Positions 1-64,000 of a DNA stretch of 64,000 nucleotides are shown piece after piece; position 1 is the first letter of the stretch; every line of letters starts with the position of its first letter. Below the pieces are notes generated by a model, which saw only the letters and a list, made by a program, of their open reading frames with translations, had not been told where the DNA came from and ran no database searches. Origin of the DNA: Aphrocallistes beatrix (Eukaryota > Porifera > Hexactinellida > Sceptrulophora > Aphrocallistidae); the NCBI GenBank assembly GCA_963281255.1, contig OY725501.1, positions 635,882-699,881 of the forward strand, given 5' to 3'. Both the position numbers and the translations under genes were made by a program.

Positions 1-30
1 TCGGATTAGTGAATTGTTCCAATTAGAATT
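1..30. repeat. truncated TA-type MITE end
   Basis: The first 30 bases resemble the internal sequence of the MITE at 32771-33067 (TCGGATTAGTGAATT... then a TTCC-AATTAGA stretch), so the window opens inside a copy of that family. Confidence 0.4.
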
Positions 31-31
31 T

Positions 32-216
32 CAGTCAGGGTCGCTTATTACGAGCCCTCTTAATATGAACATTCGTTTGTTATGAACTAACCACCTGTTC
101 CCAATTTCATTATTTAGATAGGATTTGTATTGAATCAAGTGTGCTTAATATGAAGTATCTCTATTATGAACAGATTCTTTGATCCCCTGGTGGTTCACAA
201 AAAGCGTCCTTGACTG
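32..216. mobile_element. MITE, CAGTCAGGGTCGCT terminal repeats
   Basis: The left end CAGTCAGGGTCGCT pairs with AGCGTCCTTGACTG at the right end. The interior matches, in opposite orientation, the better preserved copy at 15905-16063. No coding capacity. The family looks pogo/Tc1-mariner-like because the other copy is flanked by TA. Confidence 0.7.
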
Positions 217-237
217 CAATACCAATTCAATGAGGCA

Positions 238-745
238 TAGCCTACTACATATAAGGCCTCACAGTAACTTGCGGATTTTGGACTAGGGTTGCGGTAGAAT
301 ATGGTTGAACTAATACAGAGCTGCATTAAATCATTGATCACGCACAATAGAGCTTAGGAATGTATTACTAGTATATATAATTAGGATGTCAAAGTACACA
401 TATCCGTTGTTAAAATTTAGATTAGTCACCATATGGTTGCGATAGGTTATTTGTGACAAATTTAGTGAATTTTCAGAGACGGCATAAGGGCACTTCTAAG
501 TGTTTTTATTACATCTTTTTTTGCATAGAAGTGAACCATGAATGGGTTGATGCGAAAAAATAGTTTTTTTCGTGGAATGTTGCTGCATTCCAGTGTTGCT
601 ATGGGAACGTATTTCGGTCATTTGGGGCCATATCTTGAAAACCGCAAGAGCTAGAAATTCATATAATTCCATTCGATAGCGAATCGACTACTTCCTATTA
701 AGCGATAATACCTCGAATTCTGATATAGTGAACACTTCGTGTTTG
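238..745. repeat. single arm of foldback family A
   Basis: Starts with CATAGCCTACTACATATAAG, the same terminus as the foldbacks at 1127-2194 and 44361-45415, and follows one of their arms (TTAAATCATTGATCACGCAC, ATCCGTTGTTAAAATTTAGA and so on) for about 500 bp. The returning arm is missing, and the right end is approximate. Confidence 0.65.
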
Positions 746-1126
746 CCATTTCAGAATTCGAGGCGCCCCATGGAAGCCTAATTGATTACTGATGCCATAA
801 TGAAGTAATAATAATTAAATGATGAGTCATCATTAGTGGTTGATATTTGTCACATCAGGTGGAGAATATTATCATAAATTTATAGCAATTCAAAATTCGA
901 CATTTTATCATTTATATTGGCAGATTTATGCTAAAAAAACTTCAAATTATGAAAAAGGAGGCATTGACGTCATAGTTACTTACTTGCTCGAGCCAGTGGC
1001 AAAATACTCCAGTGTGACATATCTCCAATGATTTTCCATTTCTTTGCTAATTGTAAACATTACAGTCTTACTGGATGTAGTCTGGTATATCATATGGAGA
1101 AACTACTTAATTAATGTAGCCTCAGA
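746..1126. other. no gene seen
   Basis: AT-rich sequence. A 63-codon open frame here begins with TTG and resembles nothing I know; I treat it as chance. The last seven bases are the target duplication of the next element. Confidence 0.5.
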
Positions 1127-2194
1127 CATAGCCTACTATATATAAGGCCTAAGAGTAACTTAACCAGGGATGTGGTAGAAGATGGATGAAGAAATACATG
1201 AGCTGCCTTAAATCATTAACAAAGCACAATAGAGCTTAGGAATGTATTACCAGCATATATAAATATGGTGTCAAAGCATCCATATCCGTTGTTAAAATTT
1301 AGATTAGCCATCAAATGATTGCGCAACAGGTTATATTTCGGTCAAATTTAGTGATTTTCAGAGGCCGTTTAAGGGCACTTCTAAGTGTTTTTATTATAAG
1401 GTTTTTCGCATAGAACTGAGAAGTGAATGTGTTAATACTAAAAATTTGGAATTTTTTCATGGAATGTTCTTACATTCCAGTGTTGCTATGGAAACGTGTT
1501 TTGGTCAGTTGGGGCTATATCTTGAAAACAGCGATAGCTAGACATTCAAATATGATCCTATTTGATAGCAAATAGGCTACTTCCTATTTAGCTATAATAC
1601 AATTTCTGTGTCTAAATTCAATGGTTTACGAGATATTCGACAAATTACCAAATGTGACCAATATGATAAATTGTCTAATAACTCGTAAACCATTGAATTA
1701 AGACATAGAAATTGTATTATAGCTAAATAGGAAGTAGCCTATTTGCTATCAAATGGGATTATATTTGAATGTCTAGCTATCGCTGTTTTCAAGATATAGC
1801 CCCAACTGACCAAAACACGTTTCAATAGCAACACTGGAATGTAAGAACATTCCATGAAAAAATTACAAATCTTTAGTATTAACACATTCACTTCTCAGTT
1901 CTATGCGAAAAATTTTATAATAAAAACACTTAGAAGTGCCCTTAAACGACCTCTGAAAATCACTAAATTTGACCCAAATATAGCCTGTTGCGCAATCATT
2001 TGATGACTAATCTAAATTTTAACAACGGATATGGGTGCTTTGACACTATATTTATATATGCTGGTAATGCATTCCTAAGCTCTATTGTGCTTTGTTCATG
2101 ATTTAAAGCAGCTCATGTATTTCTTTAACCATCTTCTACTGCATCCCTAGTGCCAAATTCAAGTTACTCTGAGGCCTTATTATAGTAGGCTATG
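1127..2194. mobile_element. foldback transposon family A, 1.07-kb inverted repeat
   Basis: The whole element is an inverted repeat. An arm of about 515 bp (from 1127) returns as its reverse complement (to 2194) around a loop near 1640-1680. The termini are CATAGCCTAC...GTAGGCTATG. The flanks carry a perfect 7-bp target duplication, CCTCAGA (1120-1126 and 2195-2201). There is no open frame of note, so it must be moved in trans. A second complete copy at 44361-45415 also has a 7-bp duplication. Superfamily unknown. Confidence 0.9.
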
Positions 2195-2201
2195 CCTCAG
2201 A

Positions 2202-2564
2202 TAAATTCATAGTTGCAATGATTATCAGGACATTAACATCACACAGTTTTTTATCATAGGAAGTATACATTTTAATTTAAGATGTTACCTCCAACTGATA
2301 ATATTGATCAAAATCGTCATTGATTACGTTTTCATGAAATTGGCTCTGTAAGGAATGATATATGCAAAGTAATAGTTCCATATACTTTCAGTTCGAATGA
2401 ACTCAATAACCAAAATATAGGTAGAACTGTGATACGTGGTTTATGGTACAAATAATCATGGCATATTCTGGTACGTGGGTAGATCCATACTTCATTATAT
2501 ATACATTCTGATGTTTAGAACACAAACAAGTTCTCAAATAATAGATATATAGATATACCTCATT
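2202..2564. other. 5' flank of the 7TM gene
   Basis: No repeat or ORF recognised. It contains AT-rich sequence with TATATATA-like stretches around 2495-2560, just before the ATG; a promoter could lie here but no defined element can be read. Confidence 0.3.
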
Positions 2565-3623
2565 ATGAAATTATGGAGACAGATCAATATAGATTTGAGT
2601 ATTTTCTCACTCAGTACCTTCTTATTCTGCATTCTCGCGCTAATCGTCCTCTGCTACTTTATCAGGAGGAAGTACCTACTTGCTATCGATATAAAAAATA
2701 TCTCTCAAGATGACTTGATAAGACCTAGTTACCAAAATCATCTGAAAAATCTAAAAATTAAATCAATGATAACAAATTTTATAATTTCAATATTGATTGT
2801 CGAGTTCCTCTTCAATTTCACACAATCGATGGAGCGCTTGGTAACCTGGCGTTTTTACTTTAGAGATTCAGTTCTATTTGACTTTCTGCTCAAATCTCGA
2901 AAATATTTGTATCATATAAATGTCATAACATTCAACTGCCACCTCTCTATACCCTGTCTATTTCTTAAAGTCTTGTGGCTGGTATACCTACACTGTCCTT
3001 ACCGATACACTATCATGAGATGGACTGGATGGATTGTGATCAGGTGTGTGTTTTTCTTCAGCATTAGAATATTAGATAATTTAGGATTAACTATTTACCA
3101 CAAAGAATTTCAAACTCTCTACGATGCAGCATTTGCACTTGTTTTGCTAATTGACTTTGTCTTCTATCTTCTCTATTCTCGAAGGTTTTACAAACATCTG
3201 AAAAGTAGAGAAATCGAGGCAAAACTATTCAAGGATAGATATTCCTATCTTACAGAGAGATCTGTCCGTCGGCATTTCAAAGTGAGCAGCATCCTTGTTG
3301 CTGTTGCGTTTTTTTGTTTCTCAATTTCACGAGTTTTCTATTCAGCAATTGGAGCATTGAAGACCATTCCTGATATAGAATCATCAGGAACTTTCGCTAC
3401 TTTCCTCAACGATAGCAAATGGAGTCTCATCCATATATATCGTCATGAGATCCTTGCTCTAGGTTTAACCTTGTACTCAATAATATTCATTCTTAACTAC
3501 CTGTACTTCGTGACTATGATTGTTGGCAGATTTCTGTTGCAGAAATGGCGTCTCACTCACATTAACCAGAAGATTAAACCTATTGTTAGAGCATACCATA
3601 ACTCCCTGTATTATCATTGGTGA
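2565..3623 (+). CDS. orphan seven-helix membrane protein, 352 aa, single exon
   Basis: An ATG-started open frame of 352 codons with no internal intron. Seven hydrophobic helices can be read at about residues 11-33, 67-86, 115-142, 154-176, 187-207, 242-266 and 297-325, separated by basic loops. The layout is that of a 7TM protein, but I see no DRY, NPxxY or other family motif, so calling it a GPCR would be unsupported. The C-terminus is short and basic/aromatic. Cysteines are scattered, with no signal peptide. The last 76 codons recur in inverted orientation at 4041-4271, so the family is duplicated locally and the protein sequence is conserved there apart from a few substitutions. Alternatives are a transporter-like or lineage-specific chemoreceptor. 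Existence as a gene: fairly sure. Function: unknown. Confidence 0.75.
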   Translation: MKLWRQINIDLSIFSLSTFLFCILALIVLCYFIRRKYLLAIDIKNISQDDLIRPSYQNHLKNLKIKSMITNFIISILIVEFLFNFTQSMERLVTWRFYFRDSVLFDFLLKSRKYLYHINVITFNCHLSIPCLFLKVLWLVYLHCPYRYTIMRWTGWIVIRCVFFFSIRILDNLGLTIYHKEFQTLYDAAFALVLLIDFVFYLLYSRRFYKHLKSREIEAKLFKDRYSYLTERSVRRHFKVSSILVAVAFFCFSISRVFYSAIGALKTIPDIESSGTFATFLNDSKWSLIHIYRHEILALGLTLYSIIFILNYLYFVTMIVGRFLLQKWRLTHINQKIKPIVRAYHNSLYYHW

Positions 3624-3784
3624 TTCTATTGATACTGCAAATGAAGATGTACAGCAGGATACCAACTATTTTTCATTATGTAATGATATGTCAATAAGAT
3701 TTGTACTTTTGTGATGAATTAATTAATAATAAGTGAAATATAATTCTAGAAAATTTGTTTTGATCGCATTGTACGAGTATAGAG

Positions 3785-3882
3785 CAGGGGCGTAGCTAGA
3801 TATTTCTCAGGAGTAGAGTCATATTTTAAAATATATTTTTAAATATGGCCCCTCTTCTGAGAAATGTCTAGCTCCGCTCCTG
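3785..3882. mobile_element. short hAT-like MITE at the axis of an inverted duplication
   Basis: Begins CAGGGGCGTAGCTAG and ends with the imperfect reverse complement CTAGCTCCGCTCCTG; the arms also share TTCTCAG/CTGAGAA. Terminal sequence of this kind is typical of hAT MITEs. No matching 8-bp target duplication, as the flanks are two inverted copies of another sequence. Confidence 0.65.
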
Positions 3883-4271
3883 GATCAAAATAAATTTGTT
3901 ACATCTTCGAAGTTTTAGAATTATATTTCATTTATTAATAATTAATTTATCACAAAAGTACAAATCTTATTGACATATCATTACATAATGAAAAATAGTT
4001 GGTATCCTGCTGTACATCCTCATCTGCAGTCTCAATAGAATCACCAATGATAATACAGGGAGTTATGGTATGCTCTAACAATAAATTTAATCTTCTGGTT
4101 TATGCGAGTGAGACGCCATTTCTGCAACAGAAATCTGCCAACAATCATAGTCACGAAGTACAGGTAGTTAAGAATGAATATTAATGAATACAAGATTAAA
4201 CCTAGAACATGGACCTCGTGACGATATAGACGGATGAGATTCCATTTGCTATCGTTGAGAAATCGTTGCAA
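3883..4271 (-). pseudogene. inverted 3' fragment of the 7TM gene
   Basis: On the minus strand, 4271-4041 encodes the last ~76 residues of the 7TM protein (from LNDSKW to YHNSLYYHW) with a handful of changes, followed by the matching 3' flank back to 3883. The upstream part, with helices 1-6, is absent, and homology stops near 4265. It therefore cannot make the full protein. It forms a palindrome with 3402-3765 around the MITE. Confidence 0.85.
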
Positions 4272-4408
4272 AAATGGGAAGAGGCCCTCAAAATTTACGG
4301 TATAGTGGAAATAGTTTTCGAGTAAATTGTTAGAATGAAAAATGGAAATTGTTCGAATAAAAATGGGAAAAGCTCGAATAAGCCCTAGAAGCTAATGTCA
4401 TTCGCATA

Positions 4409-4622
4409 CATGCCAACCTGAGCCATTATAAAAACGGGACGCAGCGTTGAATTTCGCGGGACATGGCGGGACGCAATAGAAAAGTGTTATACATGAGTAA
4501 AAAAAAAAGCGGGACATAGTGGGGAAATTTCATGTAAAAGCGGGACACTCAAGAAAATTAGCTCAATGGAAAAGTGAAAAAAGCGGGACGTCCCGCCAAA
4601 AACGGGACAGTTGGCAAGTATG
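4409..4622. mobile_element. MITE with CATACATGCCAAC ends
   Basis: The left end CATACATGCCAACC pairs with GTTGGCAAGTATG at the right. The interior is rich in GCGGGAC / GTCCCGC units. Related copies lie at 25200-25412 (ends only) and 33424-33601 (interior). Confidence 0.7.
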
Positions 4623-5272
4623 CATACGTATGTCAATCTACGATTCTGATCTCCGCCTTAAGCACCTCCTTGAACCCTGGATACCCTATAAATCTCGTCC
4701 AAAATATCTGAAAACGCATTGTTTAATTTCTAAATCCATGCCTAGAAATACTTAGGTTCTCCGGTCTATCAAGGTAGACCCTTCATCTAAATCCCACCAA
4801 GCTTTATTTCCCTTTTAAAGCCTCTTTACCAACCACATACCTATCTCGAAATTCCCCATTCACACAGTTGATTCCTTACTATTATTCCTACTTTGAATTA
4901 TTTTCCCTTTTATTATGTAAATTCGAACTGTTTCTGGAACTTTTTAGTACAACTATTTCCTATAACTGCAATTCGAACCAATTCTACATTACCAAATTAC
5001 CCCTACAGTCAGTTGATACATCCAAATAGACTTACACAAGAAAATAGTTCTCTACCTTTGTGGTTCAAAATTTTTTGAAATGTCGTTATATCCAATCTTC
5101 ACTGTATATGCATAACGCTTAAATTGAGACAAATCGGGTCTCGATATTTTGTTCCAATTAAGTTGAATTCCCAATTAGCCTATGTAGTTTATTGTTGGAA
5201 ATAAATGTTGAAAACAGATATTATCTCAAAATCACAAAGGAAGTATTTCTAAATATTAAACATCCAAGAAAA
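4623..5272. other. no gene seen
   Basis: About 650 bp of AT-rich sequence without a recognisable ORF or repeat. Short open frames here are not convincing. Confidence 0.4.
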
Positions 5273-5599
5273 TTATCTATCAATTACTTCGACCAGCAAT
5301 CCATAGTACACTTGTTTTACCTTAAAGTCCTCACTCCGCCCTTGTAATGAAATACAGATATCGATGTATAAACTATCCAGTGATTGATTAACAGGAATGA
5401 CAATTGTTACATTCCCATCATTGTGTAGGTAGAGAACTGCCATGCCTGCACCTGGGAGGTCTGGATTGGTAGGAATCACTCCAAACATTGAGCTACTCCC
5501 TCTAGGCTCCATTATCAGTCTTCTTCTCAGACGGTCCTGGTGCTTGAGCACGAGTTGGCGTTTATCTAGGACCGAATGTCCTTCTATGTGGAGTGGATA
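5273..5599 (-). CDS. unrecognised exon-like open frame
   Basis: A minus-strand frame stays open from about 5599 to a TAG near 5273. It has a basic start (KHQDRLRRRL) followed by a soluble, beta-rich looking stretch including GVIPTNPDLPGAGMAVLY and NDGNVTIVIPVNQSLDS. Codon use looks coding, but no family is recognised. It abuts the plus-strand coiled-coil relic starting at 5593, so the two may be inverted pieces of one former gene or two unrelated exons. No ATG at a sensible start; if real, it is an internal or terminal exon. Confidence 0.4.
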   Translation of the reverse strand, partial: YPLHIEGHSVLDKRQLVLKHQDRLRRRLIMEPRGSSSMFGVIPTNPDLPGAGMAVLYLHNDGNVTIVIPVNQSLDSLYIDICISLQGRSEDFKVKQVYYGLLVEVIDR

Positions 5600-6512
5600 G
5601 CCAGCTGATTATCAGGACAGTGACCATCAGAAGAGATGAACTTCTCCAGCAACTCAACGATCTGAAGCAGGACTACCTGAACAAGGAAGAAATGAGGAAG
5701 AAACAGGTTCAAGAGTTGGAGCAGATGATCGGACAGCTTGAAAAGATGAGTGTTCATCAAAATCCAAATTTGAAATTCCACGAAGATCATATCAACAGTA
5801 TGGGAGATGAATTGCAAAAGGCTGAACTAGGGATCGACCGGGAATCCCGGTTGAATCCCGGTTTTGCCGGGATTTGGCTATTTTACCGGGATCCCGGTTA
5901 TTGCCGGGATCGCCTAAATTTACCGGGATCTAGCCGGGAATTTAAAAACCTTTATATAGTGGAACTCAGAATGAATTAATATTATATTCATGTAATTTAT
6001 GGTTAAACGTAGTTATTATACACTATAGACATTAACATTAATCTATTTCAGAATTTTTGACACCCCGCTATTCCGAATTCCGACCATTCTTTTAGGACGA
6101 AACCCTACCTAAGGCTACCTTTAACCTCAGAAATACGGTCAATTCATTACATCAATCGTTCACTACTTGTTGAATCAATAGTTACGTGTTAAACCAAAAC
6201 ATTTTATTAACAATTGACAATATGTATTAATCCCGGCAAAAAAATTGACAATCCCGGCAAAATCCCGTCCCGGCAGAAAATCTTATCCCGGTCGATCACT
6301 AGGCTGAACAATCAATTCCCATCCCTGTCCCTCACTTCAGTTCAGATCTCCAATCTCTCCTTCAACAGCTGGCGAGGATAGGAACTGTTCAGGAAATGAG
6401 TAGTCTCTACTCTGACAAACTGGAACCTGTCAGGAGCCTCCACAAATTTCTTGAAAACTGGGCTCTTACAGCTAGTATGTCTGTAGCAGTAGTTAGTCAC
6501 GGTCACATCTAA
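5593..6512 (+). pseudogene. coiled-coil (TRIM-like) gene fragment split by a hAT MITE
   Basis: The frame entering at 5569-5593 encodes a long heptad-rich helix (DELLQQLNDLKQDYLNKEE... QVQELEQMIGQLEKM), of the kind seen after B-boxes in TRIM proteins. At 5828 a 474-bp MITE interrupts it. When the 8-bp target duplication is counted once, the same frame continues after 6309 for about 67 more codons (SSDLQSLLQQLARIGTVQE... SLHKFLENW) to a TAA at 6510-6512. The insertion is therefore in coding DNA. No RING, B-box or NHL part is joined to it. The TRIM assignment is a guess from the coiled coil alone. Confidence 0.6.
5828..6301. mobile_element. hAT MITE with perfect 8-bp target duplication
   Basis: Terminal inverted repeats TAGGGATCGACCGGGA / TCCCGGTCGATCACTA, many internal CCCGG units, and an exact 8-bp duplication GGCTGAAC at 5820-5827 and 6302-6309. 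This is the signature of hAT transposition. It lies inside the coiled-coil reading frame. Confidence 0.92.
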
Positions 6513-6891
6513 CTGTATTGAGTCAGTTGCATGTGGTAGAGCCAGTTAGTCTTCAAGATCCATAGTTGTTATTACTCGTATATTGTACACAATGAATTAA
6601 GGACTGAACTAGTTTCATGCTTACAACTGAACTTCCCATTAAATTTGTTGAATGTATTTGAATGCTTGATTGTTTTTCACCATCTTTTAAAATTATATTT
6701 TCTAAAAAGTATTAACAATCGTTAAATAGACTAAAACAAGTTCATTGTCAGGAAGACACTACGTTTTATGTCATAAAAATTTAATGCAGGCTTTTAGATT
6801 AAGTTAGCTTAGTGGAACTATTCCGTCCTCCAGGGCAGTAACACCCATCGATAAGAACAAGTCAATCGAGGATATTGTAACAGTTGTGAGG
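6484..6891. repeat. direct duplication, copy 1 (3' flank of the coiled-coil gene)
   Basis: Starts in the last ~10 codons of the coiled-coil relic (GTAGCAGTAGTTAGTCACGG) and runs ~400 bp into its 3' flank. Repeated in the same orientation at 8424-8820 with small indels. Confidence 0.85.
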
Positions 6892-6929
6892 TGTATGAAT
6901 TCGAAGTATGCATAAACATAGAGGAAAAC

Positions 6930-7090
6930 AACTTCAGTATTCTATCACCTAAAATGGCCGAGTTATAGTCGAAAAACTGAAATTTCTAATTATAAAATGG
7001 TGACAATATCGTGATAATTCCATGATGAGTTGACATTTTCATCTGAGGTGAAAACTTAGCGGAGCCATAGCCTAAAGACTCCTACCATGG
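6930..7090 (-). repeat. Helentron-like repeat fragment
   Basis: Matches, in reverse, the internal part of the repeats at 26041-26553 and 63092-63677: ATAACTCGGCCAT / TGGCTATGGCTCC motifs and a diverged GACATTTTCATCTGAGG block. Both ends are missing. Confidence 0.6.
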
Positions 7091-7112
7091 GCTACTTAAT
7101 AAACGGTCGGAA

Positions 7113-8030
7113 ATATAATTAGACTGATGAATCAAAAACCGTATACGATAGACATTTGAAATGTATTATTACCAAATACAAACATCATATCAGAGTGTGC
7201 AATTCAGCTTTCAAAAAGTTGATATGTCATTATGTTATTGCGCAATAGGCTCTCTTTAGAGCAAAAAATGCTGCTATTCTAGTTCATTTTAAACATCGTT
7301 CACTGCATTTCTAATGCTTAATTTTTTGATAGAATAATAGGAAGGGCTTAATCCAAAAAAACCTGAAAATCTTAATTGGAATGTCTTTGCATTCTTCAGT
7401 TGCTATGGAAGCAAAACATTGAATGTTTAAGCCATAGTTCAAAATATATAGCTCGTAGACACTGAGAAATTATACCATTCAATCCAGTATTACTTCCTAT
7501 ATGAAAATAATAATGTTCACGTGTTTATCTTTAATATTCTCTGAGTTGTTGAGGATTTTATTACATCTCATTATTTCTCTATAGATTTTGATAAAATCCA
7601 AGATAACTCAGAGAATATTGAAAATAAGCACGTAAACAGTATTAATATCATATTGAAAGTAATAACTGGCGGATGAATGGTATAATTTCTCAGTGTCTAT
7701 GATCTATACTTTTTAGTTATGGTTTAAACATTCAATTTTTGCTTCCATAGCAACTGAGGAATGCATAGACATTCCAATTATGATTTTCAGATTTTTTGGA
7801 CTAAGGTTGATCCATCAAAAAGTCAAGTATTAGAAATGTAGATAACGATTTTTTTATAATGAGCTAGAATAGCAGCATTTTTCGCTCTAAAGAGAGCCTA
7901 TTGCGCAATCATCATGATGACATATCAACTTTTTGAAAGCTGAATTACATGCTCTGATATGATGTTTGTATATGGTAGTAATACATTCCAAATGTCTATC
8001 GTATACGGTTTTTGATTCATCAGTCTAATA
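7113..8030. mobile_element. foldback element family B
   Basis: An inverted repeat with arms of about 450 bp. ATTAGACTGATGAATCAAAA near 7118 returns as its reverse complement near 8025, and the arms meet around 7560-7580, where CTCTGAGTT/AACTCAGAG pair. It shares layout but not sequence with family A. A single arm of the same family is at 37266-37490. Target duplication not resolved. Confidence 0.85.
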
Positions 8031-8423
8031 AATTTTTGACTGTGTTAAAACTGACTTTCTATTTTTCAGGCCTTCTCAGTGATATACACGACCGTGTATT
8101 AAGTAGATCTCTCGTGTATATCGCACTCGTGTATACAACGTAGCTAGAAATTCCAATCTATTTACTATAGTTTGTACCCAATTACCTGCTAGATTATCGT
8201 GTAATTCTTTCCCGTCTTCAAACTTCTATTATATCCATCATATGCATAATATTGTTAGTTCTTAAGGGTGTGAATGAGTCTGGTACTCGAGGGCGAGATC
8301 CAAGTTTGAACACGATTAAGCATAAACGACTACAGTCCTATAGTTCCGTGTAGGGTGCGAGCGCTCTCTGCTAGATTTCAAACCAGCACTCCCCTCCCGG
8401 TTACCTCCAAGATCTTGGCCACT

Positions 8424-8820
8424 AGCAGTAGTTAGTCACGGTTACATCTAACTGTATTGAGTCAGTTGATGAGGTAGAGCCAGTTAGTCTTCAAGATCCA
8501 TAGTTGTTATTATATTGTACAATGAATCAAAGAGTGATCTACTTGTAGTTTCGTGGTTACAACTTGGACTTGCCAAATTAGATTTGTCTTATTTGAATGA
8601 TGATTTATTGTTTTTCACCATATTGTAAAATTTTATTTTCTAAAAATTATTAACAATCGTTAAATAGACTAAAACAAATTTATTTTCAGGGAGACACTAT
8701 GTTTTATGTCAAAAACATTTTAATGCAAGCATTTAGATTAAGTTAGTGGTATTATTCCGTCCTCCAGGACAATAACACCCATCATAAGAACAAGCTAATC
8801 GAGGACAGATAGTTACAATA
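8424..8820. repeat. direct duplication, copy 2
   Basis: Second copy of 6484-6891. The two copies bracket the Helentron-like fragment and foldback B with a period of about 1.94 kb. It holds no complete ORF. Confidence 0.85.
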
Positions 8821-10244
8821 CTAAACTACATGTAAATGAGTTTGAATGTGAGGGAATATTGTCTGTTTGATAAAAATTGTTGATTGAGTTTATATATTTG
8901 CCCAGAAGTTAGGAGTACGCTTGATAAGGACTTTATTATACCCAGCGCAATCTTATCTAGAATTTTCTTGTGCTGTCTACAGCGGAGATCCATGGGAAGA
9001 ACAAAGAGCCATTTTCTTCTCGTATTTTTTGATAAGTTAAAGCTGTTTCGATAAATATTCTGAAATAGTTAAAGCCAATGTTGAAATTCAAAACCTGCAA
9101 AATTTCTAGGACACGTAGTATTCTTAGAATTCTTCTAGAATTACACCAAATCTAAGAAAATTTTCATAAAGAATTTCAAAGTTGAGAATTCTATATATAA
9201 GAATTAAATGCCACTACTTACTGATTCTAAGAAACATTCAAAGATTTGAACAAAATCTAAAAAAATATTCTTAGGATCCGTAAAGAATTTGTTATTCTAG
9301 AATTCTTTATGAAATATAAGAATTTCCCATTGTCCATACACAAATTGTATAATTCAATACTATATTCTAATTATTTTCAATCGGGTTTTTTAATCGATTT
9401 CGATTCCAAAACTTGTCTAATGATGTTCTACTTCGTTTGAATTTTGTCAGTAGAACTTCGATAAAAGAAACTGCCAACCACTGTCTCGTGTTTAGTGATA
9501 TAATTATTATTTTAATTAATTGAATACTGCTGTGAATTGTCGAGACAAAAATGAGAATACATTTAGTGATTTACCTTTCCCCATATTTATTTAAATATTT
9601 ATGAAGATGATAATACGCTAGATACTAGCACGTACATGTTGTCATGCCATTACACGAATCCATATTCTGAAGTAGAAACTAAACGGCTATTATAAATAGA
9701 ATATTTCAAACTTTTTCGTACAAAAGTTAAATATATTGTCCAAATGTGTGCATTATGCTCTATTACGCATAATGAACTAATCCCCAATGTCTGATAAAGG
9801 CGTTGAGTCTGTTTGTGTCAATATTATCAATATAAAGTCCAGTACAAATATTAAGAATAAGCATGATTTTAAGCCCCCGAGTGACAAAAGGTAGAGGTGG
9901 CACTACGGGAGGGTCTGGAGGACTATAGCTCCCTATCGGCCATTTCTAAACAACACTGTCTGCCCAATTGAATCAATCCTGTCGGCCAATTCGTGAAGTA
10001 TAAGTTTATTATCTGATATTTTTGTAGCGCCCCCTGGATAATACTATTTAATCTGGGTTAAAGTTCACCATCAAATCCCAAATCCTTCAACTGCAGCTGT
10101 TGTTTATTAACGAGGTAACAGAATTTCATCTTCTACCCATTTGAGTGAATTCATTACTTTGTGGATACTGTAGAACCTCTATAAGCGAATCTGCGACGTA
10201 AGTCTTTCAAATTTTAACATACAAATTCAAGTAATTCAATTATA
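8821..10244. other. no gene seen
   Basis: 1.4 kb of AT-rich DNA. 9100-9330 is a patchwork of AAGAATTC-like short repeats. No ORF, RNA gene or element termini recognised. Confidence 0.4.
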
Positions 10245-10280
10245 CAGTACTCGGACAAAAGTATTTTTGTCCGGGTAGTG
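10245..10280. mobile_element. 36-bp TA-flanked mini-hairpin
   Basis: CAGTACTCGGACAAAA is followed after four bases by the near-perfect reverse complement TTTTGTCCGGGTAGTG, and both sides carry TA. It looks like two Tc1/mariner-type terminal repeats with almost nothing between them. Confidence 0.6.
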
Positions 10281-10455
10281 TATACTAATCAGAGAGAAAG
10301 TGGGTATTCAGTCTGAGTTTGTCAAAGGTCGTGAAATGACCTGACTTGAACTAAAAAATAACTTTCAGATTATGTGCATTGACATAATTCAAACCAACTA
10401 GACAAAATTATATCTAGAGATGTGATTTTGATTGGTTCAATTCTTTTTCGCTCTA

Positions 10456-10719
10456 CAGTGGAGTTCGCCTTTTTAGCAACTTATTACTCTACTAGCAACC
10501 AATTTCCAAGTCTCAAGTGTAGATTTTGTATCAAATCTGTTACCTTATTAGCTATATGTACATACTTCGCATATTAGCAACCTTTTTGTGAGCAAAACCT
10601 GAGTTGCTAATATGCGAATTCGAATGAATATTATGTGATTACAGTACAAAATCATAAGTGAGGGATGGGATTGGTACATTTTCACCTCGCGAGTTCGACC
10701 TTTTATTGAGGTTCCACTG
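10456..10719. mobile_element. TA-type (pogo-like) MITE, 264 bp
   Basis: CAGTGGAGTTCGCC at the left and GAGGTTCCACTG at the right, each next to TA (10454-10455, 10720-10721). The CAGTGGA... terminus is that of pogo/Tigger-like elements. Internal TTAGCAAC units recur at 13400-13450 and 30713-30850. Confidence 0.75.
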
Positions 10720-10837
10720 TACTAGACTCAGTCGCATGTTTAGATGTTGTCTCTTCCAAGGTAGAATATGATCTTTACTTGTTTGTTAATTGTTTGAAAA
10801 TATATTTATAAATCATTAAAAGAAGATTACTTTGAGT

Positions 10838-11090
10838 AAATTGAACAATATCTAAATCGCAATATTACATAGATTGTGGTCTAATCTTTCTGAGAAAGAT
10901 TTGGAAATATATTTCTTAATTTATGGGAAAATGAATATAGACATATCAGGTGTTAATCTTGTAATGATGTACTAGTACAACAGTACAGAAGTTGTTTCAG
11001 TAACTGATATCCTATGACATTTGAATATTTCAATTAATTGCGTACCACTATACTAATACTTTAAGAAGTTTAATCAATTAATGCAATTGA
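10838..11090. repeat. dispersed duplication, copy 1
   Basis: The segment with GTAAATTGAACAATATCTAA and GTGGTCTAATCTTTCTGAGA recurs in direct orientation at 19122-19330. No terminal repeats; it looks like duplicated single-copy DNA rather than a transposon. Confidence 0.75.
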
Positions 11091-11393
11091 ATTCATTCAA
11101 CCTTGCAATTAAGACCACCTTTGAGAATACAAAGTATGGAAGTAATTTCAGAGTGTTCGTATTTCTGTAACAAATGAAACCCTACTTCATCCCTAAAAAT
11201 CACAATACAGTCGAATTCGTTTTAAGACTCATGGAGCTATCATGGCGGTGGTTTGTTCCATCTCAGGACTCATCGGAGACATAGGTCCCAAGTCTGAGTG
11301 AGTCCAATGCGGTCTCCTTAGTCGCTAGGTTCCACAGCCACCAAGCTATGATTCTGGGAGTCGAGTCTCCAAAGTTTGGTACGAATATTAGAC

Positions 11394-11462
11394 AGGCCGT
11401 AGCCACCGGTTCGGTTGGTCCGGTTTCAACCTGACCACTTCACATCTGGTGACTACGGCCTT
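11394..11462. repeat. short inverted repeat (hairpin)
   Basis: AGGCCGTAGCCACC pairs with GGTGACTACGGCCT about 40 bp further on. Probably a small MITE; its target duplication is not clear. Confidence 0.5.
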
Positions 11463-11469
11463 GTTGTAT

Positions 11470-11961
11470 TAGTATTTTTTTAGATCTTGGATTCTATATT
11501 AAGAATTATTTGCGTTGGAGATGTGAGTTGCTAGGGAATTCTGGCCATTTCTTAAGCAAATTTTAAAATTATTCCCACTGAAAAGCTATTTCTTGAATCC
11601 AGAAAGTATTTCGAGTCAAATCGAATAGTACTTGTTTACAAATGTCATATCATAATTATTTAATAAATAGTTTGAGTTGATTATAGTGAAATCTATCAGC
11701 TTACGATTCGCGTATTTGCTAGAAATTCATATTTCAGTTTGAATGCGGGTTTTATTATCCATATCCATAATGCAGGCCAGAGTTTCTACCTTCAAATGCG
11801 GGTCACTTGGGACCTATGCAGAGGGTATTTCCCCCTAGAGACTATTTCAGTCTGAATTAAATCGAACGCTCTATTCTAATCCTAACTAATCTGGTACGTT
11901 GTATTAAGATAAACATTAATTAATCATGTTCAACCTCTTCGCCCATTCCCAAAGCTGGGCA
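11470..11961. other. no gene seen
   Basis: No ORF or repeat recognised in this AT-rich stretch. Confidence 0.4.
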
Positions 11962-12100
11962 CTAAACCGTTAATAAACCTTTTTTGCTGTGGATCCCCTC
12001 CTATTAATCCTAGTACAAAATTTTGAATCCTGTTGACCTCCTGATGTCTTCTGTGGACCACTAAGGGGTCCATGGACGGACTCCAGTTTGGGAATAACTG
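11962..12100 (+). mobile_element. partial hAT MITE (family of 21139-21301)
   Basis: Shares ATCCCCTCCTATTAAT, ACAAAATTTTGAATCCTGT and AAGGGGTCCATGGAC with the intact copy at 21139-21301 and ends in a diverged TTTGGGAATAACTG. The left terminus is degraded. Confidence 0.7.
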
Positions 12101-12199
12101 CGTTATTCCGTTGGTTTCTAATATTTGCAGATTTTTCATCCAGACACTTCTGTGATTTTGAATTTGTACCTTTATTAGTCGTTTTGGCATCTCAAGAAT

Positions 12200-12480
12200 T
12201 GAATCTGTGGACATGGTCGAGGTTGAAACTGCAGTGCAACTGAACTCAGCAGGAACAGACTCAAAACGCTCTCTCTCCCTCTGCCACAAAGTACTCCAGC
12301 AGAGCATAGAGGAGTCTCTAGCATGGGAGCTACTGCAGTGGAGTGCAGCTGCTGTGGATCAGAGGACTGTGACTGTTCTAGCCAGCATGCTGCACTCCAC
12401 GTTGTAGAGTCTGACACGTTCGAGAGGAGATCAAGACTCTGAACCAGCAAGAGCTCATCTCGAGGAGGACACTGGACACA
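12200..12480 (+). pseudogene. GC-rich, possibly coding relic (Cys/His-rich)
   Basis: This stretch is far more GC-rich than its surroundings and codon-like. One frame reads ECSCCGSEDCDCSSQHAALH, resembling a zinc-binding B-box or similar finger, then runs into an in-frame TGA. A different frame is open over 12207-12407. It may be a relic of the coiled-coil/TRIM-like gene or of a transposase; I cannot decide. Confidence 0.3.
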
Positions 12481-12586
12481 ATCGTTAATCGTGACTGATT
12501 TGAAGCAGTGCTTGATCAGTGATTGACATGCTCTCTATCATTTTATAGTTGAGTTAATTTATATTCACAATACATATTTACATACT

Positions 12587-13203
12587 TACCAAACCCTCTT
12601 GAAAATTTCCCTGAATTTTAGGGATAAAATCCCTGGTTGTTATTGTATTTTTAATTTTAATGTGACTAGATTAGCATAAATATATAGACTTAAATTTTTA
12701 AATTCGCGATCCAGGGAATTTCCTAGATTTTAAGTAAAGGGCGAATATATATAATGAGGAACATAAAATTATTCGAATTCTATAAAATTTATAATAATAA
12801 TTGAAATGCTTATAGGCTTTCTAAAAGCTCGAAATTCCTGGATCACTGGTGGGCAACCTGGAACCCGCGACTCTTCTCAAACACTCTATTATGGTACCCA
12901 CGTGTTAGTGATTGTAATACAAAATGGGGCCGCCTAATTTTGGTGTGAAATTGATGCTGAATATCAAAATATTTTCTATAATAATTATATAATGGTTCCG
13001 CGAATTTCGAAATTTAACCTGTCTATTGATTAATGCTAATTTACTCATTAAAAATATAATAACATCCAGGGATTTACCATTGAAATCCAGGAATTTCAGT
13101 CCCAAATTCCAGGGAAAGCATGTATAGAGATTGTTGAATTGAAGGTCTGCGAGACCCCACTGCCCTGGATAATCCAGGAATCCCTGGAAGGTTGGTAAGT
13201 ATT
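12587..13203. mobile_element. MITE with ACTTACCAA ends, probably composite
   Basis: The left end ACTTACCAAACCC and right end GGTTGGTAAGT are inverted, and inside them are CCCTGG / CCAGGG units. Within it, at about 12844, lies the left end (CACTGGTGGGCAACCTGG) of the hAT MITE family seen whole at 23876-24229. Confidence 0.55.
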
Positions 13204-13459
13204 TATTTAGATTTTACTTTTAAAATTCAAATTTCAACCTTAATTTTAAGAGTTCTCGGGTACATGCGTAATTTCCGGAATGTGACGGAACAAGATACCT
13301 AATTTCTTGGACGAGCAAATACATTAAAAATGGTTGCTAATAACGAAACATAATTATTACAAAATCTACATCTGTGACCTGAAAATGGGTTGCTAATAGA
13401 GCATTATTGCTAAAAGGAGAGTTGCTAATATTTATGCGAATTCCACTCTCTACCTATTT

Positions 13460-13915
13460 TCTCGGAACGGGACAGGACTCAGGGTTGCGTCTAGCCACCC
13501 CTCAGTTGGGGTTAGCACCTCCCTATTGGAAATATTTCAGAACTCTTCAACCCTCTGAGTCTGGGCTGTATCAACCTTGCAGTAGCAGTAACTTGTGACT
13601 CCGATTAATCGCGACAACTTCAATTGTCGCGATTAATCAGTGTCACAATTACACGAATCGACTCGATTATATAATTAGATATTTTGGTTCCGTCCGGAAA
13701 TTAGACAACTTCACCCGCCTTCCTGGAAATTAAGTAAATAAATTTTCTGGAATGGTCCTGTCCACGGTTGTATCTAGTCCGATCCTAGATTGTGGCTACT
13801 GCAGGTTGGATACAGCCCTCTCATCTCAAGGGGGTTAGAGGTCTGAAATATTTTCAGAGGGGAGGGGCTGACCTGTGGTGGCTAGATGCAAGCTTGGGAC
13901 AGTCCCGTTCCGTCC
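13460..13915. mobile_element. foldback-like MITE
   Basis: AACGGGACAGGACTCAGGG...CATCTAGCCACC at the left returns inverted at the right (GGTGGCTAGATGC...GGGACAGTCCCGTTCCG), both followed inward by GAAATATTTCAGA. No coding capacity. Confidence 0.65.
13603..13638. repeat. perfect 15-bp hairpin
   Basis: GATTAATCGCGACAA, loop CTTCAA, TTGTCGCGATTAATC. It sits near the centre of the surrounding inverted repeat. Confidence 0.8.
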
Positions 13916-14017
13916 CGGAAATTATGCATGTCGTTCTCGGTGGTGTTGAGTGGTGCTAGCACAGCTGACTGCTGGTCTGCCACAAGAAAGACTACTGACA
14001 TGGCTGTCCACTGCTGA

Positions 14018-14055
14018 CACACAGCAGACAGACAGCAGACAGACAGCAAGCAGTG
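14018..14055. repeat. short CAGACAG-type tandem repeat
   Basis: Several AGCAGACAGAC units in a row. They create an open minus-strand frame with a low-complexity Cys/Val/Ser run that I do not regard as a gene. Confidence 0.6.
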
Positions 14056-14483
14056 CTCCTGCATCAGCTGATAGACCAGTCTTCCAACCTTTCAACACAT
14101 GCACCCCTGTGAGATAAAAGGTTGAGGGTAAACCCAGGGGGCATTCGGGCATTTGCCCGGAGTTCGATTCTGCGGCCCCGGATTTCATTTGACCACCTAA
14201 GCCACAATCATAGTCAGGTCCCGGATTTTTTTCTTTGGCCCCTCTTCGTCCCGGTTTAGAAAATTCCAGTGACTGTCTCTTGGTGCACTCCGGGACCTAC
14301 CAAACTCTAAATGGTTGGATTTTTATCATAAAAATCAGCTTAGTTTGATAACAATCATACAATAATGTAATTGTATTCTTAAATTACTATAATTTGATTT
14401 ATGCACACCTTGATCTTGTGTCTGGAATGCAAGGGAAGTATTTGACAGGACGAATCAATTGAGAATTTGCTATTATTATTGAC

Positions 14484-14801
14484 GAATGGTAAATGTTTCG
14501 TCGCTGATATTTCTTTGAGTGAAATTATTGAATCCTCACTTTCATTCTCTCATTCATTCTAACAAATAATAAATGAAAATCACCCACCCCCTCACGAAAT
14601 ATAAATACCACTCTCGCCTGCCATTTAATATTATTTCAAACCGAAAATGCCCTCTTTCTCTTTGCTCATATACATAATACTCTCCAAAATGCTCACTCTC
14701 ACTCTCCTATTAATTCTATTCAGCTTTAGAATAAATTAATATTTCCCAACAGTTTGTAATTCCATTCGAAGAGATATCAGCGACGAAACATCCGTTTACC
14801 A
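14484..14801. mobile_element. MITE, ~318 bp
   Basis: Inverted ends: AATGGTAAATGTTTCGTCGC at the left and GCGACGAAACATCCGTTTAC at the right, continuing into TGATATTTC / GAGATATCA. It directly abuts the next element. Confidence 0.7.
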
Positions 14802-14804
14802 TTA

Positions 14805-15576
14805 CAGGGTGGCTCATAAGTTTTGTGCAAGCTTCATTAGGTATAAAATTTCTTACACTCGAACAATCTTACTAGTTATTATGATCTTTAAGATCGTAAT
14901 TCGAATATTTTCAATGATTTTAAAAGATTTTTAGAGTCTAAGACCTGGAACTATGTTTTGTATGGTGATTTTTATGAGGAAAAAATGTGTCCTAGCATGC
15001 AGCGAAAATCGTGAATCAGGGCCCACTGCTTTCCAAATGATCATTCTAGAGTATTCAAATTCTAGGAAAAAATTAGCTCTCACATTTTCCTCGAACACTC
15101 TAAATTTGTAGAAATATAGGATGTTTATATCAGTACATATTGAGAACCATTTGGATCAGATTTTTGGTGATGTGAAAAAAAATGCAATTTTGGGTGATTT
15201 TGCAAAATGTACCTAATTTGATCTCGTGAAATAATAACTTTCTCTCGTTTCTGATAATGAATTCAATGAATTTATGAAATAATTCCATGGTGAATGAAAG
15301 GTATCTGGTGCTAAATCGTCATAGAACATCGATTATGAAGACATTTTTTACAGAAGCAGTGACCTTGATTCTCGATTTTCGCTGCGTGCCAAGACACATT
15401 TTTCTCTATAAAATTCACCCTACAAAACACAGTTCCAGGTCTTAGACTCGAAAAATCTTTTAAAACCATTGAAAATATTCGAATACGATCTCTAAAGACC
15501 ATAATAACTAAGATTGTTTGAGTATAAAAATTTTTATACTCAATGAAGCTTGTATCATAACTTATGAACCACCCTG
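14805..15576. mobile_element. TA-type MITE with long terminal repeats, 772 bp
   Basis: CAGGGTGGCTCATAAGTT at 14805 and AACTTATGAACCACCCTG at 15576, both flanked by TA (14803-14804, 15577-15578). The inverted similarity extends about 200 bp inward from each end. Tc1/mariner-like by its TA target. Open frames inside are not transposase. Confidence 0.85.
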
Positions 15577-15904
15577 TATTGACATACAAATATTCAGTAT
15601 TCGATCAATGCAGAGTAGTAGAGCAGTCAGAATAAAGTAGTGAAGTACGTAGATAATAACTACATCTTTCACAGACAGATATGTCTGATAGGTCATCATG
15701 CTTATGATGTGCTTGTGCAATCCATGGTCAACGTCCACTATGAATTCCACATTGAGAAAAAAGTCAGCTTAAGTTAATGAGGTCTTCACATGTGATTTAA
15801 CTATAATAAAAATATGATGACTCATCAAAACGAATATACCTAATATTCGGATATTCGTTTGAAATGACCCTAATTAATATTCGTTTTTTGTTAAATGGGA
15901 AATA

Positions 15905-16063
15905 CAGTCAGGGTCGCTTTTTGTAAACCACCAGGGGACCCAAAAATCTGTTCATAATAGAGATACTTCATATTAAAGGAACTTTATTTAATACAATTCC
16001 TCTAAAAGATGAAATTAGGACCAGGAGGTTAGTTCATAATGTTCATAATAGCGACCCTGACTG
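15905..16063. mobile_element. TA-type MITE, 159 bp
   Basis: CAGTCAGGGTCGCT...AGCGACCCTGACTG with TA on both sides (15903-15904, 16064-16065). Same family as 32-216. Confidence 0.9.
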
Positions 16064-16143
16064 TATTGTAACTAATTGTGAAGATGGATTTTAATTTGGG
16101 ATTATCTTAACCTTATATATTCTTAAAAATAGATTTAGGATTA

Positions 16144-16549
16144 CAGTCGAACCTGCGATAACGGTCACCTGTGTATAGCGGTCACAAATGAACAGTCCCG
16201 TCCGAAATTCCATAATATTGAACCTGTGTATAGCGGTCATCTGCTCAACTCGGCCAGCGGCCACCCGTTTGTAGTCCCTTACTGACCCTAAACTGTGTAT
16301 AATGGCCACTATCTGTCTATAACGGCCATCACCTTTGTCACCTTTTTATGTGTCTATTACAGGGCCTGTTACAAACGATAAACAAGTTCATGTCATTACT
16401 TCATGTAAATGGTTTCTAAAAATTTGATATTGTAGATTGCGTTGATACCTTTTGGGGATTAAGACAATCACCTGTATATAACGGTCACCTGTGTATAACG
16501 GCCAATTTTGTCCAGTCCTTTGGGTGGCCGTTATATACAGATTCCACTG
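16144..16549. mobile_element. pogo/Tigger-like MITE, 406 bp
   Basis: CAGTCGAACCTGCGATAACG at the left, CCGTTATATACAGATTCCAC-TG at the right, TA on both sides (16142-16143, 16550-16551). The interior is full of AACGGTCACCTGTGTATA units, i.e. copies of its own terminal motif. Confidence 0.88.
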
Positions 16550-16754
16550 TACTTCTCATTGCTTGAATACTAGGATTGGTTCGGTTAAATGATCGACTGA
16601 AAAAATGCTGACGTCATCAAGACCGAACAAATCTTGGAATATTCGTTTCTGCCCTAATTGTAGTTGACAATATGTTCTTCGCTATCTTAGCTGTTTCCTA
16701 CAAGTATACATTTCTAATATTTCCTAATTCTCCATTATTCTATTTCAGGTCATG

Positions 16755-17130
16755 TTACTAAGATCAGGAGGAGGACAAGCCTAGCTTGGAACTCTGTAGC
16801 AACAGCTGCTGAGAGATGTCAAGGCTCAAGGATTGAATTCCAAGCGCCGAGTCTGCTGCAGCTCCTTGGTCGACGCACTTTTGTCAGACATCGACAAAGG
16901 TCTTGTCCTCCTGGAGGATGAGGAGTGACAGCTGCTGCTGGCTTCCATCCCAGTTTCCCTCATCCGATTGGATGTTATTTCTCTCCAACCAGATGAGGCG
17001 AAACCTGAGATGGAAGGCAGCAGCCAGCTAGCATTCCTAATCCCATTACGGTCGCCAAGGTGAGAAAAAGAATGGAGGCCATGAAGCTTTGCTGTCACCT
17101 AGCAAAAGAGAGCAGCTGGAGCATGGGCTG
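16755..17130 (+). pseudogene. hAT transposase relic, middle part
   Basis: Plus-strand frame with stops: NSKRRV..., ALLSDIDKGLVLLEDEE, QLLLASIP. This resembles the helical segment of hAT transposases in which 'LL.D.....LA..L.P.F' precedes the last catalytic region. Stops and frameshifts break it. The C-terminal part of what is probably the same gene follows at 18452. Confidence 0.55.
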
Positions 17131-17184
17131 ATAAAGGATTTTCAAGTCCGGAATTTTTAAGGTGATAGAGGTTATACACTAACC

Positions 17185-17579
17185 CAGGCGTGTCAAACTG
17201 GTGCCCGCAGGTTGCTCAGAGGTGGCCCGCCAGCCAGTTGCGAAAAAATATTATAATCGAATGAATCAGTACCGTAAACTGAGGTGACTTTGGCCCACAA
17301 TAGCAATTTTAATAAAATATACTCAAACTTAGAAATATTGCGGTTTAAATAGCTGTGGATATGTTGAGAGTTTCATTCAACATATTATCAATTGTGATTA
17401 CATTGATTCATAAGTTTGAGTATATTTTATTAAAATTGCTATTGTGGGACAAAGTCACCTCTTAGGGCCAAAGTCGCCCCAGTTTACGGTAGTTAAAATT
17501 CATTCATTTCTATCATGGCCTGGGGAAGAGCTGGGGTTATGAAATTGGCCCACTATCCGATTAGAGTTTGACACACCTG
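17185..17579. mobile_element. hAT MITE with 8-bp target duplication
   Basis: Ends CAGGCGTGTCAAACTGG and GTTTGACACACCTG. The flanking octamers are CACTAACC (17177-17184) and CTCTAACC (17580-17587), 7 of 8 matching. It carries another MITE inside. Confidence 0.85.
17272..17489. mobile_element. TA-type MITE nested in the hAT MITE
   Basis: CCGTAAACTGAGGTGACTTT returns inverted as GTCGCCCCAGTTTACGG, with TA on both sides (17270-17271, 17490-17491). The arms include a perfect CAATAGCAATTTTAATAAAA block. It inserted after the enclosing element. Confidence 0.85.
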
Positions 17580-17599
17580 CTCTAACCAGACAAAAGTAT

Positions 17600-18183
17600 T
17601 TGTATATTATATTATTTCCCACACAAATAGTACAAAATTGGATCTTTTCTTGAAGGAAAATGCATAGAACTCTAAGAGATACTAAGAACCCGATTTAAGA
17701 ATCGAAATCTACACATCCGAATTAGTAATATTTGAAAATTGCTTAACCCAATAAGTAAATTTATCAATCGGTGGCACAGGAAGTAATTCACCACCATCAT
17801 GTAGTGTATATAGGAGCTTATGTGTCACAAGGTGGCAGTGATTGATAATTTGAAAGATGGGAATTGATAATTGATAAGAAATATTCTACTATAACTAATT
17901 CGAATGCGCATATTTCGAATTTTTTAAATTAATTTTTATGCGGTTTATTCGGGAAATAGCATTATTTAACAAAAAAGTCGCGTTATTCGACGAGCTAAGC
18001 GTGCTAAATAGTGCACTTAACGCTCTCGGCGGGAAACACAGTTTTTAGTCATATGACATCCAAACAGGAGTTTATCTTGTAATTCTAGAGATGGCGGCAA
18101 TCCAGCACTAAAATAAAATCACACTGCAAGCACTTTAGCTAATTGGAAGATACCAGGCTTGCGCCCTTAAGCGCCGGCTGAGC
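17600..18183. other. no gene seen
   Basis: AT-rich, no ORF or termini recognised, apart from the TSD of the next element at 18184-18191. Confidence 0.4.
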
Positions 18184-18191
18184 ACCTAGAT

Positions 18192-18443
18192 TAGGATTTC
18201 TTAACGTTATGCCTCGATACACCATGGATGTATCCAGATTATTTTAGGAGGCATCCAATCAGCTGGTAAAACTAAAATGTTATATTTGCTAGTATTTTCA
18301 ATTTAATTGAGCTTATATATTACTTTTGAAGTCATTATACAATGGCTTCAGTGATGGCTTTGAAATATTAATTTTTTGGAGTATCGGGTGAGGCACAGTA
18401 GAGCTTTGGGGGTTTCGAGGTCTGAAAAGGTTAAGAAACACTG
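18192..18443. mobile_element. hAT MITE with perfect 8-bp target duplication
   Basis: Left end TAGGATTTCTTAACG, right end GGTTAAGAAACACTG. Exact duplication ACCTAGAT at 18184-18191 and 18444-18451. It sits against the hAT transposase relic that follows. Confidence 0.88.
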
Positions 18444-18451
18444 ACCTAGAT

Positions 18452-18720
18452 AAACCCCTGAGCAGGAGCACAGTCCTCAAGGACAGACAGAGCTTGATCA
18501 GGAGCTGACTGGAGATCAGCTCCCAGGACTTGCTGACATTGTGTGAGAAAGTGTTGGTGGACTTGTTCATCAGTTCAACACAGCCATCCCCTCCAGTGCT
18601 GCAGTGGAGCGTTTGTCTCAATGGACAAGGACATCTTGAGGACCAAGAGACCATCCCTGTCTGATGGAAACTCGATTTTCGATTTTCATGAAGGACAACA
18701 TGCGTTTCATGGAATTTTGT
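18452..18720 (+). pseudogene. hAT transposase relic, C-terminal dimerisation domain
   Basis: In two frames joined by a frameshift near 18570 the plus strand reads SSQDLLTLCEKV, then FNTAIPSSAAVERL, then SMDKDILRTKRPSLSDGN. The order 'P.SSA.VERLFS...DIL...R..LSD.N' is the C-terminal dimerisation signature of hAT transposases. Together with 16755-17130 it is a single decayed hAT gene pulled apart by MITEs. Confidence 0.8.
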
Positions 18721-19121
18721 CAATGAAATCCTGTTACCTTCTAAGATCCCTTAAACAATATCTTTCCCTTATTTCTATGTTTACGCATATCAAAGTTGTA
18801 TTAGCAGACATTTTTCCTTAATAAAACCCAGCAATACTTTTATATTTTTCGCACTCTTAGTTGTTTTTAAAAATAATCATTGATTTTGTTGTTGTTTGAA
18901 TATGATAAACTTTAACGGTTTATCGCTATCTTGGGTTAGATTTTGACGAATTAACGACTAATAACGAGCATAACATTTGGGTTTAACCTGCCCACTCTGC
19001 TTATTCCAAGCCCTCTCCCCATTTATTCAGATCCCAAGGGTAGAGGGAGAGATCAATTTAAATGAGGAATTGATATTTTGTACTTAGTTTGTGGTTCAAG
19101 CAGATACTGAATAAAATTGAA
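18721..19121. other. no gene seen
   Basis: Flank of the hAT relic; nothing recognised. Confidence 0.4.
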
Positions 19122-19330
19122 AGATTACTCCGAGTAAATTGAACAATATCTAAATTGCTTTATTGCACAGATTGTGGTCTAATCTTTCTGAGAAAGATTT
19201 GAGATTATATTTCTTAATTTATGGGAAAATGAATATAGACATATCAGGTGTTATAATTGATATCCTATGATCTAAATATTTCAGTTAATTACGTACCACT
19301 GTACTAATTGCTTCACTGAGTTTAATTATC
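19122..19330. repeat. dispersed duplication, copy 2
   Basis: Direct-orientation copy of 10838-11090 with substitutions and a short deletion (the 'GTAATGATGTACTAGTACAA' piece of copy 1 is missing). Confidence 0.75.
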
Positions 19331-19660
19331 GAATGAAATTGTACTTGAGTTGCTTTCCTTGGAACATTCAAATTCAATAAGCTACAATACTCGTGAAATA
19401 GAACTTGAGTGAAGTTTTTGAATTCTTCAGCAGCATAACCTCTCTAAAAATGCTACTTATTATCCGTAAATATCACAGAAATACCGCTTCTATTCGAACT
19501 AGTTGAACTACTTTAAATAATATCCATTAATTTGCCAGCAAGACGCACTTCCCTTGGAATTAGTTTGCTGACAACAAAATATATTAGAGAAATTGCTTCA
19601 TTATAAATCCAATCACTATTCCCGTTATGAAACACAGTGCCTGGACAGAGTCTTACAGTA

Positions 19661-19816
19661 CAGTCAAACCTCTCTATTGAACACCTTCGGGAACCGCGAT
19701 TTTGTTCAGTATATCGAGGTGTTGATTAACTAGAGGTTCATTTTAACTGAGTTATATAGATATTGGTCAAAATAAACTTCACTAAGTTTGGATGTTCACT
19801 ATCGGAGGTTTGACTG
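19661..19816. mobile_element. TA-type MITE, 156 bp
   Basis: CAGTCAAACCTCTCTATTG and CTATCGGAGGTTTGACTG as inverted ends, TA on both sides (19659-19660, 19817-19818). Confidence 0.85.
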
Positions 19817-19989
19817 TACCAAAAATTATCCGTATATAAGTGGGTCTTTTAAGAAAGATCACGTTCTCAAGTTGTAATGAGTACATTTGTAATTGGGAGC
19901 AAAATAATTCATAATGATGCTCTAGGTCACGTTGTATCATTCCATTGAATCCTCTACGGAAAAAGGATGCCCTTGTATGGCATAGGCAG

Positions 19990-20090
19990 CATACCATGTC
20001 CTTCTACGTCCCTAAGGGAAATCCCTCGGAATCTAACACCGATTTCAAACAAATTTCGCATGTAGGATCCTTGAATTATATATTTTAATC
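19990..20090 (+). repeat. 5' fragment of a Helentron-like repeat
   Basis: TTTCGCATGTAGGATC and the preceding CCGATTTCAAAC block match the head of the repeat at 52950-54060. The rest is missing. Confidence 0.5.
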
Positions 20091-21130
20091 TATTAAAATA
20101 GAATTGGATATTTATTATTATTGAAAAGTTTTCAAAACATTTCTAACTATCGCAAATTAAGGATTGTATACATCAAACCGTTAAAGGGATTTGCTAGACA
20201 ATGAATAGTTGCCGGTATTTGCTTTCGAAGTTCTGACATAAGTAACACGCAATTGTTCAATACTACTATATCAATACTACTATATACATATACTATCATT
20301 ATTTTTGTATTGTTTATATCACACATTGGGGAATCTGAATAAGACAAAATTGGCGGGATAGCGAAAGTAAGCATTTTGGAGAGTGATCAGTATGGGAACC
20401 TGGTGAAAGTGAGCATTTTAGGTTTGAAATAATGTCCAATTGAGTTTGAAAATGGTATTTTTTATCTTGAGGGAGTTTTTTGTTGCACTTTAGATCTTAA
20501 TCTTTTTGGCAAGTTTTAGTACTTATTTCTACTTGTCAGATTTAGATCTTAATCTTACTTGAAATATTGTCGGCCTTATTCCTACTACAAATTACGCCTT
20601 ACTCCTGCGACTCCACATAGGTACTTCGATAAGTCTGTCATTAAAATCCCACATCGATAAATCGTTGATCAAAGCATGATTCAAAATCCTACAGTCATTG
20701 ATCAAAATATACATTCTCGATTATTCATGTGCATAAATATACTGATTCTCTTCCTCTAGCAATTACGCATTGGAGATTAATTTGTATCTCTAAGCAAGCA
20801 TAAACTTAAGAACTTAACTTTTTGAAGAATCTGATTCTAATTTGTGTCTATTGGGTTTTTAGCATTTGCGAAACTGAGGAATTCGTACTGCATTTGATAG
20901 AATTGATAGTCAGCTTGAATGGGCTCTATTACCTGATTTATTTCCAACTTCCGTGTTATTCAATTTAATTAGTACACTCACTGGACAAAATATTCGTAAT
21001 CCATAAACTATTGAACAAAACTAAAATCCGTATTCTACACATCCAAATGACCTATCCATTAGAAAATAACTAAATAATCTAATCTCGATGTTGGGAATTA
21101 GTACCTTGTGTCAACTTGTCTCACTATTCA
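20091..21130. other. no gene seen
   Basis: About 1 kb of AT-rich DNA with no ORF above noise and no element ends. Confidence 0.4.
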
Positions 21131-21138
21131 CCATAGAC

Positions 21139-21301
21139 CAGCGGTTTTCAACTTTTTTGTTGCTGGGGACACTTATAGTAATTTTCCTATATTCTATGGA
21201 CCCCTCCTATTAACAGTAATACAAAATTTTGAATCCTGTGGCCCCCTGATATATTCTGTAGACCACAAAGGGGTCCATGGACCGCAGGTTGGGAACCACT
21301 G
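21139..21301. mobile_element. hAT MITE with perfect 8-bp target duplication
   Basis: CAGCGGTTTTCAAC and GGTTGGGAACCACTG ends. Exact octamer CCATAGAC at 21131-21138 and 21302-21309. A partial relative lies at 11962-12100. Confidence 0.9.
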
Positions 21302-21409
21302 CCATAGACTCTGAACCGGGGAGAGTGGCGAGGCTCAAGTCTCATCTGGACCTGAAGATTAAACATAGACTTTGTACAAACATTAGATGTGAACCAGGCA
21401 CAGAAATCT

Positions 21410-21700
21410 GATTTTTGGTATGTGGGAGTCTTTTGGCTATGGCTCCACTAGGTTCTGAGCTCAGACGAAAATGTCGATTCATCATGGATTATGACGTAAT
21501 TGTCACCTTTTTATTATTATAAGTTTCAGTTTTTCGACAATAACTCAACCATTTTATGTGATAGAAGGTGAAATTGTGAAATTCTGTGCATAATACTGCA
21601 TATTACAAGTAATATATCTCAAATATGATGCAATTATACTCAAAAAATGTTAACCCATCACTCCGTTATGACGTCATCACTATGCATCAACCAAGCAGCA
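21410..21700 (+). repeat. Helentron-like repeat, internal part
   Basis: Carries the shared order CTGATTTTTGG, GGCTATGGCTCCA, TTCTGAGCTCAGACGAAAAT, ATAACTCAACCAT, TTATGACGTCATC of the family at 26041-26553. The 3' hairpin is missing. Confidence 0.7.
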
Positions 21701-22111
21701 CTTGCCTTATTTAACTCAATGCTAGTTACGCCCTTGTTAAAATCTTATCGAATGAATTTGGCTCAAATTTGATCTATGCATAATAGAAAAGAAATTTCCG
21801 CAAAATTATTTTAATTTTAAATTTAGAGAGTTAATCTGATATTAACTATTATTGAGGGAACTGAGTCTCATAGCCTATTTTATTCTGCATTCGAAAATCT
21901 AGTGTGGCATAGTCATTCCAAATTCGAATACATTTATAAAAAATTAAAATATAATCTGTACCATTTGTCCTTCTAATGTCTCAATTCCGACTATTAGTAT
22001 AATTGCGTTAAACTTAAAAGCCGAAAGATACAAAACGATATATAAACAGTTGCAGCCAGAGGCGCCAAGTTTTGCCCCCGGAAAACTTTTAATATCCTTT
22101 AACCAAATATC

Positions 22112-22406
22112 CTTTAACTCTAGCTGTGATTAACCTTTAACTCTCGCTGTGATTAACCTTTAACTCTCGCTGTGATTAACTTTTAACTCTCGCTGTGATT
22201 AACTTTTAACTCTCGCTGTGATTAACTTTTAACTCTCGCTGTGATTAACTTTTAACTCTCGCTGTGATTAACTTTTAACTCTCGCTGTGATTAACTTTTA
22301 ACTCTCGCTGTGATTAACTTTTAACTCTCGCTGTGATTAACTTTTAACTCTCGCTGTGATTAACTTTTAACTCTCGCTGTGATTAACTTTTGACTCTCGC
22401 TGTGAT
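22112..22406. repeat. 23-bp minisatellite, about 13 copies
   Basis: The unit is close to AACTTTTAACTCTCGCTGTGATT. Middle copies are identical. The first two have CC for CT, and the last has GACTC, so the array has been homogenised from the centre. Confidence 0.95.
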
Positions 22407-23536
22407 CTCCATAGGACATTATGCGTGCATCAGGGGCGTCGGAAGGGAAGGGTCAGGGGTAGCAGCTTTTTTCTTAAGACATTGTTCTATTAAATAAAAA
22501 ATTATATTTTGGTTAGAAATAATATTAAAAATGATATTTTGGTTAGAAATATGGACACAGAGTAATTTCATGGGGGGGAGGGGGCGGAGTCAATCATCAT
22601 ATCCCCGCCACATGTCTGAACCATCCCCTAATTTACACCTATGCATGAGTAATTGCGATGGGTCGGATTCAAGATATAGTGCCGAGGTAATTTTTCAAAG
22701 TTGCATTGAATCTTTTGACAGTATTTAATCCCTATATCACAATAGGTTCCGATTGAGAATAATTTAATTAGTGAGACAAAGGTCCAACCTTGAAATTTTA
22801 GCTCAAAATTAAAATGTTGATGGATAGAAGAAAATATCAGAATGATTTCTCTATCGAATTGAAAATGTTTGAATTAGAAGCAGGAGAACTCAAAGTGATA
22901 TCGCGATGCGATCAAAAATCTTAAAAGTAACTTGGACTGCCAATAAAATTACGTCATATGCCCAGATTTCGTTTAATTCACACTTTTTCTTGAAAATCCG
23001 ATATTGAGAAAACATGTTCCTACTTACTTCAATTAATTAATGTTTAATTTTGTAAAGGAGCATATAATTAAAATTCCCTATCTTAGACAGAATAATATGC
23101 TAAAAGTTCTGTACCAACAGTCCGTCCCTCCAAATGCCCTCTTTGAAAGCTTTGTCGACTCCAAATTTCCATTTGATTCGAAAAATTATAAGTGGAGTTT
23201 TTTGAAAATTTCCATCAAAAATCCTTTGCGTCATAATTCGAAGATTATTCAAATTTTGAAAATTGTCCGTGTACAAAACGACGTTGAATTGTTTCCTCTT
23301 TCAAATGACTGTAATAGAATCACACTAAACTACCACCTCTTTTAATTAAGGGGTTTTAAATCACAAATTTTGAGAAACCTTTTACTATAAAACATCACAA
23401 ATCGTTTAATGCCATCTGAAAGAAACAATTCTACTTCGAATGGCAATCAAAAATTCAATACTTTTAGAATAGCATTTGTTAGGAATATTTGAGGCCACAA
23501 TTTTTATAAAAAATTTTCTGGATAATTGAGTGAGTA
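22407..23536. other. no gene seen
   Basis: A hAT-like terminus (CAGGGGCGTCGGAAGGG) occurs near 22430 without a clear partner. A 101-codon ORF at 23040-23345 has no recognisable features and AT-driven composition. Confidence 0.35.
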
Positions 23537-23603
23537 CTCTAGGGGTCCGAATAAACGGGGCCCCCAGCTTATTCCAACCCACCGTTTATTCGGACCCCTA
23601 GAG
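23537..23603. mobile_element. 67-bp TA-flanked hairpin element
   Basis: Perfect 21-bp arms (CTCTAGGGGTCCGAATAAAC-G and its reverse complement) around a 25-bp GC-rich loop, TA on both sides (23535-23536, 23604-23605). Confidence 0.8.
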
Positions 23604-23875
23604 TAGGCATTACGGGTCAATAAAGAAAGATTAGAGACTTGATTAAGGTGGACAACTCCTTAAAAATTTGAATCTCGTCCGCTGTCCTACAATCCCTTCT
23701 ACCAGAACCGTTGGCACGTCTTGAGGGGCTGAACATGCGAACATGTATTCCTAAGGAGAGAGCCTTTGTCTCTGCACGCGACGCTTCAAGACACTGGCTC
23801 TTCAGTGGGGAGCAGGAGCTTTTGCTTGCTGACGACTCCAGAATCGTATTATGTCAATTCATCCTTAATCTACAT

Positions 23876-24229
23876 CAGTGGTGGGCAACTTGGGGCCCAC
23901 GGGTTATTTGGGGCAGCGAAACTAAATTTGATTGCCCAAAACTCTTTTCAAGCACTCATAGGTGCGCGTGTATGGTGTAAAATCTAAAATGGGCCCGCCT
24001 AATTGAGTGTGAAATTGATGCTAAATATCATAAAATTTTCTATAATCATTATATGATGATTCAATTTATTTTACCTAGTTATTTTTTGCTTCAATAAGTA
24101 TAATTTTAGTTGTTACATTGCTTCCATATAGCTTTCTAATGTCAGTTCTGGCTACGGCCATGATGATATGACCGTAACAAGAACTAACATATTTGGGGCC
24201 CACTTAAGGATTAAGGTTGCCCGCCACTG
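23876..24229. mobile_element. hAT MITE, 354 bp
   Basis: CAGTGGTGGGCAACTTGGGG and AAGGTTGCCCGCCACTG ends. The flanking octamers ATCTACAT / ATCTAGAC match at six of eight positions. A partial copy begins at 12844. Confidence 0.85.
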
Positions 24230-24239
24230 ATCTAGACTG

Positions 24240-25199
24240 ACAACCCACCGGACGGAACCGGTACGATGACATGTCTATACCATAAAATAGTCAACAATAT
24301 TCTTAATCGCGAAATTACAATTCAAGCACCGTACGGGAGGGGAGGTACACTGATTTTAGAATTCTTCATTAAACTTTATATCTGTTTAATTTAATCTACA
24401 TTTTAGTTTTACTTTTAGCTTTTTCTTCTTTATGGGTGAGAAAATTGATATTCACAAATCCCAATTGATCTGAAAAGAATTAATTAGTCAATTCGATACT
24501 TCTTCTGATCTAGTATGTATGCACTCCAGATCATATAAAAGGACTAATATTTCAGAATTCATCATAAACCCAGTATTTTATTGAATCGCTAAACTGACAG
24601 AATTGTTATTATCCATTTGCGTAACTGAGATTTCAAGTGAGTTTATAGAACTAGAAAAAATTATATTTTATTTGAACATACTGCATCTTTGAATTATTTT
24701 TTTATATGATTTTAAACTAATTATGACACTTTAATTGTTTTTCCATCCCGGATTATTGAAGAGAATTGATATGTAGGAAGAACTGAATTTAAATTTGGGG
24801 AATATTATGTATAAAATTATAATATTAATCGTGATTTTTTAAATTTCTGTAAATTTGCATGGGTTATTATTTTTAAGTGATGTTATTAAGTAACCAATAA
24901 CTATGCACCATGAATTATACTATATACTGAAAAGATGTTTATGCAAATTTCCTTTATATTTATGAAATAATTTGAATCATTAGTTTCATTGAAGGACTCT
25001 TTTTAAACTAAAATCTCTTTTATAAACAGGTAGAAAATAGTGCTAATAATTCATAATTTCCGGGCGACCATTTGAGGATTTTGATTATTTAGTACCATGG
25101 ATCTTTTGCCTAAGGTATGCAAAAGAGTGTTTTTAGCAGATAACAGTTGTAATGAAACCTAGGATATACATATACTGTGAATTAAGATTAAATCACGGT
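24240..25199. other. no gene seen
   Basis: Very AT-rich; no ORF, termini or repeats recognised. It could include an untranslated upstream exon of the NLR gene, but nothing marks one. Confidence 0.35.
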
Positions 25200-25412
25200 C
25201 ATACATGCCAACTTCTGAGCGAGAAAATAGGATATATGTAATATTCTGGCATGGACATTGAGTTATTTAGCGGGACATAGTATATTTGTATTAGTTCTCC
25301 ACACTGAAAATCGGGATAATTCCACTTTTTGGAACGTTTTCGTGAAAAATTACTTTCAACATATGTCCGAGAAACAGGCCGTCACACCAAAAGCAGAACT
25401 GTTGGAAGTATG
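25200..25412. mobile_element. MITE with CATACATGCCAAC ends (diverged)
   Basis: CATACATGCCAACTTC at the left and CTGTTGGAAGTATGCACG at the right, with a GCGGGACAT unit inside, as in 4409-4622. Older copy. Confidence 0.6.
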
Positions 25413-26040
25413 CACGTGTAGATTTCGAAATGTAAAAATTGCTTAAAAAGCACATTTTAGGACAAAAATGAGGTAGAAATTTGTAGTTTTACACCAAAGA
25501 TCCCATTAAGCACCCTTTAGCGGCATTTCACATATAATGCCCACTTGGCTCAAAAACTTTGAACAAAGTCTTCTGAATCAAATTTTTGCAAATTTTCCAG
25601 CCTCGGTCGCAGCATAAGATACTCATTAATCAGAGAATATCCCAGCTCAAAAATACGCCTCGTTGTCTCCTCTACAAAGCGACAGGTTTCCTTTTTGAAA
25701 AATGCTTTTTAAGGTAGTCATGACGCTTTATTGACTCAAAAAGAGTTTTGTGGTAACCTTTGACTTTAATAATCGTCATAATCACTTTAATAGTATTTTT
25801 TTCAAAATCAGAACTAGTCAATTTGTTGAAGAGACAACGGTGCGTCTTTTTGAGCAAGGAAACTTTTTGAAATAATAAATTCCTTTCGAGTGTGCTGCAA
25901 CCAAGGATTTGAGGTAATTTTGTGATTTGAAGTTATTAAGCCAGGGGGGGCATTTAAGTCCAGAAACGCCTCCAAAGGGGGGTTGGTACAAAATTACAAA
26001 TTTCAACCAATCCCATCCGAAGTAGCATTTTTTAGACTTT
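25413..26040. other. no gene seen
   Basis: Two overlapping minus-strand open frames (25672-26165) show no domain; the second runs into the repeat at 26041. No gene supported. Confidence 0.4.
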
Positions 26041-26553
26041 TGTATATCTGTAACGAATTGATTGAAGAAACTGCCGGGCGCAGAAAGCTGATTTTTGGCA
26101 TGTGCGAGTCTTTTGGCTATGGCTCCAGTAAGTTCTGAGCTCAGACGAAAATGTCGACTCATCATGGAATTATGACGTCATTGTCACATTTTTAAAAGTT
26201 AAGCAACACAGTTATTCGAGCATAACTCAGCCATTATAGGAGATAGATGGTTGAAATTTTAATAGAATATGTATACTAACACGTCTCACATATGATGCAA
26301 CTATCATCAAAAAATGATGACTCATCACTTTGTTATGACGTCATCTTTACGCATCAAAAATTTTAAAAATTGACAAATTTGGTGTTTTTTCGAGTGATAT
26401 CGATTTTAAATCTAAGATGGACATATTTAGAGATGATATCTCCCTTATAATTAACCGATGTCACCTCCAGGCGACCGAAGAAATCCTCCGGCGGACACGA
26501 AGTGTCCGCCAGCCGCGCAGCGCAAGCAAGCGAAGCGCGCTTGTAACCATTAA
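26041..26553 (+). mobile_element. Helentron-like (HINE/pearl-like) repeat, ~510 bp
   Basis: Head ATCTGTAACGAATTGATTGA, then GGCTATGGCTCCAG, CTGAGCTCAGACGAAAATG, TTATGACGTCAT, and a GC-rich tail with nested palindromes (GGCGGACACGAAGTGTCCGCC, then GCGCAAGCAAGCGAAGCGCG) ending in CTTGTA. Non-coding, and repeated many times in this window. A 3' hairpin, short-repeat heads in sister copies and the lack of a target duplication point to non-autonomous Helentrons, but that is inference. It ends about 90 bp upstream of the NLR start codon. Confidence 0.75.
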
Positions 26554-26619
26554 ATTGTATAGAATTATTATAACCATGCACCATGGATAATACACTGTAA
26601 TCTCTTATCTAAATATATT

Positions 26620-26642
26620 ATTTTCTAGATTTTTTCAGTGAA
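26620..26642 (+). promoter_or_regulatory. splice acceptor just before the NLR start codon
   Basis: A pyrimidine-rich run ending ATTTTTTCAG lies three bases before the ATG at 26643 (an alternative CTAG is 10 bases earlier). It implies a non-coding first exon upstream of or inside the adjacent repeat. Confidence 0.5.
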
Positions 26643-29600
26643 ATGACATCTTCAAGTGACGTATCAAGCGCAATAAACACTTTGCGAGAAAGATTGTCAG
26701 CAGAAGACATTGTAAAGCTATCCAACTTCCTCATGGTTCCAAGTGGACTTTGTGAAGGTAAAGATCCAATCAAGTTCTTACGAAAAATTTCCAAATGGAG
26801 TGGTTTCAATTCCTCCAAATTCCTCACTGGTCTTCGAGCCATTCAACCAACGCTTGTTGATTCGGCCAAACAAATTCCATGGCTTTCTACCCGCAGCGAA
26901 ACGAAAGAACAAAATAAAACAGACATGTCTCGTTTTGTTGAAATTGTACGAGACGGACTCACCATTCTTAATTGGACCGACATCCTTCTAAGTCACGACA
27001 TAGATCTGGAAGAAGGAACTGATCGTAGCGAAATAATGCGAATTTGTTTCCATCGTGAGATTATCTCCACTAATCTCTCTTCATTTATTGGACAAGTTAG
27101 AGCCATTAAACGCGATGACATAGCAAGTCAATTGGTCTCATACGGAGAGTTATTCGCTAAAATGGATTCAGAAGAATTTGTAAACGAATTTCTAAGAACT
27201 CTAACAGAGAATCCTAAAGTGATTGAAATGTGGCGCAATCAGCTGAGTGAGTTTACTTCCGGTGCCTTTGATAAAATAGAGCCAATCCTAGGAAGCTCTC
27301 AAACTCTCCCATTAGAAGAAATATACACGCCTCTTACCATTGTTAAATATAATCCTGAAATCCAAAAGGAACAAGAGAGTGGAAAAACCGAGATAGACTT
27401 GCTCAGGCAAATGTACGAGGAAGGAATAAAAAATCAAGATTTCCTCGAAATGGTCAAGGAATCCAAATCCGAAGAAAATAAGGCCTGGATCCTAATAGGA
27501 AATCCTGGCTCCGGAAAAACCTGGCTTTGCAATCGCATTGCTTTGTTGTACGGACACGGCTACCTCTTCCAATACCAATTCGCCATCTCCATCCCATGCC
27601 GGAATCAGGAATGGCACGATCAGGAGGAGACCAGGAATACGAAAGGCCACAAAATCACGAGTCAGTCCCTACAGGACTGGCTGTTATTGGGAATGCCATT
27701 AGGCACTGATTGGGCTGAAAAGCTGGCAGAGCATCTCGTGAAGACAGAAGGAGAAGGTCTTCTCATCATCATCGATAGTGTGGACGAATTCACAAAGAAT
27801 GTCCCCATCGATAGCACCATCCTGTCCGCACTCCTCCTCCGACGTGCACTCAGGAACTCTACTCTCCTTGTCACCAGCCGTCCTGCAGCCTGGAATCAGG
27901 CATCCACTAAGCTCTCCGGCCTCCAGATCGACCAGTACTACCAAGTGCTAGGGTTCAGCCCAGACGACAGAGACGCGTACATCGCTAAACGCCTCGATCT
28001 GAGGAGACAGAAACTATTCCAAAAGATGATAGACCTGCACGAAGAGATAGCATTGCTCTGCCTCGTACCAGTGAACGCTTCTCTATTCACTGCCCTATTT
28101 CTGCTATCAGATGACGTGACAGCCAATACTCTAACTGAGCTATACACCTTCCTCTTCCACTACCTGATTAAGCGACAACTGACACGTATGAGACTGACAG
28201 AGTACGCTAAAGCTGAAAAGCTATTCGAACTTCACAAAGATGTTCTCCAGTGCCTCTACTCCATTGGAGAAGTTGCGTACTTAGGTGTGTCAGCTCGAGA
28301 GCTCACCTCCACGGCTCACATTCCTCTCAGTATCCAAGGAGAGAAGGTGCAAGATAGCGAGTGTCTCGGACTGGTCCAAGTCCACATCAAGGAGACTACC
28401 CCCGGTGTGAAGACTGAAGTATGGTGCTTTTCCCACCTGACTCTTCAAGAGTTCACAGCTGCTCTCTACCTCTACTCCATTCCCTGGACGGAGCTGTGCT
28501 TACTGACTCGATACATCGTCAGTACTCGAGAGGTGTTCAATATGTACCGTATGGTGCTACGTTTCAGTTGTGGACTGTTGTGTGATGATGCTGCTTCCCT
28601 CATCAATATCGTGTTCCGATACCATCTCGTGAAGCCAGTTCCATACAATGATATGCCACTCAAATACCAGTTGTATTATGATCGCGATAGTACTTTAAAC
28701 AGTGTATCAGACTGGTACGAATTCACGACACAATTCGCATCTCTATCCACGTTAATAGCAGAAAGCCACATGACACTTCTCTATAAACACACCAGCCAAT
28801 TCCTACGGGACAATCTCTACTTCTATTTCATGGAAACCGTCCCATTAAATGAATGGAACAACTTTGTGACTTCTCTCTCACAAGTTGGCAGGACCATCCA
28901 GGTTATTTATATTGATTTGGAGTGCTTCACTCCTGAACAGTTACAGACACTGCTACAGCAGCTCTCTTCATGTTCTGTACGCTACTTAGCTCTGTTCTAC
29001 CATCAAGGAATGGATTCAGATAAACTCGAGTCTATCTGTGACGTCATCACTCAGTCTCCTCCTCTTAATACCAAACTCTCTATTGAAGTAAATCTTGACG
29101 AACTAACAGAGGAAAATCCATTAATGAATGTAATCAATTCAACTAACCAAATAATCAGCAGTATGCGCCTATTCCTTGTAGAATTATCTGAAAACGTGCT
29201 CAAGAGAATTTTCAATAGAATAACTTCTCTTCAATGCTTAGACTTCTCTCCCCGCTATTCTACACAAGAACGAGACACTAGTCTATTACTGCAGAGACTG
29301 TCTACAGCTACTCAGCTACAAGCGTTTAACTTCGAACGTGACTCTCTCCCTGAGGAACTACAACGAGACATCACATCTGCTACCAGCAAGCTGACCACGT
29401 TAAGAGAAATATCTTGTATTAATATGGAACTCAGCTACTCTATCCTACCTCAGATACAGAGACTGTCTCAGCTGACCTATTTGAATATTAATCCTGGATA
29501 TGACTCTGAATTCCTCTCCCAGGACTCAGATAATCTCCTACAGCTGGTAGACAGGAACAGAGACTCTCTAAAGGGATTGAAACTCGATCGTCTCCAACAG

Positions 29601-30011
29601 ATAGAATTACAGAGCTTAACTCCTCTACTAGACTCTCTAAATACCTGCACAGCTCTGTTAGAACTTAGACTATGGTACTCTGAGTTTACTGCTCCAATCC
29701 TAACTCCACACACGTTAACACTACCACTCTCCATAGTCGTACTGGATATTTCTTCTATCAAGTTAGAAGACTCAGGTCTGTTAGAGTTGTGTAACATCTT
29801 AGCTTATCATCCTGCTATGAGGAGATTGGTAGTATATGAGTGTAGCTTAACATCTGTATCCTGTGAATACCTCTGCTACCTCATCCCAACACTCAGACAC
29901 CTGAGAGAACTGTTTGTAGATGAAAAAGAACTAAGTCAACCTGAAGATGCACCATTAAACAAACTCAAACAAACTGCTACTCGCTATTCTGTAGAACTGA
30001 AATTGTTGTAA
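26643..30011 (+). CDS. NLR: death-fold-like, NACHT, LRR protein, 1122 aa
   Basis: Intronless, intact, ATG-started. Residues 1-~90 form a helical domain (RERLSAEDIVKLSNFL, ...KWSGFNSSKFL, ...IPWL) resembling a death-effector-type fold. A second helical block runs to ~215. The NACHT core has Walker A GNPGSGKT (286-293), Walker B GLLIIIDSVDEF (372-383) and a sensor LLVTSRP with Arg413. The HD2 hallmark FSHLTLQEFTAALYL starts at 596. From ~790 to the end are leucine-rich repeats, best seen in LEDSGLLELCNILAYHPAMR. All ATPase residues expected of a working STAND switch are present. In animals such proteins sense microbial or danger signals in the cytosol and oligomerise through the N-terminal domain. 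The gene is richer in GC than its flanks, and one or more non-coding 5' exons are likely. Family certain; ligand and partners unknown. Confidence 0.95.
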   Translation: MTSSSDVSSAINTLRERLSAEDIVKLSNFLMVPSGLCEGKDPIKFLRKISKWSGFNSSKFLTGLRAIQPTLVDSAKQIPWLSTRSETKEQNKTDMSRFVEIVRDGLTILNWTDILLSHDIDLEEGTDRSEIMRICFHREIISTNLSSFIGQVRAIKRDDIASQLVSYGELFAKMDSEEFVNEFLRTLTENPKVIEMWRNQLSEFTSGAFDKIEPILGSSQTLPLEEIYTPLTIVKYNPEIQKEQESGKTEIDLLRQMYEEGIKNQDFLEMVKESKSEENKAWILIGNPGSGKTWLCNRIALLYGHGYLFQYQFAISIPCRNQEWHDQEETRNTKGHKITSQSLQDWLLLGMPLGTDWAEKLAEHLVKTEGEGLLIIIDSVDEFTKNVPIDSTILSALLLRRALRNSTLLVTSRPAAWNQASTKLSGLQIDQYYQVLGFSPDDRDAYIAKRLDLRRQKLFQKMIDLHEEIALLCLVPVNASLFTALFLLSDDVTANTLTELYTFLFHYLIKRQLTRMRLTEYAKAEKLFELHKDVLQCLYSIGEVAYLGVSARELTSTAHIPLSIQGEKVQDSECLGLVQVHIKETTPGVKTEVWCFSHLTLQEFTAALYLYSIPWTELCLLTRYIVSTREVFNMYRMVLRFSCGLLCDDAASLINIVFRYHLVKPVPYNDMPLKYQLYYDRDSTLNSVSDWYEFTTQFASLSTLIAESHMTLLYKHTSQFLRDNLYFYFMETVPLNEWNNFVTSLSQVGRTIQVIYIDLECFTPEQLQTLLQQLSSCSVRYLALFYHQGMDSDKLESICDVITQSPPLNTKLSIEVNLDELTEENPLMNVINSTNQIISSMRLFLVELSENVLKRIFNRITSLQCLDFSPRYSTQERDTSLLLQRLSTATQLQAFNFERDSLPEELQRDITSATSKLTTLREISCINMELSYSILPQIQRLSQLTYLNINPGYDSEFLSQDSDNLLQLVDRNRDSLKGLKLDRLQQIELQSLTPLLDSLNTCTALLELRLWYSEFTAPILTPHTLTLPLSIVVLDISSIKLEDSGLLELCNILAYHPAMRRLVVYECSLTSVSCEYLCYLIPTLRHLRELFVDEKELSQPEDAPLNKLKQTATRYSVELKLL

Positions 30012-30704
30012 CCCTGAGACAAATCTAATTATTTAGATCTCCATAGATGCACATGTATTATATTGTTTTTGATAAGAATGTTTAGACTGAATGGATTTAC
30101 TATTAATTTGTGAATCAACTCTGATCTGTTTACCAATACTGTTATAATTCCCTGATTTCGATGTTCTGATTAATTAAAAATACAAATGCGTAGGTGTCAC
30201 AATTATGTTTAATAATTTGAAAATTTAAGCGAAATTACTGCTAAATTCATGAAAAAAAAATTAATTCACCATTGAATTTTCTTAAAATATTTTTTTGTAA
30301 ATTTAATACCCCGTATATGGTTTCCCTCTCTTGTGAATCAACAGACATAAATGGAATTCACTACCGTACTCTAGAGAAATGCAAGCATAGTCAACTCATT
30401 ATTTCGAGATTCTTCATCGATATAAAGGAATTCTGGATTTCGACATCCATGCACAGTAAGTTCCTGGAGACATATTGCACACCTTTGCCTCTGCTCCCAT
30501 GGCGACATCACTGATACCAATATTTAACCAATAACCAATTGCGATTCGTTTTGAAAATTAAGATCGCAATCTGGATCTGATTGGATATTTTTTATTTTCC
30601 ATCTCTATTCTTCCTCATTTGTTATTCAGGAATTCATTTAGATGAATAACTTGTGTCTCCTCCATAAGCTTTCATCTTTATTTGTTTCATGATTTCGTAA
30701 TTTA
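30012..30704. other. 3' flank of the NLR gene
   Basis: No element recognised. AATTAAAAATAC near 30170 could serve as a weak polyadenylation context. The 80-codon ORF at 30272 shows no domain. Confidence 0.35.
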
Positions 30705-30712
30705 ACTACGGT

Positions 30713-30850
30713 AGAGTTTGCCTACTAACAACATTATTGCTATTGACACTTTTCAAGTTCCAAGTAGAGATTTGTATTAATTCTATTCCCTTAGTTATTA
30801 GCAACTTCGCTTATAGCAATCTTCTCATTAACAAAATCTGACTTGCTAAT
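30713..30850. mobile_element. degraded pogo-like MITE
   Basis: GTAGAGTTTGCCTACTAACAAC and later TTGCTAATAC resemble the MITE at 10456-10719. The right terminus is lost. Confidence 0.45.
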
Positions 30851-30854
30851 ACAT

Positions 30855-31138
30855 TACACACTCCCTAATCCGAGCAGTTCTGTGCTACTGATCTTAAAAG
30901 ATATTTCAGATTAGTGAATTTGTTCTGATTAGTGAAATAATGCTAATTCAATGGAATATGAACCATAATACTAAATTTGTATTGTTAGAATATTAAGGAT
31001 ATTATTTTATTATGTTTGCTTTTTTAACGAAGTTTCTCAATTTTACTGAAAGATTTAGAATTTGATTAAAAGTATAGAGGCAAATAATATTATATTTTGG
31101 GTTCGGATAGTTATAATGAAGTGTTCGGATTAGAAGGC
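30855..31138. mobile_element. TA-type MITE (family of 32771-33067)
   Basis: CACACTCCCTAATCCGAGC at the left, GTTCGGATTAGAAGGCTG at the right, next to TA. The interior matches 32771-33067 (TTGTATTGTTAGAATATTAA...). Confidence 0.75.
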
Positions 31139-31204
31139 TGTACTATAATATGTTAATTCCACTGTACATATTTTGATATAAAATTGTACTCTTTTCCAGA
31201 TGTT

Positions 31205-31320
31205 CAATTTCATTTCGAATTATATGGTGGAATGTCCAACATGTGGAAGATGGTTTCATAAGCTTGTGTAGGGCTACCGGACACGAAGAAAGCGGTGAAT
31301 ATATTCATTTGTCATTCTTT
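31205..31320 (+). pseudogene. PHD-finger-like fragment
   Basis: The plus strand reads VECPTCGRWFHKL, then after a one-base shift CVGLPDTKKAVNIFIC. This spacing of C-x2-C...W-x-H...C...C resembles a PHD finger of the kind fused to transposases. It is out of frame and isolated. Confidence 0.35.
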
Positions 31321-31325
31321 TAAAG

Positions 31326-31897
31326 TTAGAGTTTAGTATCGAAGAAAAATAATATTTGTATTGAAAAGCTTACAAATATAGATTCATTCATTGGTGAATT
31401 CTCACAGTAGTTTAATTTCCATATTTTCTCAAACGTGCAAAAAAGTCTAACATTATAGAATACATTTTCCACCTTCATGGAAGAAATTTGTGTAGATATT
31501 CGTCTCAAGACGGAGAACAGCTGTTCATGGACATTGATTGCGTCACAATTAACTGATTTCATTGTAGAAGAGATGTCACAGCTATGATTCACTGAATGGA
31601 AACGATAAATGTGGAATGTTATTTTTCTATGATTTCTGTAAAATGTAATAAAATGCATTAATTGAATTTTAGACTCGATCGTTAACTAAACTACAAAATG
31701 TTTGGAGATGTTTTATTGTCATTGCATCTGAAATGTAAACCCTTTCTATCATTGGAACCGGTGTATACTGATGAATTTCATCAAATTCAAAACATGCATC
31801 TGGCAGCTGTTTGCTTGTACTCATTGTTACTCCGTCCATGATAATTACTTCAGCATTGTGTTTGCAAACTGAACAAGTGGAACTAGCTTCATTCAGG
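31326..31897 (-). pseudogene. KDZ-like transposase relic
   Basis: Two minus-strand pieces. The upstream one (from ~31897) reads CSVCKHNAEVIIMDGVTMS..., matching the 'C-x2-C...vi.DG' core preceding the last catalytic part of Kyakuja/Dileera/Zisupton transposases. The downstream one (31658-31326) reads NCDAINVHEQLFSVLRRIS, matching their 'N...EQ.FS.LRR' C-terminus, where the final acidic residue lies. Stops separate them. The assignment rests on motif memory only. Confidence 0.5.
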
Positions 31898-32233
31898 CTA
31901 ATAGAAATATAAAATTTTGAGACTGTAGAATAATCTAATTCATTCTTCTAATTGCTGTTCCAAATTGGTCAAAATAAATTTTTTTTTCCTTTTTTTTTCT
32001 GTTTGCAGAGTAGAATGCAAGTAGCAACCGGATTTGGAGTGATCTGGTTGGGACAAAAAAACTGTCCGGTTGAAATCAGTCTAACCGCACAAAATGACCC
32101 TCTGGGATCAAATTAGTCAAAAGTGAACCAACCAACCATTCGGCAGTTGTTCTGTATTACACCATGACTTTTATGTCTAAATGTATATAGGATCAGCGGT
32201 ATTTTATTTATATGCTATATCTTTAATCTCTAG
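31898..32233. other. intron or flank upstream of the transmembrane exon
   Basis: Contains a poly-T/C tract (31977-32000) and a GAGTGATCTGGTTG... motif that reappears near 35258. No coding exon recognised, so upstream ectodomain exons of the receptor are not visible here. Confidence 0.35.
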
Positions 32234-32367
32234 AAACACACATAATCGCCATTTCTGTGATGGGAGTTCTTGTAGCGTTTGTGATCATTATTGCAATAAA
32301 CATTTTAGTACTCGGTTGTTTCATCTGTTTTGGAAAAGGAAAGAAGAAGAATCCTAGAAATAAACAG
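32234..32367 (+). CDS. transmembrane exon of a receptor-type protein (orphan)
   Basis: A 134-bp open segment between a strong acceptor (CTTTAATCTCTAG) and a donor (AACAG-GTAATT). It starts in phase 1, like the exons of the minus-strand receptor, and ends in phase 0. It encodes a hydrophobic helix (MGVLVAFVIIIAINILVLGC) followed by a basic stop-transfer KGKKKNPRNKQ: a type I membrane anchor. No exons for the ectodomain are recognisable upstream, so it may be the remains of a duplicated receptor gene or the 3' end of one whose front has been lost to repeats. The tail exon is probably 35081-35191. Confidence 0.6.
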
Positions 32368-32770
32368 GTAATTTATAAATAAGGATATAATTTCCTGTTT
32401 GACATGTATATACAGATACTCTCGTTACGAACACGGATTAGAAACGTAATTCCAGATAAGTAGTACACTTTAGATCTGTACTTGAAAGTTAGACAAATAA
32501 CTGCGGTTAATACGAATTCTTGGTTAAATAATGATCCAAACAAAACACAGATAAGCTGACTGTCTTGACACCAGAGAATAAGATAGATTATAGGCGAGAT
32601 ATCGCGCTTTTTCACACTTCTATTGAATTTTCACGTATGTCTCGTTTTATGGATTCCATGTACAGGGTGTCTCAAAATTTTTTAATCCCATTGTTTCTCT
32701 ACAACTGATAAATTCCCTGATAATCCAAGAATTTTGAGAGTTAGCAAAATGGCACCATTATTAATCAGTA

Positions 32771-33067
32771 CACCCTCGCTAATCCGAACAGCTCTGTTCC
32801 AATGATCGAAAAAATCGTTCGGATTAGTGAATTTGTTCCGATTAGAGAAATAACACTAATTCAATAGGGCATTAATTATAATAAATTTGTATTGTTAGAA
32901 TATTAAGGATATTATTTCGCTATTTAACGAGGTTTCTCAATCTTAATGATAAATTTAAGTTTATAAACGTTTATTTAAAGCATAGAGACGAATAAAATTG
33001 TATTTTGGGTGTTCGGATTTTAAGAATGAAGTGTTCGGATTAGCGAGGGTTCGGATTGGCGAGGGTG
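32771..33067. mobile_element. TA-type MITE, 297 bp
   Basis: CACCCTCGCTAATCCGAAC and GGTTCGGATTGGCGAGGGTG ends, TA on both sides (32769-32770, 33068-33069). Confidence 0.88.
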
Positions 33068-33423
33068 TACTGTATATAAGATATACATACTTCCTCTGAA
33101 ACTAATAGGATAATATTCTGTTTCTGTCATCCTTATTTACTATTTCTGAATTTCGAGGCTGGAACTACAAGTTCTAGAATATTGTGTAGATTGCGTATTT
33201 ATCAGTAGAAATGCACGAGTATAATGGATACGACAGTACTGACAGGCGAGAATATTATACATAACAATGTTTCATTTCTGTCGTCCCGTTATGACCAACC
33301 TCCTGGATACTGACTTGCCTTTCAATAACTGAACTCTCCGATTGGTCAGAGTACTGGCATGAATGCTTGAACCGTCGGGAGGTCGACAACCAAGACTACT
33401 GTACGTCCTCGGGTCCAAAGAAA

Positions 33424-33601
33424 CCATGGGGCTACGGTGTTGAATTTCGCGGGACATGGCGGGACGCAATGGAAAAGCATTATACTACATACAATCTAAA
33501 AAGCGGGGCATAATGGAAAATTTCATGCAAAAACGGGACACTCATGAAATTTAACTCAATAGAGGAGTAAAAAAAAGAGGGACGTATGGCATGTATGTTA
33601 A
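33424..33601. mobile_element. partial MITE (interior of the 4409-4622 family)
   Basis: GTTGAATTTCGCGGGACATG, AAAAGCGGGGCATA and AACGGGACACTCATG follow the order of 4409-4622. Left terminus lost, right end near TGGCATGTATG. Confidence 0.7.
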
Positions 33602-34813
33602 ATATACATATATTCAACAAATCAGGACATAGGAATTATTACCTCCTATGACTTCAAATCACTGTAGACTAAGCAGACACTTGTACTATCGCAGTCCCAT
33701 TTTTTCCTTGTTGTAGTAACAATGACAATTGCATTCCCTTTGAAAAACTCTACATTTACGTTGTGGAGTAAAGAAGAATTTTTTCCTTGCTGAAAAGTTC
33801 AGCTCATTTAGCATTGCTTGGTAGTGTAAACATTGGTTGTCTGAGTAAAATGTGCAAATTTTGTTATTTTCATTGATGATTAGCAATTTTTCTTTAGTCT
33901 AATTCTTCCAAAGGAAAATACTACGATCAAAGTTTTTTCTAAATTATTATGAAAACTGCGATAGAGTTCACTTGTGCTACTTATGTAATTAATATGATAG
34001 TAGGGCCCTCCATCTCAAATATACAAGCACACACAGAAATGGAATACACAGAAATAGAAATGGGGTAATAGTGTGAAACAGATATATAAACATTACAAAA
34101 CGAGACAGTTAAATATTTCAAAGTTAGATGTACAGTTCTAACAGAAGCGTAGCTGCACAATTTTAGAGTGCGGCAATTCCACCCATTCCGTGTGATTGTT
34201 GCGGCATCCAATGCTAATTTGTCAAAATTTAGTGGGCACAGCCTTTAATGTTATGACCTAGGCCCCATGTGCCACCCCTGGCTACGCCTCTGAGTTCCAA
34301 GGTATAGCTGTGATTTTCTAGGATATGGTTGCATTAGACAAATTTACATCAAGTGAGTTATGAAAAATAATTAAGTGATTACATAATTAGACCGATGTAT
34401 TTTATAGAATTTCTAGTCAGATTTAGCTTAATGAGGCACAGACAGATGTCTTGATCTGATTGTCTTGTGTGGACCTTTGATTAATAGTAGAGAGATGTGT
34501 AAATCTATTCTGAATGTGGACCGGCAGAGATTCGTGAATTGCCCGGTATAAGTCTGAAGTTAGGTATTCATATTTTCCTGCATCTTACTGCATATTTGCG
34601 TAATTTAGATACTGAGATATTCTGGAATGGTACCGTTTCGTTCAGAAATTAGTTTACCCAAAGAAGAAGCGTTTAATAAATGAGAATACTATTTGCTAAG
34701 AGCAAACACAGCAAATAAAACAATAACGGAACACATTAAGTACATACGTGTGTCTAGTTGCTTGGACATATACTATAACATAACATAGAACTATTCTAAC
34801 CCAATCCGCTAGT
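33602..34813. other. no gene seen
   Basis: 1.2 kb without recognised ORFs or termini. Minus-strand frames of 66 and 76 codons look like noise. Confidence 0.4.
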
Positions 34814-35424
34814 CAGGCGCGGCGCCAGAGAGGTGTGAGGGCAGTTTACCCCCCCCCCCCCCATGTGGGGGTAAAATTATAGGACTAAGTTTGAGGGTGC
34901 TTGATTTTATGGTCACCCTCGAGCAAAATTGGGAGAGTTTTTGTCACCCTGAACTTAACTTTTTACAAACTACTAATTACATGCATCGTATCCCTCAGGT
35001 TTGATAAATAGAAATTACATAACTTAATAATAACGATTAGTGACAGTTGTACAATATTGTACTGTGTTGACTATCTACAGGGAGGAGCTTCGCAAGATCA
35101 AGACAAAAGCGGTTATCGACAGATTCATGGAGAAAAATTGGAAGATAGTACTTGTATAAACAAATCACATACGCGTATTCTGACTTGTTAATTAATATTA
35201 TACAAATTCTTGATTTGGTTGAATATGGTTATATCAGGGCTGAAGCCACCAGACTTTAAGTGATCTGGTTGAACCCGAGTCAACCGTAGCAAATAATTAA
35301 GTTGAATAGAATTACGCACCGTAACGGTGGTTAATGCTCTGTATTTAGATATGATTGCATGAAAAATAGCCCCCCGATAAAATTGGCTGCCCCCCTCTGT
35401 TCGATAAACCTGGCGCCGCGCCTG
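34814..35424. mobile_element. hAT MITE, 611 bp, enclosing an exon-like segment
   Basis: CAGGCGCGGCGCCAGAG and TGGCGCCGCGCCTG ends, flanking octamers CCGCTAGT / ACGCTAGT (7 of 8). A C14 run lies at ~34850. Inside is a splice acceptor plus 37 codons (35081-35191) that continue the frame of the transmembrane exon at 32234. Confidence 0.75.
35081..35191 (+). CDS. candidate cytoplasmic-tail exon
   Basis: After CTATCTACAG the frame reads GGASQDQDKSGYRQIHGEKL and on to a TAA at 35189-35191, in phase 0 as required by the donor at 32367. SGYRQI fits the ITIM pattern [SIVL]xYxx[ILV]. The exon lies within the ends of a hAT MITE, so it may be captured DNA or a chance frame. Moderate-to-low confidence. 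Confidence 0.4.
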   Translation, partial: GGASQDQDKSGYRQIHGEKLEDSTCINKSHTRILTC

Positions 35425-35459
35425 ACGCTAGTTTACTCTAAGTGTGCGCCCACACACGA

Positions 35460-37175
35460 AGTAAACTATCTCACACCACTCTCCAAACCAACAAGTTTGC
35501 TGTAACCTTCTCTCGGAGGCTTGCAAGCCCTTCGTAGTAGCGTCCTAATCGTGATAGTCGTAGATCTCGGGAGAAGCGATGGATATATCAATTCTTGTTT
35601 TGAGGTTTGTAGCAAACATGACTTTGTTCTGTGAGTATCCAGTACTGAGTTCGACTGAGCATTGTGGGTGAAGGCTATCTCCTGCAATATTTGGAGCCAA
35701 AATGTGCGGTCCAACCTTTTCTGTTTCAATAGACATCTCATCGTCTGCTTTGAATGACTTGACGCATCTTTCAGCTTATCCGTCCCCTTGGAGATAGTAT
35801 GGTGCAGCTTGTATCCCAAATTTTTATAAGTATCTCGTATTGGAGCCCGTCGACATTTCTGCCCTGGTCCGAGAATAAAGCGAGCGGTAACTATGGCGGT
35901 AAAACCAGCTGCTCTTGAGAGCTGAAAGAACAGTTCTCGCTGACATTGCTACGGCTTCTGAATATTTGGAGAATAAATCGATCATTACAAGAACGTAGCG
36001 AAGGCTCCCTCTTGTACATGGAAGGATGGCAATACCATAGGCTATGACTGCCTTGGAAACTTGTATGGAGTCATGATAGGCGTTAATCCTACTAATTCTC
36101 TAACATATACTACACCTCTCAGCTCTCAAGACATCGGAATACATTCATTTCAAGTAAAATCTCTGGTGAAGTTCTTCGTAGGTACAGTTGACGCCTGGCC
36201 AGGGTTCCCTGATTTACAGCAGTACATCCCTTAAGCACAAGCAAGTGTGTTTCTTTAATTGTCCGTTCCTAACACTGCCTCCTGCATGAAGCTGCTCAGA
36301 GGCGTCCGCGATAACGTGGGGCTTGTGAGCGTTGGATACACATGTCTCTCAAAGAATTTTCCTCGGCGTTAGCCTATCTGCCGCGAGGTTGTAAGAGTCC
36401 CTACTCTAGAATCCACCTCTCAAACTTGCCCCTAGGGTCTCTGCTTGTGCATCCATTCAGTGGATTATGATCTAGCCAGACAACTTCCTTCGCGGTTTGC
36501 AGGTACTTTCACCATCTTCTAGTCCAGCGACGATCGCACAACTCTGTCTGGTATACTAGAAGGAGCGCCTCTGGGTGTTCTCCATCTTTGCTTCGAGGAC
36601 TGGACGCTGTTTATAGAATCCATGTCGTCGTGAGGTGAACGAGACTTAGAAACTGAGTCTCGTTCAGATCCCATTGTCACATTTTCTGACGCCCGAGGGT
36701 ACCGTAGACTCGCGGTTGTGTTCAGTCAGCATATCTCGGTTTATATATCAATATCCTACGTCCAGGGGGATCCCCTTTTCGGTTGTTGACTTTCGCACCG
36801 CAACAATAAAATCGTGTGCGAGGGACACTCCTGAACTGAAAATGAAGGCTATGTCTCGTTTTTTTTTAAGAATACAGTGAGCTCAACTACCAGTGCGATG
36901 AAACCTTCGAACACATATACTATAAAGTAACACAAAACTAGTGAAATGAGATTAAAAACCTCTAAAATAGTAATAGTACGTTGCCTTGAGACACAAAAAG
37001 GTTCTACATTTTTCACTTCACTGGGAAAGTGATTACATTAATGCTACGGGTGATTCAGACAGAGGGAGTCGACTGAGTTCATCCGCGTTTTGCAGCTGAT
37101 CGGCACTTTTGTATCCAACTATATAATCATCCGCCCCAAGTAATAAGACCCATCTCAGGAGCATAGCTGAAGTCA
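35460..37175 (-). pseudogene. decayed Ty3/Gypsy pol
   Basis: Near 37170-37033 the minus strand reads LRWVLLLGADDYIVGYKSAD...NADELSRLPL, the end of a Gypsy RNase H domain. Near 35736-35545, in a different frame, STGYSQNKVMF follows FWLQILQEIAFTHN, the C-terminal part of a Gypsy integrase. Frameshifts and stops separate them and no LTRs are seen, so this is an old copy, distinct from the element at 39884. Confidence 0.7.
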
Positions 37176-37265
37176 TCGGTGGTACAGGCCATGGTCTACT
37201 TAATATACAGCTATATATGTCACCAAGAAGACCATAAAACGAAGAGGCCAGTTTTAACAAAGTCA

Positions 37266-37490
37266 AAATATAATTAGAACGATAAATCAAAAACCGCTTC
37301 CGATAGAGATTTGAAATGTATTTTTACAATATTAAAACATTATATCAGAGAGTTCAATTCCACTGTCAAAAATTTGATATGTCATCATGTGATTACACAA
37401 TAGGCTATTTTTAGCTCGGAAATGTTGCTGTTCCAGCTCATATTAAACATCGTTATCTGCATTTCTAATGCTTGATTTTTTGATAGAGCA
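37266..37490. repeat. single arm of foldback family B
   Basis: AAATATAATTAGAACGATAA, ATCAAAAACCGCTTCCGATA and GATATGTCATCATGTGATTA follow the left arm of 7113-8030. No returning arm. Confidence 0.7.
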
Positions 37491-38328
37491 ACAAATTTTA
37501 GAATTAATTTGAGTAATTTGTTTGTTTTGTAAGAGATGAAATTCGTCCCATCTTCAATTGTTTCGTCTATTTCAATATAGACTTAATTTCATGTGACATA
37601 GTCGCCAAATCCGGGAGGGGGCAGAGGCCCCCCTGGATTGGAAAATGCCTCATAGTAGCAATACAAAATTTAGGGCTGAGCCTCCCTTAGAACCCCAAAA
37701 TTGCCCATAGATTTCGAAGAGTTCGGCGCCCCTGGTAGGCGATACTCTTCTCAATGTTAACGATTATTTCTCCGTGTTAGCCTTCTTAGCTCTTCTTCAC
37801 TACAAAACCGGCGCTCCATTGGAGAATTAGATGTTTCATTGGAGAGTTGATGCTCAATTGAAGAAGCGGACGCTTGTAATTATTGGACAGATGCTTAGTT
37901 TGGATACGGACACTCACTCGTTTCGAGAAGAGATGTTGTGAGGATTGCATGCTCGATCGAAGAAGAGATGAGAGGATTGAGAAATGCACCTCCATTGCTC
38001 CATTGGATAAGCAGACTTTGGATTGGAGAGTCAGATGGTCGGTAAGAGATTCTTGTTAACTATGATTTAATTTATTAACTGTCTTTCTCTGAATTATTGG
38101 CCCGGCGCTTATTTGTTTCGTGCGGTTTTAACTCCTTGAGCTCGAAATTACTCTATCGGTTGAAAAACATTTGCATCTAGAAAAGATACATGATTTACAA
38201 TCTCATTACTAATCACTTAGAGTATTTATAAATGCAACTCGCCATAATAAATGGTTTCCTTACTTTCAAATGTTCATATCAAATCCATCCCCATAGCACT
38301 TATTCTGTTAATGACGATACTGCTAATA
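37491..38328. other. no gene seen
   Basis: Degenerate short repeats around 37790-38020 (variants of CATTGGAGAATTAGATG...). No gene. Confidence 0.4.
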
Positions 38329-38491
38329 CAGTCGACTCCGCTTAATAGGGCCACTGTTTAATCGGGTCAGCCGCTTAATCGGGCCACTTTTGGCAGGACC
38401 GGAATAGCTCTCACACATAGAAGCTAATAAAAAATATTTTCGGTTAATAGGGTCCTCTGACCGATGTGGCCCTATTAAGCGGAGTCGACTG
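38329..38491. mobile_element. pogo-like MITE, 163 bp
   Basis: CAGTCGACTCCGCTTAATAG and its reverse complement at 38491, TA on both sides (38327-38328, 38492-38493). Internal CGCTTAATCGGG repeats copy the terminus. Confidence 0.92.
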
Positions 38492-38776
38492 TATTTCACT
38501 CTTTCAATACCACAAATTTTATTATACTTTCAAATCAAATTACACTTAATCTCAATATACTAATACAAACTAAGGAAAAACACAATCACACCTAAAATTC
38601 ACTAAAATCACAATCACACCTAAAACATTTTCATCCGTGTTTCCCTCATATGTTTAATCTTTCCATCTCTTTGATGATCTCTCTTTCTTTTGCCCTCCTA
38701 GCTATCCCTCTTCCCTTTGTTATTCAATTTAATTTATATGAAAATATTTTATTATTTATTATTATATAGTGAATTG

Positions 38777-38818
38777 GATGATATAATTAATAATTATTTA
38801 TTATTAATTATATCATCC
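38777..38818. repeat. perfect AT-rich palindrome
   Basis: 19-bp arms GGATGATATAATTAATAAT and reverse complement with a four-base loop. No associated gene. Confidence 0.85.
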
Positions 38819-39084
38819 ATTTCGCTTACATTTCCTCCGCTATTTTATTTTACCAATTTCGTCAAATGCTTGGATCAGGTGATCCCCCCTCCCATTTGTC
38901 TATAATACTATATTTCTGCTGTATTTGGCTGATGCTGCATGTAATCAGCTGCTATTTGGCTCTTCTCGGGTTTGGATTTTGCAATAAATGTTGAAGCAGC
39001 AACTCTTGATTGTGTACTAGTAGTTTAAGTTTTAGATCCAGTTTTACTCTGCCAGTCTATTTAAACTCATTTGTACCCCGGCAT

Positions 39085-39470
39085 GTTTTTTTTTTCCTTT
39101 AAATAACACAAAAAACGGAACATCTTCCTCAGTGGCGCCTATTTGAGGGAGTATAACTTTTCTAAATGACATTACTGCTTCATAAACATTATTTCTAGTA
39201 AAAACACTGCAGGATTTAGTTTCCCTCTCTTGTGACGATAAACGATTATTTTAACCTTATCCCCTGCATTTGAGCATTTTATCTACTTCACTTCTTTTCA
39301 TTCCCAATATTACTCCACTCCGCTGTGCATTTCTAAATATGATTTCTCCAATCAAAACAGCTCTGAATTCACAGTATTCCCTCTGAGTAATCTTGTTTTT
39401 AGTGCACTCAACAATTGCTCTTAGCATATTCTCTCTGACTTTACTAGGGGAGCACGACAACTCGCAACAA
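39085..39470 (-). pseudogene. tyrosine-recombinase-like relic
   Basis: Minus-strand frames read LIGEIIFRNAQRSGVILGMK..., then YRHKRGKLNPAVFLL, then (shifted) NVYEAVMSFRKVILPQIG. The order 'NAQR.GV....MK..E' and 'HK' followed by a helix and 'R' recalls the catalytic domain of metazoan tyrosine-recombinase-like (Crypton-type) proteins. At least one frameshift. Tentative. Confidence 0.4.
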
Positions 39471-39547
39471 AAGAAAGTAAATTTATTATTGCAAATTTAT
39501 CATAAAACTGAAATACGTAATAATGATAATAATAATAGCTAGTATTT

Positions 39548-39883
39548 CTATACTAGCTTAGTCAGTCCCCATGCTGAAATGGTGGCTACACCTCTTAAGA
39601 ATTCTAGTCTGGGACGGTGTAGATAGCTCCCAACTAAATGACTCAAGGCATTTTCATTAGCTTGTGACGTTTGCCGTTTATATACCCGATCACCAGCTAT
39701 ATACTTGGGCTGCCTTATTTCAACGAGACCTTGCTCACGCTTCAGTGCAGTGATAAACTTCCAAAGGTTCGGATGTTGGCACCCAACTATTCCTTTGAAG
39801 CTGCGATGCCATGCTTCCACCGCATTAGTTGTCCTTGGTAGACCCAATACCGTATCAAAGTGATGATTCCACATGTTGATAGG
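39548..39883 (-). pseudogene. MULE-type transposase C-terminal fragment
   Basis: The minus strand reads MWNHHFDTVLGLPRTTNAVEAWH...GIVGCQHPNLWKFITAL, the 'PRTNN.vE.wH....HP.iw.fi..L' region of Mutator-like transposases that contains the catalytic glutamate. The frame is cut exactly at the LTR of the Gypsy element at 39884. The upstream catalytic part is not found beyond the other LTR. Confidence 0.75.
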
Positions 39884-40043
39884 TGTAGTAAATGCTCAAC
39901 TATGTAACTCAATAATCTATTAGCAACAACAACAAGAGTAATCGTTCAATAAAACCTACTACAATAGTTTATATACCAGAAGAGTATAGATCTGCTGCTG
40001 TCATTCACTGTAGAATGTTCTAGAAACTCATCTGGATACTACA
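39884..40043 (-). repeat. 3' LTR of the Gypsy element
   Basis: 160 bp, TGTAGTAAATGCTCAAC... to GGATACTACA on the plus strand. It differs from the 5' LTR by a few substitutions and an 8-bp gap, so insertion is fairly recent. Confidence 0.93.
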
Positions 40044-40062
40044 CTTCTCCCTCCTAACTCCT
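40044..40062 (-). other. polypurine tract
   Basis: On the minus strand AGGAGTTAGGAGGGAGAAG lies directly before the 3' LTR, where plus-strand DNA synthesis is primed. Confidence 0.75.
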
Positions 40063-40299
40063 AATGAGGGGGACTAGACTTGCTACTGGCAGAGTCCTAA
40101 GTCTCTGGTTGGTACCTCTTTGGCGGGTAACGAGCCCTTCCCGAACGGCGCGGTTGAGGTACTTCACCGTTTGTGGCACTTGCGAGAGGCTCTTGTCCCA
40201 GCAACATTGGAGTGTCATCCAATGTGGGCCAGTCATAATAGCCCTGGTGATCGTTCCCTACAGGAGCTTCCCTCAGATCTGTTTGCGGTCTTATGTGGT

Positions 40300-41354
40300 C
40301 TACATGCCGTCGAATAGTACGTCGAATACTACATGCCGTCGAATATTTTCCATCTCAATACTGTAGGACATAGGCCCACTTTTATGCTTGATTCTACCAC
40401 TCACCCATCTGGTTTTAGTCGCGGAAAAATCGCGTACCAATACTATCTGTCCTTCTGCTAGTTGTTTGCTAGGCTTAGTGTTCCTATCATGATATTGCTT
40501 CTGAGACTCCTGCTTGTTTGCTACTCGAGAAGCTGTATCAGGGAGTAGGCAGCTCATGTGTGTCCTCAGCCGTCTTCCCATCATCAACTCCGCGGGAGAG
40601 ATACCTGTCGTTGTGTGGGGCGTAGTTCGGTAGTGAAACAGAAATCTTGCCACTCGAGTCTGTAATGTGTCAGATGATTCTCTCCTCATTGCATCCTTGA
40701 AGGTCTGTACTGCCCTCTCTACTTGTCCATTAGAGGATGGGTGGTACGGCGGTGTTCTGATATGCCGTATACTGTTCCGACAAACAAATTCAGAGAATTC
40801 TTCCATTATCAGTACGATCACCTCTGGTAGCCCGTGAGTAGCAAACATCATCTTTAGGTTGTCAATGGTATTATTTGAAGTTGCCGAATTCACAATAGCG
40901 ACTTCCAACCATTTAGAGTGAGCATCCACTACCAAGAGAAACATTTGTCTAAGAATGGTCCAACGTAATCTACGTGTACCCGTACCCATGGTTGTTGCGG
41001 CCACTCCCAAGGATGCAGGTGATCTTTGATGGGCGAATGTCTCGAAAGCTGACATTGCTTGCATAGCTTTACTTTTTCCTCTAGCTGTCCATCGATTCCT
41101 GGCCACCACACATAACCTCTGGCTATGCTCTTCATCCTTGAAATGCCAGGATGACCCTGGTGAAGCATATCCATTACTAATTCTCTAACTTTAGTAGGAA
41201 TTACGATTCTAGTCCCGCGTAGCACGCACCCATCGTGTATACTTAATTCGTCTTTCTTCCTCCCGAAAGGAAGTAGGGAATTATCATCAAATATTCCCCA
41301 ACCCCTCTGTAGTGATAGGCGAACACGAGACAAAACTTGGTCGCTATCGGTCAT
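40300..41354 (-). pseudogene. Gypsy integrase (frameshifted)
   Basis: Two overlapping frames. The first (41354-40929) has the HHCC zinc-binding region (LHQGHPGISRMKS...CKQCQ) and the start of the core (VDYVGPF). The second (41109-40300) has the rest of the core, with HIRTPPYHPSSNGQVERAV carrying the catalytic Glu, and a C-terminal GPY/F-type module near GPMSYSIEM. The expected middle Asp (usually in 'SDNG') is not in frame; TDNG is legible only in another frame, so compensating indels lie there. Confidence 0.85.
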
Positions 41355-41452
41355 TCAAGGAGGACAACTCCATGTTACTCACAAGGAGAATTGTCTCTCC
41401 TGGTACTGGAGTATTAGCTGGGGATTCAGGAAGTGGTAACCGACTCAACCCG

Positions 41453-41806
41453 TCAGCATCTTGAAGCTGGCACGCGCTCATGTATTCTAATCGTAAGCTC
41501 CGAGCAATAACGCCCACCTCTGTAGCCTAGCTGAGGCCAATGATGGCACAGGTTTTCCGTGGCCCAAAATATATTGTATGGCTTATGATCTGAATTTATT
41601 GTAAAATGACGCCCATACAGGAATGTGTGGAACTTCTTGACCGCAAAAATGATCGCTAACCCCTCCTTGTCTAGTTGTGAATATCCCCTCTCGGGAGCGG
41701 ATAATGTACGAGAAGCGTAGTAGATAGGCTTACTAGAACCATCTTCCATGCGATGCGATAATACTGCCCCCAAACCATATGGTGAAGCGTCGCAACTCAC
41801 GAGCAA
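41453..41806 (-). pseudogene. Gypsy RNase H domain (frameshifted)
   Basis: [18 protein letters not shown] and [20 protein letters not shown] followed by INSDHKP give the conserved D, E and D. The last part slips out of frame after HKPYN. Confidence 0.85.
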
Positions 41807-41819
41807 TTCCTTATCAGGA

Positions 41820-42524
41820 TCAAAATGTTAACAATCCTTTTGCTCGCTCGAACGCGGGAGATTGGTCAATCCCCCACTTCCACCCGGTCTTCCTCTGTAG
41901 TAAGAGATATAGAGGAGCTAATGTAGAGGCGATGTTTGGCAAGAACTTACCGTAGTAGTTCACTAACCCGAGGAAAGATCTCAACTGACTGACATCCACC
42001 GGGCGTGGGGCAGCCTTTATCGCTTGAACCTTCTTTTCATTGGGGCTAAGTCCATCAGTTAAGGAAGATAGGAGATCATCGATCCGGGGGAGTGGATGTT
42101 TGTCGATCTTAGAAGCTTGATTTATTGTCACCTTATAGTCCCCACATAAACGGATTGTCCCATCGCTCTTGACCACTGGTACTACCGGCGCGGCCCAATC
42201 TGAAAACTGGACTGGTTCAATGACTCCTTGTTCTTGGAGTCGGGTCAATTCCTGTTCCACCTTCCCGCGCAGTGCGAATGGTAAAGGCCTGGCTCTAAAA
42301 TATCTCGGGGAAGTACCAGACTCTATGTAAATTCTGGCTTGAGTTCTCTTGACAAGTCCCAGTTCTTCTTTAAATACATTAGAATGATGGGCTAAGACGC
42401 ATTCTATCTCGTTTAGTTGTTGAACTTGATTCAGCTGGCAACAACTAAGAACGAGTCTTTCCATCCAATCTCTTCCCAAGAGGCTAGGCCCGTTGCCTTC
42501 TACTACTATCAGGCTAAGTCGCAT
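41820..42524 (-). pseudogene. Gypsy reverse transcriptase with catalytic core missing
   Basis: The 234-codon frame starts with the end of protease (GPSLLGRDWMERL), continues into RT (WAAPVVPVVKSDGTIRLCGD, then LPRIDDLLSSLTDG) and jumps at residue ~158 (near 42050) straight to LSPNEKKVQAIKAAP and the RT thumb/connection (LRSFLGLVNYYGKFLP). The stretch that should carry the YxDD active site, roughly 110 residues in related elements, is absent without loss of frame. Confidence 0.9.
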
Positions 42525-43644
42525 GTCGCCTTTCTAGTTTTACATCCACCTCGATTTCCCCACATATCTCAATGGGCTCACCAGTATAGGTCTTTAACCG
42601 CGAGGCTGTCTTCTTAAGCGTAGGGGCACTTCCTGGAATCCAAATCCGTTCAAAAGTCGCCTTACTTATGATAGATCTGGTCGCTCCAGTATCAATCTCC
42701 ATTTCTAGATCTACTCCACACACTCTTGCATGTATCCTTAAGGGAGCTCGAATCGAATCCCGAATATTGTATAGATTATATTCCGGTAATGGATCCTCAT
42801 TGATCTCTTCACTTTCACCACTAACAACGTGGATATCTCTCCGGTTATTGATTGAAGCCGAGTCTCGTCTCGGTTTGCTCCGACAAACTCTAGCTAAATG
42901 TCCTCGCTTTTGGCACCTGAAACAGGTCACTTCCTTAAAATGGCAGTCCTTTGATTGATGTCTGCCCCCGCACCTGGTGCATGTATCCCCCTGGGAATAA
43001 TGTTTAATGCGAACTCGATTAGAAGGGAAGGAATCTACCCGATCAATCTCAGGGACGTTGTCGGTCAGCGGTGGCTTCACTCCATCTCCCATCATGTGAA
43101 TGCCCTCCCTTTTCCTGGTTTGAAGGTCTTGAGCATTGCGCTCCGCGGATTCCATCGCTTGAGCGATATCGAAAGCCTTCTTGAATGCGAGATCAGGCTT
43201 AGATAACAGCCTACGCTGTATACGCCCGTCATCAATCCCACAGACCAACCGGTCCCGTAACATAACAGGGAGTGTGTCCCCAAAACCACAATGCTCCGAT
43301 AGTCGTCTCAACTCTGCCACGAAAGCAGCAACCGATTCGCCCCCCTTGCGTAAGCGAGAATGAAAAACAAACCTCTGAACGATTACTGACGGTTTTGGGT
43401 CGAGGTGATCCTTCACTAGTTGCACGATCTCATCGAAGGACTTTCCCGTCGGTAACTCGGGCGCCAGAAGATTCTTGATGAGCTGATACGTGCGTGGACC
43501 GCAGCAGCTTAGCAGGATGGCTTTGTGCTTCCCTTCCCCCTCAATATCATTAGCCGCAAAATATTGCTTTAGTCTTTCAGTGTACGACGGCCAATCCTCG
43601 ACGCCATGATCAAACTCACCAAAAACTCCTTGACGGGAAGCCAT
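42514..43644 (-). CDS. Gypsy gag-protease polyprotein, 376 aa
   Basis: ATG at 43644, just inside the 5' LTR and primer site. Residues ~1-200 are Gag (VQRFVFHSRLRKGGESVAAF is the typical capsid helix). Two CCHC zinc knuckles lie at ~223-255 (CTRCGGRHQSKDC and CFRCQKRGHLARVC). An aspartic protease follows with DTGA at ~319-322. The frame overlaps the pol frame by a few bases, consistent with ribosomal frameshifting or a mutation. Gag packages the RNA; this copy could still make it even though pol is dead. Confidence 0.9.
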   Translation of the reverse strand: MASRQGVFGEFDHGVEDWPSYTERLKQYFAANDIEGEGKHKAILLSCCGPRTYQLIKNLLAPELPTGKSFDEIVQLVKDHLDPKPSVIVQRFVFHSRLRKGGESVAAFVAELRRLSEHCGFGDTLPVMLRDRLVCGIDDGRIQRRLLSKPDLAFKKAFDIAQAMESAERNAQDLQTRKREGIHMMGDGVKPPLTDNVPEIDRVDSFPSNRVRIKHYSQGDTCTRCGGRHQSKDCHFKEVTCFRCQKRGHLARVCRSKPRRDSASINNRRDIHVVSGESEEINEDPLPEYNLYNIRDSIRAPLRIHARVCGVDLEMEIDTGATRSIISKATFERIWIPGSAPTLKKTASRLKTYTGEPIEICGEIEVDVKLERRHAT

Positions 43645-43661
43645 TGTTTATCTTCGTCGCC
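43645..43661 (-). other. primer binding site
   Basis: On the minus strand TGGCGACGAAGATAAAC follows the 5' LTR by one base. TGG at its start would pair with the CCA end of a tRNA. Which tRNA cannot be told here. Confidence 0.65.
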
Positions 43662-43662
43662 A

Positions 43663-43830
43663 ATGTAGTAAATGCTCAACTATGTAACTCAATAATCTAT
43701 TAGCAACAACAAGAAGAGTAATCGTTCAATAAAACCTACTACAATAGTTTATATACCAGAAGAGTATAGATCTGCTGCTGTCATTCACTGTAGAATGTAC
43801 TACTTAGTAGAAACTCCTCTGGATACTACA
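43663..43830 (-). repeat. 5' LTR of the Gypsy element
   Basis: 168 bp, same ends as the LTR at 39884-40043. Confidence 0.93.
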
Positions 43831-44089
43831 GAATGTGAATTGAAATTTCATTCCCACGGAAACCCTGATACATATTTAGCTAATCTCTAATCTAAGAAGT
43901 GTATTTTATTTCTTCTGCTCTCTAAAATCTGAACTCTCTTCCTATTGAGTGCCTATTTATTCCAACTATAATAACTAGACCTAATAACAGCTACCGCAGC
44001 GCCACTGGGGCTTGACATTCTTTCCAAATGGTGATGCATTTTCCATTGAAATATTGGTTATGGCGGACCAAAATTCCTTATGGAAAATT

Positions 44090-44360
44090 GGTCCCCCTGA
44101 CCAAAATAGCTTCCAACGGGTGATATGGATTTTTTAGGGGTGTAGATTTCGAATATCATATTTTCGAATAAATTTGATAATTAATTTGTTGACTTTTGTT
44201 TACAATGAATACATAAAGTAAACAAATTTCAAAAATATGCTAGAAACTTGCTTTCAACGGTTGACATGGGGTTTCCAGGGGTGTTAATCTAGAATATCAT
44301 ATTTTCGAGTAAATTTGATAATTAATTTGTTGACTTTTGTTTACAATAGATACACAAAGT
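44090..44360 (+). repeat. Helentron-like repeat, left part (two tandem core units)
   Basis: Units with TAGCTTCCAACGG..TGACATG, GGTGTAGATTTCGAATATCA and TTTGTTTACAAT...ACATAAAGTAAACAAAT, ~150 bp each, as at 51890-52250. Interrupted at 44360 by foldback A and resumed at 45416. Confidence 0.8.
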
Positions 44361-45415
44361 CATAGCCTACTATATATAAGGCCTAAGAGTAACTTAACCA
44401 GGGATGCGGTAGAAGATGGATGAAGAAATACATGAGCTGCCTTAAATCATTAACAAAGCACAATAGAGCTTAGAAATGTATTACCAGCATATATAAATAT
44501 GGTGTCAAAGCACCCATATCCGTTGTTAAAATTTAAATTAGCCATCAAATGATTCCGCAACAGGCTATATTTGGGTCAAATTTAGTGATTTTCGGCCGTT
44601 TAAGGGCACTTCTAAGTGTTTTTATTATAAGGCTTTTCGCATAGAACTGAGAAGTGAATGTGTTAATACGAAAAATTTGGAATTTTTTCATGGAATGTTC
44701 TTACATTCCAGTATTGCTATGGAAACGTGTTTTGGTCAGTTGGGGCTATATCTTGAAAACAGCTAGACATTCAAATTTAATCCCATTTGATAGCAAATAG
44801 GCTACTTCCTATTTAGCTATAATACAATTTCTGTGTCTAAATTCAATGGTTTACGAGATATTCGACAAATTACCAAATGTGACCAATATGATAAATTGTC
44901 TAATAACTCGTAAATTATTGAGTTGAGACATAGAAATTGTATTATAGCTTAATAGGAAGTAGCCTATTTGCTATCAAATGGGATTAAATTTGAATGTCTA
45001 GCTGTTTTCAAGATATAGCCCCAACTGACCAAAACACGTTTCCATAGCAATACTGGAATGTAAGAACATTCCATGAAAAAATTTCAAATTTTTCGTATTA
45101 ACACATTCATTTCTCAGTTCTATGGGAAAAACTTTATAATAAAAACACTTAGAAGTGCCCTTAAACGACCTCTGAAAATCACTAAATTTGACTCAAATAT
45201 AGCCTGTTGCGGAATCATTTGATGGCTAATCTAAATTTTAACAACGGATATGGGTGCTTTGATACCATATTTATATATGTTGGTAATACATTCCTAAGCT
45301 CTATTGTGCTTTGTTAATGATTTAAGGCAGCTCATGTATTTCCTCAACCATCTTCTACCGCATCCCTAGTGCCAAATTTTCAAGTTACTCTGAGGCCTTA
45401 TTATAGTAGGCTATG
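44361..45415. mobile_element. foldback transposon family A, second complete copy
   Basis: CATAGCCTAC...GTAGGCTATG ends, arms of ~510 bp meeting near 44880-44900, and 7-bp target duplication ACAAAGT at 44354-44360 and 45416-45422. The undisturbed target (ACATAAAGTAAACAAAT) is seen in the sister repeat at 52020, which confirms the insertion point. Confidence 0.92.
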
Positions 45416-45655
45416 ACAAAGTAAACAAATCACAAAAATAAGCTAGAGACTTGCTTCCAACGAATATTCGAATATCATATTTTCGGATCCATATGAGAAA
45501 TTATTCGTTGACCTTTTTTTAAAATATCTATATAAAGAAAAGAAAATTCCCAAATATGTTAGGTTGAGTAACTCCAGGCGCCCACAGGGCGACTCTGCGG
45601 ACACACAGTGTCTGCAAGCCTCGCAGCGCAAGCAAGCGAAGCGTGCTTGTAACCA
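45416..45655 (+). repeat. Helentron-like repeat, right part with 3' hairpin
   Basis: Continues from 44360 across the foldback and ends with the family's GC-rich tail (GACTCTGCGGACACACAGTG, GCGCAAGCAAGCGAAGCGTG, CTTGTA). Confidence 0.8.
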
Positions 45656-45975
45656 TAAAATGAAGATGCGCTAATCAGCTGCTACTCATACATTTATTTT
45701 GTCCAGAAGTGTTTTTTTCCAATTCCACACTCGAACACAGATCAGAAATATTTAAAATGTCAAATCTTGGTGCCACAGATAGTTTTATCAGTTTTGAGGT
45801 TTCAGAAACAATGAATCAATGCAATTAATAGTCTAAAGTGTAGCGGCATTGTCTTAACTATACAATGTTACAAGATCCTCATTCTAATCTCTATTTCAAC
45901 ACAGCACATTCGAACACCAGCAAAAGGGAATACAAGTATTATTTCAATAAATAAAACGCGTGTGTAGTAACTCAC

Positions 45976-46668
45976 CAGTAAGATTGCCACAGTAATAACA
46001 TTGAATGTTCAAATCCGAGCAAATATGATCATACCAGTAGTAATTGTGTATATTACTGGTTACACAATCGCGATCCAAGCGGTAATTAATCCAGTTTCTG
46101 TAGGAACTGTTGCTTCCATCACTCCACACATAAGTCCCTTCTGTTTCAATGTCATTCAGACCAATGTGACAAAAATCAGTTGGAAAAGGACCTCCAGCAA
46201 AACGCAATGTTACACCTTCAGCTCCTGAAGCGATGCTTGCCAGATCTCCTCCCCACGTCTGACAATTAGCTCTAGCATCGAGCCAAAGTATTAGTGGACT
46301 AGCAAAGTAGCTGAAGCACTTCCCATCACTCGTAATTAGATCACATCCACTAGTTGGAGCTAAGAATAGTGCAGAAAAATAATATTGTTGAAATACTACA
46401 TTAGACATGTGGAATGTATAAAAATCCGGTTTTCATCCAAGCGTTTGTGGCACAGCTACAGACAGTGAATCTAAATCAAAATAGTACTAATGCGCAGAAA
46501 TTTGCATATATTTCTAGATCTTAGTATTAAATACATTCGCTGGCATTGGTTAGTCATATGAAATTAATCGGAGTGATGTTTGGGTAAAGTCAGAACAAAT
46601 TATCACTTACCTTGAGCGAACGCTTTGAGAACCAAAGAAAATATTATCATAATCAGTATCTGATTCAT
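45976..46668 (-). CDS. C-type lectin gene, signal peptide + CTLD (two exons)
   Basis: Exon 1 (46611-46668): ATG, signal peptide MNQILIMIIFSLVLKAFAQ, donor AAG-GTAAGT in phase 1. Exon 2 (45976-46359): acceptor ATTCTTAG, then a C-type lectin domain with GCDLITSDGKCFSYF, WLDARANCQTWGGDLASI, IGLNDIETEGTYVWSDGS and CYYCG; it ends at a phase-1 donor (CTG-GTGAGT). Reading through that donor meets a stop after 15 codons, and AATAAA lies at 45693-45698 (minus), so a secreted form is possible. The EPN/QPD sugar-specificity tripeptide is not present and WND is WYD, so calcium-dependent sugar binding is doubtful. Exon 1 and the CTLD are paralogous to the first exons of the receptor at 48453-56818; no Ig or TM exons follow it. 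Confidence 0.8.
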
Positions 46669-46874
46669 CTTCTCTGAATAAGAAACGTGATAAATCCTTA
46701 TTCCAGTAGTAGTATTGCTGTTAGTGTTGCCACTTGTATATCTTACTCAAAGTGAGTATATTGGTTTGTTATTATGTATATTGACTTTCAATTTTCCATG
46801 GTAAATATCACAACAAATTTATCCTATGGTTGATTACTCAGTCATTTTGGGCGGGGAACCCCTAAAAGTGTGGT
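46669..46874. promoter_or_regulatory. upstream region of the lectin gene
   Basis: About 200 bp between the lectin start codon and the next repeat. A promoter should lie here, but no element can be read with confidence. Confidence 0.3.
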
Positions 46875-47395
46875 ATATCCTTACTATTAAAACTCAATTA
46901 ATGTTTGTATATATATCTTATATATTAAAATGTTAGAATTATTTTTTGTGTTTGTCCGAATTGATTGAAGAATTGGGGAGTCATAGAGATGTGAAAATTG
47001 GCATGTAGCCACTGTAGGCGTCAAATGATATGACTACGATTATGTTCGAAAATCTAAGCGAAATTTTCACACCTCTGCGAAAAAATTTTACACCTTTTCT
47101 ATACAAAATAAATGACTCACACTATCACAATAGAAATAATTGTACGACACCACAATATACCGTCATTGTTATTAATAAGTTACCACTTCAAAGCCACAAC
47201 TTATATTTGATATCTTATTACGTATAGTGTTTGGCAATAAAAAGTTTATCGGCATAATTTCACACCTTTATTTACATATGTTCACATCATTTGATGAATT
47301 TTGAAAATAATGCTAGAGATTAGCTTCCAACGGGTGACATGGTGTTTATGGCGATGTAGATTTCGAATACTAAAAAGTTTAAAATTTAAAGTTTA
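46875..47395 (+). mobile_element. Helentron-like repeat, second subfamily
   Basis: Head TATCCTTACTATTAAAACTC, TATATATATCTTATATATTAAAATG, then CGAATTGATTGAAGAATTGG, GAAATTTTCACACCTCTGC and one core unit (TAGCTTCCAACGGGTGACATG). It breaks off before the hairpin tail. Confidence 0.7.
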
Positions 47396-47399
47396 TAGA

Positions 47400-47785
47400 T
47401 TTATATACCCCCCGAATCCATGCTAAAATGTTCTCAGAGGGTTTACAATCTGGGTGAGGTGCTAAACCTACTGATAGTTGCTGAATGTGTGCATGTGGCG
47501 TGTCTGTATGCATATGATGGCATGTCTGTGTGCATATGATAGCGTGTTACAGAGAAAAACTCGGCTAACAGTAGGCAAGAAAGATAGCACCTAACCTAAC
47601 TTTACCTTTAAACGAGATGACATCCTTAGTGCTTTCAGCTCACTAAGGTTCTGCAAGAGTGTAGGCTCAGATTACATTACCGAAGCAATGTAATTGAGAG
47701 TTAAATGCAAATGACTAGAGTGAGGTTAGAACCCGCGACATAAGTCTTGGTATTCAAACACCCCAACCACTGCACCACCCAAGCA
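47400..47785 (-). mobile_element. tRNA-derived SINE
   Basis: On the minus strand the 5' part contains TGGTGCAGTGG (a perfect A box, pattern TRGYNNARNNG, near 47765-47776) and GGGTTCTAACCTC (a diverged B box, near 47722-47735) at tRNA-like spacing. The body continues to ~47400, with GCATATGATGGCATGTCTGTGT-like short repeats. Internal RNA polymerase III boxes followed by an unrelated body define a SINE. Confidence 0.65.
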
Positions 47786-48105
47786 TGCCGTGTGGGAGTA
47801 TTTTGACTATGGTTCCATTAAGTTCTGAGCTCAGACGAAAATGTCGACTCATTATGGAATTATGACGTCATTGTCACCTTTTTTAGAAGCAGAAATTTCA
47901 GTTTTTCGACCATAACTCAGTCATTTTATGTGATGGAAGGCTGGAAATTTATGAAAATTTGTCAAATTTTGCGATTTTTCGAGTGATATCGACTATAACA
48001 GCAAGACAGACCTGTTTAAAAATGTTATCTACCACATTATAATTGATCCATGTGAGCCTAGGCTCCCAAAGAGTACCTCCTGCGGACGCAAAGCGTCGAC
48101 CCCTC
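47786..48105 (+). repeat. Helentron-like repeat, internal part and tail
   Basis: TGGGAGTATTTTGACTATGG, TTCTGAGCTCAGACGAAAAT, TATGACGTCATTG and a degenerate tail (CTGCGGACGCAAAGCGTC). Confidence 0.75.
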
Positions 48106-48452
48106 TAAAACTGGTCAGGCTGTTATACAGTAGAACTCAGATAAGACGGACCACTCAGGGAAGAGGAAAAAAGTACATAATGTTTCTAACTAATCTCAAG
48201 ATAATATATTGTGCTATGTCAAGATTGCAATGAAAACATTGACACAGTTAAGTATCAGCTAGCTCGATTACAGTAAAACATAATAACAAAACATGACCCT
48301 ACACCTAAAACAACCTGAAGAAACCAGAAGTAATGAGAAAGTTGGGAAGTAGTGGATAGTATAATGAAACATCATCAGTGTCAGCCTTAAAACGACTTAC
48401 TATTGATAATTTGGTTATTAAAGGGTAAAACATTCCTAATTAAATCGCATAA
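48106..48452. other. 3' flank of the receptor gene
   Basis: No exon recognised. It holds an isolated TA-CAGTAGAACTCAGATAAGAC end that could be half of a pogo-like MITE. Confidence 0.35.
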
Positions 48453-48540
48453 TTAGATTTTACATTTTATTTGTGGTTTTTCGTCATCCTCAACTTCTAT
48501 TACTTCAGTATCACACCAAACAACATAGCCAACAGGAAAT
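48453..48540 (-). CDS. receptor exon 10: end of cytoplasmic tail
   Basis: Acceptor GGTTTTTTACAG, phase 2 as needed. Encodes KFPVGYVVWCDTEVIEVEDD... and ends at TAA (48453-48455). Acidic, no domain. Confidence 0.6.
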
Positions 48541-51500
48541 CTGTAAAAAACCCAGAGTTACAGTTGTACTACAACCTGACCCAATATGTAGCACTTGTAG
48601 AATAGAACATGTCTAGGAGTAAGAGCTGCCTTTAATAAATCATGTCTATCAACAATCATACAGTATATAGAATACAGAAGAATCAGAAATTGCTCTTAAA
48701 AACAGAATAAAAGTAAAAATATATAGTAAAAGAATCATACACAGACGGGTTCATACAATTCATTCAGAGATGATGAATCCATATCTTCTGAACATAAACA
48801 CACACATTAGTAACCTAGTTAATGAACCTATACAGTTATTCTACTAGTTAGAGCAAATGTTGTTGTAAAAAGTGCTCTCACTTGCAACACAAGAAACTTG
48901 CGTCTCTACTAAAGCTCTCTTTGGGCGCAGCTTTCATTTTCATGTCGTAAGTAGGATTAGGAATAATGGGTGCCTCCTTCATTTTCATGTCGTAAGTAGG
49001 ATTAGGAATAATGGGTGCCTCCTTCATTTTCAGATCGTACACAGGATTAATCAAGAGTGGATTGAAATCGGGTTTGTTGTTTTCAATAGTTGCATATACC
49101 AAATTATCAGGATTTGCAGAATTAACATATACTTGCATGGCCTGCTGGTTATTCTCATTCTTGAGTCTATCTCCTCGCTTCTTAGACATTTTACAGCAGC
49201 AAAATACGATGGAAGTGAAAATGACGAATACTGCGAAGAAGAGGATGTATACTAACGATACTACTCCCACTGTGAAGGCTATTTCAGGAGTAAACTGAAA
49301 GTTTGATGTAGAAATGGTTTCAGGAGATGGATCTTTAGGTATTGAGATTAGATGAAAAGTTTGAAGAGAAAATGTTTGTTTCAGTAAAAACATAATAGTC
49401 ATTTCTATTCTGACTCTATATTCCACATTTGATAGAAGTTTAGTGATGTTGTACTCTAAAGAACTTGTGATCCCAGCCAATACTTCTGCTCCTCCAGCAG
49501 TATTGTAGTACACTGAGAATGTCTCGTCGGAGTTTACTGTTTGATTATAGAGCAGAATCCAGCTGACGAGTATTGAAGTGGGACTGGATGTTTCTATCTT
49601 TATGCTGGTAATTCTTTGATCAAATATACCTAAAAAATAAACTATGTAAAATATTCTATTACATGAATATTCCAATCTCTCTTTTCCGTCTCCCCATCAT
49701 GATTTAATAGAGCACATTTTTGAAAATAATTGTATTTATTTTGTCTAAATTTGAGGAATCTGAGCATATTTCGAGACAATTAGATTCAACTACGTTCCCA
49801 CGTCTCATGAGTGTATTGCTAATATGTCATTCCTTTATCTATAAATTAAATCCTTGGAATCTGATTGGTTAATACAATTATATACCTTCTGGTTATGAGA
49901 TAGTTTCAACCTGGACTAAAGGTTCTACTCACCGAGATAATTATCTAAATCAAGAAATCCTAGAGTATACATCTGATCATCGATCTGACATGAATAAATG
50001 CCTGGATTGTCATTGGTTACTGATAGAGTGCTGATTCCTGTAATGACATCAACTGTAGTATTGAAAACTGTTTTATCTCCAGCTAGATCTACATAACTCC
50101 AAGGATTGCTTATCTCAGTGATGCAGTATAGAGTTGCGTCTTGAGATATGATTTGATTGTTTTGAAGTGCGATATATTCTGAATTTGATTTGCTCCCAAA
50201 TGGACTATTGACTAGAAACAAAGTTAGATCAGGGTATTACAGTAGGCTATGGTTAGATCTTAAAATGAGTTTATCAAAAATAGTTATTAAAGTAAATAAC
50301 CTTCTGAAATAATCTCAATCTGAATAGCTAGGGTTTCTTGTCCATCCCAATTGTCAAAATAGAACTTGTATAATCCTCCCTGAGTGACATAGAAAGTTGA
50401 GAAGGTAAGAGTGTTGGATGCTACAGAGCTGTTATCAGGTCTATGCCATCTCCCAGCTAGATTAGTACTCAGAACTACATTCTGTGTCAGAACAGTGATA
50501 GAAGCTGAGTTCATGTTAGGAGGTAGGAGAGAAAATGATTGGATAGATCCGTTGATGAGCGTTATTATAGGAGGACCTTAAGTTCAAAATACAGTGCATA
50601 TTAAATAGTTAGTCAAGATTGAGGAGAGATTTAACCAACCAATATGCTTCTTAGGAATGGATTATAAATAAAGATAATAATATTTTTGAAAATTTAACTT
50701 TTGGATTTTCGTACAGTTATTTTACATGAGATGTTCTAGTATGGTCGAGCAGCAAATTGAAGACTCCCGAACCAGATAATCGTGGAAATCAAGTGAACTG
50801 ATTTGACCAAACTTGATACATTCGACATTCTTTACTCAGATTGTGAACCTCCTGAGAACATATTAACATGGATTCGGTGGGTAGATAAATCTATAAAATT
50901 TACTTTACTTTTGACGGACACTATTTATATTATGTAAATTTGCAACTGATGTGGAATTTGGTGTATGGCATACAGCTTTAGTAATTCTATAGTTTGCATT
51001 TAACGAAGTATTATACTACTTATTGAAGGAGAATATGGAATAATCTACCTTGAATTGCTATTTCTATGTGTGAAATCAAGTTTCCAGTATCTGTATCAAT
51101 ACACTGCAACTCTCTTGACTGTTACCTAAACTGAGCAGCTCATTACTAATATTGAGTGGATTTAGGTATAGAATTGTTGAGTTGAATATTTTCCATCTGA
51201 AGCTCTGAAGTGAGTAAGATTCAATCTGGCAGAGAAGTTGGATATCTGTTCTGTCTATTTCCACTGTGTAAGTGTAGTTAGATGTAATCACTGGCACTAA
51301 AGAGAGATAAAAATGTTTTAATAAATATTTTTTAAGATTTAAGTATTTAATCATCGAGGATATATATGCTACGGTGCAAAATAGTTGATGTAATGTTTGA
51401 GACAAGTATTGATATAAGCAATAAAATATCATAAACAAAATGCAATACTTGTCTGAAAAATGTCTGTTTTTTGAGAATCAAGCATCTAACATCTTATATA

Positions 51501-54500
51501 TTAAAATGCTAGGATTTGTTTGTTTGTTTGTTTGTTTGTTCGAATTGATTGAAGAATTGGCAAGTCGTAGAGATACGAAAATTGGCATGTAGTTTTCAAA
51601 TGATGAATCTACGATTAAGTTCTAAGATCTAAGCGAAATTTTCACACCTCTGCAAAAAAGATGGAAAACAATTTTTCGCACCTTTTCTATACAAAATAAA
51701 TGACTACACTATTACAATAGAAATCATTGTACAAGTACGACACTACAATAAATAGATCGTCATTGTTATTAATACTTCAAAGCCACAACTTATGTTTGAT
51801 ATCTTAAATGTATTATACTAGTGTATGGCTATAAAAAGATTATCTGCATATTTTCACACCTTTATATACATATTTTCACACCATTTGATTAATTTTGAAA
51901 ATAATGCTAGAGACTAGCTTCCAACGGTTGACATGGGGTTTTCAGGGGTGTAGATTTCGAATATTTAATTTTCAGATGTATATGATAAATTATTTGTTTA
52001 CTTTTGTTTACATTAGATACATAAAGTAAACAAATCTCAAAAATATGCTAGAAACTAGCTTCCAACGGTTGACATGGGGTTTTTAGGGGTGTAGATTTCG
52101 AATATCATATTTTCGAGTAAATTTGAAGATCAATTTGTTTACCTTAGATACATAAAGTAAACAAATTACAAAAATGGGCTAGAATCTAGCTTCCAACGGT
52201 TGACATGGGGTTTGTAGTGCTGTAGATTTTGAATATTATATTTTCGGATCCATATGAGAAATTATTTGTCGACCTTTGTTTACAATATTTATTTAAAGGA
52301 AAAAAAATCCAAAATATGTTTGATTGAGTGACTCCAGGCGCCCGCAGGGCGACTCTGCGGACACGCAGTGTCCGCAAGCTGCGCAGCGCAAGCAAGCGAA
52401 GCGTGCTTGTGTATTATTATATTGACAGGGATGTTAAACTAATTATTATTTAATTAATGATATCTCTAGGGGATTACGGGAATATCTAAATTTGCATTAT
52501 GTCTCAGGATATCTTAGAATTCAGGAAGGAGGCTGAGGCTCCAGGCTCGGGTCTTGTTTCTATGAATATTTTAATGATACAGTACCTGTTAACAGTGAAG
52601 GATCTTGTAACCAGATACCATATATCCTACTAACGCCATTATCTTGAGTGACTTCACACGAGTAGTAGCCTGGATTCGTCAGAACTGGAACAGTCAGAAC
52701 ACCAACTCCTGTAGTGACATTAGTTGTACTACTAAGAACTGATCTGCTCCCATCTTGATCTACATAGCTCCAATACACTTGTGGAGTGTTCCTGTTCTCT
52801 GTGATGCAATAGAGAGTAGCGTCTTGATATATGCTTGCATTGTTTGCAGTAATGAATGATTCATTTATTTTTATTTGAAACGGAATCACTAGAATAAAAT
52901 AGACATCAAATAATTATCACTTTTATAATCACTTTTTAGTACAGCTCCTTAGGGAGATGCCCTTATGGCATGGACGGAGTATCTCATCCGTCCGTATGTA
53001 TGTATGTATGTCCGTACGCGCGCTACTGCGAAATCTAACAGTCCGAATTTTACCAAATTTCGCATGTAGGATCTCTTTATGGTAAGTTTTTTTCACAAAA
53101 TCTCATCACTTCTCGTTTTTATGAGTATATATTCATATTTTAACACCTCCCATTGCAAAACTTTGCTTAACCCTAATTGGACTTGGAATGTTGAAGTGAA
53201 AGTGAAAGTTAATTGAAAGTGAACTGAAAGTGAAAATGAAAGTGGGAATTTTCTATTTATACCTTTGACCCCAAGTCCAAGTAGGGTTAAAGATATAAGT
53301 AAGATCTCAACGACTAATGTAAGGTATTTCACCACGTAGGATCCGATTTTCGCATTTTGAAAGTAATAACATGAATATTTTACAAGTTTTTAACATATGT
53401 ACGATATTTTCACACCTTTTAAAAAAAGTTTTATTTTGAGCTAGAAGCCAGTTCTCAACGGTTAATATAGGATATTTTTATATGTAGATTTCAATTTTCG
53501 TACTTAGAAAGTGGTAATCTAAGTATTTTATGAGTTCCTAACATAAGTACATATTTTCACACCCTTGGAAAAAATCTTATTTTGAGCTAGAAGCGAGTTC
53601 TCAACGGCAAATATAGGATATTTGAATATGTAGATTCTAATTTTCGTACTTAGAAAGTGGTAATCTAATATTTTATGAGTTCCTAACATATGTATAAACA
53701 CATATTTTCACATCTTTTGGTAAAAAACTTATTTTGAGCTAAAAGCGAGTTCTCAACGGCTAATATAGGATATTTTTATATGTAGATTCCAATTTTTGTA
53801 CTTAGAAAGTGGTAATCTCAGTATTTTATGAGTTCCTAACATATGTATATATACATATTTTCACACCTTTGGAAAAAATCTTATTTTGAGCTAAAAGGGA
53901 GCTCTCAACGACTAATATAGGATAGTTTAATAAGTAGATTCCAAATTTCACACTTAGAATTCCCTAAAATGAGTATTTCCCGATGTATTCCAATATTTAC
54001 ATTTCATATTCCTTCGAGTCACTTCCTGGAGCTGCACTATCGGTCTGTCGACCGACATTTTTATCTATCAGTATTATTATTAATCATAAAATAAAAATAT
54101 ATATTATTTGGTTTCAAGAGCCATCTATATTATTGATATATTTATACAATATGCATTTTAAAATTTACCTTTAGTACTGCAGAAATAATTTATCGAATTA
54201 CAACAACAGTCATCCTCCCATTTAGTGCTGTCCCAATATTTCTCTGCACAATCTTGATTACCAAGATAATTATCAGGCCTATTAGCATCCCAATTAGTAT
54301 AACTACTGCTAGTACCATCAGCCCACTTCCAATCCCCTTCTGTTTCGATATCATTAAACCCAATCCAACTCGCAGCTGGAGAAACACCTGCTATTGAATC
54401 TAACAATACATCTTCGTTGCTATTGGTGATAGTAGCTAGGTCACCTCCCCAAACTGCACATCTACCACGAGCTGTTTCCCAATTAGACGGACTGTTCGTG

Positions 54501-56818
54501 AAATAACTGAAACATACTCCTCTCTCTGTAATCAGATCACATCCACTTCTAGGCACTACTATATCTAAAGGGAATTTTTATGACAATATGAGTTGTGCTA
54601 ATAACATAGTGAGCAACAAACTCAACACATCAATCCATTTATGTAATTAACTATTATTGCCTTCAATGATTACCATTCTTATACATAAACATTTCCACAA
54701 ATCAAAACAATATTATATAGCTAAATATTATAGATATACTAGTATTTGTAAATTTTGAAAAGAGCTAGATATAGTCTCATCTTCTTTGCAAAAAGTGCTG
54801 ATCTTTTGATGTTAAAATATGAATGAGAAAAATTATATCTGATAACATCATCTAATTATTGTAAGATACTGATCGCTAATTCTTACTTGAAATCTCTAAT
54901 AAGTTTAGAACCAGTATTAAATATATACAGTATATGATTTTTAGAGAAACTCAAGATGGGAATGGGTTCATTAGAAGTCAATAAATTGTAAATACAGTAT
55001 ATGTAGTACCTGTTAATAGTGATGGATCCAGTAACAAGATTCCAAATAGCTTACTGACTCCTCCTTGTTGAGTGACTTCACACGAGTAGTAGCCTGGATT
55101 ATCAGTGGTTACAGTCAGAACACTAACTCCTGTAGCGACATTAGTTGTACTACTAAGAACTGATCTGCTCCCATCTAGATCTATATAACTCCAATACACT
55201 TGTGGAGTGTTCCTGTTCTCTGTGATGCAATAGAGAGTAGCGTCTTGATAGATGATTGCATTGTTTGCAGCAATGAATGATTCATTTATTTTTATTTGAA
55301 ACGGAATCACTAGAATAAATTAGATATCAAACAATTCTCACTTTTATAACCACTTTTTAACTATCAAGATTATTATTAATTGTAAAATAAAAATATATAT
55401 TATTTGGGTTCAAGAGCCATCTATATTATTGATATATTTATACAATATGCATTTTAAAATTTACCTTTAGTACTGCAGAAATAATTTATCGAATTACAAC
55501 AACAGTCATCCTCCCATTTAGTGCTGTCCCAATATTTCTCTGCACAATCTTGATTACCAAGATAATTATCAGGCCTATTAGCATCCCAATTAGTATAACT
55601 ACTGCTAGTACCATCAGCCCACTTCCAATCCCCTTCTGTTTCGATATCATTAAACCCAATCCAACTCGCAGCTGGAGAAACACCTGCTATTGAATCTAAC
55701 AATACATCTTCGTTGCTATTGGTGATAGTAGCTAGGTCACCTCCCCAAACTGCACATCTACCACGAGCTGTTTCCCAATTAGATGGACTGTTCGTGAAAT
55801 AACTGAAACATACTCCTCTCTCTGTAATCAGATCACATCCACTTCTAGGCACTATTACATCTAAAAGGATTATTTTAAATAAGTTTTGTTCAAAGTTTAC
55901 AGACCTAGGTTTCACTCAATTCAGATCTTTCAATTCGATACAATTCGCTTGAAATTTAAGATCTTTCAAATCGTCTATTTCATTCGACGGCAACAATGCA
56001 GATCAATCAACTCAATCATTTTTTCTTAACCAAAAATGATTTGATTCAACCTTGCCTGTAATGATGACGTTGAGTTTTATATTGATTGTTAGCAATGTGA
56101 GTTGCGTGGTGGAACGGTATTGCTACACTGGGACACCCTGTATCATAGGCGCCAAGTCTGGGGAAGCGGCCCTCCCAGGTATGGACCCTGGGGGCGTGGT
56201 ACTGGGCAGCGGAACAGTAGAGGAAGCTGTGGTATGGACTCCACACAAACTTGCAGGCTACAATTAAACCCCAAAAATATGTTAATTGAGTCTAAATATA
56301 TATCCCAATTACATTTTTTCTTTCACTATTGTTCGAGATTTTCTTTTCCCTAGGTAACAACAATAGCTGTATATCGATATTTAAGCATCTAAGATTTAAA
56401 AAATGTTCTGGGAGGCAAGCCCCATTACAACCGCTCGCTCTTTGACCCCTAGGTTTTATTCTAATTTCCAATACTTGGCGCCTATGCCCTGTATGATACA
56501 CGAATTGTATTTTTTAATTTCAATGGGTAGTTGGCTAAGTGAGCATCCCCCACTATTTTTTCTAGGATTACACCCCGATAGACAAATTATTACGCCAAGT
56601 GAGTATAATCTAGCATAGTGAGACAAATTATTTGAGCAATAATTGAGCTAAGCTATCCCATCGCGGCGAATCTTTGGGATGTCTGGATGGCGACTAATCA
56701 TGTGGACTACATTACGTAGACTTTAACTTTCACTGAATACAATAAAATATTTACCTTGAGCAAAAATCGTAGCAACTGCAAAAAGTGGTATCACTAATAC
56801 ACTCAGCATTACATTCAT
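48453..56818 (-). CDS. lectin/Ig transmembrane receptor with ITIM-like and NPxY tail, ten exons
   Basis: The exons I assign, in order on the minus strand, are 56755-56818, 55465-55860, 55010-55309, 54169-54564, 52586-52888, 51049-51296, 50301-50576, 49933-50211, 48882-49629 and 48453-48540. They spell signal peptide, CTLD, Ig, CTLD, Ig, Ig, Ig-like, Ig, FN3-TM-tail and tail end. Every intron in the extracellular part is phase 1; the last is phase 2. The coding total is 3098 bp: removing the two-base excess in the sixth exon leaves exactly 1032 codons including stop. The ectodomain suggests recognition of glycans or protein ligands at the cell surface; the tail has LVYATI, fitting the ITIM pattern, and three NPxYD motifs that could bind PTB or SH2 domains once phosphorylated. 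It is unlike any single vertebrate receptor I can name. Signalling role is inference. Confidence 0.8.
48735..48787 (-). other. candidate alternative tail exon
   Basis: Behind an acceptor TTTATGTTCAG one frame reads DMDSSSLNELYEPVCV and stops. It looks like a tail, but its phase does not fit the strong donor at 48882 (it would fit only a weak upstream donor), so it is not in the main model. Confidence 0.3.
48882..49629 (-). CDS. receptor exon 9: FN3, transmembrane helix, signalling tail
   Basis: A fibronectin III domain (IKIETSSPTSILVSW, TFSVYYNTAGG, LEYNITKLLSNVEYRVRI), a short stalk, helix AFTVGVVSLVYILFFAVFVI, cysteines CCCK and basic KKRGDR. The tail has LVYATI and then NPVYDLK and NPTYDMK twice, the last two within a 45-bp tandem repeat (unit NPTYDMKMKEAPIIP). 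It ends at a strong donor GCAA-GTGAGA in phase 2. Confidence 0.88.
49933..50211 (-). CDS. receptor exon 8: Ig domain
   Basis: QDATLYCITEISNPWSYVD and NPGIYSCQIDD give the two Ig cysteines and the Trp. Acceptor TTTGTTTCTAG, donor CTCG-GTGAGT, phase 1 on both sides. Close relative of the Ig exons 3 and 5. Confidence 0.85.
50301..50576 (-). CDS. receptor exon 7: Ig-like domain lacking both cysteines
   Basis: Phase-1 exon with ITVLTQNVVLSTN, then GRWHRPDN, then GGLYKFYFDNW and LAIQIEIISEG. The pattern is Ig-like, with Trp in place, but the first Cys is Leu and the YxC position is YxF, so no canonical disulphide can form. Confidence 0.65.
51049..51296 (-). CDS. receptor exon 6: Ig domain with a two-base frameshift
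   Basis: Acceptor TCTCTCTTTAG, donor CAAG-GTAGAT. The first frame gives TDIQLLCQIESYSLQSFRW. After AGTCAAGAGAGTT the Ig ending (LQCIDTDTGNLISHIEI) continues in another frame. The exon is 248 bp where a phase-1 exon should be a multiple of three; one GA of the GAGA run is extra. Confidence 0.7.
51490..52415 (+). mobile_element. complete Helentron-like repeat with three core units
   Basis: Head TCTTATATATTAAAATGCTAGG, (GTTT)n, CGAATTGATTGAAGAATTGG; core units starting near 51903, 52048 and 52182 (GCTAGA..CTAGCTTCCAACGGTTGACATGG); GC-rich hairpin tail ending GCGTGCTTGTGTA. The plan, microsatellite head, ~140-bp core repeats and 3' hairpin, matches pearl/HINE elements. It fills the intron between exons 5 and 6. 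Confidence 0.8.
52586..52888 (-). CDS. receptor exon 5: Ig domain
   Basis: QDATLYCITENRNTPQVYW and NPGYYSCEVTQDNGV, phase 1 on both sides (TTCTAG acceptor, ACAG-GTACTG donor). Nearly identical to exon 3, with a three-base length difference. Confidence 0.9.
52950..54060 (+). mobile_element. Helentron-like repeat with four ~150-bp core units
   Basis: Head with GGCATGGACGGAGTATCTCA, (GTAT)n and TTTCGCATGTAGGATC; a (GAAAGT)n-like stretch at 53195-53250; core units at about 53435, 53583, 53736 and 53888, each TTATTTTGAGCTA.AAG...TCTCAACGG. The tail is degraded (GTCGACCGACATTT). It lies in the intron between exons 4 and 5. Confidence 0.75.
54169..54564 (-). CDS. receptor exon 4: second C-type lectin domain
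   Basis: SGCDLITERGVCFSYF, ETARGRCAVWGGDLATI, WIGFNDIETEGDWKWADGT, NRPDN, QDCAEKYW, WEDDCC and FC. The cysteines expected of a CTLD are present; RPD stands where EPN/QPD usually is, and WED where WND is, so calcium binding is possible but altered. Same 396-bp length and almost the same sequence as exon 2. Confidence 0.93.
55010..55309 (-). CDS. receptor exon 3: Ig domain
   Basis: QDATLYCITENRNTPQVYW and NPGYYSCEVTQQGGV; acceptor TTATTCTAG, donor ACAG-GTACTA, phase 1 on both sides. Confidence 0.92.
55465..55860 (-). CDS. receptor exon 2: first C-type lectin domain
   Basis: Joins exon 1 in phase 1 (Q, then DVIVPRSGCDLITERG). Domain content as in exon 4. Donor AAAG-GTAAAT. Confidence 0.93.
56144..56486. 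mobile_element. hAT MITE with perfect 8-bp target duplication
   Basis: CATAGGCGCCAAGTCTGGG and ATACTTGGCGCCTATG ends, exact octamer CCCTGTAT at 56136-56143 and 56487-56494. In intron 1 of the receptor gene. Confidence 0.92.
56755..56818 (-). CDS. receptor exon 1: signal peptide
   Basis: ATG at 56818, MNVMLSVLVIPLFAVATIFAQ, donor CAAG-GTAAAT in phase 1. A hydrophobic core followed by AQ is a standard cleavable signal. Same layout as exon 1 of the lectin gene at 46611-46668. Confidence 0.85.
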
Positions 56819-57630
56819 TTTTTATCATATGATCGAATTTTAACAGATATCATTTTTCATCACTTAATTTATACTAGACTTAATGTTAGAACTGAAGCTA
56901 GACTGTAAGCATTCAAAGCTATCTAATTTCACAGCTCTTATCGATTTACGTTTCAACCATTTTGATAACTGCAGTAGAAATAATTGCTATTGAAGTTACT
57001 GTAAGATATTTTAATATAAGTATGTAAGCATTGAAGGGTACTACAGATAGTCTACATCTCGAGTCGATCTTAAATAATTAGAACTTTGCTATTTGTTTGC
57101 TAAAGGTGTAATTAGACAATTTGACAAGTTCTTCAAAATTACTTATCACAGAGCAAAAAACCAGCAAAATATTGTGTCAGACAAATAATGTGTAACATTA
57201 GTTAGTAGCTGATTTTCAGATCTTATCTATAACCCTAGAGTTATCTGACTCGTTCCTAATCTGACGATTGGATTGGCTGATCGATTGTGAGCCCGTGCTA
57301 ACTAAACTAAATTGCATGCCACTCCTTGCAAACACAACTGCATATACACATAAGTAGAATAGCCTTAGTTGTTCAATGTGATTTATAAAATCAATCTAAC
57401 GATTTATCTAAATATATTATTCTTTCTAACTGAAATCAACACGGGTACTTCGAAGATTTGCATGATCAATATATCACAAAAGTTTAAGTATTAACAACAT
57501 AGATACTGGGACCTGAGTCTATTAACATGATGCACCTAGGTTATGGGTAAATTACAGCGTAGAGGCCAGAATTGAAAGTTTGCAAACAGAGTTTGAATTT
57601 AATGTTAATGAGCAAACTGGGTATTTTGAT
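56819..57630. promoter_or_regulatory. upstream region of the receptor gene
   Basis: About 800 bp without ORF or element ends, between the receptor start codon and the transposon. The promoter is expected here; no motif is firm. Confidence 0.3.
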
Positions 57631-57985
57631 CATAGTCTAGTGTGGGGCTTTTCTCTACTTTGATAGTTACTGTATATCACCTCTCCTCATCCCACAATGA
57701 CATTGCAATTTTCCAAAACAAAATTCCCATAGACAATTTCGAGCACGCCTTAGCGCTTAATTTCTCAGTCAATTCTACAACCATCATGGTCAGACTTGTT
57801 TCCTCTAGTCTATGTCACCTATATATCACCTCTTACAATCTATTATAGTTATAAGTTATAATAGTAATGAATTTAAGTTATAAAATGAGAAGTTATAAAT
57901 GATTATAAATAGTATAGGTGAGAACTGGTAAGCTATCTAATATTTTTTTTCTAATTATTCTTTTGCATCATCCTGATGTTGCAAT

Positions 57986-60900
57986 TCATGCTGAATCCAC
58001 CTTAATTACTGGCTGAAAATGATTCCAACGTAACCTTAAATATATTCTTTTGTCTGTTAACTCATGAACGTCCTGTTTGTTATTAAAGCCATACCCTGAG
58101 AATTTGTTCCACCTGTGGCTACAATCTGTATGAATGAAAATGTCAGTTTTCAGAATTTGGGCTGCGAGGAAAATTTCTAAAGTAGTTCCCCATGACCCAA
58201 CGCTTTCCATTCTACTCTTAGATATAAAATCATCTATTGAAAGGCAGCGATGCTTCGGAAGTAATTCATAGTGGGAAGTACAGTAGTTAGTACATGTCCT
58301 CGGTAGGCTCCCCTCATATTTTCCAGTAGCAGCTCTCTGATTTCTCTATGGAATCGGGCAGTTCCTGTGATCACATGACAATGAACTGAATAGACAATTT
58401 CTGTCAAGTGAAATTCTTTTGATGGTACTAGCTGGTGAAGGTCTATATTCTTAACCTTAGACTGATTTTCAAATATAATCCCTGATATAAATGTTAATTT
58501 GAACATTCTGCATTTGCTTTTTTGCCATTTAGTATCTATTGGTGTAAATTCTCCATGTGGATGGACAGTTATTGTGATCTTATTCATAAGTAAAGAATCA
58601 CTGCTCTCTTCGCTTGAAAATTGATTGCCAAATATAATCTTATCTGGAGATGATGTTGTAGCTTTATTAATATAGACACCCTTTTCAAAAGTTTTTTGTT
58701 TATTTTGTAATTTATTTGTTGTATTTTCTTTTTTTGCACGTTTGATAGTTTTTCTTTTAGAATCATCAACTTCACTTTTTTTCGGGGTCTTACAAGTATA
58801 TGGACTAAAATAACTTCTCTTATTGTTATTTCGTCTTTTCCACACTTCTTCCATTAGGCAATCTTTACTATTTGTGCAACTTTTCTGCTTAAAAACCTTT
58901 GAACTTATCGGGAGAAATGCAAATTCAAATGCTTTCTGTCTAGCGAATATCCCTTCACGTAGTTTTCTGATGAAATCTGCTGGTCTTAACTTCACTTCAT
59001 TAGCTAATAAGTTTTTTTTCACGATTCTCATCCAGTTTTCCACCACATGTATAGCTTTTGAACATCTATTACCTTGCTGACATGATGGTAATAATCGTGC
59101 TAGAAAATTGCCTGTCCATAGGGGACAAATGGGCATAAAATGAGTTGTTAGGAAGTCTGCCCATTTGGGGTCATAAAAGAAATTGTTGTCTTCTAATTGA
59201 ACAGAATCTGCGTATTTATTTTCTAATTCAGAAATAAAACTCGACATCTATTTAAGGAATTGGTGAAGTATTTTCCAAAAGGAGACTTATTCTTGTAAGT
59301 GAAGCTGTCTCCCAAGTCATTGGGGAGTTCCTCGTCAAAATCTTCGATAAAATCAACATTAAGATCAATTTGCTCTTTCTCGCAACTAATGATAGTTTGA
59401 AGCTTTGTGATATAAACTTCGACTTCTAGATATATTTTCCTAGTTGAACAAGAAATAATTAAGGCAACAAAAATTTGATTTATTTCTTCGAATGATTCGC
59501 AATCAATAATTCGAGTCATTACGAAAAGAATTCTCGTTTTGGTTTCCTTAGGTATTTTCATTATGCGATCAAGTTTGAAGCTGAATCGGCGCATAATATG
59601 TGCAGAGCATAAATGTATTATTGTTCTAGAATAAATCATTGGGAAGTTATTGGTTGCATTCATTTTCCAACAAGTAGTAAGGTACTCCTCAAGACTTATT
59701 TGGTTAAAACTTCGACATGTGCTGTGTAGCATGGCCCAACTAAAGTCTATTTCTATGTGAGCAGGATTGAATTGTTTATTGAGTATTTTATTTGTATCAT
59801 ATAACCACTTGCTCAAGAAATGAGATATCTCCACATTCAAGAAATGAGATATCTCCACATATGGTCGCTGATTAGCAGTTCTGCAAGTGGAATGGGACTA
59901 ATTTTAGCCTCTGGATGTTTGATGGTGATTGCATAGTATAGAAACGTCTTCTGTTCTTTATCGAGTTTACGAACCACAGAACCGGTCGCATCTAAATGTA
60001 GGATAATATTGTCCCAATTGAAATGTTTTAAAAGAAGCATTTGATCCTCACTATACATGTGAACAACAACAGGCTGTCTTGATATGCTTTGAATATAACC
60101 GTTAATTTTGTTTCCTTTAATTGAGACATCATAAGTATGTTTTGTACTCACGATATCAAGCCACATATCAGAACTAAAACGATCTTTGGCTAAACCTTCC
60201 GCTTTTATCTTTCGAACAACAGCCTGTGTCTGTAAATGATTGAAATTCACACATTTTGCAACTGAAACACTCTGCAAATTAGTAAATTGTTCATAATGGT
60301 AATTTACAGGAGAAGAACTTGATATTTTTTGTCTTGCTTGTTCTCTTAACTCTCCAGAGAGGTGACGAGAAAAAGATGTTTTTTGGTCGTAGTGTTGGCT
60401 AGAAATTGAACCCTTGGCCAATAAGTTCACTTTTACATCTATTTCATCATTCGGTTCTTTGTCAATCCAAAATCTAAAAGACATACAATCTTGAAATTTA
60501 CAATTTCCTTCAGCGATCAAAAAGAGACATTGATAAGTTTCAAATTCTCGGTTGATCTGGTGATAATTGATTTTAATTACACATAGGGGATACAAGTTGG
60601 CAAGTTTCTGGTTAAGCACATTAATCCATTCTAAATACAATTTCTTATTTTTATTTTGGGGTTTTATATTTCTCCATTCATTATTACTAAGCGAAAATTC
60701 CTTAAGTTCAAGTCTAGGCTGGATGTCCACTCTTTGCTGTCGCATAAATTGAAGCTCTGCTTGCATTCTTCCGGAGGAAGTATGTTCTTCAATATGATGA
60801 CCACATGTATTATTAGGATTTATAAGTGTAGATGGTGATAGAGTAGTGGAAATAGTATCATCTGGATCATCGTCCATTGATTCCAAAGAAGATAATGATG

Positions 60901-61344
60901 ATAACTGTGGATCTAATAGTTTATTATTGGTTTGCTCGCTACCTTGTTCGGAAATTCGATAGAAACCTTCAGAATTTCGAATCTCACAATTTAGAGATTT
61001 GTCTGCAAACATAGAATTGTTCATTAAATCATTATTCAGTTTAGAATCGGAAGGAGATACGGAAATCTTTTTTTTCTGATTTAATTTATCAAGACAAATT
61101 GTTTTATATCGTTTTTGAATACTAAAGCGATTCTTATGCCATATCTTCCAAATTTTTCCTCTTTGCATTTCTCTATTTCTTTGGAATATCAAAACTGATA
61201 ATTTCCCCCATATAGATTTAGAACCACGCCAATTGTTTACATTTAAACTTTCGTTGATTTCAGAGCATGTTTCTCGTAATTTGAGAAGCTCACGAATTAT
61301 TTTATCTGGGAGTGAGTTGGGCATGATTGATACTACAGCTTTAT
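57986..61344 (-). pseudogene. transposase with C-terminal OTU protease domain (frameshifted)
   Basis: Four minus-strand frames in a row (to 59837, 59858-59223, 59247-58234, 58210-57986). Candidate catalytic parts: ILHLDATGSVVRK (first Asp); IEIDFSWAMLHSTCRSF (second Asp); CSAHIMRRF, a C-x2-H as in Mutator/KDZ-type transposases; CSKAIHVVENWMRIVKKN (likely Glu). A Lys/Arg-rich stretch follows. The end is an OTU cysteine protease: VITGTARFHREIRELLLENM, then SWGTTLEIFLAAQILKTDIF, then WNHFQPV with the catalytic His. The catalytic Cys motif is legible as DRNCLFS near 58425 but out of frame. At least five indels; a 24-bp tandem duplication lies at the first junction (~59814-59860). Superfamily undecided. 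Confidence 0.65.
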
Positions 61345-61874
61345 CTAGAAAATGTAGTAAAATCCAAATAGGTTTGGTAGCAGACTGTTTACAAACATAA
61401 AACAATATACTAAACGATAACCTTAGTTGAAAGTAGATACTAAGTATATAGTACATTTACTTAGAAATTGATAACACCAAAAAGTATTTGTGTAAAAATC
61501 ACAAATTTTATTTAAGCCATCACATTAAACATTAATATGGCAGACCTATGAAAAATAAGTTATCAGTCGATCGACAATAAGTATATGTGAGACAAGGTTC
61601 CTTTTAAAAAGGGAGCACACTAAATGATAATGTAATGCTCTGGAGTGAATATTTCAATTCTAAAGGATAACGATTAAGAGAAAAATATGCTAGAAAACTT
61701 GACTAATTGATTTTAATTAGAAATACTATACTACGTAATAAATTAAATCCAAGGGACCAATATTCCAATTTAGAAATACAGGTATTCCGTATAATATATG
61801 AAAAGTAACCTTAGTCAAAGAGGATAGCTATAGCTTCCTTTATGCCACCGCCCTTGATTATAATTTCTTCTTAC

Positions 61875-62040
61875 CAGAAAGCTGAGGTCCAGGATTTGCT
61901 TCAATATCACCACAAATTAGTAATTGAAGAGGAGATTTAACCCAGAAAGGTTTAACAATTGCCTGTACACGACAATTTGTCAGCATAATAATGGATGAGA
62001 TACGAAAAATGAACAGAAATTGATGTTTGATAAATGACAA
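61875..62040 (-). CDS. exon coding a 2A-like peptide
   Basis: The minus-strand frame reads MLTNCRVQAIVKPFWVKS, then LQLLICGDIEANPGPQLS, ending at a strong donor (TTTCTG-GTAAGA, 61875). DIEANPGP (61885-61908) fits the 2A consensus D(V/I)ExNPGP, at which ribosomes skip a peptide bond before the last Pro. With the acceptor ATTTTCTAG at 61345 the phase-1 junction joins in frame to the transposase frame (…QLS-DKAVVSIMPNS). A hydrophobic leader before 2A is seen in some LINE ORFs and echinoderm NLRs. Confidence 0.6.
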
Positions 62041-62642
62041 GAAAATAAATTGTTATGGAAAGGCATACCCTTGAATAAATAGTCAAATAAAAAAAAAAAC
62101 TAAGAAAGTGTTTTATAACAGAACAATTGAAAACAGTATAAAATGGAAGCCATTCAAAAGATCGAATTAGAAGACATATTTTGAAGGATAACATAGATAT
62201 TGTTTTCCGAGTTTATTATAGAATGTCCAGCATTATATGGTTTCACCTGCATAGAAAATGACTGGGAGATCCGCGATATCAGGGACACTGTGTCCCCAGT
62301 CAGCACACTACGATTTAAAATTAGGTAACTAAATTATTTTCCAAATAACAAAGTTGACGTTGTATGCAGTCAGAGAGTCAGAAAAGAAATTTGTGGAGGC
62401 GTGATATAGAATCGTGCTCGAAATTGTCTATGGGAATTTTGTATTGGAAAATTGCAATGTAATTGTGGGAGGAGGAGAGGTGAAATACACTAACTATCAA
62501 AATGGAAGAAAGCCCCACGCTAGACTATGCCATAAGTTTGACCATGATTGGTACAGAAATAACTGAGAAATTAAGCGCTGAATCGTGCTCATATCTTGCT
62601 GCTAGAGCTCGCTGCTAACTTCACACTCGTAAAGGTGTTAAT

Positions 62643-62666
62643 GTTCATTGATAACTATCAATGAAC
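62643..62666. repeat. perfect 11-bp palindrome
   Basis: GTTCATTGATA, loop AC, TATCAATGAAC, just outside the right repeat of the transposon. Confidence 0.8.
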
Positions 62667-62668
62667 AT

Positions 62669-62731
62669 AAAAAACACCATTACGCCAATAAAAAACACCA
62701 TTACGCCAATAAAAAACACCATTACGCCAAC
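62669..62731. repeat. 21-bp tandem repeat, three copies
   Basis: AAAAAACACCATTACGCCAAT three times in succession, directly after the palindrome. Confidence 0.9.
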
Positions 62732-62843
62732 ACACGATGAAATAGTCTCTCGAGAAACACACGCCGCAATACTAAAATCACATTGAAACTAACTTCAGTT
62801 CCACAGAGCTCAGTTCCATATACAAAGTATTCTGCAGCTTTTA

Positions 62844-62955
62844 ATACTACTATAGTAGTATCTATTTTTTCATAATATCGTTTTTTTCTAACAATCGGGT
62901 TTTTCTAACTATTCTTACCTGAAAAGAAATGGTTAGAAAAAACCGGTTTCGACTG
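62844..62955. repeat. palindrome and half MITE
   Basis: ATACTACTATAGTAGTAT (62844-62861) followed by TTTTTTCTAAC units and a right end CCGGTTTCGACTG next to TA, typical of pogo-like MITEs. The left end is missing. Confidence 0.45.
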
Positions 62956-63091
62956 TATGTCTTTTTGTTTTGCCCAATTTCTTATTAGACCAAAATGCAT
63001 GTAGTATATATCATTTAATAAACATTTTTATCGAAAATCTGAATAAAAATAGATATCAATAATAATATGTAACGAGCTAAGGTTGTGCAAT

Positions 63092-63677
63092 TATCCTTAC
63101 TAATAAAACTCGATTAATCTATATATATATATATATATATACAAGCGCGCTTCGCTTGCTTGTGCTGCGCGGCTGGCGGACACTTTGTGTCCGCCGGAGG
63201 CTCCCTTCGGTCGCCTGGAATCACATTGGTTAATTATAAGGGAGATAGCATCTCTAAATATGTCTGTCCTACTGTGAAAATCGATATCACTCGAAAAATC
63301 ACCAAATTTGTCAATTTTAACATTTTTTGATGTGTAATGATGGCGTCATAACAAAATGATGAGTCATCATTTTTTGATGATAGTTGCATCATATGTGAGG
63401 TATGTTAGTATACGTATTCTATTAAAATTTCAGCCTTCTATCACCTATAATGGCTGAGTTATGCTCGAATAACTCTGTTGCTTAACTTTTAAAAATGTGA
63501 CAATTACGTCATAATTCCATGATGAGTACATTTTGCTCTGAGCTCAGAACTTACTGGAGCCATAGCCAAAAGACTCCCACATGCCAAAAATCAGCTTTCT
63601 GTGACCGCCAGTTTCTTCAATCAATTCGTTACAGATATAGATATAATACACATTAATCGAGTATTAATAGTAAGGAT
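63092..63677 (-). mobile_element. complete Helentron-like repeat with terminal inverted repeats
   Basis: On the minus strand: head TATCCTTACTATTAATACTC, ATCTGTAACGAATTGATTGA, the usual internal blocks, GC-rich hairpin tail, (TA)n at 63118-63141 and a terminus AGTAAGGATA inverted to the head. The best defined copy of the family in the window. Confidence 0.8.
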
Positions 63678-64000
63678 ATCTGTAACGAATTGATTGAAGA
63701 AACTGCCGGTCATAGAATGCTGATTTTTGGCATGTGGTAATCTTTTGGCTATGGCTCCAGTATGTTCTGAGCTCAGAATGAAATGTTGACTCATCATGGA
63801 ATTATGACGTCATTGTCACTTTTTTAAAAGTTAAGCAACACAGTTATTCGAGTATAACTCAGCCATTATAGGAGATACAAGTAGAAGGCTGAAATTTTAA
63901 TAGAAATGTATACTAACATGCTCCACATATAATACAACTATCATCAAAAAATGATGACTCATTACTTTGTTATGACATCATCATTCCTATCAAAATTTTT
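63678..64000 (+). mobile_element. Helentron-like repeat, cut by the window end
   Basis: Starts ATCTGTAACGAATTGATTGA and follows the family to ATTATGACATCATC... at the edge. It stands head to head with the preceding copy and lacks its own TATCCTTAC terminus. Confidence 0.8.

Follow-up and report, generated by a model that had tools for sequence, protein, structure and literature searches.

A glass-sponge lectin/Ig receptor gene with ITIM-type and NPxY tail motifs belongs to a large, largely arrayed family with phosphatase-bearing relatives

Results

Exon structure and domain assignments

The window (i.e., the whole stretch of 64,000 nucleotides of Aphrocallistes beatrix DNA analyzed here) carries a receptor gene of nine exons on the minus strand, at 56818-48881. 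The exon borders are AG/GT on this strand, and the domain order is signal peptide, CTLD, Ig, CTLD, Ig, Ig, Cys-less Ig-like, Ig and, in the last exon, FN3 followed by a TM helix and a tail. The features are as follows:

56755..56818, minus strand: exon 1 (64 nt), start codon and signal peptide; hydrophobic N-terminus, GT donor
55465..55860, minus strand: exon 2, CTLD 1, with RPD at the sugar-motif position in a motif alignment (Pfam Lectin_C 2.5e-17)
55010..55309, minus strand: exon 3, Ig domain (Pfam Ig_2 3.8e-5, under the gathering score)
54169..54564, minus strand: exon 4, CTLD 2 (Pfam Lectin_C 2.4e-17), the same as exon 2 at 393 of 396 nt
52586..52888, minus strand: exon 5, Ig domain, a copy of exon 3 (Pfam Ig_3 2.4e-5, under the gathering score)
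51049..51296, minus strand: exon 6, Ig domain (248 nt), with a 2-nt frame-shifting insertion (Pfam Ig_3 0.028)
50301..50576, minus strand: exon 7, Ig-like and cysteine-free, without a Pfam match
49933..50211, minus strand: exon 8, Ig domain (Pfam Ig_2 0.023), sharing 54% identity with exon 3 across 81 columns
48881..49629, minus strand: exon 9, with FN3, TM helix, tail (LVYATI and three NPxY) and stop codon, with 1 nt inserted close to its end
48922..49056, minus strand: 45-nt tandem repeat bearing NPxY sites of the tail
48400..48880, minus strand: 3' flank conserved among paralogs, containing a proposed tenth exon

A sequence-only reading of this locus had placed all extracellular introns in phase 1. 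Exons 2, 3, 4, 5, 7 and 8 are multiples of three and continue phase 1; exon 6 is frame-shifted. Exon 1 has a counterpart (64% identical) that precedes the paralog at C15:3870004. The predicted protein has one N-terminal hydrophobic segment and a single further one downstream, in agreement with the one TM helix proposed.

The two CTLDs are certain, as the Lectin_C matches of exons 2 and 4 score 64 bits against a cut-off of 22.6. In the motif alignment, both carry RPD and WED, as compared to the canonical EPN or QPD with WND. Five Ig or Ig-like domains had also been proposed; exons 3, 5, 6 and 8 match Ig profiles, all below gathering scores and weakly in the case of exons 6 and 8, while exon 7 has no Pfam match. 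Its top profile match against PDB was an Ig domain of KIT (0.089), and a single-sequence AlphaFold2 model showed strands throughout (pLDDT 66.5); when this model was searched with Foldseek, the top rows included Ig and PKD-type sandwiches (best E 0.072) and no match reached E ≤ 0.001. For FN3, exon 9 gives a Pfam fn3 match (9.7e-5) that lies under the cut-off. A Pfam search of exon 9 detected no PTP domain.

Family size, arrays and sequence change

The sequence-only reading knew of no such domain architecture elsewhere; the architecture is not unique, as the genome search revealed a large family in the same genome as well as a sister class bearing phosphatase domains. At least 150 CTLD matches and at least 144 matches to the Ig domain of exon 3 were found, largely arranged in arrays. 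A paralog at C15:3975296-3979219 reads CTLD-Ig-CTLD-Ig-Ig-Ig-Ig-FN3/TM/tail; because it repeats the order of the window gene, the domain chain is not a chance assemblage as a unit. The closest relatives of the window gene form an array at C15:3.87-3.99 Mb, distant from the window copy. No receptor-like TM exon was found in the 20 kb examined of the C6 array (L050, L051). As for kinase-linked members that might serve as activating partners, none of the 142 kinase matches (scored candidates, E ≤ 1e-20) lay in the five arrays checked.

Sugar motifs turn over within the family; among 40 aligned CTLD rows, EPN occurred in 8 and QPD in 7, and APN and RPD were also present. CTLD exons evolve faster than exon 8 or FN3: dN/dS was 0.62-0.71 for the CTLD exons (against the four closest copies), 0.20-0.43 for exon 8 (against the three closest copies) and 0.34-0.35 for FN3 (against L010 and L012), the pairs being restricted to exon copies that had no stops and reached at least 85% of full length. 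As no CTLD value exceeded 1, these data do not prove diversifying selection.

Frame-breaking insertions and the proposed tenth exon

The description of an intact single gene of ten exons needs correction on both counts. A 2-nt insertion in exon 6 is missing from the aligned paralogs L031, L055 and L049 (90-94% identical), so that the whole exon chain is not one frame. A second insertion, of 1 nt close to the end of the tail and missing from L044, L045 and L046, replaces the C-terminus common to the paralogs. Skipping of exon 6 preserves the reading frame and leaves 921 aa open. Two states of the window copy are considered: it would be decaying, as a copy or an allele, or it would be expressed without exon 6 and with a changed C-terminus, its tyrosine motifs kept.

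That the window copy is a functionless pseudogene, with only intact paralogs relevant, is a serious possibility that we place a little short of even; it would be compatible with the family explanation developed below. The two insertions, each missing from the three paralogs aligned there, and the large distance between this copy and its closest relatives' array are in line with such a loss. On the other hand, the 921-aa frame is open, the ectodomain exons and FN3 have dN/dS under 1, and an assembly error is possible at one or both insertion sites. Given these dN/dS values, any decay of the window copy would be recent.

The tenth exon, at 48539-48453, is not supported. Its aligned AG acceptor is missing in all three aligned paralogs, although two of them show an AG displaced by 2 nt downstream; moreover, all three have TGA in the reading frame that had been proposed. 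Separately, a candidate alternative terminal exon was observed near 48790-48745: DMDSSSLNELYEPV.

Phosphatase genes and phosphatase-bearing receptors

A SHP2-like gene at C8:160251-163182 consists of two SH2 exons, the first of which matches PTPN11 chains at 4.8e-73, followed by PTP exons with HCSAGIGR. In addition, two loci (L056 and L059) combine lectin/Ig modules similar to those of the window gene with terminal tyrosine-phosphatase domains, and one array at C15:65-277 kb holds 23 PTP ORFs alongside CTLDs. A first PTP domain lies at C15:157 kb and a degenerate one at C15:775 kb. A part of FN3 common to the window gene and L059 was not found (at most 2.4 bits, inside the shuffle range).

Motifs of the cytoplasmic tail

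LVYATI and the three NPxY described for the tail are all present. LVYATI satisfies the ITIM pattern [SILV]xYxx[ILV] and follows the TM helix, while the second and third NPxY arise from the 45-nt tandem repeat. Taken alone, the tail of the window gene is within chance, as shuffles gave at least one ITIM in 14% and at least one NPxY in 6% of cases. Recurrence across paralog tails, unlike the window tail by itself, exceeds chance.

From 28 matches, 12 distinct terminal exons were distilled (the window, L010, L011, L012, L013, L014, L015, L017, L018, L020, L021 and L028); among the paralogs, L011, L017 and L020 are intact. Left out were extra pieces of counted exons, a second copy with the same match values as L018 (L019), five fragments (C15:3941232, 3920992, 3931400 and 3908072, and C4:1218249) and three matches that fall inside phosphatase ORFs. 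An ITIM-type motif was present in 8 of the 12 (1.49 expected from shuffles) and NPxY likewise in 8 of the 12 (0.23 expected), these 12 rows being kin and hence not independent samples. Two observations weigh against the explanation favored below: four tails are without a strict ITIM-type motif and four without NPxY, and in three of the eight ITIM-positive tails (L013, L014 and L015) the motif sits away from YATI. None of the tails read contained an ITAM.

Discussion

The window gene had been read as encoding a surface receptor that crosses the membrane once, combines lectin, Ig and FN3 domains and carries ITIM-type and NPxY motifs in its tail, and the recurring paralog motifs together with the SHP2-like gene favor this reading. 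We put at about an even chance the explanation that it is one of many type I lectin/Ig receptors, of a family that dampens signalling through phosphatases, either recruited or built in. Judging from its motifs, we infer that the receptor may signal in an inhibitory manner. The CTLDs would recognize glycans, either microbial or from other sponge tissue; paralogs would differ in specificity (EPN, QPD, APN, RPD), and glycan binding would cluster the receptors. A Src-type kinase might then phosphorylate YATI, at which the SHP2-like enzyme could dock and dampen tyrosine-kinase signalling, while the NPxY sites may recruit PTB adaptors or serve uptake. In the phosphatase-bearing sisters, an inbuilt PTP domain would take over this job, and phosphatase action is therefore proposed as the shared output of the family. 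In favor of this explanation count, besides the tail motifs and the SHP2-like gene, the family size and arrays, the phosphatase-bearing relatives, the lack of kinase matches in the five arrays checked, and the faster change and sugar-motif turnover of the CTLDs. Against it count the non-canonical RPD of the window CTLDs, the two frame-shifting insertions of the window copy and the fit of YATI to an endocytic signal.

NPxY and YxxPhi are uptake signals, YATI is compatible with an endocytic YxxPhi signal, and such a signal has no need of an ITIM-type residue at -2. The gene could encode an endocytic or phagocytic receptor whose CTLDs capture glycans or bacteria and whose NPxY and YATI sites are clathrin- or PTB-adaptor signals, with no inhibition involved. 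NPxY stands further above chance than ITIM in the 12 tails and both EPN- and QPD-type sugar motifs are found in the family, as this alternative would have it; we nevertheless consider it rather unlikely, as the window gene is akin to phosphatase-bearing receptors and a -2 residue fitting the ITIM occurs in 8 of the 12 tails. A cell-adhesion receptor, in which the Ig/FN3 stalk and CTLDs would bind syncytial tissue or matrix, the tail would dock talin- or Dab-type PTB proteins and the ITIM-like site would be secondary, appears improbable, since array expansion and sugar-motif turnover fit recognition better than structural adhesion, even though NPxY tails below Ig and FN3 modules are common among adhesion proteins and LAR-type Ig/FN3 receptor phosphatases function in adhesion.

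Returning to a family that dampens signalling through phosphatases, a more far-reaching and, in our estimate, unlikely extension is that glass sponges own a diversified bank of lectin/Ig receptors built on one ectodomain kit. Some members would have tandem PTP domains of their own, while in others these domains would have been lost from that terminal exon and an ITIM would recruit the SHP2-like enzyme instead. Inhibitory immune-type receptors would then have arisen from receptor phosphatases, for self/non-self recognition in syncytial glass sponges.

Several known systems offer comparisons. Vertebrate Ig and C-type lectin ITIM receptors likewise have an ITIM-type motif after one TM helix and an SHP2-type phosphatase in the genome; by their general description, the sponge chain differs in combining CTLD, Ig and FN3 and in having NPxY beside the ITIM. 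With LAR and CD45, the sponge sister genes share Ig-type modules, a TM helix and tandem PTP domains (the first with HCSAGVGR, the second degenerate) but differ by their ectodomain CTLDs, while the window gene is without a PTP domain. The Botryllus fester co-receptors and Hydractinia Alr are, in the available text of a review (PMC12065747), also clustered multigene Ig-type receptors whose tyrosine motifs are ITIMs or akin to them, theirs being linked to allorecognition. That text gives the fester co-receptors Ig and sushi domains and mentions neither CTLD nor phosphatase, whereas the sponge ectodomain is CTLD-led, a distinction drawn from description and not from sequence. The scale of the family is similar to that in Halichondria panicea, a demosponge for whose transcriptome 157 CTLD genes are reported and no CTLD-PTP or CTLD-ITIM architecture is named in the portion of the report available (PMC8242945). 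Literature searches, which covered few subscription papers, found no sponge CTLD-Ig-ITIM or CTLD-PTP receptor.

The same part of the Botryllus review argues that animals ranging from cnidarians to mammals have converged on ITIM/ITAM signalling for allorecognition (PMC12065747). A sponge family with this type of logic, if true, would carry the convergence into Porifera, and the phosphatase-bearing sisters would render testable the idea that ITIM receptors descend from receptor phosphatases. Candidate recognition loci of the glass sponge are C15:65-277 kb, C15:3.87-3.99 Mb, C6:0.76-1.37 Mb and the C4 arrays.

The suggestion that the DNA comes from an early-branching animal agrees with the mitochondrial code of the assembly, which also speaks against the demosponge origin that an NLR-type ORF might suggest. 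In COX1, the one gene used, the 16 AGA sites aligned with Ser (6), Ala (4), Gly (3), Asn (2), Lys (1) and Arg (0), TGA stood at 12 of 14 Trp positions with no TGG, and ATA outnumbered ATT (42 vs 14). Hexactinellid mitochondria are described, in the accessible part of the source, as reading AGR as Ser, scarcely using TGG and being ATA-rich for Ile (PMC2267718); the code found here (TGA as Trp, AGA as Ser) points to a match with glass sponges.

Exon structure and state of the window gene

The receptor gene of the window lies on the minus strand and, as delimited by its splice borders, comprises nine exons.

Exons of the window gene
56818-56755, minus strand, exon 1, signal peptide (64 nt)
55860-55465, minus strand, exon 2, CTLD
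55309-55010, minus strand, exon 3, Ig
54564-54169, minus strand, exon 4, CTLD
52888-52586, minus strand, exon 5, Ig
51296-51049, minus strand, exon 6, Ig (248 nt)
50576-50301, minus strand, exon 7, Ig-like
50211-49933, minus strand, exon 8, Ig
49629-48881, minus strand, exon 9, FN3, TM, tail and stop

The exon chain and phase 1 borders described in the sequence-only reading were recovered for exons 2, 3, 4, 5, 7 and 8, each with a length divisible by three; exon 6, at 248 nt, breaks the frame, and with this exon left out a 921-aa frame is open up to the stop. Pfam searches placed both CTLDs above the cut-off, while the proposed Ig and fn3 domains matched under gathering scores and exon 7 gave no Pfam match. 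The same reading had counted ten exons; its tenth (48539-48453) finds no support, as paralogs L044, L045 and L046 have no AG where the window acceptor (TTTACAG) aligns (two of the three have an AG 2 nt further on) and all three carry an in-frame TGA at the TGG of the window.

Exons 2 and 4 are identical at 393 of 396 nt and sit in a 522-nt block with 97.7% identity. Exons 3 and 5 agree at 49, 48, 47 and 47 of 50 nt in the first four 50-column blocks and at 35 and 38 of 50 nt in the next two. Such a mosaic points to gene conversion or to repeated rounds of partial duplication. Tandem repeats of approx. 150 nt occur in introns at 51891-52314 and 53291-54004.

Within its receptor family, the window gene is a slightly damaged copy. 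Exon 6 has two extra bases absent from three paralogs with 90-94% identity (L031, L055, L049), and one extra base near the end of the tail is absent from L044, L045 and L046; in the terminal exons of L044 and L045 (L010 and L011, respectively) the frame at this site runs on to encode a VE(T/A)QVS.VASES.(F/Y)YN-type C-terminus. These frame-breaking bases may represent assembly errors. As compared to close paralogs, dN/dS was below 1 in the tested ectodomain exons and FN3, i.e., 0.62-0.71 for the CTLD (four closest copies), 0.64-0.68 for exon 3 (three copies), 0.29-0.48 for exon 7 (five copies), 0.20-0.43 for exon 8 (three copies) and 0.34-0.35 for FN3 (L010 and L012); any loss of function would thus be recent. 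Values above 1 were found for a 35-codon TM stretch (1.18 and 1.09 against L010 and L012, respectively), and the comparison of the tail with that of L012 also gave 1.18.

Family size and genomic arrays

At least 150 CTLD matches were counted in the genome (150 among the 241 candidates that were scored), and the exon 3 Ig has 144. Three regions are rich in these CTLD matches, namely C15:65-277 kb (24 of the 150), C15:3.87-3.99 Mb (21) and C6:0.76-1.37 Mb (24). The same exon and domain order as in the window gene is seen in the gene at C15:3975296-3979219, and L044 carries the exon 6-7-8 triplet three times in succession. Among 40 aligned CTLD rows, the sugar motif was EPN in 8, QPD in 7, APN in 4 and RPD in 3, the remaining 18 showing rarer forms, gaps or fragments.

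A lone CTLD exon at 45947-46432 of the window (minus strand; Lectin_C, 8e-11) resembles the C6 subfamily; a search with the exon set found no adjoining Ig or FN3 partner exon, and it may therefore be a relic. On C4, terminal-exon matches L018 and L019 (2.193 and 2.213 Mb) have equal scores, as do paired CTLDs at 2.178-2.183 and 2.199-2.204 Mb; these pairs, approx. 19-21 kb apart, would result either from recent duplication or from a second haplotype not resolved in the assembly.

Tail motifs, phosphatase-bearing sisters and proposed signalling

The ITIM-like and NPxY motifs noted in the tail of the window gene recur in the family: each motif type occurred in 8 of 12 distinct terminal exons, as compared to 1.49 (ITIM-type) and 0.23 (NPxY) expected when each tail was shuffled, a test on non-independent samples because the terminal-exon rows are related. 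YA(T/S)I with a fitting -2 residue was found in five rows (window, L011, L012, L017, L020), PTYATI in L028 falls outside the strict motif, and L013, L014 and L015 carry an ITIM-type motif at another position. The site has V in place of Tyr in L018 and is shortened in L010; L012 has a stop ahead of the NPxY region and the L021 tail is without tyrosine.

What makes this family interesting is that one ectodomain kit is coupled both to ITIM tails and to phosphatase domains. Among the 28 matches to exon 9, three sit within long ORFs in which tyrosine-phosphatase (PTP) matches are also present, and two PTP-bearing genes were read.

PTP-bearing genes
C15:152.8-159.0 kb, L056 (sequence read and Pfam)
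C15:775.66-780.23 kb, L059 (approx. 83 kb from the window gene)

In L056, CTLD exons and two rounds of Ig-type and exon 6/7-like pieces precede a single 854-aa ORF, which contains a TM segment as well as two PTP domains, the first with HCSAGVGR and the second with HSASGIKQ. Pfam matched the tested CTLD (1.6e-13) and the two PTP stretches (5.7e-110); it returned no fn3 match, and none for any of the four Ig-type pieces that were tested. The two exon 7-like pieces showed 34% and 31% in alignment with exon 7, and the ITIM-class FN3 profile scored 48.5 bits on the ORF (at most 8.5 in 200 shuffles), part of which could come from FN3 kinship in general. This profile did not find L059, whose parts are a CTLD, Ig-type pieces identified by reading, a TM segment, a stretch rich in tyrosine that contains SNYMEI, and a single PTP domain (HCEDGIAKTG). 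Among the matches listed, at least 23 ORFs at C15:65-277 kb have PTP matches, 12 of them two, and none lie at C15:3.87-3.99 Mb, C6:0.76-1.37 Mb, C4:1.21-1.30 Mb or C4:2.15-2.21 Mb; none of 142 kinase profile matches at E<=1e-20 among the candidates scored fell in any of these five regions. A second dense array of PTP ORFs was seen at C2:51-87 kb.

An SHP2-like partner gene at C8:160251-163182 has two SH2 exons (the first matched by PTPN11 chains at 4.8e-73) followed by PTP exons with HCSAGIGR. Beyond the anatomy, family, motifs, partner gene and sister class shown here, we propose a mechanism in which the CTLDs would bind glycans, the receptor would be phosphorylated, the SHP2-like enzyme would dock and inhibition would follow. 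Endocytosis instead of inhibitory signalling is the main rival explanation, because NPxY serves as a signal for uptake and YATI conforms to YxxPhi.

In the mainly open-access literature searched, we found neither a description of this receptor family nor a paper that combines Porifera with receptor-type tyrosine phosphatase and C-type lectin. No word starting with lectin, allorecognition or tyrosine phosphatase occurs in the genome paper of Oopsacas minuta (PMC10280926). A Botryllus review (PMC12065747) describes fester co-receptors with ITIM and cites Hydractinia Alr, and a study of Halichondria panicea (PMC8242945) reports 157 CTLD genes.

Mitochondrial code of the assembly and further features of the window

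According to the paper on Aphrocallistes mtDNA (PMC2267718), AGR encodes Ser in each of the three glass sponges known at the time but not in demosponges, and Aphrocallistes mtDNA hardly uses TGG, prefers ATA and has 70.7% A+T. The mitochondrial stretch found here has 70.8% A+T. In COX1 on C28 (17,996 bp), TGA aligned with Trp at 12 of 14 places and TGG was absent; AGA never aligned with Arg (16 places: S6, A4, G3, N2, K1), and the 42 ATA codons aligned with Ile (18), Val (8), Leu (6), Met (2) and others (8). This pattern, from one gene, points to glass sponges, at class level only because the same AGR change is present in some bilaterians.

Within the window, a single 1123-aa ORF at 26637-30005 (plus strand) is an NLR-type gene near the receptor gene: it contains a NACHT domain (4.2e-20), and in its leucine-rich repeats it matches ribonuclease inhibitor and NLRP chains. 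Several long ORFs at 40303-43647 (minus strand), where the window reaches its highest G+C content, are retrotransposon-polyprotein-like by eye. Of the long ORFs at 57992-61456 (minus strand), one has a sub-threshold OTU match (4.6e-4) and two have no Pfam match. An exon-sized proline racemase match (1.7e-10) lies at 5279-5608 (minus strand).
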